A stretch of 64,000 nucleotides of DNA, taken from contig NC_088790.1 of assembly GCF_949628265.1 (NCBI RefSeq), positions 21,890,545-21,954,544 on the forward strand, read 5' to 3'. Below, piece by piece: positions 1 through 64,000 of this stretch. How positions within the stretch are numbered: the first letter of the stretch is position 1; each line of letters opens with the position of its first letter. The notes beneath the pieces were generated by a model, which was not told the origin of the DNA, did not search any database, and worked only from the letters and a program-made list of their open reading frames with translations. Position numbers and translations under genes: made by a program. Source of the DNA: Cloeon dipterum (lineage: Eukaryota; Arthropoda; Insecta; Ephemeroptera; Baetidae).

Positions 1-2160
1 ATCATTTGATTTTTATGTGGTGATTAAAAGAAAGGTAACCCTTAACAAATTTGGATGGTGCGTTTTGAACTATAAAAAAGCACTGACTTCGCAAGGTTTT
101 TCCTGGTTAAATCATATAATATTGGGTGTTCTAATTTTAAACCTTCAATAACTGGAAATGTAGCACATTATTAATTTCAGGCATTTTTTTAACAACTAAA
201 ATTGATTAGGTTTTTCCCGGTGACAAACCCCGACTGCGACAAACAAATGCTCATCAAAAAGTAAAATGAGAGTGAGAGAGAAGCAAGGCCAAAAATCGCA
301 CCAGCACCAAATCCGGCGTACAGCCATTTGAAATTCACACTTCCACGTTAATGTATTCATCCAATTATCTCATAAATAAATTGAATCAAATTTTATTGCA
401 TCAAACAAGCGAACTATTTTGCGGCCGAGCGTTTCGGCTGTTTGTTTTCGATGGGATATCAATTATTTAGCCGGCGCTGTTTTATTATTGCCGCTGCTGA
501 TTTTATAAATCAACCCCCGCGCACGCCGCGTCCACGAAGCCTGCACGCTCTCATCATCATAAATAATAATACTTTCGGCCGCGCGCAATGACACGAACGC
601 AATAACATTAATTTGAAATGTCATTGCGTTGCGGCACAGCATCAGCCGGAGCAGCCGCCGCCCCCTCCGCCGCCCCCGGGCCTCCACGGCCGCCCCCTGC
701 CAGCCTCGCTCGCTCACACACACACCGCGCGCTCGCGTTTGATGGAGTCATTACGAATTCCTGGTGATGGGCTCAATTAAAATTTTCGCGCCGAATTGCT
801 GCCGCTCGTCAAAAGCGGCTCGTTGGCCTGGCCGCGCGCTTCATTAAATCACTCGCTAAATTCCATTAAAACGCCGTTCGCCTGCAACTCGCAGGAATCT
901 GCTATGCCGTAATCCAGCACGACCTGTAAGATCTGCGCTCTAAGGTAACTAAAAATGTTTATCTGCTTTATTTGATTAAATTTCTCCAAAAAGGGTAAAA
1001 GTATTATGCACTTATAAGTATTTAAAAATCAGGAAAATCACACAAGTTTAAACTGTCTAAATGGGTTTCTAATAAATCTAAATAGTTTTGTATATTTATA
1101 TTTTTGATATGAAAGGGAATAACAAGACTTCATCCTAGTTGATTGAAACATTTAAAGATTATTACCATTTTTATTACCTAATAATTACTGAAATTTTCAG
1201 TAGGTGTAGCTGCAAATTATATACATTAGTATCTTTTTGAAATCGTAACAATTATTAGATATTTAAAAATCTAAATAGTTTCAATTTAGTTTTCTTTATT
1301 GTAAATTAATTATGCATCTAAAAATTATTTTTGGAAGCATTTTTAAACATACATAACGCTATTGACTTTAGATAAATGATTATTTTTCGAGCATTCAAAT
1401 GTTGCACGTTCAGTAAACAATGACAAGTCATACAATTTTAATCAATTTTAACCATACTTAAAATTTTCTAATACCGTCAAAAATTCCAAAATCGTCTACC
1501 GTCTTTAAGGCGTGTATTAAAATCTTCTAAGTCAACTGAGAGTGTGCGGATAGAGAATAGCAAATGATATTGCAGTAAAAGTGAGCTGCTTAATTGAACG
1601 TATTTCTACAGAAAATTCTAACAAATTACAAAAAACTAAACAGCTTGCTCTTCACCGAGGAAGCTGCAATTATTTCCCACTAAAAGAATATTAATTAGTT
1701 GCACTCCAAAAGTAGGAAGTGTATTAATTTTGACGAGATTGACACTCTTCTGTTTAAGCAAAGGTCGTTGCGATGTCGACGATTTTTCCGCAACTGCGGC
1801 AGGTCGGTAGGTCTTCCGCGGCAGTCAGTCTGCAAGGCTGCCGGTGATGTATGTCCTTGGCTGGCAGCGTGTGTGTGAGCTGTGCGAGCGGTGGAGGAGG
1901 TGGAGGCTGCCCCGCTCCGCCGACGGTGGAGCTGCTGCCGCTGCTGCTGGCGCGGACCTGTCAGGGGCTTTGATGGACGGGCACATAAAAGTGACGCGCG
2001 GAATGGGCGCGCAGGCCTCCGTAAATCACTTTTATTACCCCGCCATCTTCATTTTCATATTTCATATTTGCATTTTCCCTGACTACAGCAGCAGCAGCAG
2101 CACAGCCCCATAATACGAGGCCGTGGGGAGGGTGGCGGGAGGGGAAATAATGTAAGGATA
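1..2160. other. non-coding stretch, no gene seen
   Basis: No reading frame here looks coding. By eye, GC-rich islands occupy about 420-920 and 1740-2130, and AT-rich DNA fills the rest. The islands carry homeodomain-type motifs (for example CATAAA at about 1984) and short CAG runs near 2086-2101. They resemble insect regulatory DNA, but no element is identified. Confidence 0.5.
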
Positions 2161-2273
2161 CTGAGAGAGAGCGAGAGAGAGAATAGCACCGACGCCAGAG
2201 CCATATAAATCTAGCTCTTTATGGCTAATTAGCCTTTTGTATGTGTATGTCTCTCTCGCTCGCTCTCTCTCAG
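2161..2273. repeat. GAGA/TCTC inverted repeat around a homeodomain-type motif
   Basis: The left arm (2161-2182) is a GA-rich run beginning CTGAGAGAGAGCGAG. The right arm (2250-2273) is nearly its reverse complement, ending CTCTCTCTCAG. The 67-base spacer holds CATATAAAT and TTTATGGCTAATTAG (2218-2232), which joins a caudal/Abd-B-type site to an Antennapedia-type TAATTA core. GA repeats are known GAGA-factor targets in insects. A regulatory role is inferred. Confidence 0.5.
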
Positions 2274-5200
2274 AGTCGAGGCTCTCTCTCTCTCTCTCCC
2301 TGGCGCGCGGCGGACGAAAAAGGCCAAGGAAATATTTTTTCGCGCGCACAAAAAGCCGAGCGAGCGTTATGGCAGCGCGGCCATTGTTTCAAGGAGCATA
2401 AATTCCGGCCGAAATGTCAAGTGGTAAATCAAAATTTTCTTTTCCTCGCCCGCCAGACTGCCGCACTTTTTGCCAAAACGCCTCGCTTGCTTGATCGCGC
2501 ACAGCAGCAGCAGCAGCAGCAGCTTCAGACCGATCTGCAGCAAATCAGATCGGCATAGGGTGCACTTCAGTAATGTGTGAGGCTACTGCATTAGTTGGAA
2601 AATGCGATATTGTAAAAATATTGCTATTGTAAAACGGGATATTTAATTTGTATAAAATTTAACATTAGCAATCTATGAAACTCTGCACGTTGAAGATGAT
2701 TATCTTTGTTAATTTGAATTTTTCTGAAATATTTTAATGAAAACTTATATTATATTAATTATTTGACTCTATTTAAAGCTTCCAAATAGTTCATTTATTA
2801 TCTATAAAAACATTTCGTGTATTTACAACAGTGTGAAGTCTTCTTTGTTAAAAATCAATCGCAATCAACCTTAAAAATCATCTCTCGCGCCTTAAAGTTT
2901 GATCGCAATCAAGATTAAACTGGACTCAATGCCCGATTTGATTACGAAGTCAAACACGCAATTGCAAAAATCAATACATTGCGCTGTCTGCCGGTCTGCC
3001 ATTCACATGCAGCGTGCAAAAGCGATTTCCCAATCTGTCTCAATCCCCCGTGCGTCAAGCAGAGGAGCAGGGAAAAAAGGGAAAAACGATGCTGCCTGCG
3101 AGAGTAATCCAAGGCCCCTCTCAGTTATTATTTATAAATTATTGCAGCGCGGCTTCAAAGTCTTTCCGGCGGCTCTCTTTCTCTTTTAATGCAATTATTA
3201 CACTGAGTCACAGAGTGCACTTACTTTTTATGTATAATCAATACGCGCCGAGAGCGGACGAGCGAGCGAGAGCTAGCAGCACAGCGGCGGGTGATGTATT
3301 TTTTCACCCCTGACGCCGCTGCCACCGTTTTCCTCCGCCCGATTCGGCGTGTTGTGCCAAAAACCGAGTCGGCTGCCGCGCTGCTGACTGAGGAGCAAAC
3401 CGCGTGAACGCCTTAATTCGCTCGTCTAGGCCAGCCTCACGACGCGCCGGACCTGCCGGCTGCCTAATTACCAAAATCGCAGGCGCTTGGCAGTGCAACG
3501 GAATTATTTGAATTTACCAATGCTTGAGGTTGTGCTATTATGGCTTTTGCAGAGCTCAACATTTTCGAACAAAGGGGTTAAACAAAAATCAAGCTGACTT
3601 CAAAGATTTTTTACGTAGCTTGAATTCGCACAGTTCCAAAATAGTGGTTTCTAGACTGTTTCCCAATCGGTTGATTTAGATGGTTGTTAGGGTTTCATTA
3701 ATAGCAAAGCTCCCACGCACTTGAGAGATAGCTTCCGTTATTGTATCAAAAAGAGTTAGGTTTATCACTGATCCTTTCTTAAAATCAAAGAATACAAGAA
3801 AATAAATTTATTGTGCTTTTGGATCTATTAAAACCTCTTAAATAGGACTAAAAAACAGATCCATTTTTTGGGCTGGAAATTACCACCTGAAATAATAAAT
3901 TTTAGAACTTTTGCTCCCACGAGTTAGAAAATTGAACTTTCCAACGATGACATTCATACTTCTTTGGACGCTTCTAGTTATTTTTGACGATTTAAACGTG
4001 GTTATAATGGCTAAAAATGGCATTATATGCCTTTTTTATGGTACCACGACGGTTGAAAATTCAGGAAAAAATGTTAATATGTCTTAAATTCATAACCCTA
4101 ATCATAATTCAACGAAAAATGGTTTCAAAATTTGATTTTCAGTTAAACAATTCCCACTTGAATTTCCAATAGTTTGTTTTCTTTCAGAGCCCCAAAGGTA
4201 GCACTAAAATCAATTGTAAAACTCCAAACATTCATAAGACTATATCAAATGTAAATCCCTGCTTGCAAGCCTGACCAGTGAGTGCAGCAATCGCTTCGAT
4301 AAATCAGGCGGCACTGATGGCGTTTTACAAACCGAGTGCCCAGGTGGAAAATAACAAATGTTCAGCAAAAACGAGGGCGGCTATCCGAAGCGCGCGCGCG
4401 GGCGAATGGTAATAATCTGCTGACCGCAACACCTCAAGCTATTTATGAGGCAAGATTGTTGCTGACTCCGATCTAATAAAACGACCGTGGAAGGTGAGCC
4501 ACCCCCTCGGACGACGAGGCCACCCCCACGGCGCTCGACAAACAGAAAAGCAATTTCAGGCGCGGAAAAGAGCGCAGCAAATAATGTTTTCCTTTCCAAA
4601 CTGTGCCGCCGGATAAAACGATGATGCAAGATTTGAATTCTTCTGTTTTCGCAAGTAAATTAATCTTGCAACTGAACAATGTTGAAAATTGAGGAAGAAT
4701 AATTTGATTCGCGATTCCTTTGTAATACTGTTAAGCCTTTAAAAATATATGAATGCTATTCAAGTTACTGCTCAAATTACTTTAATGAACGACATTTAAT
4801 TCATGAAGCTACAAGTTAAATAAAACACTGATTTAATTGATTAAAAAAATATTGAAATTTTAACATTAATTATTATTACACTAAACCAACTTTTGGTTTT
4901 CCCAAATAAATATTGTGCAGATTTTTTTACCTTTTTAAGGGAAAAATAAAATTAAGGTTTGTTTTGTTAATTATTATTTTAATTGTTTGAAATAATAGCA
5001 GCACGCTGCACAATCAATCATGAAAATGTTTGAGCACTTCATTATTTGAAATTCCTATGGCAATATTTATTAAACTAATATTTTGTGTTAAGCAACAAAA
5101 CAAACACTGAAGTTGCGCCTGTAAAATCAGAATTTTTATCCTTAATTGATAGCGTTTTCATTTGTGCAGCAGCTTTTATTTTCATCGCGACACATTTCCT

Positions 5201-8200
5201 GAATTTGGCAACAAGTTTCAGCGGCAATTTTGATCTCTAAGCAAACACTTGTGTAGCGGCAAAGGAGCGAAGATGGAGCGGTCTAATTTGGCTGAAGCCG
5301 TTCTCTGAGGAAACGAGCTTCATCAATTCAAGAGGCCCGAGGTTTCCGTGCTCGGCTTGTTGTGCTCGACGCGGCAGCTGCCGGGTGCCGAGGATAGATG
5401 CCAGCACGCAGTTATGCCCGTCCGCTCCGTTGCGAACTGACTGTGGAGAATTTGCTTCAAATTGACTCAACAGCAGAACGGTACTACAGTCATCTACAAA
5501 CGATTTTGTCTTGTAATGGAAATTTCCGGGTGAATTACCTCCACTTTTTTTATTTGTCTGTATAAATTAACAAAATTTCTGTTAAATGAATTAATTTTCA
5601 AGGAAAGTAAAAATACAGCTTAATAAGTTTTAACAAGTACACGATCTTTTTTAACTCTCAGGTAGCTTGGCGTGATGTGAACAGATAGTTCAGTCGTCTA
5701 AAGTTTTGTTGCAACGGTTTAAACTACCCACGGAGCCAGAAACAATATAAAAATATTTTTAAATTTAATTTGAAAATAACTTTATATTCTCAATAGCCTT
5801 ACGAAATTTAGTATATGAACAAAACTACATTTTTTGACGAGACATTCTGATGGACAGGTCATTCCACAAGTTTTTCCTGTTTTTTTTTACTCTAGCTTTT
5901 CAAACATCTGTATAACAAATAGAAAACTACACATATTAATTAATGTGTTGGAAATATCCCTTTATTTCCTTTCACATCAACACTTTTACACTTTTAATTT
6001 CGCTCTGATCAAATTTAAAGCGTGTTAAAATATGAAATTTATTTTTTTAATTAAAAATAGCTCAAATGGAGTTAGATTATTTTATCAGTCACCTCTAAAA
6101 AACTCAAATTAATTAAACTGAAATCATGAATAATTAAGAATATTCGCAGCAATCGGGACATCCTTGAAATTTGAAGGAGTCACGGGTCATCCATGTTTTA
6201 ACCTTTAACCTCATTCCTCTGTTTTTCTCTGAAGACACATTTTGACTTTTTAAATCACAATATACTCGGATAAGTTTAAATTTTATTCATGTTTATTCTT
6301 GCTCTAGTCAAATACAATGATGAATTTTTGCAAAATTATTTTCATTTCTGTTCCAATTTACAAGCTTTAAAAGAAAATGCTAATCGAGAGTACAATTAAA
6401 TCTAAAACAAATATTTGAAATTCGTAAAAACTAGGGAGAAGCCGACTTTGATTTGTGCGGTACATTTTAAATAAGGGACTGACTTGACTAAATATCTGAA
6501 CTTTTCTCCTATAATTATTCTTTTAATATTTTTATAATAAAGATCTCACGCTACATTTTGTCGTATGCCATATTTATACCATATCTCTTAATTGAATCCA
6601 TTATTAACAGATTAATTTAAAACGTACATCATGTTGTTGCAAGACTGTTGATGAACGTGTCAAAACAAGCAAATCCTCCGCCCTTTCAGACTCCCCGCGT
6701 TCATCCATGTTAATAATATTCGGGCGGGGAAGAAAGGGAGGCTTGCGAAGGGGATGAAATTTGCGAGCGCACTTAAATAAAACCGAGTGCGTGTCTAATA
6801 TACAAATGTGTATCTGCTTGCCGCGCGTCTGCCCACTGCAATTTATATACGTATTCGATATTCTTTTGGACACATCTTTGCCAAAGATCCCGTCTTCTTT
6901 AAATATTCCGTTTGTCTGCGTGAGAGGAGCTTGCGCGAGATTAAAGTGTGTTGCAGGGTTTAACGCGCGCGGGGATTATTTCATACACGTTGGATGGCAT
7001 TTGACTTGAGGCGAGCCAGCCAGCAAGCAACCCTCTCTGTTTGTTGTGCTGCACAGTCGGTTTGTTGTGGCAATGCACTTAGGTCTCTCGCGTCGCCCTT
7101 CTGCCTGTCTATCTGAATATTAAGCACCCCTTTCCTTTTCCGCAGCAGCATCTCCTCGCTAACGCTATTACACACACGCCTACAAGATCAGGGATTACGC
7201 ACGCATGATTTGTAATCATAACTGGCTGACTTTATTGCATTCCGACAAAGGCGATGCGGATTCCTTGGGTTTAGGGTTAAGACCAGAGCCATTTTAATAT
7301 GTCAAACAAAGGATTCAAAAGGGGTTTGAATGACCAAATGAGGTTTTTCGTTAAATTAAAAGTTTTTAAATGAGCTTGAATTTTTAGATTTTTAAACACC
7401 CTTAAAATCATCTAAATCCAACTTTAGAGTCCAAAACATCTTAAACTGTCTAACACCAACTAAATTACCGTGAAAATGGTTAAAAGGTCCAGATTCCAAG
7501 TCTAATTAACATTTGGCTGAAAGGTACCTTTTCTTGTCAGCGAGTCCATCTGGATCTGAAACAAAACTGTGCGTGAAAGGATCACCGAAAAATTACAAGA
7601 AAAATCTCTGAAAAATGATAAAATTAGGAATATCATCAATCCATTTGAAATTTTCTGATTAAATTGTAAATAGGACCCAGAACCATCGTAAAGGGTTGTC
7701 TCCACTTCGAAACTCCGTTTAAACTTCCATAATTTTAATATAATAATAATTTTTGAAAGTAAATATTGACACTCGGAAAAGGATTAAAAATATTTGACAC
7801 TCTAAAGGAACCTTATTACAACATTTCCAGAACCAATTAACAATATTTTAAAAACCATTCCTCTTAGTTTTCGAATAAAAATTTAAATAAGACAGTTTAA
7901 TTATATTTTTCATCATGAAAAGACCAAAACGTGATCAGGAATCTGTGAATCACACAAATAATTTAGAAAAAAAAATCATAAAATATTCCAGTTTTATTAG
8001 CTGATTTAGAGACACATTTATTTCAAACAGCACATTAATATTTATTCCCAGCTGTGAAATATTGGATTGTTGAGTGGTTTGATGCATAATTGGGAAAGAA
8101 ATATAGGCCTCTCGATTTTTGATAAATATAATTTAGATTCAAGTCGAAACTACGGTTCATCGTGCCGTCAACTGCATTGGAGTGACGTGATTTACAGCCG

Positions 8201-9690
8201 GAGCAACTTTTGCGCAGTGATTTGCGTGATTTTTGACCCGCAACCCTCTGCTGATGAACTGCTGTCAGACACGAACATCGTTCTCCTTGTTGGAGAATGT
8301 TTTATTGCAGCTGACCAGAGCAGCAGTGCGAGCGAGAAAGACAGGCCAGGAAACCCGCTAACTAGCCACTGACGAAACGGAATTTCTACACCGAAATTAA
8401 TTCACATTGATTTTTAAAATTGCAGGGCAAGAACAAATTACACGCTCTCAAAACAATTTTAAATTGAATCACGGTTGTACTGTTCTTTTCCTATTTTTTC
8501 CAAATATAATTGAGACAGAATTTTGATATCCTTTAGTTCAAGCTACGGAAGAAGTCTGTACAGATTCTAAAATTCTCAGATCGTCAAAATATTATAGAAT
8601 TACAATTTGAAATATAATTATTCTTATATTTATTTAAAAATCCCATATTTAATAATATTATGAGCGATTTTTGTGATTGATTGCAGTGATTTGATACTAA
8701 TTGCCTCTCTTTCTACATAAAGTGGCTTTCTTAGGCTGACCAAATCCTCTTTCACCGTCTACGATAGTCACAACAACCCTCGTCGCATGACCTTTTGAAG
8801 TCAGAAGTCTGCGGCAGAACATTTCGAATAAAGCTCACACAATTAGCCGGGCTTGCATTAGTGAGTAAAAACTCGCCGTTCATCAGGCATTCTGCCTGTT
8901 GAAGAGATCCCGGTGGATTAGCCTTTGCATTTTCCAGAAAAGTAGCAAATACACACTTCTGGTCAGTGTGTGATGGTAATTATTGTGACTGCTGCTGCGC
9001 ACAAAGGCCTAAGCCGCTGACAAGCAGCCTGTGTCTTTGCCTCGCTCTATAATTACAAAGTCGTCGGCAAAGAGTTCGCCCGCACGGCCGGGTCGCCGAG
9101 AGAAGGCTGCTTTTAATATTTGATGAGCACCTCTTACCGCCCCAGACTTATTGCTAATTACTCGGGACACAAGATCGGAATTTATGCACGAAATTAGCGG
9201 CGTCATTACGCGCCCGCCTGCATATTTCAGGTGCTGCTGGTTGCTGGCTGGCCTGCCAACCCTCCTCTTGCGGCGCACACCGGAGGAAAAGCGGTTTCGC
9301 CACTATCGCATTAATCGCCGATTTATGGTAATTGTTTCCGGTGCTCAAGGAACACTCGGGGACGAGTTTGAAATATACAAAATGTCCTGTTGGCAAACTC
9401 TCTACTTAAAATTTGCTCGGTGTGTGGTTTTGAAAAATTTATGAATTTCCTCTTGCCTCACTCTACACACATACACCTGCAAAAACTGATTTGTTGTAAT
9501 CGGCCAAAAAGTAACACACAGGGGAGAGACTGGAATGTTTTCTGAAGCATTTCTTGCATATTATGCATTATGGTAGTTGAACGCAGAGTCAGCTCGTCAG
9601 CTGCATGCTTTTCACTCTTTTTCAATAAATTTACTTGTTTGAAATATTTTAGAATTGCCTTATTCTCTCGTTTTAATTTCATTTATCTGA
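2274..9690. other. non-coding stretch with GC-rich islands, no gene seen
   Basis: Only chance frames are present. GC-rich islands by eye lie at about 2274-2560, 3000-3500, 4280-4640, 5230-5480, 6640-7210, 8140-8380 and 8860-9390, and AT-rich DNA separates them. A (CAG)7 run lies at 2502-2522. A TTTATGGTAATTG homeodomain-type site lies at about 9322-9334. A short imperfect palindrome (GGCAT...ATGCC) lies near 4019-4031. I see no splice-linked exons. Confidence 0.45.
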
Positions 9691-9701
9691 AACCATTATC
9701 A

Positions 9702-9890
9702 TTTGAGTGCTTTTTCTTGTATAAAAGCAAACGCAGAAGCAATTAAATACTGATGATAACTACTAAGAAAGTTGATGTCAGGTTGAATCAAAACTTTGTC
9801 TTCAAATTAAGCAAATTGCAATATTCCACACCAGCAAAAAGGTCAACATTGCATAAAAAGGCCATTGAGACATTGCAAGGATAAAGTTTA
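9702..9890 (+). promoter_or_regulatory. promoter of the decayed first secreted-peptide copy
   Basis: Three blocks match the promoter of the intact gene at 23812: TTTGAGTGCTTTTT (9702-9715), AAGTTGATGTCAGG (9769-9782, 127 bases before the ATG), and a TATA-like CATAAAAAG (9852-9860) about 31 bases before AAAGTTTAAC. A second TATAAAAG at 9720-9727 has no counterpart in the paralogue. The order and spacing of the blocks are seen directly. Promoter function is inferred from their conservation. Confidence 0.6.
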
Positions 9891-9908
9891 ACCCTGAACC
9901 TTGGCAAA

Positions 9909-10323
9909 ATGACACATATGGTGCTGTTCGTCGTACTTCTGACTTTTCTTGGATGCGAGACTTCCACATTTGTTGCAATTTAATTATTTCCTATAATATC
10001 ATCATTATTTAAACCATTGATTAAAATGCTGGTGGTAAAGCAGCAGTCATAGTTCCTCTTCTTCCACCTGATTTTCCACCCCAACCTCCTGAAATATGCG
10101 TCCTATACCACATATTTGAGTGTGCCAACTAAGCCTCTACATTCTGTACTAACATATATGATTTTAAAATCTATCAATTGTGAGAATTAATTGAAATTTC
10201 CAACTGATTAATTTGCTGAATAACATTAAAAACTGGTTCCATTGGCGAGCAGAACTTGCTCTCAATCATCTTCAAAACGCAGAGCCAAAAACTGTTGACG
10301 TAAACGATAATTTGAACAAGTAA
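9909..10323 (+). pseudogene. decayed secreted-peptide gene (copy 1 of the cluster)
   Basis: The leader begins MTHMVLFVVLLTFLGC, which is signal-peptide-like, and has the same promoter and start context as the intact copies at 10916 and 23812. A block at about 10028-10099 matches exon 2 of the 23812 gene and reads as a proline-rich peptide (PPDFPPQPP). A block at 10204-10323 matches exon 3 of the 10916 gene (LINLLN against LSNLQN) and ends in TAA. A matching 3' UTR follows to about 10355, with the polyadenylation signal changed to AATCAA. Three of the four expected splice sites are lost: donor 1 reads GA instead of GT, and both acceptors read AA instead of AG. As it stands, exon 1 runs into TAA after 24 residues. 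I call it a recent pseudogene, although the frames of all blocks remain open. Confidence 0.7.
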
Positions 10324-10776
10324 CATATCTCATTTTATGTTAGAAATCAATCAAAATGCAATTTTCAATCAATCCAATAAATTTAATAATGAGCTGACAG
10401 CAACATCTGTGTATTTTTTCAGCTAATAACTAGGGTTTAATTAATGTAGAGATTTTTATCAATTTTGTAAATCTTACTTTATATATTTTTGAAAACAGTT
10501 TATGTACTCCATAGACTGCATCACTAAATTCGAGTTGATATTTCAACTATTTAATTTAGATTTCCTTTATTCGGCAGTATCTCGGTAACACATCCAAGTG
10601 TGAAAAAAATACAACACTTTCATTGCTTTAAAAATGTAGAAGTAAAATATACTTTGACGTTTTCTCTTTTGCTCCAATTAATTATCTTCCACTTTATCTA
10701 CACGCCATATCATTTTCTGCTGCCTTTTTACGTGGTAGAAATAATTAAAAAAAAAACTGATAACTGTTCCCACGGC

Positions 10777-10900
10777 AAGTTGGTGTCACGCTGCATCGAA
10801 ACTACGCACAATTATGAACAAATCAAAAGAGTCCACGCCAGCGAACAGGACACGAAAGCATATAAATTGAGTTGAGAAATTATAAGGGAACAGTATAACA
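10777..10900 (+). promoter_or_regulatory. promoter of secreted-peptide gene 2
   Basis: AAGTTGGTGTCACG (10777-10790) corresponds to AAGTTGATGTCAGG of copies 1 and 3, at 126 bases before the ATG. It is preceded by ACTGATAACTG, as in the others. TATAAA (10861-10866) lies about 31 bases before the conserved ACAGTATAACACTGGCC, so transcription probably starts near 10891. That leaves a 5' UTR of only about 25 bases. The start site is inferred from core-promoter spacing. Confidence 0.65.
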
Positions 10901-10915
10901 CTGGCCATCGTCGAA

Positions 10916-11333
10916 ATGAGATTCCTTGTGTTATTCGCTGTGCTTCTGACAGTAGCGGTCTCCTTCGCGAGTAAGTCACATTTAATATGATTAAATAGTA
11001 TGAATTGTCTCATATATTTCATAGGTGCTGAAGAAGAAACTGCTGGGGGTGATGTGACTCCAGCGCCACAACCAGGAAATCCTATGTTACCTTCGAATAT
11101 CGTACTTAGATAAAATTGCAAGTTAAATTGGAAATTAATTTAAGAAATTTCAGCTCAGCAACCTGCAAAATTTGATGAATAAGATAAGGGAGACTTTGGG
11201 TCTCGCTAGATCCATTCCTGTCCTCAAGGAGGTTTCTAGGGGTGAAGCGTCAGAGAAGGAAGAACGGGAGAGATTTATGCAAAAGAAGAGGGAAAAAACT
11301 TCAACCAAAGCTCCTGTGACTCCTGCTGAATGA
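10916..11333 (+). CDS. secreted-peptide family gene 2 (103 aa, 3 exons)
   Basis: Exons are 10916-10970, 11025-11101 and 11154-11333. Both introns are GT-AG (54 and 52 bases), and the joined frame is open for 103 codons to TGA. Residues 1-18 (MRFLVLFAVLLTVAVSFA) are a typical signal peptide with a good cleavage site at SFA/SA, so the product should be secreted. Residues 19-44 are acidic, then rich in Pro and Gly. Residues 45-71 (from LSNLQNLMNKIRE) could form an amphipathic helix. Residues 72-103 are highly charged (EKEERERF, KKREK). There are no cysteines in the mature part. Exon sizes, intron phases (1, 0) and flanking sequences match gene 3 at 23812, so the two are paralogues even though the mature proteins barely align. 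I do not recognise a named family; function is unknown. The start is supported by the signal peptide and the conserved context before ATG. Confidence 0.85.
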
Positions 11334-11375
11334 GCCACGCGATTTGAGTGAACTACATTGTTCAATTCCTCCGGC

Positions 11376-11381
11376 AATAAA
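11376..11381 (+). terminator. polyadenylation signal of gene 2
   Basis: AATAAA lies 43 bases after the stop. The preceding 3' UTR (ATTTGAGTGAACTACATTG...) aligns with that of gene 3, which supports common descent. Confidence 0.75.
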
Positions 11382-11673
11382 TTGGGAACTTTAAAAATGC
11401 ATTTTACAATATATAGCACAATAGATTTAAAGAACAAAATTAAAAATACGTTTTGAACTCAGAAAAATGATTCAGAAAGAGACTTTTTAAAATTTTTTGT
11501 TGGTTATGCCTGTTTTGAGATAAGCGACTCCCTCGTGAAACTTCCAATAACATCACGAACGAATAACATGGGCACACAGGCCTCATTGAAAGGAGTCCAG
11601 TCCAGAAAACGCTACTGCCCCCACACCGAGGTCTTTTATTGAAATGCTAGACATTCGTTACGTGAAACAAAAC

Positions 11674-12013
11674 CAGCCCGTTGGCTCGCATTGTTGAGGC
11701 ATTCTCAAGTGTGCCAAAGAAATGGGAGACATTTGAGTAGTTCGGGGATCTGATCTGACACTGGCTGTCCAATGTCAGAGATGGCAAAAGGTGGTTCATT
11801 TAGTGACTCGAAATTGCTCAACGGGCTGGGAGGCGCACCGACGCCGACTCGCAACTTGCTGGTTTTCGCACCTTCAGGGACAAATGTCTGGCGTTTCAAT
11901 AAAAGACCTCGGTGCGGGGAGGCAAAAAAATGGCCACATTGGCTCCTCTGCGGCCACTCGGGTCCCTTATTGTCCGCTCGGCGGTGTTATTGGGACTCGA
12001 TAAGCTCATAGCC
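11674..12013 (+). repeat. dispersed repeat copy A with degraded ribonuclease-kappa-like exon
   Basis: This segment aligns along its whole length with the reverse complement of 22861-23229. Shared blocks include GTTGGCTCGCATTGTT, CCAATGTCAGAGATGGCAAAA, CACTTGCTGGTTTTCGCACC (with few differences) and the end TAAGCTCATAG. The part homologous to the candidate exon in copy B is frameshifted here, and its donor is changed from GTAAGC to ATAAGC. A short-frame peptide still reads LLCGHSGPLLSA. It is therefore a broken copy. Identity looks like roughly three quarters by eye. Confidence 0.7.
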
Positions 12014-12060
12014 CATGGTATGTGCTGAGGAGAGGTTCAAAATAATAAAAAATCAATCAC

Positions 12061-12226
12061 GCAAACCAGCAAGTGTCGAGTCGGAAAGCTTCCGCAATCC
12101 TTCCAAATCTGAATGAACTAGTCATTGCAAGGCAAGAATCAAATTTGGGCGCAAATCAACCCCAAACATCGCTCGGATTGTCACTTAGCAAGTGCATGCA
12201 TTCAACAATTGAAGCCAATGGCTTGG
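12061..12226 (-). repeat. dispersed repeat copy A', inverted next to copy A
   Basis: The reverse complement matches copy C at 32411-32620 in order: GGCT-CAATGTT-AATGCAT, AATCCGAGCGAT, TTGCAATGAC-AGT, CAGATTTGG-GGATTGCG, AAGCTTTCC-ACTCG, ACTTGCT-GTTT. It also shares its first and last blocks with copies A and B. It lies about 50 bases from copy A in the opposite orientation. Confidence 0.65.
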
Positions 12227-15200
12227 TTTTCAAATCATCTGTGACTGTCTTTAAAGTTCGAAGAAAAATATACTAACATTAAAAAATCTACTCATTCCGG
12301 GGTTTTGCCGCAATGGCCCGCAATACCTCTTTGAACTTTCATGTCTAGAAATGACATTATTTAAACAAAAGAAGAAACAAAATACATTACAAAGTGATTT
12401 GAAAAGCATTTTCTCTGTTCTCATCTACTGTTAAAAAGTAATTCCGCGAGAGCTACTAGTGTACCGAGAGTATAGAGAGCGATTTGCCCGCAGCAGCGGA
12501 ATAAAGTTGGCCGCTCTGGCTGGCTGGCTGCTTGGCGGCTTGATAGGAATTTCGCAGCTGCCACGAATATATCACTCAAGTGCGACAGCGCCCGTCTAAC
12601 CGGCAAGCACATTAGAATAAAAGTGCACGGACGCCGTTTTTCAAGCGCTCAGTCAGTCAAGGAAGGAGCGAGGTGCCCTCTGGGCTCGCTCCTCGCAAGA
12701 CGAGTGCCATCCTTCATTTCGCGTCCGCTGCTGACCCAATTATCCGCATAAACAGCGCTGTTCATCACGTCAAACGGCTTCACGGAAAGGGAAATTTTTC
12801 AATAAATTGGAAGATTGAGCTATTTAGAGATTTTTCAAACATGATTCTTTGGAAGGTCAAATTTAATAATGGCCTACATTTTATGCAATGCGTTCATTGC
12901 GTGACCTAAAAAGATAAAATCGATAGTGCCTTCTTCTGTGGTTACAGTTTACTTAAATCAACCATTTTAAATCTAAGTGTTCAATTTTGTAGCAAATAAT
13001 TGTAAAATTAAGCTGCGGAGATAATAAAATTGCCTAGCACTAGAGTTTAAAACTACATATAGATATATCAACACTGGTCCTAGTTCGATGAATCTCAAAA
13101 TATTCAACCTTTTAAGGACTGAGGATAAATTCCAACTTTAGACCGACAGTTTAATTACAAGGAAAAACGATTTTTTGATAATATCCATTCTGTTAAAATA
13201 CAAAAGAAATAAAGGGATTTGAATCCCCAAAAACCATACTATCAACTTTAGATGCATATATCTCAGTCACAAATAAAAATGAGAAAACTTTTGAACTGTA
13301 TTTTGTAATTTTTTATTTTATGATTGTTATGTTAACATTATTTATTGTTAGTTGGACAATAAATTTAGTCCTTTGATTTGAAACAGCTTTGAAAAAATCG
13401 CCCTATTAATACGAATTTTGACATTGATTAAATTATTTTCAGGTTTTTTTTTACTAATCTTGAAGCCACAAGATGATCGATATCGAATTTAGAAAATATT
13501 GTTTTCCTCATCAATTATTTCCAATTCTATTATTTTATACAAACTTTTATTACTTTTAAGTTGATTAGAGCATTGTGGCCCTTGATAAATCATGAGTATC
13601 AGCCTCAGGTTAGGTCAGACCACCGAATTCTACAAATTAAAATGTTTTAAAAGATATTCCATTTTCAATCAGACCTATTTGGTGCCATCTGCATTTTTAT
13701 TTTTATCTCTTTTAATACCTAATGAAATTTATAGCACGCCACAAACCTCTATTTTCTCATTTTGTGTCAATAAAAAAATGTAATGATGGACGGTTTGTTT
13801 TTTATATCAACCTTATTTCTACGCTTTTCACTGCCTTTTGTGCCTGAAACTCACTATAAATTGTCAAAATGAAAACTCCGTTTTGCTGAAATCATGTCGT
13901 GAGAGTGTTTCCATTCGGAGAGGAGGCAGTTTTAATTTGGCCCGAGGCGAGAAGTGAGATGAGACGCGCGACCAGCGGAACAAAGGGCGACCTCTCCGGC
14001 ACGGCACCGGCTGAAGCGGCCAGAGGAGCAGACAGTCAGTGTGCCGAGTGATGGAATGAATGAATAAGAGGCATCCGCAGCGGGGTTGGAGGTGAAAGTT
14101 AATTAGCTGATTCCGCCGCAAGTCGGGTGCAAATCCAATCAGAACCCTCTTCAACAAGACGAGCTGCCGACTGACTGCTGACTGACTGACGCAGCTCTCG
14201 AGGATTTGTCCACCCTGCAAATTTAATTTCCACCCCTGCACGCGCACTGAGAAAAGCTGTGGAGTTCGCCTAACCAGTGCGTTTGCTGAGTTTGTTCCGA
14301 CGTAACGACTTATACGTGACAAAAGTTGAAATTTTTGTTCAAAGGCAGGTTGGAAAGAATGAAATTGTGTATGACAATTTTACTTCCTTCTTGATGCATT
14401 AACTAAGACAGCCGAGAATATTCAAGATAATAAAAGGGACAAAAGCAAAAATTTGTAATTTTAAAACAAAAAATGTCGTTGGATTATAGACTTTAAATTG
14501 CTTCAGGGACTTTTATGAAAGATTTTCATACATTTTTAAATATGCATACTACTTTTTTTTAGATATATGATGATTGATTGGTACTAAAATGATGATTTAT
14601 CTCGGTGTATAGTGATAACTTAAATTTCTGAATTTCTAAAAAATTGTCGTATTATATGTTTGTTTACTCTCACCATAAAAAATGTACATACATGTTAAAA
14701 AACAGTTTGTAAAAAATTAAAAAAATTAAAAAGCACATAAATTATTATGTACAAATAATAAAAATTGCAAATAAATTTAAAATAATTTTAAGGTCTCTTC
14801 CAATTCCTTAAAATTTAATTTGAAACGCTCAGAAGAGGGGTGTGAAGTTTGAATGCGATCTATCAATTTTTCTGAGCTCTCAATGCACTATGGAACACAA
14901 AAATAGGCATAAATCAAGCAATTTCAGCCATTTGAAGCCTACCTCTTTTCACGTTCTTGCCCAACAATAAAAAATTACCCTAACGTAAGAATATGTTTTG
15001 GTAAATTTTTCTAATTAATACATACAATAATTTTGGGGGGAAATGTTTTTAGTCACTCTAAATCATAATGGTAATTTTGAACAAATTTTCAGTACTCGCT
15101 AAAAATTCAAGTAATATATTTTAGAAATTTACAAATGTAATATTTTAATATTTTTGGTATTTTCATGTCGTGTTTGTCAATATAATGAATTCATCTACAG

Positions 15201-17607
15201 TCAAAAACACCCTTTAAAATTCCGAATCTTAAAACATGCTAATTATTTTTTTGAACCGCTCCCCTACCACCAAGATGCAACTCGTGCAAAGTAAGAAAAT
15301 ATTGATCCAGAGAGTAATCGTCTGCGGGTATTAAAAGTGACACTCTCGGAATGAGCACAAAAAGTGGTGGAGCACCTGTTTGCTGAGGCAACTATGCAAC
15401 CTGTGGTTCACGAATGCTTCGCCAGTTGCATAAGCGCTAAATATCAGGCGGACGGACAACAGGCTATCCAGTGCAATCAATCAGGCCTGGTAGGTCGTCG
15501 AGCGGCATCCACCCCCCGTGCTGGAACGGGGTGGCAGCCTTAATCTGGTTACGCGGCGCGGGCAAAGACACCGGCGGCCGCATTTGGGCCACGACGCTAA
15601 ATTATTCACACCTCAATCAGGCGGCACGGCGAATTATTAATTTAAAAAGGGTGACTCCGGGAGCACTCGAGATGAGAGAGCGGCTAAATTGAATGCATTT
15701 CGTCTGCCGTGTGGGAACGAATGAACGAACGAGCCGGCAGCGGAGGGCTGGCTGGCTGGTGTCTTTCTAATCAAAAAACAGCAGGCAGATCTCTCGCTCT
15801 CTTCTCATACACTCCTCTGCTCTGCCTTCTCTTGATTCGCCCCGGAAAATGGATTTGCTGATTGAAAAATCATCTTTTACATCTGCGGCCCTCTCGATGA
15901 TGACGATAAGAGAGTGCGAATTTGACGTGCGAGATAATGCCGCTGATTAAATTAGTTCTGGCGCGGAAAGCGGCTGGATTTGCTCCGCTCAAAGAGGGAA
16001 AAACCAGCGCAGCAGCGGCTTTTTGCAGTGCACAGCGTCGCAGGCGGCTGCGTTTAATGAAAAAGGTCGCCCGCCGTTCAATTCGTGCCTCTCTGATTCT
16101 CAGAGGGGATTCGCAACACGAGATTGCTGCCTGAACAGCGCGTGCAAGGTTGAGCGGAAGGAAGGCAGGTGCTTTTCATGGAGCCGTTTTTTTCGAATTT
16201 GCCATCAGGAAATTTGAAGTTAATTATTAGACTTTGGCAATTGCATCGGCTGCGAAAAGAAAGAACGTAAAAAGGGTGAAACTGTTTAATTAAGAACCGA
16301 GAGTTAAAACTGATCGATGTTTCATATCCTTGATTTGATAAAATTTTAATATAATATAATCGGAAAACTGGCAACGATAAAATTTTCCAGGCTGAAAGAA
16401 AATTCAATTTAATGATGGCGTTTTCTTGAGTTGATGTTTACAGCGTTTATTGAAATCCAATAAAAAGGTATAGGTAAAAATTCATTGCAATATTTTTTAA
16501 GATTTATAAAAATCCCCTATATTCAAATAAATCTGGAGATTCCTTTGGGCAATTCGTTTCTAACTTTCAAGATTGCAATAAGTTGCGAGTTGAAAGTATC
16601 AACTGAAAATTGATATTTTTAATGACCTTGTAAATTAGATTTATTCATGAAAAATTCTCGGAAGCCTATCCAGAATTTTGGTAAAAGTGTTTAAATTTTT
16701 TACCTCTGCCGCGAACAAGGACATTTGCATCGCAATTTTATTTAAGTTTTTAAATTTTTCGACAGCCACACAAGAAACCCCTCTCTACTCTCCCAATTTT
16801 CGAAATTCTAGCGAGTTATGCCGTTTTACAGTGTTCAGTGTCTTGAGAAAATCTGGTGGGCACATTTTTAATAAATCTCATTTGGTTTGTTTCAGGAACT
16901 GGCCCTCCATAAATTCATGCTCATCAATCTTATCATTAATATTTTTCCACTGAGCTATGCCAATTTCTACAAAATTCTGTGCATTAAACCAGTTTTTGGC
17001 AAAGAGTGGAAAAAACTTTGTGTGTGCTTTACGCTGGATGCTAAAAGCTGTTTTGTTTTTGGAGTGAAGCTAATTGTTTTTGAAACGCACTCGATCCATA
17101 GTAAAATATAAAACAAATTAATACATTCCTTCAAACACGATGACAATAATTAATAAGCATAACATATTATTTTTGTACTTATTATTTAACAGTTATAGAT
17201 ATAGGCTCTGCATTTAAATAATACCGTCTACTATATTCAAGGAAAAATAACAGAGTATGTTGAACAATGCTTCTTGTAACTTTTTGGCTTCCAATATACC
17301 CTACAAAATCACGGTCAAAGATAAATGTAGCAGCAGTGGACTTTGCAGAGCTGGAAGGGGTGATTTCTCGGGCAAAGGGCGAAGTGAGCGCGCAAAACGA
17401 ATAATAAATGAATTTGATTGCGTTCTATAAATTACGCTGCGCACGGCTATGAGAAGAAAGAGCGTCGGAATGATTTGTGTTTGATTCATGGAGAGACGTG
17501 CTGTTTTGTGAATTTATGGCGGTGCTCGCTTAGTTAACAATAGAAGTGATAAATAATAAAATTACAATACGAGAACAACGAACGCGTCAGAGAGAGGAAT
17601 ATGGAGA

Positions 17608-17662
<55 letters not shown>

Positions 17663-18600
17663 TGTATTCGAGTATTTCATGTATTTTATTTCACATATTG
17701 GCCGGCGGCTGACGAGGAGAGCGCTGCGGCTGTTGTTTTATGGCCGACGCACTCTGTAATTAGTGGATCATAATTTTTCGGAGGGGTTTGAAGCGCTCAC
17801 TCACTCACACACCGGTCGTATATCAGCACACCTAATAAAGCCGCAGATAGATCATTCCCACTGATTTGTTCATTTATTTTTTATTGCCAATGATGTGCGC
17901 TGGCTGGAAATTAGTTTCCGTCGCTGCTCGAAATTAAAATGCCGTACTCAGCGCTCTGCTATATTTTTATTGCTTTTTTTTCGCTTTCCGATTGTTGGCT
18001 ATACTTCTGCTTTATGGCCAATATAATTACGGAGTGCGGCTGCGTCTGCCATGACGAGGAGCTCTTGAAAGACTGCCGGGCTGTAATTTTCTTTTAAATT
18101 AGCTCTAATATATGTAATTCTATGACTCAATTTGTCAGCACCATGGTGATATTTTATTTTGCTAGAGTATAATGGTAACCAAGAATTTTGTGAAATATTA
18201 AAAAAATTTAAAAGGCATGAATTTTGTATTAATTGAATTACATAAAACATTTTTATTGTAATCAATAAGGTGTATTATATTCATTTGATAATAAATTTGC
18301 AAAGAGCGCTTTATATTATGTAGTTGTTTAATATAAACATATGAAATTTTTTCATGTATCATAAGCATTGTATAGCAATTCGCACCTTTGTTGAAAAGGC
18401 ACTTTTTTCACTTTATCAACCTCTTAATTTCATTAATCGTAATTATGAATTTACATTATAGGACAAACAAATAGGTGTTAAATTAAACTATTCGCATTTT
18501 GTTAGACTTTAAAACTATTCTTAGGTTTAATAATGCAACAGTGATATGAAATTGAACTGAAATAGGGGAGCTGGAGGGGAGAGGTTGATGAATTATGTGA
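12227..18600. other. non-coding stretch with GC-rich islands, no gene seen
   Basis: GC-rich islands lie at about 12420-12780, 13860-14330, 15280-16180, 17300-17560 and 17700-17960, with AT-rich DNA between them. Homeodomain-type TTTATGGC motifs recur at 17513-17520, 17737-17744 and 18011-18018. A pure GA microsatellite lies at 17614-17660. The longest open frame (13864-14322, minus strand) has no coding character. I see no splice-linked exons. Confidence 0.45.
17614..17660. repeat. (GA)n microsatellite
   Basis: An uninterrupted GA dinucleotide run of 47 bases, preceded by imperfect GA sequence from about 17590. Confidence 0.95.
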
Positions 18601-18699
18601 TTTCCCGCCTTTTTGTTTCAGAGAGCCACCATACTTCCAATTTGACAGTGACACATACAATAACAATCATTAATTTCCTTTCCAGCGCTCCATTCTGTC

Positions 18700-19014
18700 A
18701 TGGATTTCAACGAGAATGAGGAAGAAGCTTTCCAAGAACCTCAGGACGCGGTTTTACCTGAGGATGAGAGTCAAGACCAGGAAGTGGACAACGCGCAGAT
18801 CAGTCTGGAGATCAGCACCGCGCTGGCCGGGGTGCTCAGATTGAGCCACGACCCCAAGTTCCAGCAGCACTGCTACAGCCTGCTGGGCGTCCGCGGAGCC
18901 AGCGAAGCGCAGATCGTGATGCAAGGTTTGCTGGACAAGATGATGGCTGACATCGATGAGGAAAATGAGCAGAAGAAAAGCCAAAATGATTCCAATGTAC
19001 AGCAGGAGAATTAG
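18700..19014 (+). CDS. orphan 104-aa acidic protein, single coding exon
   Basis: The frame runs from MDFNENEEEAF to TAG. Residues 1-32 are very acidic. Residues 33-90 (QISLEISTALAGVLRL, then SEAQIVMQGLLDKMMADI) read as helical, soluble protein, and the tail is Glu/Gln/Lys/Asn-rich. There is no signal peptide or membrane segment, so it is probably intracellular. The middle of the frame strongly prefers C or G at third positions, unlike its AT-rich surroundings and unlike the secreted-peptide genes. This is the main evidence that it is coding. Possible splice acceptors lie just upstream (TTTCCAG ending at 18685), so a 5' exon, coding or not, is possible. I do not recognise the family. It could be a lineage-specific gene, a retrocopy, or the last exon of something longer. 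Confidence 0.6.
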   Translation: MDFNENEEEAFQEPQDAVLPEDESQDQEVDNAQISLEISTALAGVLRLSHDPKFQQHCYSLLGVRGASEAQIVMQGLLDKMMADIDEENEQKKSQNDSNVQQEN

Positions 19015-19018
19015 CAGA

Positions 19019-19024
19019 AATAAA
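19019..19024 (+). terminator. polyadenylation signal of the 104-aa gene
   Basis: AATAAA begins five bases after the TAG stop, which gives a very short 3' UTR. Confidence 0.6.
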
Positions 19025-19040
19025 GTTAGATTTGTGTGAA

Positions 19041-20980
19041 ACTCATAAAACAAGTTTTAATCATTCTTGGAAACCCACAATTATAAGAATACTTTGAGGT
19101 GTAAAGAAATTTTTAGCAGTTTTCAGAAAATACAAGATTCTTCGCATTTTTCATTTAAAGCGTCAATAACGGCAGTTTCTTAAACTAAAACTGCGGTTAA
19201 TTTATGTATTTTATTTAAAATTTCAATCTCGTTCTGCTGTTTCAAATTTTCATTAGCGCCGTATCGATGCATGAAAGCCAGTTACAAATATGAATCGCTT
19301 AACTTTTTTCCAGCCAAAAACTCGAATTTAGTAACCTCTTTTAGTGGTAAATTTACACAAAAGCCGGTGCAGTCTCTATCTTCCATCATTATCGTGATTA
19401 AATAAAAATACGATTTAAACAATTTCCAAGAGGATAAAAAAACTCCTTTGAAATTATAGCTGGTTGACAACACCAAATTAATTCATTTTTCATGTGGTGC
19501 TCTAGCTTTAAATATTTAAAAAGTGCACGAATTCAATCAATTCCCCACCAACCTGAAAAGAGCATCATGAGAATAATTTAACTTTTACCTACTATACATT
19601 TTATTAGCAAAATTAATGAATTTCCAGCTAAGTAAACGCATTTAATGTATTAAAAAATTATCACAACACTGAGCCCTTCCAACGCGAAGAAAAAATTGAA
19701 AAGATAAAATAATAATCACAGCCTTTCTGGTTTTGCAATTTGATGTATATTGTTCAGTTTAAACTTTAGACACCATTTCCGCATTTTTTAATCAAATTAA
19801 CACCCTTGCTTCTTTGATGTTAAACATTTCCTGCAGTGCTTTGAGAATAATCGACTTAAATTCCTGCAATTTGCAATAATTCTCAAAACACGGTCGCAGT
19901 AGGAAAAGGCGACCTTTTCATTAAAGAAACGAGCGGCGAGCATTTAAGCAGAAGCACGTCAAATAAAAGTAGATAAGGGACGGAGAGCGAGTGAAAAAGT
20001 GGCTCTTCCGCTGCGGGAAAACAAGAAGGGCGGAGGCACAATATCGGCGGCGGTGGCGGCGGGCGGCTCCTTTATTGAGTTAATTTCGTAACAATATCCG
20101 ACTTTAATCTAGTGTAAGAATACACATGCGGCGCACGAGGCAGAGAGAAAGCGGCCGGGGGATGCGGAGAGCCGAGAGCGAGCGCTTGTCACTATCTCCT
20201 CCCTGCCTCTACTTGACGACGACGACACAAACTCGAATACAGACGGTGGAATTATGAAAATGAGACAAACACCACCCGAGTCGAAAAAGATTGGCCTTTC
20301 TGCGGCACGCCGGCACTCTGCGCGCTCGGCCTCGCAGACTGAAGCGCTTCACTCAAGCTGCGCCGCCGCCGCCGCCACCGGCTCCTGCGCTGCGCTTCCA
20401 TATCTGTTTGTTCCGCATAGACACAAACTGACGATATTTTACATTGAAATTGTAAGATATTGCAGCTATTGTGCGCCTCCACAATAACCGCCTCTCGGAT
20501 ATTTACGATTAAACCTGCTCGAAATTTTAAGTCACGCGCGCGTCAGCCACGCAGCAGCCGCGCCACCCTCTTTTATGCCGGCTTTCTTTTGCCCCGGCAG
20601 GCTTTCACCCGAATCTGAGCGAAAAGGGAAGTAAAGTGCACCGGTTGTTACGTCAAAGGGGTGTGACGCACACACCGCCGATGAAAAATAATAAGAGCAG
20701 AAATCAAAAGAGGAATAATTCAAAACAAAAGGAAATTGCATCCACATAATATTTGGCTTATAAATTTACTATCGTTGCATTGAGTTTGTCTGCCCAAAAA
20801 TGCGTTTTTAAGTATAAGACTGGCATGAAATACACCAAGGATAGAGGGTTTTTAATTAGTGGGGCATAACTACGGACATTTTTTTTATCTCGAGGTTGTG
20901 AGGATTTTAAAACGATCTGTGCGTCTGTGATTTAATTTTTGGCACCAAATAAGCACAAATTATGCAATTTTAAGACTTAG
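19041..20980. other. non-coding stretch, one GC-rich island
   Basis: AT-rich to about 19880. A GC-rich island follows at 19900-20720, with GGCGGC runs, GAGAGC blocks and CTTTTATGCCGG near 20570. No coding frame is supported. The overlapping frames on both strands at 20252-20487 are low-complexity Ser/Arg/Ala reads of GC-rich DNA. Confidence 0.45.
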
Positions 20981-21278
20981 GTTAAAACGCTTTATTGGAT
21001 TTATTGGCTTTTAACGAAATGAACACGTAAATTATTCAAACAGATGAAAGACGAGTAATTTATTTTAATTTTTGTAATGTCTTTGGTACGGCTTCCCGAT
21101 TTTTCGCGACCATTTATTTTGTCGACCGATGCGTCAGATGTAAGCATATCGGGTGTGCTTACACAATTGTTTGATGATCATATGGAAATTACAAAAATTA
21201 AAATAAATTACTCGTCTGTTTGAATAATGTAATTGTTCATTTCGTCAAGAGCCAATAAATCAAATACGTTATAAGGGG
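20981..21278. mobile_element. fold-back MITE-like element
   Basis: The left arm (20981-21078) and right arm (21188-21278) are long imperfect inverted repeats. Both contain CGAAATGAACA, ATTATTCAAACAGA and ACGAGTAATTTATTTTAATT in one orientation or the other. The 109-base centre includes a perfect small stem TGTAAGCA...TGCTTACA (21139-21146 with 21156-21163). There is no coding capacity. AGACTTAG occurs at 20973-20980 and again at 21303-21310, but the second lies about 25 bases beyond the arm, so I do not claim it as a target-site duplication. Structure fits a non-autonomous fold-back or MITE; the superfamily is not identified. Confidence 0.75.
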
Positions 21279-22138
21279 CTAAAAATATAAAATTTAATAT
21301 TGAGACTTAGCAACAAAAAACTGTTTAAAAAACTGCTAAAAATCTTTTAAATCTCCTGTGAAGCTTGATATCCCCCACAAAACCAACGCAAAAATGGTCT
21401 AAGTTTTAGTGAATTTCAGATTTTTCTTCAAAAATGTCTTTTCATTAAATTATGTTGCTTTTTGAACCCTAGCTGGCTCTAGGAATATAAAATAGTAAAT
21501 TTGATTTTAAGGTTTCGAAGTTTTAGCCTTGTTTTCAATTTAAAAACATATTTGGACGACACAGGAGATAAAAACGCTGTGTCGAGTAACGCAAATAAAA
21601 TACAACTCCATTATAAATATGAAATCATTACGAAATTGGGCATCAAATACTAATTTTCCTACCGTTTTGTTTAGTCGTATTTCAACAGTGCTTTGTTTCG
21701 TAATTGGAAAAATAGATGATTCAGCCATGTTTTACCAATAAATTTTGTTTGTTACTGAAAAGGCTTCACTGTATTAATTTTGTTGATTATGCTGAACCTG
21801 AAAAAACGCCTAGATATATCCAAAATTGCAGTTTTTCCTCAAATAATTCATATTCACATTATTTTAGAGCAAATTTCCCTTTTGCAATCCTGCGCATCAA
21901 AAAACGAAAAATTCCTCCAAAAACGAACACATCTACAACAGGTCATTTATAAAATTCTTTACCACTTTGTCAATATTTGCACAAATTTATATCACATCCA
22001 AATTTCCCCATGAAACTGATCATCGTCATTTTAAGGCCTAAACAAGCAAAGGGCTAAAATCTGGCATAAATTTCGACGGCAGGGAATATGAAAGGCACCC
22101 TGCGCAGCTCTTTTTTATTGTGTTTCGCAAGAGTAACA

Positions 22139-22164
22139 TGTGTGTGTGTGTGTGTGTGTGTGTG
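22139..22164. repeat. (TG)13 microsatellite
   Basis: Thirteen perfect TG units. Confidence 0.95.
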
Positions 22165-22414
22165 CAAGACCCTCTCTTCTCTGTTTGAGACAATAAGAAA
22201 GAGCTTTTCATGTCCCATTGTATGAAGATTTTCTGCCGGCTGCTGCTCGCCACGGAGAGACGACGTCGACGCGACAGCGAAAAAGCAGCGCAAAAATGCA
22301 AATTAACATAAAATTTGAATTTGAGCTCATTCAAAAACGTGTTTAAATTGTTTTAATCCAGTCATAAATTTTAGCGGGAATTATCTCTAAAGCTCTTTCT
22401 CCGGCGACAGAGAG

Positions 22415-22418
<4 letters not shown>

Positions 22419-22490
<72 letters not shown>
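22419..22490. repeat. (GA)36 microsatellite
   Basis: A 72-base perfect GA run, the longest simple repeat in the window. It is followed by a GC-rich island. Confidence 0.95.
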
Positions 22491-22492
<2 letters not shown>

Positions 22493-22860
22493 CTGTCGCT
22501 CCGCCTCCTCCACTCGTCTTCCGAGGTTCAGCTTCCAAATACTCCGCATCTCTGCTTGACACTGAATGGGAAATGGAAAAAAGTTAATACATTCTATTAT
22601 TTATCTTTTTGCAAGCAAATTGGATTTTTTAACCTCTTGGTAGACTTTTCTAACGCGATTTAACCACTGATCTTTATTATTGTCTTGCTTATTTGTTTGC
22701 TTTTGTCTTTGAAACTTTGAGCGCGCGTGTGCGTTTACTTTTCAAAGACAAAATCAAATAATTAAGAAAGACAATAAAGATCTGCGGGTAAATTATGGTC
22801 CTTTCACCTATATCAAGAAAAAAAAGTAAGCAAATTACAAATAAGCATAATCCTGTGTGG

Positions 22861-23229
22861 ACTATGAGCTTACCGGGTCCCAATAACACAGCCCGCCAAG
22901 CGGACAACATGGGGCCCGAGAGGCCGCAGAGCTTGGGCGCAATGAGGCCATCTTTTCGCCTCCTTGCACTGATATCTTTTACTGAAACGGCAGACATTTT
23001 GTTACTGAAGCCGCTGGAAAGGTGCGAAAACCAGCAAGTGGCGAGTTTTGATGTCGTTGCGTCCCCCAGCTAGTTGAACTATTTGAGCATTTGAGTCACT
23101 TCACAAACCACCTCTTTTGCCATCTATGACATTGGATAGTCAGTAAATTAGATGCTCGAAATGCTCAAATAAATCCCACTTTCTTCGACACAGCGAAGAA
23201 TGCATTAACAATGCGAGCCAACGGACCGG
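22861..23229 (-). repeat. dispersed repeat copy B
   Basis: On the minus strand this aligns end to end with copy A (11674-12013). It starts at CCGTTGGCTCGCATTGTT (near 23229) and ends at GTAAGCTCATAGT (22861). It lies just upstream of secreted-peptide gene 3, in opposite orientation to copy A, which lies just downstream of gene 2. It contains the exon-like relic at 22874-22997. Confidence 0.7.
22874..22997 (-). pseudogene. first-exon relic resembling ribonuclease kappa
   Basis: On the minus strand an ATG at 22997 opens a 41-codon frame that stops exactly at a GTAAGC splice donor (intron would begin at 22873). The frame contains APKLCGLSGPMLSAWRAVLL. This recalls the start of ribonuclease kappa proteins, where a CGPKL block is followed by a hydrophobic LSAWG-type first membrane segment. 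There are differences: one extra residue, Pro inside the membrane stretch, and Arg where Gly is expected after the Trp. No second exon is visible in the following sequence. Copy A carries the same segment broken by a frameshift and a lost donor. I infer a duplicated 5' gene fragment. The family match rests on about 20 residues and is uncertain. Confidence 0.35.
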
Positions 23230-23609
23230 TTAATATTAATATTTATTTGTAGATTACAGACTATTTAAAAAAAATGCTGTCCTAGTCGTCAATTTTGAAA
23301 GTTTTTCGGTAAAATACTTTCTGATTCAATTTGTTCTAGTATGACGGACAAACTCAAATACTCTTTGGTAAATAAAATAAAGGTACATTTTCTAAACTTA
23401 ATATCAATATTCAATATTTTCTTTTATTAATTTTAATTAGTCAAAAAAGAGCCGAGGCAGTTCTTAACTTTTTCCCGTCCAAATTAAAAAAAAAAACAGT
23501 TTAGAAGCAATCAAACACAGTTTCTTATAAATATATTTAACTTGAAAATTGATTTGAAACTGTTCTCTCGCGCTTCAACTACATTTTTAATTTATTTCTT
23601 ATCATATCA

Positions 23610-23790
23610 TTTGAGTGCTTTTTGCTGTCTCTCTGCATGCAGAAACAATTATAACCGATAATAACTCGCTCGGGAAGTTGATGTCAGGATAAATTCAGCA
23701 ATGAGAACGTTTTCTTGACGTGTTTCCACGCCACCAAATGGGGACAGTATGTAGTTTAAATAGACCCTCGAAACAGCGGAGGGAAACAGT
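23610..23790 (+). promoter_or_regulatory. promoter of secreted-peptide gene 3
   Basis: TTTGAGTGCTTTTT (23610-23623), CCGATAATAACT, and AAGTTGATGTCAGG (23675-23688, 124 bases before ATG) match copy 1 almost base for base. TTTAAATA (23755-23762) lies about 31 bases before ACAGTTTAACACTGGCC, the likely initiator. The predicted 5' UTR is about 24 bases. Confidence 0.65.
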
Positions 23791-23811
23791 TTAACACTGG
23801 CCCTCGGTAAA

Positions 23812-24258
23812 ATGAGACCCATTCTGTTGATTGTCTTCTTTTTTACTTTCAAGGCCTGCTTTACGAGTAAGACTTTTTTAGTTAGTAAGAGCTAATTATT
23901 TGATGCAATATGAGCTTCCTAGGTGCTGAAGGAGCTGAAGGTAAAATGGGGAAGCAGCAGGCACCATTTCAATACCTTATTCCTGTACCATGGCGTCAAC
24001 CTCGACCAATTCCTCGACCTACACGTCGTCCACCTCAACCACTTCGACCGATTGCGCTGGGTCCATATCTTATCGTACTGACTTTATTTTTAAATCATAA
24101 TGTGTAATGCATTTTAAAATTTTCTGCAGACTGAATTCTTGGCTGACAGTAAAATTCTGACCAACAATTTAAAAGAGAGCACCCAAAGCGCTAAACAGGG
24201 ATCTGAATATGTTCCGGATTTGAGCGCAGTTAAAACTCCGAAAAGGGTAGTTGTTTGA
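23812..24258 (+). CDS. secreted Pro/Arg-rich peptide gene 3 (111 aa, 3 exons), antimicrobial-like
   Basis: Exons are 23812-23866, 23923-24074 and 24130-24258. The GT-AG introns (56 and 55 bases) have phases 1 and 0. Residues 1-18 (MRPILLIVFFFTFKACFT) form the signal peptide. Residues 39-66 hold 11 prolines and 6 arginines around one Trp, with RQPRPIPRPTRRPPQP at 43-58 and then LRPI. This PRP/RPI pattern is typical of insect proline-rich antimicrobial peptides such as drosocin, pyrrhocoricin and abaecin, which enter bacteria and target the ribosome or chaperones. Exon 3 (residues 70-111) is a polar tail that might be a propeptide; KR sits near the C-terminus. The antimicrobial role is inferred from composition only, as there is no direct alignment to a named family. 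Exon structure, promoter and 3' UTR make it a paralogue of gene 2 and of the decayed copy. Other possibilities are a seminal, salivary or cuticle-associated proline-rich peptide. Confidence 0.88.
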
Positions 24259-24337
24259 AACCTCTATAAGAAAAGGACACCTCCAAGGCAGTCGGAAGAG
24301 TAATTTGAGCAAACGTCATTGTTCATTTCATGTTGGA

Positions 24338-24343
24338 AATAAA
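24338..24343 (+). terminator. polyadenylation signal of gene 3
   Basis: AATAAA lies 80 bases after the stop, inside a 3' UTR that aligns with those of copies 1 and 2. Confidence 0.7.
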
Positions 24344-24349
24344 TCCTAG

Positions 24350-25330
24350 ATATCAGAAAAAATATTTTTTATTTGTGGGCTCTGCTAAGAGTCAGCCTGA
24401 CATATTTTGAAACAAAGTTTGTTAAAAGCAGAAACGTTTTGTTAAAAATTTACCCTCTCAGCTTCTTCTAGCGATAATTTACGATTTTTTATTTGCGTAT
24501 GGCGTATGTCAATATTCCAATCTTTATCTCTTTTGGCTGGAAATAAATTAAATAGTGAATTTCATTTTGTGCAGTTTTCTTCTTTGCTTGTGTTTGTGTG
24601 AGGCAAAATGTTTCATAAACTAAATTATTCTAATGCAACGTTCACGATGAAGTGAATGGTTTGCTCCTGTCAGAAAAACTGAGTGAGTTTCTCCTTAGTT
24701 TAAAATTTTATACCTTTATCCAGCCTCCCATGCCAGCAGGGTTGAGTTTACAATTAGCTTGGTGGCAAAATAAACTATTGTTTAACTTTGTTTGAAACTC
24801 GTTTTGTACGTTCTTTTTAAAGCGCAAACTTTTCTGAAATATTTTAAAAATTATATGCATGAGTTAATCCATTGCTGACGAGAAGAAAAGACAAAATATT
24901 CATCATAGGAGCACAAATGCTTTTAAATACAAAAATATGTGTATTAATTATGCCGCAGTTACAATCTTAAAAAGATTAATCAATAGCATTAGGACATATA
25001 GTAATATGAATTGTGAATTATGCCACACGAAACAATAAAACTCGATTTCGATTGTTCATGAGTGAATAAGAATTTAAATTTTCTGTCTATGATATCCGCT
25101 TTCTTGATGTTAGTTAAGTGGACTGTACAATGCGAGTTGGGGGCTTGCAAAAGTTGTGCAGTTGGTGTGAAAATATTATATGTAGCACAAATTAATTTGT
25201 TTGTCGTCGACGAAATAGAAGGCAAAGTTTTCTGGGGTTTCAAGCATGTGGAGAATATTTTTTTATATTTTTCTACGCTCTCATTTGATTGCCTTGAGTG
25301 ATAATGACGTGTACGCAAAGTTTTCAACTT
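24350..25330. other. AT-rich spacer between genes 3 and 4, no gene supported
   Basis: This spacer of about 1 kb could hide a badly decayed family member, but I find none of the shared promoter blocks or splice pairs. The frames at 24989-25378 (minus) and 25062-25301 (plus) lack a matching promoter or exon structure. Confidence 0.4.
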
Positions 25331-25336
25331 TTTATT

Positions 25337-25410
25337 ACTGATAACCGTAGCTCTTTTGAGGGGGAGAAATAAGTTCAAAAATTTTAGTCAGCACTATATG
25401 GGTTGCCATT
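25337..25410 (+). promoter_or_regulatory. putative promoter of gene 4
   Basis: ACTGATAACCG (25337-25347) resembles the ACTGATAACT block of genes 1-3. A possible initiator TTAGTCAGC lies near 25384. The AAGTTGATGTCAGG box is not recognisable, so this promoter has diverged. Confidence 0.35.
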
Positions 25411-25421
25411 CGGTCGTCACT

Positions 25422-25860
25422 ATGCGGTCCCTGTGCTTTTTACTCCTGGCCGTTGCGCTCGCCTGCATTTTCACCGGGACTGGTTGCAAATGTTTTATCC
25501 ATATTGGTAGATCATTTAACACTTAGCAAACTTTTTCAGAGGCAACTCAATTCCGAGGAATTGTTCCTGACAATTACGATGGACATTTACGGGTTTTCCG
25601 AGAGGTGAAAAATTACACAAATTTATTCCATCAGTTGTTGTATTTTGCATGAATTCCAGCGTCACAGAGATTTTGTTGCCACATTTGGACGACGGTTGAA
25701 CGGGCGTTCGGTGTCTGAAAAGTGTCCGTTCTTTGAGCGTCGTAGTCGAAGGGAAGAAACCTCAAGAGCCAACAACCGGACCAAAAACTGCATGTCCAAA
25801 GGAAAATACACTCGCGCACAGCAAACGAAAATGGCAATTATGCGATTGATGCATATATGA
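25422..25860 (+). CDS. secreted Arg-rich peptide gene 4 (108 aa, 3 exons)
   Basis: Exons are 25422-25482, 25540-25604 and 25660-25860. The introns (57 and 55 bases) have phases 1 and 0. Residues 1-20 (MRSLCFLLLAVALACIFTGT) are the signal peptide. Exon 2 (21-42) is EATQFRGIVPDNYDGHLRVFRE. That stretch is 22 residues, so read it as ending ...HLRVFRE. Exon 3 (43-108) is strongly basic, with 13 Arg and 5 Lys against 5 acidic residues, several RR pairs, and two cysteines (64 and 86) that could pair. The first donor (G/GTTGCA) is weak. I chose it because the alternative donor at 25507 would leave a 33-base intron, too short to splice. Retaining intron 1 would end the protein after 34 residues. The family link to genes 5 and 6 is the exon plan plus an exon 3 start of R-x-[RK]-[DE]-F in genes 4 and 5. 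Function is unknown; a cationic secreted effector is plausible. Confidence 0.75.
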
Positions 25861-25877
25861 TTGTGCTATTGGTTCGA

Positions 25878-25883
25878 AATAAA
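25878..25883 (+). terminator. polyadenylation signal of gene 4
   Basis: AATAAA lies 17 bases after the TGA stop. Confidence 0.7.
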
Positions 25884-26140
25884 TTGGTTTAATGAAACAA
25901 AGTTAAAATTATATTTTAATTAATACACTCAAATAATTGTTTAGGGATATCAGTAAACTTCACAATTTAAATTTGACAAAAAGTCGATCTTTCCGCAATT
26001 CCAAGTTATATGAAAATAAAAAAGATATATCAAATATGGACAATAAATGCTTTTTACCAAAGTCGTTTCTAACGAAACGCTCGTTATTATATTTTATTAT
26101 CAAAATTTCTTTGCTGACGTGCAAATTGTTATCTATTAGA

Positions 26141-26148
26141 TATAAAAG
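26141..26148 (+). promoter_or_regulatory. TATA box upstream of gene 5
   Basis: TATAAAAG lies 146 bases before the ATG of gene 5. Initiation would fall near 26172 if it is used, giving a longer 5' UTR than genes 2 and 3. Its use is not certain. Confidence 0.4.
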
Positions 26149-26286
26149 TAGGAACGTGACGCAAAAGGGACAGCGAGGCCGAAAAAAAATAAAACGACAA
26201 AGACTTCAGTGAGTGATAAAGAAATAACTCTACAGTCAGAGTACAAATTAAAATTCCTCGTAGTAGCGTGGAAGTCTAGCGACAAA

Positions 26287-26729
26287 ATGAGAACGGCTGC
26301 CACGATGCTCGCAATTTTTACTGTCCTCTTTGCACTGGCTTCAATAAGTAAGTTGGAAGCTTAAAAATTAAAAAAAAACTCTTCAAATTCGTTGATCATA
26401 GGCTGGGCTGTGGATCCAGAAAATGGTTATACACGAGCAAAAAAACTGACAGCGTTTCAACAGGTGATAAATTTTTGTGCAGCTAAATTTTCCTCTCTTT
26501 TATACTAAAGTTATTTAATTAACTATAATTATTTAAGCATTTTTCAATAGCTTAGAATGCAATTAATTTGTTCATTTTTTAGCGCCAAAAAGAATTCCAG
26601 GACCAAGTGAGTGTTATTGAGAGGAGAAGGGCACGGGGAGAAAAGATCACTTCATCTTCAAAACTGAAACCCAGAAATCAGGAGCCACGTAGGACGAAAT
26701 CAAGTTGGGTCTCAAGTCATCTCGATTAA
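26287..26729 (+). CDS. secreted Arg-rich peptide gene 5 (89 aa, 3 exons)
   Basis: Exons are 26287-26347, 26402-26463 and 26583-26729. The introns are 54 bases (donor GTAAGT, phase 1) and 119 bases (phase 0). Residues 1-20 (MRTAATMLAIFTVLFALASI) are the signal peptide, with cleavage near ALA/S or SWA/V. Exon 2 (21-41) runs SWAVDPENGYTRAKKL to TAFQQ. Exon 3 (42-89) starts RQKEFQDQ, which resembles RHRDF of gene 4, then has a basic ERRRARGEK block at 54-62 and a Ser/Arg-rich end. No cysteines remain after the signal peptide, so no disulfides are expected. The frame is open across both junctions to TAA. It lies about 400 bases downstream of gene 4 in the same orientation. Function is unknown. Confidence 0.85.
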
Positions 26730-26731
26730 GA

Positions 26732-26737
26732 AATAAA
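26732..26737 (+). terminator. polyadenylation signal of gene 5
   Basis: AATAAA lies two bases after the TAA. A second AATAAA at 26779-26784 is an alternative. Confidence 0.6.
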
Positions 26738-26784
26738 AATTTTAAATATTTGCTCCATCGATTGTTTTTTATCTTCGAATAAAA

Positions 26785-27340
26785 ATATTTACTCTACATG
26801 GATTCCTTCTTCACTTCAAACCTATACAAGTAATTTGGTTCAAGTTGACACTTTTGCATTGACTTTATTTTTATGGCAATACAAGATCATTTTAATTTTC
26901 GAAAAACTGTAAAATTCCGATATCAATTAACTCTCGAGTCTTGATCGTATTGCAATGGTGTATTTGACGAAATTTTGTAGACAAATAGGTTGACAAGTAA
27001 ATTAAATATCCTAAAAAAATGTTAAATTACAACAACAATAAATAATCACTAAATTTTTTGGAGGATCTCAAATATTGAGCTTTGGTTGACATCGAAACTA
27101 TTGTCGAGAATTAAAACGACGAATTGAATAGAACAACGAGGAAGAAGTCTGTTTTCATTAATTCCCGATATTGAGCTTTTATATTTAGTTAAATTTTAAA
27201 TACGTTATATTTTAAATGTGGGAAAGCATAAACATTTCCTCCTGCGACAGAATATTCTAGACCCATTAAAGAATATTTTGAAAAATTGTCAGTGTTCCGT
27301 GACAAAAATTATCAAAGCAATCACCTCACCCAATAGCGAG
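26785..27340. other. AT-rich spacer between genes 5 and 6
   Basis: I see no frame, promoter block or repeat that I can support. Confidence 0.5.
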
Positions 27341-27357
27341 CAAAGCGGAAACTGTTG

Positions 27358-27400
27358 ATAAAAAACTGACATTAAAAGAAAGTCTGTTAAAACAGTCGTT
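27358..27400 (+). promoter_or_regulatory. putative core promoter of gene 6
   Basis: GATAAAAAAC (27358-27367) lies about 31-33 bases before AACAGTCG (27391-27398). This copies the TATA/initiator spacing of genes 1-3 and leaves a 5' UTR of about 24 bases. Confidence 0.4.
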
Positions 27401-27416
27401 TGTCGCACCACTGAAA

Positions 27417-28098
27417 ATGCGGAGGTCACTCCTGTTTCTAAGCGTTGTCACCTTGTTCGTTTACTCAGCATGTAATGAATTGACATTTTTACGAAACATT
27501 ATTTACAACAGTTGCGTTTAATATTTCAGTCGCTGATGTACCCGATTACCACTCGTCTCATGCGGAGGTAAAAATCCCACTGAAAGGGAAATATTTTGAT
27601 TACACAATTTTTTTTTAGATTCAAAAACTCGCGAGAGACATTCTTCGTGATAGGATGAGAGGACGCCGCAACGGTGGTCAAATCTCTGGCAGATCCATAG
27701 ATGAAAATGACAAGTATATCTCTGAACTGTAAAAAATTCAGTGCAGACTTTATTCCTCACGTTTCAGAATTTCAGCTTTCTCTTCTGCGGCAGCTAAAGA
27801 AGCTTATAGAAAGAAAAAGGCCGAAGAGAGGGACAAATTGCTTGCTGAAATAGCTGCAGCGAACCAGGAAGCAGACAAGCTCGCTCAACAAGCGCATCAA
27901 AAAGACAAAGAACTAGAACAACTCTTGAGTTCACTGGCCAGTCAGCATTCTGGCCTATTTAACCCATTGGCACCCCAGCGACCTGAGAATAATGAAGTAG
28001 ATACTAATACAGACACTCAGGCAGGCAAAGCACCAGGAACAGACGATTCTGAAGAAGAATCAGAACAGAATGAGCCACAATCTGCAGATCCTGTATAG
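27417..28098 (+). CDS. secreted coiled-coil protein gene 6 (172 aa, 4 exons)
   Basis: Exons are 27417-27471, 27530-27567, 27619-27713 and 27768-28098. The introns are 58, 51 and 54 bases with phases 1, 0 and 2, and the frame is open to TAG. Residues 1-18 (MRRSLLFLSVVTLFVYSA) are the signal peptide. Exon 3 (32-62) is basic (RDRMRGRRNGG) and corresponds to exon 3 of genes 4 and 5. Exon 4 adds a long Ala/Glu/Lys/Leu helix (about residues 70-121, with AEERDKLLAEI and KDKELEQLLSSL), likely a coiled coil. An acidic, disordered tail follows (138-172, with DDSEEESEQNE). If intron 3 is retained, the protein ends six residues into it (KYISEL then TAA at 27730-27732), giving a short form of about 68 residues like its neighbours. 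The extra exon looks like a later addition. Function is unknown. Confidence 0.85.
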
Positions 28099-28192
28099 GG
28101 TTCTCAAATTAAGGAGATCGACACGTCAAATACCACCAGTAGACGTAGCATCTGTAATTCTTTCACGAATATTTGACGAAAATTCCATGTAA

Positions 28193-28198
28193 AATAAA
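28193..28198 (+). terminator. polyadenylation signal of gene 6
   Basis: AATAAA lies 94 bases after the TAG stop. Confidence 0.7.
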
Positions 28199-28199
28199 T

Positions 28200-31100
28200 T
28201 TTAGATTTGACCCCAAGTGTTTATCATTAAGATTTTACATTTGATGTTGTTATATAGAATGAAAAAAAATAATAATTTTAAACTGTCTTAAAAGATGAGG
28301 TAATGAAGATTTTTGTGAAAGGCTTGGAGTACCGTTAAAGGATACTTAAAATAATGAGTCGTACGAGAGATACAAAAACTCATTTACTCATAAATAGCTT
28401 TACGCTTTATCATGTAAAAATAATTGTTGCAAGTAATATCCAAACGTTAACACAAAAATATTCAATCCATGTCGGCATGAAGGCACAGCTAAAAATCGCG
28501 AATTAATTCGATTTCTTCAAGTTTCCGGCTTCTATTTGATTTTCAATTCCAGGCTATACACACACACAGGAGACCAGTCGGGCCGTGAGACAAACGAAAT
28601 GCAGGGCTGAAAGTGTTTTGTCAGCAGCGGACTGGCGGTTTGTCAGTCGTCAGTCCATTATTCGGAAGGTCTGACGCGGAGCAGAGGCCGTGACGAGTGA
28701 CTTAAGAGAAGTCTGCCTGCTGTAAACAATGCGCGTGAGCCCAGCGCCACTATACTTTATGTTTCCGATATTCCCAGATGACCCCCATTCATTACCAGAT
28801 AGATCAAAACAAGGAATGAATTATTCACCACTCCTGAAGCATGTGTTCGCGTCACTTTTAACAATATTTTTCACGGAGTAAGCTGGTTGATTTTAGACGA
28901 GAAGGATACGTCCGTTGCGGGCTGAATAATCTTCAATAATTCCAAAATTTACCAAGTTAAGTTTTAGATGGAGGTAAATTGATCGAATTAGGGCACTTTT
29001 CAACGATATTAACTAAAAAAATCCCCAAGAAAATGTTTATAATGATAATGCTAGAGCTAGTTATTAACTAACTAGTTTTATCGGGGGAAATAAATGAATG
29101 CTCGAAAATTAACATCAACAAAAAATATTGAAAATTTTAGTTATTTCAGATTATTAAATTTATTAGCTATATGATGTAGTGCTATAAAAATTAATGAGCT
29201 TGTTTTAATAGATTTTCTTAAATATTTTTAATTTAAAAATGGCCCATATTTTTCTACTAAAAAATTTAATGCCTTCTTCAAATCAAAGCTCATCGATATT
29301 GATAAAATAAGTTTTTTTAGTTAATTTTAAACTATCTGGCCATTTGTTTTGTAAATCGCTCGTTCAATCAAAACTAACATTATCCACCACAGAATTTGGT
29401 TTATATATTGTAGCAACTAGTTGTAGGATTATGATAAGGAAAATAGCGACTACACGTAAATGGAAAAAAATGATTTTTTTCATTTTTTTATAACAATCTC
29501 TGGGTGCGATTTCATATTATAGTAGGTTAATTGATACCTTCAGTTGTTACAATATCACGACAGGTCACACGAATCCTACCAGAATTGAGATCGTAACCTA
29601 AATTTTCAAAGAGTAGACTTATCGTAAAAATTGTAAAAAAAGTTTGTAAATTTTTTACTGTGTTAACCAGAGAAATTTTATTTATTGCATTAGTTTACAA
29701 AGCTACGAGCAGAGAAAAATAGTAAAGGCAATACTCATTGTCAGTGCAATAAAATTTGAATCACATTATATACTGTCACGTCATTAAGTATATTACTATA
29801 ATTCAGTTTCTACTCCTGATCTTTTGAGTAATCTCTAGAAAATTCCCATCAAGTTCAAACAATGATATTTTTATGTATATTCTGCAGTAATTTTACTCAG
29901 ACTCGCTTTATAATTCAAAGCTTCAGCCCATATTGAGATCAGCCGATCTAATTATACCAACCCCACATTCAAGCACAAAATCAATTTGGCGAGTGTTCAA
30001 TCAGAGAACGCGTATATATATATTCAGTCCGTGCGGCGGGTTGTGATTAGCAATTGTGCGCTCCGATCACCCAATGGCCCCAGCATGGCCAGCGCAAATG
30101 ATAACCTTGAGAATAATTCGACAGCAAGTACCGTATGTGCGTACCGAGAGTGCGACACCGAGACGACAGGGGCATCAATAACGGCGACAGGACCCGCCAA
30201 GCTAACTAATCGCCGTTTGTCAACTCTGATGGCTCCCCGTCCGCAGGCACTCTCTCTGTCGCGCGGCCAGGCAGGGTAGGTGACTCGGTCGCTCTTGCCG
30301 CGCGCGCACGTGTTCGCCTCGAAACGACAATCATGCACGACATCTGTCAGTGCGCGAAACTCTTCTCCGTCCTTCTTGCCACCAAATTTATTGCGGATCG
30401 AGAGGCTGCAATTACGTTTTGCAAGCACTTCAGGCCACAGACACCAAAGGAGCAATCGTGGCTGTTGCTGGGCGACAAACTTCATAATTTTGCCTTAATT
30501 TTATAATATTTTATTCCTCAAATTTAAGGTTCGGGATTTCAAATCAATGTTTGGCAACTATTCAAGCATTTTTTTGTTCGTATGAGCAGAAAAAATTTCC
30601 TCAAAAGCTGTACTATTTGTACTCTGTGAACGTGTGTAAGAATTTCAGAGCAGTGTGTGGTCTTTTTTTAGATTAAACTTGTAAACCCTATTATTTTGAT
30701 ATTGTGCTCGCCAAATCTCAGCTTCTAGCCGTCATAAATGCAAAAACTTTACACCATTTACTCATCTTGAACTCCGCCAGTGCAATAAAGGAGTGTCGAG
30801 GGTTCTCAATGCTCACCCTTTTAACTCTTACAGAACCTTTTTTTAACCCCTGCGTTAAAAATGAAAATTTTACTACGCCTAATTTTTAGAATGTTGAACA
30901 AAATTCAAGGGATGTTTGTGGTTTAGTAATTTTGGGCTTTGGGTTTTGACTGCATTGACACTTACTGTGATCCGTGATTAACTTTAGGAAATTTCAGCTA
31001 GGGAATGAAAGGGGAAGGGGAAGAACACCCTCAAAACCCTACAATGATCCATGGGAGATTGATACAAGTCAAATAGTGTGCAATTCATAGCGTTAGAAGC

Positions 31101-32410
31101 CACGATTTATTGGTCACAGCATTTTCAAAAATTGAAATATTCTTGATTTTAACTTTTCAAAGTGAAATTCCTTGAAAACTTAAGGGAGAAACTACTCAGA
31201 AATTTACACAGACGTTCTCATGTGCCTCAAAGCCATTTTAGAGGGCATTTTCTAGTTATTAAAATTTGCTCTGATCTTAGAAGTCTCAAAAGACACTCAA
31301 TTTTTCAGAATTTTGCCCTGTGACAATTCTTAGGTTTCATAGGTTCATTGTCACAGCCCAACACTACCTTTGACCTTGACCAATGACCCTAAATTTTGTG
31401 TTTATTCGATCTTTCTTGGCAATTTGAATCCAATATTTTCTTTAAATCACTTAGGAGATGAAATGCGTTAAACTCAACTCAGAATGGTTGAATTTTTAAA
31501 TTGCATCTGTTAATTAATTGTAAGCTCTGTTGATATTTAACAATATTCTTATCAAACAAATTGAAAATGAAAAATGCCAAACGCCTATGTATTAAACTTA
31601 CAAACTGCAACTCAAAAACTTCAATATGAATCACCGGACGGTCAAACTAATCCTCTTTGGACAAAAGCAGAAAACTTTAACCAAAAAGTCACCTTTGCTG
31701 TTCACCAGTCAAAGCGGTCAGCTGCGATATTGCTGAATTATTTGCGAAATGTAAATCAAATGCACGTCTGAGAAGATCGTGACCCTGCTGATGGATTTGA
31801 CACTTTTCGTCTGCCCATAATAATTACGAACAAAGCAGCCGCGAGTCTGTCAAAGTCGAATTAATTCGATGTTTCGAGTTGAAAACTAAACTGGCAGCTC
31901 GCTGAATAAACTGACTGAATGAGATCTTTGACGCTCTTTCTCTCCTCGCTGGCTGGGAGACGCGCAACCTGCTCGCTCTTTCTCTCGCTGCTCTCGGCAG
32001 GGAAAACAAACTTTCCGCGGGGGCGACTTTGGCCTGATGATGAAGATAATAATGAGAGACGCGATGATCAGCCGACTGACAAGTAAAGATTGAGGTGAGA
32101 AAGGTCAAATTAATCTGCTGTCAATTAAAGTTATCAGCATGGAGTGTTCGCCGGTGCGACAAACCCCATCAACAAAGAGCCAACCCCTGCGGAGCCACGC
32201 ACCTTCCCCCTGTATGAGGACAACAAGCTGCGTATACACGCATGTACCCACGATGACACGCACGCACATGAAGCCCAACGGAAATTGAGCCTGACGCAAG
32301 CTAGTTCTTCTTGTTATTGCAATTTGTTATAGTGCCACCAAGAATAATAATGGAGGAAATATTCATTGAGCTCTGATGAAAAATAAGTTAATTTTTCCTA
32401 TTAATTTACC
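28200..32410. other. non-coding stretch downstream of the peptide cluster
   Basis: Mostly AT-rich, with GC-rich islands at about 28560-28760, 29990-30480 and 31780-32330. A nuclear-receptor half-site cluster lies at 31366-31389. The frames on both strands at 29986-30498 are shadows of one GC-rich island and have no coding signs. No gene is supported. Confidence 0.45.
31366..31389 (-). promoter_or_regulatory. clustered nuclear-receptor half-sites
   Basis: The minus strand reads GGGTCA, then GGTCA, then TCAAGGTCA, then AAGGT. TCAAGGTCA is the extended half-site bound by Ftz-F1/SF-1-type and ERR-type receptors. AGGTCAAAGGT is close to a DR1 (HNF4/RXR-type). The sites are seen directly; occupancy is unknown. 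Confidence 0.4.
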
Positions 32411-32620
32411 AAGCCGTTGGCTCACAATGTTAAATGCATTTGCTTTACGTGAACGTTGCAATGTGAGAATCCGAGCGATTTTCGGGGTCGAGTTCGGGCT
32501 GATATGCGGCTACACATTTGATTCCTTTGCATTGCAATGACGAGTCCGTCCAGATTTGGGGGATTGCGAAAGCTTTCCAACTCGCTACTTGCTAGTTTCC
32601 ACCTTTCCAGTGTGGGGTTG
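32411..32620 (+). repeat. dispersed repeat copy C (partial)
   Basis: Aligns closely with the reverse complement of A' (12061-12226). Its first block (AAGCCGTTGGCTCACAATGTT) and last block (CTCGCTACTTGCTAG, CACCTTTCCAG) also match copies A and B. It lacks the exon-like part. Confidence 0.65.
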
Positions 32621-33320
32621 TTGAGCGGAATAAAGATAAACCATCTAAATTCCTTTCTGGTCGTCGTTTATTGATGAGCGTTGCATTTGGAGTAATTAGA
32701 CTGTAATATAACATTAAATTTGATATTACAAAAAAACAAGTTACATAAACAATTAAATTTACGCAAAATAATAGCGATTCAAATATAAATACCTCGTGTT
32801 TATTCGGGTCTATAGTTATTAAAATACATCAGCAGTATTATCTTCTATATAGAATACACACAACTTTATCTCCCGGCCGGAGAGCGAGTAGGTGACACGA
32901 CCATTGCGTGCGGAGTTGGATCGGTCAGTGAAAGGTGGAAGGTTGAGATATGCTTATCATGCAGTAATAGCGACATCTATAGGTGCGAGGTTGATACAAA
33001 CTTAGTTTACGCCAGAATATGCGGGAACCGCTACACCAGCATGTGTGAGTTAATTTCACTGGGCGAATGTCTAATAAGAATAATAGAGTTCTCACCTTTA
33101 CGTTTCAAAATAAATACCCAAACCCCAGAGCGGAGGCAGTAACAAGAGCTGGGTCTAATTCCGTCATCAGAAAAACAAAAAAAATTTATACGTGTGATTA
33201 TTGTTTATCTGCTCACAATCAGTTAGTCCTACAATCAATTCATACAACTCTTTTTTATTTATACAATTATTTATTTAATGTCATTGTTATATTTTTCATT
33301 GTTTTGTTTATATTTAAAGT
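32621..33320. other. non-coding spacer with a small GC-richer block
   Basis: A GC-richer block at about 32870-33060 contains AGCGACATCTATAGGTGCG, which loosely resembles insect insulator or core-promoter motifs, and CGGTCAGTG. No gene is supported. The frame at 33067-33342 looks like chance. Confidence 0.35.
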
Positions 33321-33323
33321 GGA

Positions 33324-35464
33324 CCCGCATAAAAAAATATAACCCAGGAATATCCGGAATAATCTTAGATTAATCAAAATTTACCCGAAAAAATTAATCC
33401 AAAAAAATGATCCAGGATGAATACTGTATTAATCGAGATTAATCTATGAAGGTTTAAGATCAATCTAGAGATTAATCTAAAAATATATCCTCAGATTATT
33501 CTTTGGATCATTCTGAGATTAATCCAAAAAAATAATTTTTGGAATTTTCTTAGAATGAATCTAGATTAACCTTAAAATGTTTTAAAGTTAATCTAGAGAT
33601 TAAATTACAAGAATATCCCTAGAATAATCCCAAAGGGGAAATTTGAATATAGTTAATAGAATATCCCCAGATTATTCTATGGATCATTCTGAGATGAATT
33701 CTCAATATTTTTTTAATGTTCCTAGAATATTCTTTAAAAAACCCCTAAAAGAGAAGAACTTAGATATTTTTCTTACAATTAAAAACATAAAAATAAGTAT
33801 GAAACATAATTTAATCAAGAAAATGAACTGCCATACTGTTAAATATTTTGAAATCGTTATCACAAAAATTATTTTTTCTCGCAAATATTTTTTAATTAAT
33901 GCGATGGATTCAATTTTTATATTAAAACCTAACAAATTTTTCATTATCTTAACACAAAATTATGATGCCTTTATTTTTCAAAGTATCTGCCCAGATTAAA
34001 AAGGGTAAAAATCATAAATGCGATTGAATAAATTAATTTCTTAACACAAGGAGTCTTAATTAATGCTACCGACAAACGGGCCAATTTGAATAAAAAATCA
34101 GAAGGACAAAAAAGGGTTAAAAGGGCGATTTTAGTGTGCGCGTGGTAGCGGCGGCTGCACATGCATGCACGCACTTGCATGGAATGCCTGCTGCCTGCCT
34201 CTGTTGTGGAGCGGGGGAGGGGCGACGGGCGGTGGCAGCAGCAAGAGACTTACAAAATCCTGCTTCGCTCTCTTTGTCTAACGCGTCAACGGTCAACCGC
34301 CGTTCAAATCGAAGTTATTAACGGACGCAGGACGCCGGACGCCGACAATAAGGGACATCACGGACGTCCCGCGGACTCGGATGGATGGCCTGGGATCTTA
34401 CGGTTAACAGGGTAAGTCTCATTTTATAGATTAGCGTCCAAAGAAATAAGAACAGATCGCGCAACTTTCAAATCCAACGGATTTATGGTAAAATTACACT
34501 TTTCGCCGCTACTTGTACGGTTTTCGCCACCAATATTTTGATATGGGATCCTCTCCAGTCCCAAATGTTCTTAATTAGAACCCTATAAATAAGTTTGGGT
34601 GGCGGAAACTGTAAATCGGTGATGAAAAATATAATTTTTCCATGTAAATCGCGGTCGCTTTTTTTGTACGCTTACGAGAATTTGTATTACACATTCTGAT
34701 TCAATTGGCTTCGCATGGAAAATGGAAAAATATTTTGCATGAACTTTACATACTTCTACCTTCCATTTTCCAAGCAAAGCTGATTGAAAAAAGCTTTTAT
34801 TTTTTTTTCTACGAGTCGCTCCCTTTTTTTAGCTTCAAGCCGTCCGCAGATGTTTTGCACGACGGGAAAAGATACAATCGTTAAAGTTCTGCAGTTTGGG
34901 CTTCAAGATTGGCGGTGCTGGCATCGAATGAGAGAAAATTTTGTACCTGATATGATGAAAAACCAATAAATTTTAAAAATTTAACTAAATAAGTTTGTAA
35001 TTATTTAAGTAATTCCCAATTAAATCGCAGTTATAACATATTTTGAAATATTCTAGGAACAATCTGAAGTAATTTTAAAAATAACTTAGGGATAATATTT
35101 GTCACACTTAATATTGACCTTAAAATAATATTAGATTAACCAAAGAATGTTCCAGGATGATCAAAAAAGAATAATCCTATGTAAAGATTTGATACGCTAA
35201 ATATGAATCCCAGATCAATCCAAAGATTAATCCATAAGTATATTCTGAGAATGTTCTAGGATCATTCTTTAGAGCTTTTTGAAACAAACCCCGGCAGAAT
35301 AATCCTGGAACATTCTAAGGATATTCTCTTAAATTAATCTACAGATTAATCCAGTATCACGAAAAACCGTATCATAAGTTCATATATAATTAATTTTTTA
35401 GATTAATCCTGGGCGAAATCGGTATATTCTTAGAACATTCTCAGGTGATATTTTTTTATGCGGG
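33324..35464. mobile_element. candidate 2.1-kb element with inverted termini and subterminal repeats
   Basis: The outer ends are CCCGCATAAAAAAATAT (33324-33340) and its exact reverse complement (about 35448-35464). Next to each end lies a block of several hundred bases (33342-33703 and about 35040-35446) full of short related motifs: GATTAATC, AGAATATTC, CATTCTGAGA, CCTAGAATAATCC and similar. One 39-base unit occurs twice (33487-33525 and 33663-33701) with few changes. Such motifs are not seen elsewhere in the window. The 1.3-kb middle has an AT-rich chance frame (33643-33999), a GC-rich island (34130-34420) and a hairpin, but no recognisable transposase. I infer a non-autonomous transposon. 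Alternatively, two inverted copies of a satellite-like repeat flank ordinary DNA. No clear target-site duplication was found. Confidence 0.6.
34698..34787. other. pre-miRNA-like hairpin
   Basis: The 5' arm (34698-34727) and 3' arm (34761-34787) pair over about 27 positions, with two G-U wobbles and two mismatches, around a loop of about 33 bases. The best paired part is TGGAAAATGGAA with TTCCATTTTCCA. Size and imperfection fit an animal pre-miRNA, but a small palindrome belonging to the surrounding repeat element is equally possible. I recognise no known miRNA seed. Confidence 0.35.
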
Positions 35465-38400
35465 GAATGATACAGGGTAACAGTTGAAAATTATTTGAAT
35501 TGTTGGATGCCATAATAAATGGATCAATAAACAATTTGTTCAACAATTTGCAATAATTAAAAAGGACCGTCCTACAGTAAAAATTAAAATTTCGCCAAAT
35601 TTCTCCAAAATTTACAGTGCTTGAACATATTTTCTTGACATATTCCGATTCCTCTCGTCGAGATCTGTCCAACGGTGCATGCCCCTTTTATTGGGGAAAC
35701 TATTGGTTTTGAAATTAAATCGGATTTCAAGTAAGGAGACAGCCATTACCATTTGAAAAGCACGGTAACTTCTCAGCCAATTTTCTCAAAAAATTACAGC
35801 GCTTCTTAGGTCAATTTAGGCTTTAACTGAATCCTAAGGGATGAGTTTATGCATTGGCAACAAGCATTTTCCAGGCTTTTGCAGTATCATTCCTCTTTAA
35901 AACATCATTTTTTTGTAGAATCTTCAAAGTTAATTAGCTATGAATTTTAAAAAGAAAAAGAAAATTATAATTGTTGTTAGCAAACGTTATATTTTTATTT
36001 TATTTGCCAAAATGACAACTCTTCTTTTCTTCACGAATCGAAAAATAATTTATTCATTTTTGGATTTCCTGTTTTATTTTTATTAAAATTTGTGTAAAAG
36101 GACGGGGAATTTTGAGGAATGAAACTATTGCAGAACTGGATAGTCATTTTCCACAAACTGATTCGTTGATTCATAGTTTTTTAGCATCTTTATATAGGTT
36201 TAGATGCTTCTGAAAGTCATGGAGGAGAGCCTTGCCGAAAAATATGGGCTGAAGTTTGAGAAGTGTCCATTAATTAATATAGCATCTCGGTGTCGTATTA
36301 TTTTATAGTGCTCAATAATTTGGAGAGCACGCAACGAGCATCAAAACCGACACCCTCTGCATAAATCAATGCGCAGGAGGCGGCGATCCGCCCAAACTTT
36401 AGATCAGAGCAGAGACCACCTAGATTTCATCGGGTGAAAGACGCCTCGCACGTCTCCATTATTTCATTATACTGTTGTGTTCAATGAAGTTCAGAATAGT
36501 TGGAAAAACAGAAAGCTTTCCTCGAAATTTATTGCTCTTTTGTTTATATGGACGGGCATTGGAAAACACGCCCTGACTGAGAAGAGCAGGGAAGGAACTC
36601 ATCCGGCCGGCAATTGGCTCTTTTAATTGCTCAATAATTTTCGCTTTTTGATTTGGAACATTTTCATTTTGGCAGGCGGGCGAGCAGATATATTGCGCGC
36701 CGATCCCACATAATGCTGTGACGTGCGCGCGAGCGAGATGTAGTTTTGTTATTTGCAACCATTAAAATCAGCGCACTCGAGATAAATCTGCCGGCTGTCG
36801 TGGTTGGGCGGCCAACTTTTAGTGCTCTCCCGCTCGCGCGCAGGCATCATCATCATTCCGTTGACCTTTTCAGTGTTTCATATTTCTTTGTTTGCACACT
36901 CACACCTCGGCCATTAATAATTTCCCACCGACATTAACACGATTAAGTCTTTTGATTTGTGAGAGCCGCCAGAGTGAATTCGCTTTGCTGCGCGATTATC
37001 ATTAATTATCGCGGCTAATCGACTGCTCTCTGCTGTCCTACGCTGCGCTATGGAAATTCTGGAAATTTCATTTAAAACCTGATTGGTCAGCATATTTTAT
37101 TAATGCTCTCAATGATTTACCAAAGAGGAAAACATTTTAGATATTTTATAGAGATTTAGGATTTTTTTCCTGTTCTATGCTACATGAAAGATATCTACAA
37201 TTTTAAAATTGGAGATAGATTAATTCACCACAAACTTAATTATATGATACTAATTACAAGGTACGTTAAGTACGCATTAGTTGATAAAAAATCATTGTAT
37301 TCAAGCTAAATATCAGTTACGAACCACGAAGCCCAGGTTGAAGATTAAATCGTGAAGGCATTTTTCTGTCAATTAAGATAATATTTTGAAATTTGGAGTC
37401 TGACGAGTTAAATCGCTTTCGATAATATTGATTTTTTTTTACTTTCCAGGAAATTATTGTTCTTTTCTGGAACAACAATTTTTCAATTGAAACTCCGTAT
37501 TGGGAAAATTCAAAATTGCTAGGTATATTTTCCAAATACAACAAAAAGGAAATTCAATCGGCTGTTAAAATCCATCTATAGTTTTAATTCGGCGGCCAGT
37601 TATTAAAATAACTCATCTATCGATTTATCTCATTAGAAATTTCAAATGCGTCAAATTTTACCCTAACATTTGTTTTTTTAATAAATATTAAAAGATTTTG
37701 ACGTATATACAAAGCTTCCCAAATTACGAAAATCATCTAAAAATTGACAAATAAACTTGGAGTACGCCAATCAAATCCAAACAAATTTTCCCTCTTGTCA
37801 TAACGCAGTTTTCTCTTCAGTCACAATATGAAAAAATAAATATAAATTGTTGTAGTCATTTCATAGAGTTTAATTCTCATGCAGAGGCCAATTAATCTCG
37901 GTCGTGGCACTCTGTAATCAATCCGGTACATTCTATCACGATGTTAGCAAGGTCTCCAGCACTCCGCTCCACCCACGCATTGAAACCCGTTACATTTCGC
38001 AGTGCGCACTAATACACAAAGTATAATGTACCCGTTTGCATCACCCGCGCGGACTAAAGTCGTCTCGCAGGTTCGAGTGGTGGTCATGATACGAGAATTA
38101 TTATAACCATTTGCGATACCATTTGCATCAGCTCCCGCGATAAAAATCTGGCCATCACTCACATCGCTCGCGCGAGTTGTTGTAAATTTATGAAGGGAAA
38201 AGGAGCTGCTGTTTAATTTATGTGCGGCTCATGCACAAACGAAGGTTTTCCACTCTTTTATAATAATTTTAATGTGATATATGAAGTAGCCGCCGCGGAC
38301 GCGTACCTTTAGGTACGGCTCTTTATTCTCTGCCCCTGCCTGCTTGCACCAAAGCCACCAAAGAGATGCAAACCGCCGCGCCGTGTTATATGCAAAGTCC

Positions 38401-41400
38401 GCTCGCCGGAACTGGTCGCTGAAAATTTACTGGTATTTCATTTCGCACAATGGACGAGGTTTATAAATGTGCTTTGGATTGTGTTCATGAAACCTGAAGA
38501 ATAATACATACCATATTGGATTTTAAATTAGGGTCAAGAATGGTCGATTCAAGATTTGCACTCCGTCAAGTGCTACAATTCGTCAGAAACTTGATTCATT
38601 GTGGAAATTTATAATAAATTAAAAGCAAAATGTTTTTTTTAATTGATGTATTTCAATCACCTGTACGTTAGATACTTGTTAGGCCTACGAATATTTTACT
38701 TTGTTAATGAAATTAAATTATAAACTCTAAAATTAGTGGGATTTTTCACTTGTTTAACAATGCATTTTCAATTAGATTTCATCCACTACTGTGTGCTCTA
38801 GACAATTTTTTCATCATAATAACAGATCAGACATTCAAATTTGGTGCATATTAAGTGCAAATAATAAAGCAGGGGAAAGATGATGTTTAAATTTAAATTT
38901 TTTTATTGGGTAAATAAATATGTTGTGGCATTAGGTATCACATTGATATTCATTTGTTATTTGTTTGTAGGGTAGCCCAAAGGTACGTATCAATGAAACA
39001 TTTCAAATAAAAAATTGTCCGCTCCCTGAGATATTCAATTTTAAAAATTGAAATAATTTGAGAGATAATTGTTCCAGATAGTTAAGACGCAGTTTGGACC
39101 AAAAACTATTTTTAGGATTCTCCTCATTATTTCTAAGCAGTTAATTAACTTATTTTTTACAATTAGTATCCTTTTCACTTTTCTCCTCTTGTGATTGGTG
39201 TCTTGATTGAATTTAAGGCTATTTATATTACTTCAGGACAAAATGATTACCTTATAAGTTTGCTCACAAAATGCTGAATTACAATTCAATCAGAAATTTT
39301 TTAAGTGATCGAGCAATGATATATTATTTCAATTAGTTGTTTTATTTTTTCATAAATTCAAAAATCGAGTGTGCAGGCTAATTGCTGGCGAAAATATCAG
39401 CGAAAAGGAGGCGACCGCGGTCTGACAATGAGCTGGCCGGTCGTTCGGCGAAGGAGAGCCATAGATCAGGCGAGTGGACACCGCGTCACGCAGATAAAGC
39501 AAGTGCGGGCGGGCCAACTCCGGCAGCAGGTTTGCAGGATGCACGCCGACCTAATTACCATTTTTCCCTAAGAGCAAGCAGCTCTCGTCGTCCCCTCACT
39601 CACCATACATACCTTGATTTCGTGACTAATAAATCGCGGCGTGCGGAATATAAAATGTGTGTGTGTGTGTACGTCGCATATGTGTGCAGCTTCGCCGGCC
39701 GTCTCTCTCGCGCGCGGTTAAGAGAAGAGAGAAGGACAGTATATGTTTTGTACAAAAACAATTGGATGGATGCTGCGCTGCCGCTGCTTATGTGAATATG
39801 GGATTCAGAAGCAGCTCGCTCGTCTCCTTTTCTGCCGGACAATATGTATTAACAATGGATTTAAAAAGGCTGGAATCTGCTCGACGCTCGGCAGCGGATA
39901 TCTATACTGGGAAATCAGAATATGTTATATAACGTGTGTGTGTGCCTCTTTTTCTCTCGCACTGCAGCAGTGCTCGCTGCTGCTGCTGCCGTTGCTGCTG
40001 AGAGATGTCCCACGTACACGTAAATTATACACACAAGCCAGCAGCTTCTGGGCCTGCACCTGGGCCCATTATGCGTCAATCACGCGCCAGCACTATCTGC
40101 ACGCGAATTTGCGTGTCCCCTGCTGCGGTGCACAAGCAACCTCTTCTGGCATATCGGCAAACAGGCTACAAAAATTTCGGAGGTTCTACAGCGCTAATCT
40201 ATGTACAAAAATTCATAACAACGATTTGGTAATTTTTATGAACATCATTTCGTCCAGCTCTGCAAAATTCCTACACTCGAATGACAAATTTCTTGAAGTT
40301 AGGCAACTCCCACTCAGTCGCGTCGCGTGGGATGCATACCACTCGCGGCATTAAAAATAAACTAACTCTGTCATACTCATTCAAATTCGCAGAAGGAAAA
40401 GAGGAAAGAATTTAAATGCTGTCTTTTTTCTTACAAGTGCGCACTTAACACAAAAAAGAGAGAAATCTATTTGATTTATCCATTTCAATTAGTTAAATAA
40501 AAACAAATTAAAATTTGAAATTACAGCTAGTGTTCTAACAAAAGAGTTAGTTAAGTGTTACTCTGGTCTAAGTTTTATCTGTTTTTCCGCGAGCTGAGAA
40601 TCAAATTAATTTAAAAATAACGACGCCAGTATAATTTTAAGAAGCCATTTGCTTACGCACAAATGAATCCTTAAGAGAAAAATGTTTCGCTTGAACTCAA
40701 TTTAAGTTTCAAATTCTGATATATTTTACTCTATTAATATTTCTATCTATTTCAACCTCAAAAGCAGTTCTTGGCCTGCAAAAATCTGAACTGCAGACGT
40801 GGGAAACGATTGAAAATGCCGAAATGCACTCTTTGTCGAACAAAAAAAGAGAGCAAGTGAGAAAACTGTGGAAACCCCGTCGCATCCGTTTTCGCTGCAA
40901 AACGAGACTGTTTCTTACACAAATTTCATAGTTCCTAAAATTCCATCCATTTTTGAAGCTATTGAGAAACCAATTGAGTCCATAGCCAAAATTATTGCGA
41001 TGTAATCAACCATCAAAACTCAAAATTTAAAAAAGCAGCAATATGAGAATTAAATATTAAGGCCAATTTTATAGCAAGTTGCCCAAAAAGTGGAGCAATT
41101 AGAAACGATTCTGGCAAATTTGAATGTAAAATCAGGGAAATTGCCGTTTGTTTGTTTGTTTGTTGGGGGCAGTGGTAGCATAGGTTCCGTTGGCCTTGCG
41201 TGTTCCATTAGGAGCCCCTTCAGCGCGAGCAACCCGCCGCGCTCGCAGCCTGGCCTGGATGCTGCGGTCACAACAACAAACAAGCCTGTCTGCGCACAGC
41301 CTTCACTCTCAATAACGTAATATGCTGACAATTACCTGCCACCAAGTGATGTGCCATTAATTTGGGGCCGAGCCCCGTTTTCCGCACATTAAATCACTTT

Positions 41401-44400
41401 GCTTGCTATGTGTACGTTCGCCGCTGCCGCATAATACACGCTCTGTGCACAGCCACGTGCACACAAACACCGCCGCCGGATTTGATTTTAATTGAGCTCG
41501 TCGCGATCCGTTGCAAACGCCTCTGCCAGAATAATGGAATTTGATTTAGCATCTTTGACAAGGGTTTACGAGGCAACAAATAAATTTTTGCTAACTCATC
41601 AAACAATTGTTGCTATATTTCTTTGTTTCATCTCCTTGCTTCAAACATAATATGTATTGTTGAAAAAGACAATTTTCGATATGTGCCAAAATTATTGTGT
41701 ACAATAACTACAGTGGATCTGAAAAACTGACGATAAAATATTTTAATGAAAAAGTTAGCAGAGTCAGCTAAAAGATATTAAAAGGATTTGAAAAATGGTG
41801 AACGCTTCACAAAGAGACTGTTCAGTGCTTTTTTCAAACATTACCAATAATATTTAATATTATATTTGTTTTAATATTAAAATAGCTGCACGCTTTTACA
41901 AATTGTCCATTGGACGAACAAAAAATACATATTTTTTAATTATTAATCTGCTAATTTTAGGAAATCCCCAAAATTACAAAAATATAACTTGCATTGTTTG
42001 CTTCTTCGTTGCACAGAGCTATATGTATTTTATTTAAATCGATCGAGACTAACATTGGCGAACATTCTCGGACGAAAACTGTCCTTAAGCTAAAGATATT
42101 TTAGGTTGCAAATTTGTAGTAGCTAAACCGAAAATTTAAATAACTCTGAATAGGTTTCAATTTAATGGCCTTTAATGATATACACGCGTTGAGCCAGGAG
42201 TTGCCGAACATCGTCCCATAGGAATTCCATGCTAAATGCTGTTCGTGAATCCCATATCATTCTGCTAACAATCAGCGGAAAACCAATTGTTTGGTTTATG
42301 GCAGCTGAGGAGTTAGCATATCGAACTAAGACATAAACAACTAAACATACGCACTACTATGTCAGCCAACCAGCGCCAGGGTTTCCCGAGCAGAGAAATC
42401 GCCGATTTATCCGATACGTGATCATTCATACCAAGTTAAATTGATTTTAATTAATTGTTGGAGTATTTATGTGATCATAATTTGTTAGACCGTCTATTTA
42501 GCTGCAAGAAGAGACCAAATAACCGGTTTTCGCTCATTGATAGCAGAATGGTGGGCGATTTACCAAAGGCATTTAAAATGGGGTTCTTGTGGAACCAAAA
42601 TTGAGTCCGGAAACTCTGGGCCTGACGCGTATCTCACTCAAGATCAATTTCACTATTTTTTTCATTCATCTCTTAGTGGCCTAAATGAGTCATTTTCATG
42701 TTCAGAAATGGAATAAAAATACATTTTATAGCCCACTTTTACAATAGATTTATTCACCTCTGAACTTTTTTTGTTATGGATTTTAGAAAAATAAGAGGAA
42801 GTCGTAATGTGTTCCCGTATGAAGAAAGAAAGCACATTCATAGCAAATGTAAAAGATGATTGTCTAAAATTTGCTATCGATGAATTCATTATAGGTTTAA
42901 AGATAAAAAGTTGCAATCTTGTGAGAAGTAAAAACTGTATGTGAAAACAAATTTCTAATTGTAGCTGCTTCATTTCATAACACATTTGTTTTCAAATTAA
43001 ATTAAATTCACAGTAGCAAAATGGCTTTTTTCCTGTTTTGTTTTCAAAATAAAAAATCATTTTGATGGCAAAAATTTTAATCATGAATCAGCATCACAAC
43101 TCAGTAAATTTCGGAAACATGTTGATTTTCTTTTTACAAGGAAAAATAAGATGAAGTGGTCATAAAAATATAAAACTATTATTTAACTAACAAAGTTTTT
43201 TGTAGATTTGTTTAAGTGAAATGATACCAAAGAATTGAACGGGTATATTATCCTTTTCTAATTGTGTGCAACTTAGCTGCAGCTCCAGGCTGACGGTGTC
43301 GAAATGAAATTCTTCAAGCCAAGCACCCTTCCCAAAACGCATCAATAGCAATGCGAGGTGTGTGTGTTTTTAATTTCCTGCCCTCGTGGCGACGGAGTGC
43401 ATATACATAATCGAAATTGAATTTTTCACACTTGCTCTCCGCGGCTGCGGCGGCGTCTTTCTCATTACGCAGCGTAAGATTGGGTTGTTGGTTGGCTAAA
43501 AAAGGCGCGTCACCCATAAATAAATAAATAATTTATTGCGATTGCCTCTTCCCGGAGCCAGCCAGCGAGCGCGCGAGCGCTGTTTTTAAATATCTTTCGA
43601 ACACGTCGGCGGAGGAGAGAGGAAGAGAGATAGAATTCTTTGCAGCGAAAGATAAAGAAATTTATGATGACAAGTTTCGGATGATGAGGGGAGAGACATT
43701 GAAGTTCTCTCTCCTCGGCAGAGCTAGGGGCCGAAAATATAATAAAGCAGATTTAAACCCTATAATTATCAAATGAATCACACGAAGCCTTTCCCCGTGC
43801 GAGCATAAGAGGCACCGCTTTTGCTTTTGAGCCGCGTGTGGAACATGCAGGGAATTCGGCGCCGTATTTCATTCACAATTTATTTCCACGTCCGATAATT
43901 ATGATTGTGTTATTCCATCTTTTAAAATGTATATTTGCTCGGCCGCGCGGCTCACACACACATTTTGATTGTGTTGCCTGAGCAGGATCGTAAATCGATG
44001 CAACTTTATTGCCTACCGGTGAAGAAGCCTTCCATCGCGCTGCCCGCCGGTCCCTTTTCCTCCCATGGCATCCATCACGCAGAATAACGCATCACACGCA
44101 CAACCGATTTTAATTGCCAGCCGCGCGCTGAGCGTTATTGGACGAAAAATGGGCAAATTGAATTATATCCAACGTTCAGTCAATTTGAACGAACAATAAT
44201 CTTCGCAGTAAATTAACTATCACTATTTAAAGCCTCAGTTGTGCAAGAAAATTTAAAAAAATTTAACTTAAAATGGCATTCAAATTGAAGAAACAAGGAC
44301 TCATAATATTATAATATAGTTTAATTATAAATATCGTTCAGATTTTTGTAAATAATTTTTATTAAATAGCAAATAATTAGTATTGTAAAAAGAAATAAAA

Positions 44401-47400
44401 ACGTTTTGTAACGTTATTAAAATAAATATTAAAATATTAAAAAATGCGTTGACGTAGTTAAAGCGTTTAATTAGCCCGTGTAAGAAAAAAAACAAATAAA
44501 TATATTGATTTTACATTTAAAAATACATTAGTAAACTAACAATATCCACTACTAAAAGAGGATGAACTGGACCAGCGGAAGAAAAAACGAATTAAAATTA
44601 TGCTCGGAATTAAATTAATCATGTTGATTTTCATGTAAATAAGTTTTCAAACGCTTTGAAATTGACTTTGAATGATGCAGCTATTAAAGTAATTGTTTAA
44701 CAAAATAAATCATGGTATCAATGCTTTTTCTTTGAAATGAATCAATCTGGAAAATGAAAGTATGAGATTAAAAAGAGTCTCAGATCACTCAAAGGTTTTG
44801 ATTTCAATTAAAAATTGAAAAAAATAAACATAGCAAAGTAATGCTTGATTCTTCAACACAATCCTTATTTATATATAAACAAATCTATTTTAAGTTGGTC
44901 TACATCGATTCGGGACACGCTTATTGAATCCGTATTTCTAGAAATCCAGCGCACCTGACAATGTTAGTGCAGTCTGATGTGCAGCATTTTTGTGCGGATT
45001 ATTTTAAAACGCGCACGATTCTATTTTGAGCGAGTGGAGGAGCCATTAATTGGGAAAGAGGACGTAAAATGCGTCGGACACATCTTTGGCAAAAGCAGTG
45101 CACAATCTGCTGCGTGCTCGCCGGGGTGATTTACACAATTTTCGGCCGTATCGGAATCTCGTCTGCGGTGGTGGGCGAGCCGAGCCGAGTCGAGCCAGGC
45201 GCGGGTGCAAACTTGGCGGCGCGCTAATGGCTTACACAATCAATCAAACGGCTGATTTATCTGCGAAATAACTGCTTCTGTACGCGAAAGAGAGTCGAAA
45301 AACTTACACTTTGCGCTCGCTGCCGCGATGATAAAAGTTGTCTCGCGAGTGCAGAAATTTACCGCCGCCGCCGCACCCCACCCCCCTCGCCAGCCGCCCC
45401 CGTGCGCCGCCCCGGCACAAACAGATGTATTTTATTGCGCGATATTTGCTGTAAATCACTCTCTCGATCCGCGCCGCGGTCTAATTTATTCGCATCAATT
45501 TATTGGATTTAATTTCCTTTTCTTGCGTATGCACACGACGACGTTTTATTCTTTGCTCTTGGCGCTAATTTCGCCTCCCCTTCCCTCCCTCCAGTCTCAG
45601 ACGGAACACAATACTGTTTTGAATATTCCTCGCCACATCCCTACTTTGCATGGTTATGTTATTTAGAATACAAAACCGGATTTTCAGTTTGAAGCTGTTG
45701 ACAAGAACTGTCACAGAGACATTCATAAGTTTTGACGTGATGATGCTCTGATTAAAGAAAATTGTTTTGAGAAGGGTAAATAAATTTTGTTTTTGAAATT
45801 TTTGGAAATGATTTATGTTAAATCAACTTATGTTATTTGTTTATGAATCATATATGCAACAAAATATAGACTATTTATCCTCAAATTAAAACCAAAAAAT
45901 ACAGGAAAATGTACAATGATTTTAAATTACCAAAAATACGAATATTGCAAAGTCACAAATTAATATTGTACAGTGTTAAGAGACAACTTCTAAATATTGA
46001 ACATCATCTTACAATTAGCAAAGGTTTACAGGACAGTAAATTTAATTAATGGAGACTTATGCTCTTTGTTAGCGGACGATCCACGAGTACAGCAATATCC
46101 TCTAAAAGGGTGTGCTGCTCGATGGAGCCATTGTCAGAGGTAGGGGAGAAACATCACAAAGATCATGCATTTGTAAGAATTAATGAGGAAATTAATAATT
46201 TTATAATATAAAATCTTGAAAAAAATTATTTTTGAAATAATAATATTGTGATATTTCATGTCAAATAAAGACTTGCCAAATATTTATTATATTTTTGTTA
46301 TTGTTTGTGAATTATGCATAAGCTTCAGCATTAATGCAAAATTATTTCTGAATTTTACCGTCCAAGTTAGAAATTATTTCCCTAGAAAAATAATCACCAG
46401 TAGAATCGAAATAAATATTTGGGCGTTGTTTGTAGCAAGGGAGAGAGAGAAATAAGGACAGCCAATTTCGAGTGTCTTGTTTGGAGTCAGATTTTGCCTC
46501 AGCAGCGAACGTGTTATCAGCAGGAGCGTGACGCGAGTTTGAGGGGGTCGTAAAATTTATGAGAGCCCAGTGATGTATGTTTTGGTTGGCTGCGGTGTGC
46601 TAGTGCGCGCGCGGAGACGCGCCGAGAGAAAAATTTACAATTCCAAATGTGGCACCCCATTTAATAGGTGAGCAGGTGATTGTTTTATGGAGCTGCCTGA
46701 GAGACTCACGTTCTTCATGTGTGCTTAATTCGTTCGCCGCGCCGCACGAAAATTGAGTCAACACTGATAACGCAAAAGTGAAGAGAGACAACTCCATGTA
46801 TAAGCCTCGCGTTTGAGTGACGTCTTTTGGAAATGAGACCAACGCGCGTACCATTGCATGAGGCTCGTTCGTTTGAATAAATGAAAATGAAATTTAACTC
46901 TGCGTCGTCAGGAAGCTAGTTTAAGGTTCAGAGCAGCCAGAATCATAAATTACTCAATATTAACCAATCTGAGAGTTATGAATTGTTAAAAAACTGATAA
47001 TAATTGTTACTTTTTATCTCGAGTTTAATTTCATTACAATTGATTCGGGGGTCTGCTTCTAGCTGATTTTTTAGGATTGTTGAAAAAATTCCAAATTCAA
47101 GATTTTAAATGGATCGAGTTCAAAATTCAAACCCTGCTTAAGAGATTTTAACCAGATTTAAAAATTCTATGATGTTTTAAAAGAAAAAACTCTTGAAGGA
47201 GTTTAAAATTTTCTTTTAAGGATTTTTTTCTATTTTTAGCATTTTTCTTCTATTTAGCAAAACAAAATCTATTTAATCTAACTTATACTTTTAAGAAGCA
47301 TTGAATTCGTGCTCAAGGTAACGAGGTTGTAAGGTAAAATATATCATATTTTGCAAGGCTGCATTTTCATGATACTCTATAGTTTTATCCCCGCTATTTT

Positions 47401-49015
47401 TTCGTTTTGAATCTATAAATATTTTTGTTTTCATTGTATTGTATACACTTCTTGTAACTCAAGCAAATAATAGTCTAACAATAGCGATTCATTGCAGATA
47501 TAACATCCGTTTCAAAAGTAATAATATGCTCAATATTCGCAGGTTTTTTAGAGCAAATTTTTTCTGCTCTGAGCAATTAATCTCATAGCTTAAAATTTTG
47601 CTCAAAATTTCAGATGTTTAAACTGAAGCCATTTTTAATTTCAATTAAAAAAATAGTTTTAAGCATAGTTGCGTGCTATTTTGCACCCCTAATTCTTCAA
47701 TGATCCTTAACTTGCATATTTATATTACTCATCTCATGATAATTTTTGTGCTGAGCTTATATTTTCACCTCTATTATTTAAATCCAAAAATTAAAAGCAG
47801 GATTCAGAGATATATTTCTACTTCTTAAAAGGCTAAAATGAAATCTCAGAAAAAAGATACCGTCTGAAATTCCCATCCTTTTCTGTTACAAAAAAATTAA
47901 AAGTCACCTTATATGGATTTTGAAATTAAGCACCTTCTAATTCATAATGCAGATTTTAATAAATAAATATAGCCCTTTTCTTCATTTGTACAAAACGTTT
48001 TTCAGGATTTACACCTAATCTTGATTTAAACTGTATTTTTGCTAATTCCAGATCGATTTCAAGCAAATCATATAAAAAGGTTCAGCGATAAGAAGGTAAA
48101 CCCAATAAAAAAATATTTCTGTCAGATATGTCCCGAAAAAGGCCATCCCGTATTGCTCAATTTTCAATAATTTGTTAATCTCTTCCATACGGGGAAATCT
48201 ATTTTTAACAATCTTAATCAGAAGATTAGCTAATTGGGGGTCTATTGATTCATCTCTTTTTTATTGTTAATTAATTGTTTTAGTTTTCTTGTGAGTGAAA
48301 GATAATCCGAAAAAGGAAGTGTGACGTGTTCCAAGACGGCTGGAGCGAGCGAGTGGTGTCGTGGTAAATAAAAGCAAAATAAATTTCACCCGCGGACCGC
48401 TGGAAAATAAATAACCAAGTGAAAAAGTGTCTCTGCTGTCTGTCTCTGCCGGTTGTGCGTCTGACAGAAAAGGTAAAAATACTCCAGAATGAAATGCTTT
48501 ATGGCAATTGTTTATCAGACACATAAATTTTTGTGCGCTCGCTACACACACACTCACTGCGAGTGGCGGAGAGGGGCCGAGAGGAAAAAAGCCAACGAGA
48601 GAGTTACATCATCCTTGAGAAATGTCAAATAGGAATTTTACGGTGTCGATATAAATTATTCTGCGGACCAGCTGGAATTTTAAAATTGAGATATTTTCCA
48701 GCGGCTCACAGCGCATCCATAACAAGCCGGAGTGAGAAAAGGCAACGAGTGTTCTTAAAAACTGGGATATCACGCTGTGCTTACAATTAAAGCCCGCGCA
48801 GCGATGTTTATTTCCCAACAAAACTTCTTGAAGAAAATGCGTCCATGAACAAATCGGAGACGAATTTTCTCACTAAGTTTGTTCAAGAAAAAGGATAAAA
48901 AGGAAAAGAATTATGGAACGAACTCTTAAACATAAAAAAAATCAAATAATTTATTCAGGATAGTTAGCAAAAGCTTTTTAATGGCTATTAAAATATTTTA
49001 ATGAGCTAGTAGCAG
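35465..49015. other. large gene-free stretch with GC-rich islands
   Basis: No coding sequence is supported in 13.5 kb. GC-rich islands by eye lie at about 36290-37060, 37860-38440, 39370-40360, 41140-41560, 42200-42440, 43280-44160, 45000-45660, 46480-46900 and 48280-48820, and AT-rich DNA fills the gaps. TTTTATGGAG at about 46683 and many ATTA cores suggest homeodomain targets. The 203-codon frame at 39743-40354 has no domain, no conserved start context and heavy Cys/Arg/Ser content from GC-rich DNA. The pattern fits intergenic or intronic regulatory DNA. Confidence 0.45.
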
Positions 49016-49019
49016 CGGC

Positions 49020-49024
49020 AAAAA
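49020..49024 (-). terminator. RNA polymerase III terminator of tRNA-Ile
   Basis: Five T residues on the minus strand begin three bases after the discriminator base of the tRNA. Confidence 0.8.
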
Positions 49025-49027
49025 GCA

Positions 49028-49101
49028 TGGCCCATGGGGGGATCGAACCCACGACCTTCGCGTTATTAGCACGACGCTCTAACCAACTGAGCTAATGGGC
49101 C
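49028..49101 (-). tRNA. tRNA-Ile: tRNA-Ile (anticodon AAU)
   Basis: A 74-base gene on the minus strand folds into a full cloverleaf. The acceptor stem is GGCCCAT/ATGGGCC with discriminator A. The D-arm contains TAGCTCAGTTGGTTAGAGC, which doubles as the A box. The anticodon stem TCGTG/CGCGA has loop CTAATAA, giving anticodon AAT (isoleucine, AUU). The T-arm GTGGGTTCGATCCCCC includes the B box GGTTCGATCC. CCA is not encoded, as expected for a eukaryotic nuclear tRNA, and there is no intron. All stems are intact, so it should be functional. It stands alone, with no other RNA gene nearby. Confidence 0.97.
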
Positions 49102-49104
49102 AGT

Positions 49105-52100
49105 TGCCGACGCAAGGAGTTATGCTCGATTATATTTTCTGAAATCTAACATGCAAAATAATTAATGGAACCATGACGTTCGTTTTTTTTCAAATAAGAT
49201 CAATTAACACCTAAATTGGCAAAAAAAATCAAGAATTCTTCAACAACGTGACATTTTAACAGCATCAGATGAGAGTATTCAGAATTTATAGTACATTCAG
49301 CTTTGCTCAAATATCCATCTCTGATTAATTTCCCAGAGAAAGGTTTCGAAATTATTTCTTGCCTGATTGATAAGATAAGGGTGAAGGTCAAACGGAGGAA
49401 TGCAACCGGCGCATCGAGAGTGCCACGCCAGTTGCATAAGCAGCACGACACGAGCGCCAGAGCCACGCTGCTATGCTGACGGGGAGTGCGGGTTGCATAC
49501 TCGTACTTATCCTTTCGGAATGTAAGCTCTTTATATGAATTTCATGGGGCAATAAAACGAAAGTATTTTTCCAGTTATTCGGTACTACAGAATAATGAAC
49601 ATTCGCTTATGAATTTATCTGAATAAAAAACGGGGCACTAATTAGTAATGTTTTTTTTCTAATTTTCCTCTGCTGGTTTTTTCCCCGAGGTATTTGAGAG
49701 TGTGAAGTGAAAACAACTTAGGAGCCATAAATTTGAATAACGATCCATCGAAAAATTAATATCACGCCTCACTGAGCCGCAAATTACATTTTCTATCACT
49801 AATCATGTGGGTTGCACACTTGCCTTAAGTGGGAGGGAAATTATTTGGAAATAATTTGTTTGAATTCACTTGAGATCCGAATTTTTGGATCTCAAAATGA
49901 GTTATTTTCTCTAAGTTAATAAAAGGATACTCCATTTTTTAAAATTATGTGCGCTGTTTGGATCTTCGATTAGTTGTCAACAGAACCAACCCTGAAGTAA
50001 AATGTTTTTTTTAAATATTTAATTAAAAAAAACAACCCATATTGATCAATTCCTGTCATCTAAATTTTCCGTAAACTGAATTAAACAATACAATACTGCT
50101 TTATAAAATAAATATTGAACTAACCGACTATTTTAAAGCTCCACTCCATAATGTGGTCGAATAAAATTAAAAAAATACACCATGATCTACAAATTAAAGT
50201 TCTAGTTACTTTACAATGACGTACAATCCTCAGGGTTAAAAGGATAAACAATTTATTAGACATAAGTATCCTTAAACAAGCTGTATATATAGGAGTAACA
50301 AAATGAACCTTATGACTAATAGCAGATTTTTTTTTTAAATAAGTGAACAAATTAATATTGAACGAAAATCACCAAAGATGATTTTTCTTTTTAATTAGAA
50401 ATCGATTCTTGCCTGAGAACAAGGCTAAAAGCTCCAGGTCTCGGTAATTTTAAATAAAAAAATCACGCAGCATATTTTTTTCAGCAAGTTCAAGCACGAA
50501 TAAAAAATTGTTGTTCAGTTTAGATTGTAAAAATTGACGACACAACGCGGTGGCCAGGGAGAAAGCATCAGATTTCCTTGCTCATGTAATTCGGCGTGGT
50601 AGGCATTCGCCAAAAACACGTGTTACTTGTAGATTTTGTGGGGCAGCAGGTGCTAAGCAAGAGAGGGCGACGCGCACACAATAAGCGCTGTTCGTTTTCG
50701 TTCGGCGAGAAGAAAAAAAGATAGGCGCGCGAGTTGATACACACACACACACACTCACTCGCGGCTGCGGCAGGCAGGAAAGAAGGAGAAAGAGGAACAG
50801 CACCTTTTGCTGTTTGTGTCTCAAATATAATTTTTATTGCATACGCGGGCGGCGCGCTTCAAAGGGCGCTCAACTAACCAGTGATAAGATACCACGACTA
50901 AAGCGGCTCAGCTGAGGAAGTGTGAACGCCATAAACACCGCCCAGACACTTGAAACATTATGTTAGACGCAACTTCCTCTTTTTCTATAGAGCAAAAGGG
51001 CTTTTTCAAACCCTCTTTGTAAAAATGAAACAAGGCATTTAACAGGGCTGGGTAATTAATTTTGATTGTTCACTGAGTAAATTTACTAGGAATGATTTTA
51101 AAATTTAGTTTTAGTTGTTTCATTTTCCCTTTTTTCCTATAGACCATGGAGAACATTAAGATAAATATAATAATTGCGTTAATACATGCACGTGCGTGTT
51201 GGGTTGTGGTGTTCGTTTGTACAGGCCTTCAAAATTATGGCAATTTTACTATGGCAAAGTGAGATTCCTATTTTGCTCGGGGCAGAAGATTAATTGTAAT
51301 GCCATAAGGGAACATAATAAATAAAATATAACACGTAAAATCCCGTAAAAATCCCCAAAGCTAAAAAATTAAAATATTTATAAATATTAATATTGCACAG
51401 TTATAAAATTTTAATTTATGACAATATAAATTCAAATGAAATGAAACAATAATTAAGCTTTGAGAATACATCACATTTTTTAATTTTTTGTGCGCTTTTT
51501 TATTTTGAATTATTATTTATTGTTTTTAAAGAAAATCTCTGATCCGTGGTCAAAAGATAAACATACAGATTTATTTAAAAATCTTAAGGTGTTAAATCAC
51601 AATAGTTATTTAAATTTTACAGATTTTCATGAAAATTTAGTTTCATTTCTCCTAAGGAGATTTCAAAGAGATCTAATCAACAGAGAGTGCATGCCTCACG
51701 GCAGGGAAACGCAAAAAAATTAGCTAGATTTGATTTGAGGAATAATAAAATTTACTTTTCAAGAAAAATATATTCGCAATTTGAAAAAATGCAAACTTTG
51801 TAAGGTTATCTTCTCAAAATTTGCAGCGATAACCTGGAAATTATGGATTTAACTCAATTCTTCAAGCGCAATAACTATTTTTCCTGGACTTTGTACCATA
51901 ATAACTTCGTCCAAGGAAACTGTCTTTTGCTGCTTCCACGAGAAATTAATTAAATTTCATTTGGATGGTTAATCTTCCTGCTCTATTGTGAAAATGTAGC
52001 ATTAACTAATTTGTGTTGACTAGCTCAAGTTGTTTTCGCGGCTCGAATGTCGCGTTTCGTTCTATATGAAGAGAGAAATTGGCTGCTGGCTTATTTCTCT

Positions 52101-55100
52101 CATTCTGCTCGATTGCCAGCCAAACAGGGCGAGAAAATATTAATAAAGGGCGAGTGAGAGAAGAAGTGCTTGAGCAGGCAGCGCGGTGGTTATTAGTTTT
52201 GACGCAATATGAGCGTGCAGCGGCGGAAAAGAAGACGTGTTTTCTCATCAGTTGGGCCCAATGTTCGGGCAAGATGTCGCGCGCTCGCTATTATTATTAT
52301 TACTATCGAGAGATCGTCGTCGGCTCCTACTCTTCTTCGCAAAAGTCATCCGAGTTTTAATGCCGTTATTATTTTGTGTCGCTTTATTTTCAGCCCCGGC
52401 GTGCCATTATTGCCCGGCGTGCGCAAATTGAGCCCTCGAAATATGGTTTTATTGGGTTTTAACACCAAACAATTTCGGCCCAGCCAGATGGCAGTAGCAG
52501 TTTTTTACTCCTTTCCTCATCTCATATGTTTACCACCACCAAACTATAATTTTATCGTTTTGTGTTACCAAATCCTACAGTTATAACTTTTTTGCAGAAT
52601 GGCATTATCGAGTTCACTGCATGGCGAATTAAAAAAAATATTGTTTGATTTTTTTTCATTTGATTGATCATGGCTCTCAACAGAAGAGACGAGCATTTTA
52701 AAACAGATTTTTTTCAGTTGCTTCAGCAATTGTTTTAAATACTTTCAGGCATTTAAGAGTCAAATACGGATGCATTTTTTCCTCGACAAAGTTGCTCAAA
52801 TTTAATCGTTGGAATTTTGTTCCTGCATGATTTTATTCTTTATAAAAATAAACAGGATCTTTTAATAAACCTGATTCAAAATAATCTCTATAAATATATA
52901 GTAGTCATTTTTCTCTCTCTTCAAACCCTTTCAAAGGTTTAAATTTAAACATATAGGCTTCAACCTTCTTCTATATTCTATCACCCAAAATTTCGGCTAG
53001 CTTTCAAGTGTTTGAAAAGCTTAGGGATGATTTTAGGTCACGATATGGTCCGTATAATAGGAATTAAAAAAGACGTGTCTTAAATATTTTAATATTGCAT
53101 GATTCGTGTTCACACAGTAACAAGTTGATAATCTTTATTCCCTAAAAAATAATCAAGAAATTAATAGAAGGAGAAGTAAAAATGATCACAAAGATTTTAA
53201 AATAAACAGGTAATAGTAATAACCAAGTGTTTTTCTCAAAAGCAGTTAAAACAATCTTTTTCATTGAGACATGTTTTATTGCACAGCGAAGATTAAGTGA
53301 TGATAAAATGTTGCAGTCCGATAAAAACTGCTTAGATGAGTGTGCTTGCTTTAAATCCAAAATGGCAGTCCTAAAACCTAACAGAGCGTAAGTGATATAT
53401 TATATGTACATTAAATCTAAAACCAAGGTTTTAAAGCACCTTAAAAATCATACATTATTGTCAGGAATACATAAATTGAAGTCTGTAATCTGAATGATTA
53501 ATAAAATTTGAAGTTAACGTAAAGATATATCGAATGTCAAATTTGAAGTAAGATATGAAAATGAGAGACTAGTTTTTCTTGTTTAGATTACAAATTTGCT
53601 TAAAAAACATTTTCTTTCTTACCTGAGGTTGGGGTTGGTCCTGAGCTAGAGATCTTTTGGAAAAATATTTCCCAATATCAGACGAAAAAAGCTCGCGTCT
53701 GAACAGCTGAACAGCTGGGTTCACTTTAGCGAGATCATTCAATCGCACGTTTGGTGCAATTATTCAGCCCGCGGAGAGCGACAGACGCGAGAGCGAGATG
53801 TGCCCTTGCGTGAATTAGTGTCAGCGCAGGCAAGGTCGGCGGGCCGCCACGAACAGAGTGTTTAGGCAAATGAGCGACGATGAAATATCGGCGTGGCCCA
53901 GCGTCCAATCAAGAATTAATCAACGCGCTCCAAAAATAATGCCATCGAGCGCACGCACTTTTCGCCGGCGCGCCGCAGCTCTTTCTCGCTCGGCGCACTG
54001 CCTTCACTTATAAAAGGTCCCGAGATTTATAGTTTCTAATTTAAAAAGTAAAATAAATTATGGCGCAATTTTTGCGAGTATGTGTGGCTGACATCAATAG
54101 AGAGCTAGACGTATAAACGCGCGAGCGAGCGAGCGCAAGATCCGCCGCATTAATTATTTGCCGCGCGCGCGGAAAGAGCATTTTGGTCACTCTCCAGAAA
54201 TTCTCCGCTGCCGTCGCCGTCGCCGCCGCCGTCACCAAAACTTTGCCTGATTTACGGCGGCCGATCAGTAAGTAATATCACCGCGTGTCTGCATTGTGCA
54301 CAAGTCTCAAATAAATAATTCTCTGACAAATGCTGCGGCATTGAAACCGATGCTGATAAGCTAACAGAGAACATGGACTCTACCTCGTGGCCTATGGCTA
54401 AAGCCGGGAGAATTTTCGTATAGTATAAAATAATACTGATATTGATCAGAGTAATATACGATGTAGAACAATACTGCGACCGATTCAAATTTTTTGAGGT
54501 GAGAAATTTAGATGCCACTTTAATTTGATAAATTATTAATTAATTTACTTTAATTTAATAATTTTTAACCGTTAATATTGTAAAATAAATTTTATTAAAT
54601 AAAAATTTTTTCACATTTTTAACTAAAAAATATTCAATTTAAATTGAAACAAATGGCTGACAAACCACCACATAGCATTTAAAATGCTACTATTTAGCAT
54701 GTTTGAAACCTGTATAAATTAGATTACGAATGACCATTTTTCACAACACCTCTTAGAAACTGCTTGAATTTGTGGCAAGATGTCTGAAAATGGCAACCCG
54801 TATGTCGAAACATTTTGAACCGGTTTTTTTCTAAGCAAAATCTTCGGCTTTGGGTTGATTTTGATAGGAAATCTACATTAACTTCAGGCTTCAAATCACG
54901 TTTTTTGTATTCACATTTTCATTTTTCACTATTTTCAATAAGAAATTTCAAATCTGGACGAATATACAGCTTGCGAGGTTAAAAAATTAATGTTTTTCAA
55001 TTAGAGACAGGTAATCTACTAAATTAGATATTTTTTAAATAAAATCTGAAATTTACAAGCGCTCTTGACATTTTTACGCAAAATTTCTAGCGATCTGACA

Positions 55101-57240
55101 AATTAATTTCTTTTTAAGCTGGAAAATACATATGCTTGGTAAAATAAAAAAGATTTACAATTAAAAAATAATTTATTTTTGCGTGCACATAAAAAATTAA
55201 TGTTCATCTCAATAAGGTGACAAAGAAACTTAAAAAACCCCTAGAAGCTACAGATTTTAGTTTTAAATAAAAAAAACCTGCATAATCCAGATTGTAGCCT
55301 CTTATATTCTATTTTTCTCATCTCTCTTATAAGTGACGCAGGCGCTGGATGAGGAAATCTCAGAAAACTTCAAGACGCAGAATATTCTCATCCGCAATAA
55401 ATTCAGCGCTTTCGTATGCAGCGAATTAAGCGCTCACTTCAGCTCAATTACAAGTTAAGTACAAATTAAAATGCTTGCGCATTTATAACCGAGATACACA
55501 CTGTCCTCAGCCAGTGGCGGTCGGAGAGTGAAAAATTTTACGCTTCTGTGTGTCACACGCATTGGAGGTGTTAAGGGGACTTTTATAGGCACTTGCAGCG
55601 CATTTTATCGCTGTGTCTTATAAATACACAGCCAGTTGAACCCCACCGCACGCGGCAGCAAAAGATGCAACACACGAATGCTAAAACGAATAGCATTTCA
55701 AATTAGATGCCCGCCGTTTAAACCGTCACAAAAATTGTTCGTGTTCTTCATCGTCATCACTGAACAGAATAATGTTTATTCTTTTTCAATTCACCGTTTT
55801 TAAAAAAATGTGTTTTTTTTTCTCGAAAGTAAATACATTTTTAAGTAATTGAATAGCAAGACTTAACCCTCATTGATTTCAGAAACGAGCTGCTAGGATG
55901 AATTCAATTCAATTGCCACTGAAGAGTGCAAACGGAGAAAATATTTTCCGGCTGACAAAAAAAATTAATCGATCTGGCAATAAATGGGGCTTGATTTCTC
56001 TCTTACTTTAACGAGTTTTTGACGATTCCAAGTATCTTATTGATCTTAAAATTACTTCATTCGTCCTCATTTGATGATCTCGTAGTGATTGGAAGTGTAG
56101 AAAAAAATTAGCTGTCTTTTAAATTCGTAGCTTCTGTATTAATTAATAATGAAAAGTAAACTATAATAAAAAATGTGATAAAAACAAGAGGAGTCCGACA
56201 CCAGCTGGAAAATGCCCAGCTAAATAAATTGACCAATTTTAATATTTTCTTCGTTGTACATATAGTTGTGTTTAATAAAAAAATGATTGATAACAAAAAA
56301 TAGATTTTAGGCAATACCTTCTGCAATGCAAAAACAAAAACAAGCAAGAATGGTTTAAAAATCAATAAATACGTGTCAATATATTAGCAAATATTTTAAT
56401 TTTTATAAATGCTTAAAGGCTATAAATTTTTAATCTAGTATTAATATTTTAAAGAGCAAATTAAAAAGAAAATTATCAGATATTTTTTTATAAAATATAT
56501 TTTTCTTATTTTTTTTAAATTTAAATTTAGTTTGTTTTTATAAATAAGTATTTTTCCTACAAAAAAATTATTTTTATAGAAGTTTAATTTAAAAACTTCA
56601 TATACTGTGCATGGACATCAGTTTCGCAATGGTGAATAACTTGTATTTCGTCTCGGTTACCTTCGAATTTTTATTTTTAAATGAATTATCAAGAATATAT
56701 TAAATAGTATCCAAAGTAGATGGACACGAAATAAGTAGCTTTAACAGACAAAATATTTGACATCCTAAAAAGTGCCTGTTGATAACGAGTTCGGAATTGA
56801 TTTGACTGAAACTCCATCAAACCGAAAGCTCGGTAAAACACATAACGCTCATCAATTTTTGCGCGGGATAAACAATCCTGTTTACGATTGTCAAATAATT
56901 TAAGCATATATATCAGCAAACAAATCTTAGTAACGAGTTCCCCGTCGTAAACAGCTTCTGATTCAGTTTGCTGCAGTTTCTTTTGGCAGGGGATCAAGTA
57001 TCAAATCAAGCTGCTGCGTGCATAACGATAGTAAAGTACTCTTTGCAACAAAACCAACAAGAAAACTTTGTTTCCTCTAATTAATACACAACTTTTCTTT
57101 TAAACATGTTGATTAGGGGGCTCTCGTTAAGATTGCGAAATAGGATGCGTTTGCACAAACGAAATTTTCCGATTGAGGTGGCACTTTGATTAGTCGGTGA
57201 ATAAAGTAAGTTGGATGGCTGCTTTTGCGGCGGCGGCGGG
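49105..57240. other. gene-free stretch with GC-rich islands
   Basis: AT-rich DNA with islands at about 49360-49520, 50530-50960, 52010-52500, 53640-54300, 55320-55760 and 57140-57240. A TATAAAAGG at 54009-54017 and a TATAAATA near 55620 follow GC-rich DNA and could be core promoters, but no exon is visible downstream. No gene is supported. Confidence 0.45.
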
Positions 57241-57244
57241 ACGC

Positions 57245-57269
57245 GAGAGAGAGAGAGAGAGAGAGAGAG
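57245..57269. repeat. (GA)12 microsatellite
   Basis: A perfect GA run following a (CGG)-rich patch. Confidence 0.95.
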
Positions 57270-57650
57270 CTTACGTACACACTCACACAGATTATTCGGC
57301 GCGGCGAGCACCCTCGAAGCCACCCACCGCCTCCTATATATCTCGGCTGCCGCTCTTCTCCTCTTCTTTTCTCTGTTCTTCACTATAATTCACCTAAACG
57401 TCACGTGGTCGACAAGAAGGGCTAAAAATACGGCGACAAGTGTCGTAAATTTTCACTGTCTCTCTTCTTTTCTCTCTGTTTTGGATCCTTCTTTTGCTTT
57501 TATGCCCATATATACTTGCAGCAGCGCGCGGCAGCGACGGCGGCAGGCATGGCCATGATGTCCTTGCCTTTATCTCGGTGTCACTCCTAAATCTTGACTC
57601 GAACCTCTTCGCTCCCTCCTGCCTGCCTGCCCTGCCGGGCCGGTTGCCTG

Positions 57651-57670
57651 CCCGCCCGCCCGCCCGCCCG
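57651..57670. repeat. (CCCG)5 tetranucleotide repeat
   Basis: Five CCCG units, preceded by related GCCT units. Confidence 0.9.
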
Positions 57671-58350
57671 TTCTCCGGGCCGCCGGCCAGTGATAGATCC
57701 GCGCGCAGCCTGCAACGCCGCTGGCGACTTCAATAAATTTTATTTATTGCAACAATGCCGGTGCAGTTTGTTTGTTTGTGCGAGGCTCGCCACTCTCGCC
57801 ATAACCATAACACTCGTGCCTCTCGTTCGCAGATAAAACAAATAGCACCAGCCGGCTTTGCTCCTCTTTCTCCTCTAGCTCTCCAACACGTGAAAGAGAC
57901 GGACGTGCGATCCGCTCTCGTAAAAATTGACAGCAGGCCCCATATCCGAGAATGTTCGCCCACGCGCGTGTTTGGCAAGCCTTGTTTAAGGTGGACGCGA
58001 TTAGAGGGCCGTTGTCATTACCCACGGGGCCGATCGCTATACGCACTCGAGTGCAGATTGCTGAGTTTCCACAATCCGAACTCCGGAATTGAGATTTAAT
58101 TGGATTGCGTGGACAGCAGGAGAAGAAGACTCCGGCTATTCAAGCGCTGACTCTGATAAAATCATGTTCAAAACTGATAATAGATCTTTTGATACTCAGA
58201 TGCACGAATCACGAATTTATAAGCATTCGGTTGTATTTTAAAGGTGAATATTTCAAGTAAAATCGATTGATTGTATAAATTTTATCAAATATTTCCCAGC
58301 GGGGGCCGCAGATTCGTGTGACGCGCAGATATGGCGTCCGGTGGAGTATG

Positions 58351-58372
58351 GCGCGAAAAAACGGTCACGTGA
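58351..58372 (+). promoter_or_regulatory. adjacent E2F-type site and CACGTG E-box
   Basis: GCGCGAAA (58351-58358) is an E2F-type site, and GTCACGTGA (58364-58372) is an extended E-box of the USF/TFEB/MITF type. They lie in a small GC-rich block. No gene start is visible beside them. Confidence 0.3.
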
Positions 58373-60254
58373 AATGTGCGAAGAGAACCAAGTTTTCGTC
58401 AATATTGCGACATAATTTGCTTTATTAATTGTGTCTCGATTTTTCTGCGTTATTTCAATCGGCCAATTTCTTTTCCAGCGAGTCACACCTCTTTTCAGTA
58501 GTAATTGTCAGTGCAAACAGAAAATGGATTAGATTCGTTTTTTTTTCTTGAGAACAGATTTTCACTCGAGGTTTACTGCATAGTGGAAATTAAATACCAG
58601 ACTTCATCCTCGTTGAATTTAGAGTTTTTTAATGAAACTCAACCAGTTTCGGCGAATCTAGTAGTCAGCCCTATTTCATGAGTATGCCACAGCCGGCTCC
58701 ACACGACGAAAAATATGATTTTTTTATATTTGTACCGACATTCGGGGTTAAAATAAGAAAACATGACAAGATGTTGTCATGCTAGACACTTTCTGGACAA
58801 AGAAATTTGATTTCTTTTAAAGGGAATCAAACACGTTGAAAAATTACAGATGCAGGAAACCGGCTTTATTCAATATAAAATCTTCTACCTAAAGCAACGG
58901 AAACCGATTGCAAACCAATAATTGGCCTCTAACTCCATCATTTCGAATTCAAAATTTTTTTAATATTTAAATTATTAAAGAAATGAATTATAGCTATACA
59001 AATCCTTGGCACGTGTGCAAATCATCATTATCTAATGAACTATATATTGCTTTCAGATTTCGTTATAGTGATGTGTTTTATGATCACGCATTAGTATTTT
59101 AGCCAAACTGATAAATATCTTCAGTCGATTAATAACTTCCTAATGCAGGCGGTCTCCAGCAAAACAGGCTTTTCGTGTATATTATATAATTTTGAATTAT
59201 AAAATCAAAAATATTTTTAGCACAAACTTTTAAAGCTTTTAAAAATACTTAAGCTTAAATTTAAAACCTTCAAAAATTTCAATAAACAAGATAAAAATCA
59301 GCAAATTAAAAAAATTCACAATCGTCTAGAAAATACAGCCCTAATAACAGAGTAACAAACAATAAAGAAAGATAAATATTAAAGTGTGATCTTTCAACCC
59401 ACAAAATATTATAAAAAAAAACAAGAAAATTCTTTCTATAGTTTTCAGCTACAAAGCGTAAACTTTCCATTAAAGTGAAGCAAAGAAACGTTTACAGAGT
59501 GGAACACGTGTTGTTTGAGTTGAAGAAAGAAAAATCGCCACAATTACCTGAAATTTCTTATTCATATTGAGATCGATTTTAATGAATGCTGTATATTCCG
59601 ACATTACGCTCAATTGGCTGCGTGTTTCTCCTGGCTGAAAAATGCGTCGGTGACAGCATCTCTCTCCATTTTGGAATTCCTTTTACGCCGAGAGCAGAAG
59701 AAAGAGATTGAAAAGACAATCAGCAGGCAAACAAAGCAGGCAGCAGCAACAGCAGCGTACGTTAAGAGCAAAGAGTGGACAATCACACAAAAATCAGCAG
59801 GCGAAGGCTGCGCGCAGAAAGAGCTGTCGGCGCGACGAGTGGGCTGATATTTAATTTATTTGGTTTGTCTGGTGAAACATTGAAACTGGTCATTCCGGCG
59901 AGCAGAGCGCGGAGAGATAAAATACGAAAGTAAATCTGCGTGTGCAGGCCGAGATTATCGGCCATTTATGGACTCTCTCGGCTCATTCTCTTCAGTCTCG
60001 TATTTTCTTTATATTCCGCAGCAAGCCAGCCAGGCAGCCAGCAGCAGCAGCAACGATGGCCGCACGGCATTAATTAAAAATTCCTTATTCATTAACTGCG
60101 CGCGGCACACAATGGTTTGATTTATCAAACAACAAGCCTCGTTGATAATGCGAACTTCGTGTATCTCTCTGTCTCGTCTGTCTTCGCTTTTCCGCTGATT
60201 TATTCGCGGGCCTTTGCAAATTTATCGCGGTCGCCGTAGAGTGCGGAGCTGCTT

Positions 60255-60272
60255 CTGCTGCTGCTGCTGCTG
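60255..60272. repeat. (CTG)6 repeat
   Basis: Six perfect CTG units in a GC-rich island. Confidence 0.9.
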
Positions 60273-63167
60273 TTATTTGCTTTTCAAAATGCGCTCTCCA
60301 GAAGACACACGTTGCTGCCGCCCGAATCGTGTTTATAAAAAAGCTCTCTCAACGGACAGCTCCTTGGACGGGTGTTTGTTGAAAGTGCCAAATTTATTGT
60401 GTCCTGCGAAGAAAAATGGGATGAAAATCCGCTGGAAATAGATAGCTGCGTTCACCTCAGACAGGACGGCAACATAATTAGGACCTAATTAATTAAATTG
60501 GACGCAAGATGTTAGACTCTTTCGTCGAAAGTACTTTATGATATTCCAAAGATCTAGATTACACACTAAGTGAAAACTCCGCTTAAAAGTCCTACGAGTT
60601 CATTTTTGGATCAAGATCTTTTTAAACTCCTCATAAATTGAGGGATTCTAATTGAAACGCTAGTATCAAAATACACAAGGGAAATGATTCAACAGGGAAG
60701 TCTAAAGAAATAAGTTGATTTTATGTGCATGATATTCAAAAAATAATATTCATAAAGGAGTAAACGAAGCAAGGAATACAAAACCCATTGATTACGCATC
60801 TTTCCCTTCATTTTATGATTTTATTATTTTTATTAGGCTCTACTTTTTCAGACCAAGACCAAGTCTTGTCAGTCTGTGCGCCCTTAGGCACTACCTAATT
60901 TTATATGTTCATTCTTTTTATAAACTCTATTTAAAAATTACAAGAGAACGACTTACCATAATTTAATTAACAATCTTCTAAGCCGTCTTTCATAAGGTCA
61001 TTTTTTCATATGATTTATTTACCTGATGAAAGTACAACATGTATTGTCACCATATTTTTCACAATCTTTTCTGGACAAAAATTCTTATAAAATAATCATA
61101 TAATAATAAAATTCCTTATCTTGGGATTTTTATACCCAGAGGTTTTCACAGGAAAACCAATTTTTTTTTATTTTACACCAATCATTACTGTTTTACGGCC
61201 TCTTGCTGTTCAGTAGATAATATAATCTTGTTAAAAACTTAACATGAAATCTGTAAAGACCTGAAAAGTTACAATTAAATCGATCATTGTTTCAATAAAA
61301 CTCCAATTCTTAACTCTATTACCTATTCTAACTTTTAACATCAGCTTGTTCTGAATATAAAATTAAAAAACTAAACCTTAGCTGGATTTCTACTGTCTAG
61401 AAAAAAAGAACTGAATCTCGGATTAATATCTCATAAGTTTTGCTTCTAGCACAGTCCGCAACGAAGGAGAAACAGCCCAGTCTTTAAATCTGACATTTAT
61501 CCCCTTATTCCAGAATGGAACGCCTGTGATTTACGACCCTTTTTGGCGAAATGCGAGCGTTCAATTCTCTTGTGCCGAGCATGCCCAACCGCACCCCTTG
61601 GCATCTTTCAGGCAAAGTCGAAACTCCAGTATTGCGCCCGCCGCAAAAATGAGCAGCGCACGAAATTGCTGCTGCTGCAAAATGGACTTGCCGAACTGCA
61701 ATTAAGGCTGCGCCAATTTGTTTTTGCGATCACGTGTTGATTGCGCACCTTGTTTGCTCGAAATTCAAATTTTGTGCACGGCTGTTTCGGACAACGAGCT
61801 TACTTTGACGATTATGCTGGCCGCCTCTCGATTACCAAAGCTGCAGCTGCTGCCGCCGCCGCCGCTTCATATAGTATTTGCGAAGGAGCGGAACGAGCCC
61901 TCAATTGCCCACGTTCGCTACTGTAGACCAACTTTCTATACCGGCTCAAATTTTGATTAACATTCAACTGACGGTGGAAAGGAAACCTAAAGAGATAATT
62001 CCTGATATGCACCATCAAATATAATTATATGCGTGTCAGATTATTTATAAACGCAAGATATTGCATGAAATGTTTTGATTAATGAACAAAAATAAATTAC
62101 TGTTCACGTCTGTGAGGCTGTGTTAAAATAATTAATTTGATTTAATATTTTGTTTAAAAAAATGTTAACAGTCAAAGGCCAGTTTAATAGCATTCAGGTT
62201 TGTCTCACGTTAGTTAATGAGGGTACTCATCGGCTCTGAAGATCCTTCTTACTTATTAGTTTACGATATTCCACTTGCAGATAAAATTTCTTCAATATCC
62301 AGACTATAGGTGTCGCGTGCGTGTGTGTTCAGATTTTGCATTCTGTCTCTAAATAAAATGATTTCGAGTCGACAACAGCACGCCAGCCGTGAAAACTGGA
62401 AACCCAAGCATAAATATGTGTGTATATCAGAGGCTCGAGCATACACACACTTCTCACACCAACACAGGCGCACACCTTCATCGGAAAAATAAACAAATTT
62501 CGAAACTTGACTGGCTGTATAAAAGTTCAATAAATCCGTCAACGGAGCAGCCTTGTGTTGATGGCTGAGCGGGAGACTGGGATGTGTATTTCCATCTTCC
62601 CATTTGTCACTCACGCGGTCGTCAAACGATGAAGAGCAGCCCTGGGGGAGAAATCGGCACTCTCTCGTTTCTGCGAAGACTCACAAATTTTTTAGTTGTT
62701 GTTTCAACACATCAAAATATTGATTGAAACCGTCGCGTGTTTGTCTCGATGTCAACCATTTCTCTACGTTTTTATTTATATTTTTGAAGTGACAATGCGT
62801 TTTTTTAAAATTGGAAATTTTAGCACAATGGTCACGTGATGTAAATTTCAGCTTGAAAACAAATATTTTAACCAATCAGTAGTTTATTTCATCAAGATTC
62901 GTTTTTAAATTATGTAGTCATCTCGAATCTTCCTACGCTAATTGACCACAATTAAAATAGTACGCGGTGCTATCAATAAATCAAATTCCAACATCTGGAA
63001 AGAGCTCCGCGTGTATAATGGCCTGGCTTGTTTCTTCCTTTTTTGGAGCTCCAGCTTTTCGCTGGCTCAGTAATTGTGATTAACGGCGGTCCTTAATTAA
63101 TTTAACCCATCGGCAGGAAACAATATTTTTGAGCAGTTGACAGGCGTTCATCAGTGGCGGTGAACGC

Positions 63168-63182
63168 GACGACGACGACGAC
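63168..63182. repeat. (GAC)5 repeat
   Basis: Five perfect GAC units. Confidence 0.85.
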
Positions 63183-63365
63183 GGCGACTAGTCGAACCGC
63201 AAGCCAGCAAGCGTCTATGTAGGCAAGCGGCCAACGCTGCGCGATGTGAAAAACAAGGTTAACGACAGCCACCAGAACATCAATACTCATCAAAAACAAT
63301 CGTAATGGTCGTCTCCTGCTGTCGGAAATCAAACGGCTGTAAATCTGGAGCCCTGGTGCGGCGAG

Positions 63366-63374
63366 TTTGGCGCC
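63366..63374. promoter_or_regulatory. consensus E2F site
   Basis: TTTGGCGCC matches the E2F consensus and is followed by ATTTCAGTCATTT, which could act as an initiator. No exon is recognised downstream. Confidence 0.3.
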
Positions 63375-64000
63375 ATTTCAGTCATTTCCAATTTTGAAAA
63401 ATTAGATTTCCGTATGCAGATTTGGGTGTTTACGTGCCAGTTCCGAAAACTTGATTTTAAGTTTTCTCGTCTCGGAACCGCTAACTAATGTTACGTCGAG
63501 AAATTTCTGCTGATGATTTATTAGGAATTCTTTGACTTTCTGAAGTTGATTTATCTGGAATTCCAAAGCTGCCGTCTGATGGTGAATAATTTTGAAGATC
63601 AGGCGTAATTTGAGAGTTGGGAAAAGTTTCAGACGTTCAAGACATATGTCAATTTGTCCTTTTGAGGTGTGCTCGCTGGGATGGTGCAGAAAACAAAACA
63701 CACCCGGAGTCAATTGCGGTGAAAGAGGCTTGGAAAGTGCCGATAAATTGGCGTCTCATTTGTCGGGCTCGAGAGGAGCAAAAATGGACCGGCGACCGAT
63801 AAAAATGATGATGAGAGAGTGCAGAGCGAAATAATAAAATATGTGCGCGCTCGGCCGCCGCTGTTATTCACAACTCACAAATAGCATGAGTTGGGCTGAG
63901 CGAGCGGAGATGAGTTGATGGGGGCCGTCTTCTCTCTTTTTCGCTGCTGGGCCTCTTTTATTTTGCTCTGTTATATAAAAGACAAGGAGACAAGTGAAAT

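What the first reader, a model, noticed from the sequence alone, without database searches (positions are those of the whole stretch)
9702..28198. Tandem family of fast-evolving small secreted proteins
Five intact genes and one decayed copy, all on the + strand, share one gene plan: a signal-peptide exon of 55 or 61 bases, a phase-1 intron of 54-58 bases, a short exon 2, a phase-0 intron and a charged exon 3. The mature parts are almost unalignable between members. Conserved leaders and promoters with divergent mature peptides are typical of immune, seminal or salivary effectors. I recognise no named family, so this is the best candidate for an undescribed system here.
Basis: partly seen in the sequence, partly recalled or inferred. 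Interest (0 to 1): 0.85.

Follow-up and report, generated by a model that had tools for sequence, protein, structure and literature searches.

The report
Cluster of fast-changing secreted peptide genes
An insect chromosome carries a row of five small genes for secreted proteins, at least two of them (plus a dead copy) sharing a private on-switch while their protein parts have become unrecognisable, and one resembles an antibacterial peptide; the pattern is known from other insects, the genes are not.

Summary
Five intact gene models (g1-g5) and one relic (D) lie on the + strand at 9.7-28.1 kb. A scan for this gene plan finds four of the five in 184 kb, none on the other strand, none in 40 kb of control DNA and 2 in 40 one-strand shuffles. 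Only D, g1 and g2 clearly share promoter, leader and layout; a promoter pattern built from them matches exactly at three places in the 190-Mb genome. g3, g4 and g5 show no convincing similarity to them or each other, and g5 has four exons. All six carry GATA sites close upstream (14 against 3.7 expected), so shared regulation is plausible. g2 encodes a proline/arginine-rich stretch with two Pro-Arg-Pro motifs, like proline-rich antimicrobial peptides. Best reading: private extracellular effector genes, most likely host defence; tissue and function are not shown. Kept non-coding parts with divergent mature parts is a known pattern (Hessian fly SSSGP genes, PMC2955719). The species is not settled (mayfly or a fly).

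The parts
9697..9908 (+). Promoter and 5' leader of relic D, related to those of g1 and g2; holds one of the three genome-wide pattern matches (9756-9780)
   Evidence: (blastn E 5e-11 to g2, 3e-7 to g1 in 184 kb)
9909..10318 (+). D: decayed copy. Exon-like stretches align with g1 and g2, but splice sites are lost at homologous places and the exon-2 frame closes early
10760..10788 (+). g1 promoter pattern match
10916..11333 (+). g1: exons 10916-10970, 11025-11101, 11154-11333; 103 aa precursor, neutral mature part; end of exon 2 less sure (the scan chose 11053)
23661..23686 (+). g2 promoter pattern match
23812..24258 (+). g2: exons 23812-23866, 23923-24074, 24130-24258; 111 aa; Pro/Arg-rich stretch in exon 2 (12 Pro, 6 Arg, no acidic residue in 38 aa, two PRP)
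25422..25860 (+). g3: exons 25422-25482, 25540-25604, 25660-25860; 108 aa, strongly basic mature part with two Cys; first donor weak
26287..26729 (+). g4: exons 26287-26347, 26402-26463, 26583-26729; 89 aa, basic mature part
27417..28098 (+). g5: exons 27417-27471, 27530-27567, 27619-27713, 27768-28098; 172 aa, acidic, with a likely coiled-coil stretch (by eye)

Best explanation
The stretch holds at least five real, lineage-private genes for small secreted proteins in a gene-poor region beside a teashirt/tiptop-like gene. D, g1 and g2 descend from one ancestor by duplication: promoter, leader and exon layout are still recognisable while the exons for the mature protein have diverged beyond alignment, and D has since died. 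g3-g5 are neighbours of unproven kinship with the same gene plan and probably a related switch (GATA-factor sites close upstream). The products are most likely cleaved from their leader, secreted from a GATA-controlled tissue such as gut, fat body or salivary gland, and act outside the cell, most likely as host-defence peptides; g2 would work like a proline-rich antimicrobial peptide, entering bacteria and blocking the ribosome. Shown: gene models beyond chance, kinship of D/g1/g2, a promoter pattern found nowhere else, GATA enrichment, no relatives found in this genome or in Pfam. Inferred: expression, secretion, tissue, defence role, ribosome target.
For: Plan scan against shuffles and controls. 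Promoter kinship of D/g1/g2 and exactly three exact pattern matches genome-wide, 0 for the reversed control. Between g1 and g2 upstream, leader and introns agree in 52-58% of columns, exons 2 and 3 in 26% and 35%. GATA sites 14 against 3.7 in 250 bp, 0 of 1000 shuffles; for g3-g5 alone 7 against 2.0, 1 of 1000. g2 Pro/Arg-rich with two PRP, mature net charge +7; g3 +12 and g4 +8. A review reports no known antimicrobial peptide genes in the mayflies it looked at (PMC11011964, passages), which would leave room for private ones if this is a mayfly.
Against: No transcript evidence at all. None of three kappa-B patterns occurs upstream of any of the six, though almost none was expected by chance. 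g1 is neutral, g5 acidic and D's stretch has no Arg run, so the trio is not uniformly PrAMP-like. GATA enrichment is weaker with 400 bp (14 against 6.3, 5 of 1000; g3-g5 44 of 1000), and the 250-bp window was chosen after seeing the sites. Much of the low exon figure is gap columns (75 of 152 in exon 2); among aligned columns it is 51% and 44% against 58%. The 3' flanks agree in only 43% of columns and gave no significant pairwise score, apart from a local D-g2 match of E 0.03.
Confidence: 0.4

Rival explanations
1. Reproductive (seminal or ovarian) secreted proteins: same genes, expressed in accessory glands, diverging under sexual conflict.
For: Divergent mature parts with kept leader and promoter; gene death (D).
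Against: Nothing specific; the Pro/Arg-rich stretch of g2 and the basic g3/g4 fit defence at least as well.
Confidence: 0.22
2. Salivary, silk or glue-type structural or feeding secretions, comparable to Drosophila Sgs glue genes or Hessian fly SSSGP proteins.
For: Clustered small secreted genes with a first intron near the signal peptide (PMC6352337, passages; PMC2955719, abstract and one section); inverse conservation.
Against: No Thr/Ser repeats or glue motif seen in the five proteins (by eye). Published SSSGP 5'-UTR score averages are 84-94, not the same measure as my 52-58% but far more alike.
Confidence: 0.2
3. Three or more unrelated secreted genes that happen to sit together, with only D/g1/g2 a family; no common function.
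For: No convincing similarity of g3-g5 to the others: best protein pairs g3-g5 (14 of 500 shuffles) and g3-g4 (26 of 500) of 15 pairs, best upstream pair g1-g3 (5 of 200).
Against: Rare gene plan found four times within 16 kb and nowhere else in 184 kb; GATA enrichment in both groups.
Confidence: 0.35
4. Spurious models: non-coding DNA that looks spliced by chance.
For: Weak donors in g1, g2 and g3; no transcript data.
Against: 2 hits in 40 shuffles, 0 on the other strand; exon/intron GC contrast in five of five; poly-A signals in five of five.
Confidence: 0.1

Closest known systems
Hessian fly small secreted salivary gland protein (SSSGP) gene families (PMC2955719; abstract and one section read)
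   Same: Clustered small genes, conserved promoter, leader and intron, super-divergent mature part; first intron at or within the signal-peptide part.
   Different: No SSSGP sequence was compared here; conservation of non-coding parts looks much weaker in this cluster; two or three introns here; host and tissue unknown.
Proline-rich antimicrobial peptides of invertebrates (PMC11678341 and PMC11549390, passages)
   Same: g2: precursor with a leader, Pro 15% of the mature part and 32% of the 38-aa core, two Pro-Arg-Pro motifs, no acidic residue in the core.
   Different: Single copy, not a repeat polyprotein as in apidaecins; no sequence relationship found; activity and induction unknown.
Myticalins of mussels (PMC5577615, passages)
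   Same: Kept leader, hypervariable cationic Pro/Arg-rich part, gene family with pseudogenes.
   Different: There leader and mature peptide share one exon and an acidic C-terminal propeptide follows a dibasic site.
Drosophila salivary glue genes Sgs1/3/7/8 (PMC6352337 passages; PMC10835880 passages and abstract)
   Same: Small clustered secreted genes; short phase-1 intron (50-71 bases in Sgs1) near the signal peptide.
   Different: There the intron cuts the signal peptide at residue 10 and a C-terminal motif is shared; not so here.

Membership tests
Proline-rich antimicrobial peptide (g2 only) | High Pro content (14-49% in natural PrAMPs, PMC11678341) with Arg, often PRP motifs | tested here: met
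   14 Pro in 91 mature residues, 12 in the 38-aa core, two PRP
Proline-rich antimicrobial peptide (g2 only) | Sequence kinship with a named PrAMP family | tested here: not met
   Only PROL5-SMR, below its cut-off (17.1 against 25.3 bits), was listed by Pfam at E up to 10, a search whose filters drop most weak matches
Proline-rich antimicrobial peptide (g2 only) | Antibacterial activity, ribosome or chaperone target | not testable with these tools
   needs a synthetic peptide
SSSGP-like inverse conservation (D/g1/g2) | Non-coding parts and leader more alike than the mature coding part | tested here: met
   g1-g2: 52-58% against 26% and 35% identical columns, largely through gaps; 3' flank 43%. 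Same direction but less regular for pairs with D
SSSGP-like inverse conservation (D/g1/g2) | Salivary-gland expression | not testable with these tools
   no expression data
Drosophila Sgs glue family | Phase-1 intron at residue 10 and C-terminal IRXC[L/V]C motif (PMC10835880, passages) | tested here: not met
   intron after 18 or 20 whole codons; motif not seen in the five sequences (by eye)
One gene family g1-g5 | Shared ancestry seen in DNA or protein | tested here: inconclusive
   met for D/g1/g2 in DNA; for g3-g5 the best of many pairs are 14 of 500, 26 of 500 and 5 of 200 (g1-g3 upstream), not convincing

The most novel reading that the evidence does not exclude
If the genome is a mayfly's, an order reported to lack all known antimicrobial peptide genes, this is a private, GATA-controlled cluster of defence peptides in which a proline-rich antimicrobial peptide arose anew inside a leader-and-promoter scaffold whose other copies carry unrelated cargo.
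Probability: 0.13. Interest if true: 0.75.

Novelty: new member of a known kind. Interest (0 to 1): 0.42.

Why it matters
It is a small, clean case of secreted genes keeping their switch and address label while swapping their cargo. If the g2 product proves antibacterial and the animal is a mayfly, it would show what an order without known antimicrobial peptides uses instead, and give a new natural proline-rich peptide to test.

Tried and rejected
One family for all six: not accepted, for want of convincing similarity beyond gene plan and GATA sites. A 26-base, 81% match between D and g4 is the only direct repeat linking the groups in that list and may be chance. More members elsewhere: apart from the genes' own exons, the protein searches gave only weak matches (g1 E 0.6 and 0.7; g4 8.6; g5 3.6 and 4.0) or none (g3), at E up to 10; g2 was searched at E up to 0.001 only, none. 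Promoter DNA from g2 and from D found only each other; both missed g1, so that search is not very sensitive. IMG/VR was searched with g5 and g2 only, no relatives. Classical antimicrobial peptides in this genome: no defensin match over the cut-off, three weak ones below it, and no control genome over the cut-off either; the attacin search is uninformative because nothing rang in the controls.

Species: five contigs of 33-43 Mb, 190.1 Mb in all, no TTAGG array in the outermost 1 kb at 10 of 10 ends of those contigs. This fits Cloeon dipterum (2n = 10, 180 Mb, no TTAGG repeat found; passages of PMC6446309, PMC7250882, PMC8977481) but also a fly. COX1 gave one short match below the cut-off with stops. 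Four Cloeon papers were searched for primer letters in the main text, none there (PMC7250882, PMC11597413, PMC5479533, PMC11491810, passages). A paper search for the genome span found none. Literature: one search gave no paper; 10 of 19 and 12 of 19 papers were listed, and no title or abstract start seen described these genes; this is no proof of absence.
Full report
What was checked. The window is C5:21890545-21954544 of a held 190.1-Mb genome in 10 contigs. I rebuilt the gene models and corrected exon ends. g1 (10916-11333, 103 aa), g2 (23812-24258, 111 aa), g3 (25422-25860, 108 aa), g4 (26287-26729, 89 aa) and g5 (27417-28098, 172 aa) each start with a hydrophobic leader exon ended by a phase-1 intron of 54-58 bases. 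D (9909-10318) aligns with g1 and g2 but has lost splice sites and its exon-2 frame closes early (read).

Is it more than chance? A scan for the plan (leader, phase-1 intron of 48-70 bases, short exon, phase-0 intron, terminal exon, poly-A signal) over 184 kb gave 2, then 3, then 4 hits as splice cut-offs were loosened, every one of them in this cluster and none on the other strand. At the loosest setting four 10-kb control pieces gave none on either strand and 40 one-strand shuffles gave 2 hits in all. The last loosening was made because g2 was missed, so the figure flatters g2. g5 is outside the scan's plan. For g1 the scan chose another end of exon 2; the end given here is preferred because D, g1 and g2 share the same donor place in the alignment. 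Poly-A signals follow all five stops within 100 bases, and introns are poorer in GC than exons in all five.

Kinship. D, g1 and g2 share promoter and leader (blastn E 5e-11, 3e-7 and 6e-5 within 184 kb; local-alignment z 10.5-20.4). A pattern read from the three promoters matches exactly at three places in the genome, those three, and the reversed control at none; since the pattern was built from them, the informative part is the absence of others. Promoter DNA searches from g2 and D found only each other and missed g1. g3, g4 and g5 show nothing comparable: upstream the best pair is g1-g3 (5 of 200 shuffles reach the score), in protein g3-g5 (14 of 500) and g3-g4 (26 of 500) of 15 pairs. In the same protein test the true relatives g1 and g2 score no better than 115 of 500 shuffles, which shows how far the mature parts have gone. 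So the finding is one small family plus three neighbours of unproven kinship.

Divergence. In the three-way alignment g1 and g2 agree in 53% of columns upstream, 58% in the leader, 52% and 58% in the introns, 43% in the 3' flank, but 26% and 35% in exons 2 and 3. Much of that is length change: among aligned columns the exons reach 51% and 44%. Against D the contrast has the same direction but is less regular, as expected for a relic. In separate pairwise tests exon 3 of g1-g2 is no better than shuffled (z -0.4), and the 3' flanks are not significant either, except a local D-g2 match (E 0.03).

Regulation. WGATAR sites number 14 in the six 250-bp upstream regions against 3.7 in shuffles (0 of 1000 reach it); g3-g5 alone 7 against 2.0 (1 of 1000). 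With 400 bp: 14 against 6.3 (5 of 1000) and 7 against 3.4 (44 of 1000). The shorter window was chosen after the positions were known. Three kappa-B patterns are absent from all six, but their background is at most 0.03 per 400 bp.

Products. No Pfam family passes its cut-off for g1-g5; PDB searches of g1, g2, g3 and g5 gave nothing credible; g4 was not searched there. Net charges of the mature parts are 0, +7, +12, +8 and -9 (leader ends assumed by a simple rule). g2's 38-residue core has 12 Pro, 6 Arg, no acidic residue and two Pro-Arg-Pro motifs, inside the published range for proline-rich antimicrobial peptides (PMC11678341, passages). That is resemblance in make-up, not kinship. The coiled-coil remark on g5 is by eye.

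Setting. No other clear gene was recognised in the flanking 60 kb on either side except a C2H2 zinc-finger gene that I take for teashirt/tiptop (name recalled; Pfam shows only C2H2 fingers), 66603-69473 on the minus strand, just beyond the window's end, and a reverse-transcriptase-like frame; only a few frames were scanned against Pfam. The two gene groups are separated by 12.5 kb; near its two ends lies an inverted repeat pair, 11671-12015 and 22858-23231, 75% alike, which may have helped the duplication.

Species. Not settled. Five large contigs, total size and lack of TTAGG arrays at ten of ten ends fit the mayfly Cloeon dipterum (passages of PMC6446309, PMC7250882, PMC8977481) but also some flies. 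If it is a mayfly, a review's statement that Ephemeroptera (it names Baetis, Isonychia and Eurylophella) lack all known antimicrobial peptides (PMC11011964, passages) makes g2 worth testing. No defensin over its cut-off was found here, but the power of that search is unknown.

Verdict. Real, private, secreted-protein genes very likely; one family of three shown; shared plan and GATA sites in the rest; defence the most likely of several roles that sequence cannot separate. The kind of cluster is known; these genes, as far as the searches named here go, are not described.

Noticed in passing
window 18700-19014 (+): 104-codon open frame that resembles the C-terminal stretch of a GCN1-like gene at C4:22799443 (name recalled; 38% identity, E 0.03 genome-wide; E 4e-4 in 184 kb); perhaps a partial gene copy.
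   Followed up: partly
window 11671-12015 and 22858-23231: Inverted pair of a MITE-like repeat, 75% alike over 377 columns, some 340-380 bases beyond g1 and before g2's promoter; shorter copies in the flanks.
   Followed up: partly
66603-69473 (-), just beyond the window (L008:2606-5473): Large C2H2 zinc-finger open frame, teashirt/tiptop-like; the cluster lies on its 3' side, in gene-poor DNA.
   Followed up: partly
95163-96377 (-), beyond the window: 405-codon frame that looks like a LINE reverse transcriptase (by eye).
   Followed up: no
window 49027-49102 (-): tRNA-Ile (AAT), found by two programs.
   Followed up: no
window 20993-21266: Foldback-like stretch: inverted arms of 55 and 33 bases, 87% and 97% complementary.
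   Followed up: no
L049-L058 (outer 1 kb of C1-C5): None of ten ends of the large contigs carries a TTAGG array; several look repetitive.
   Followed up: no
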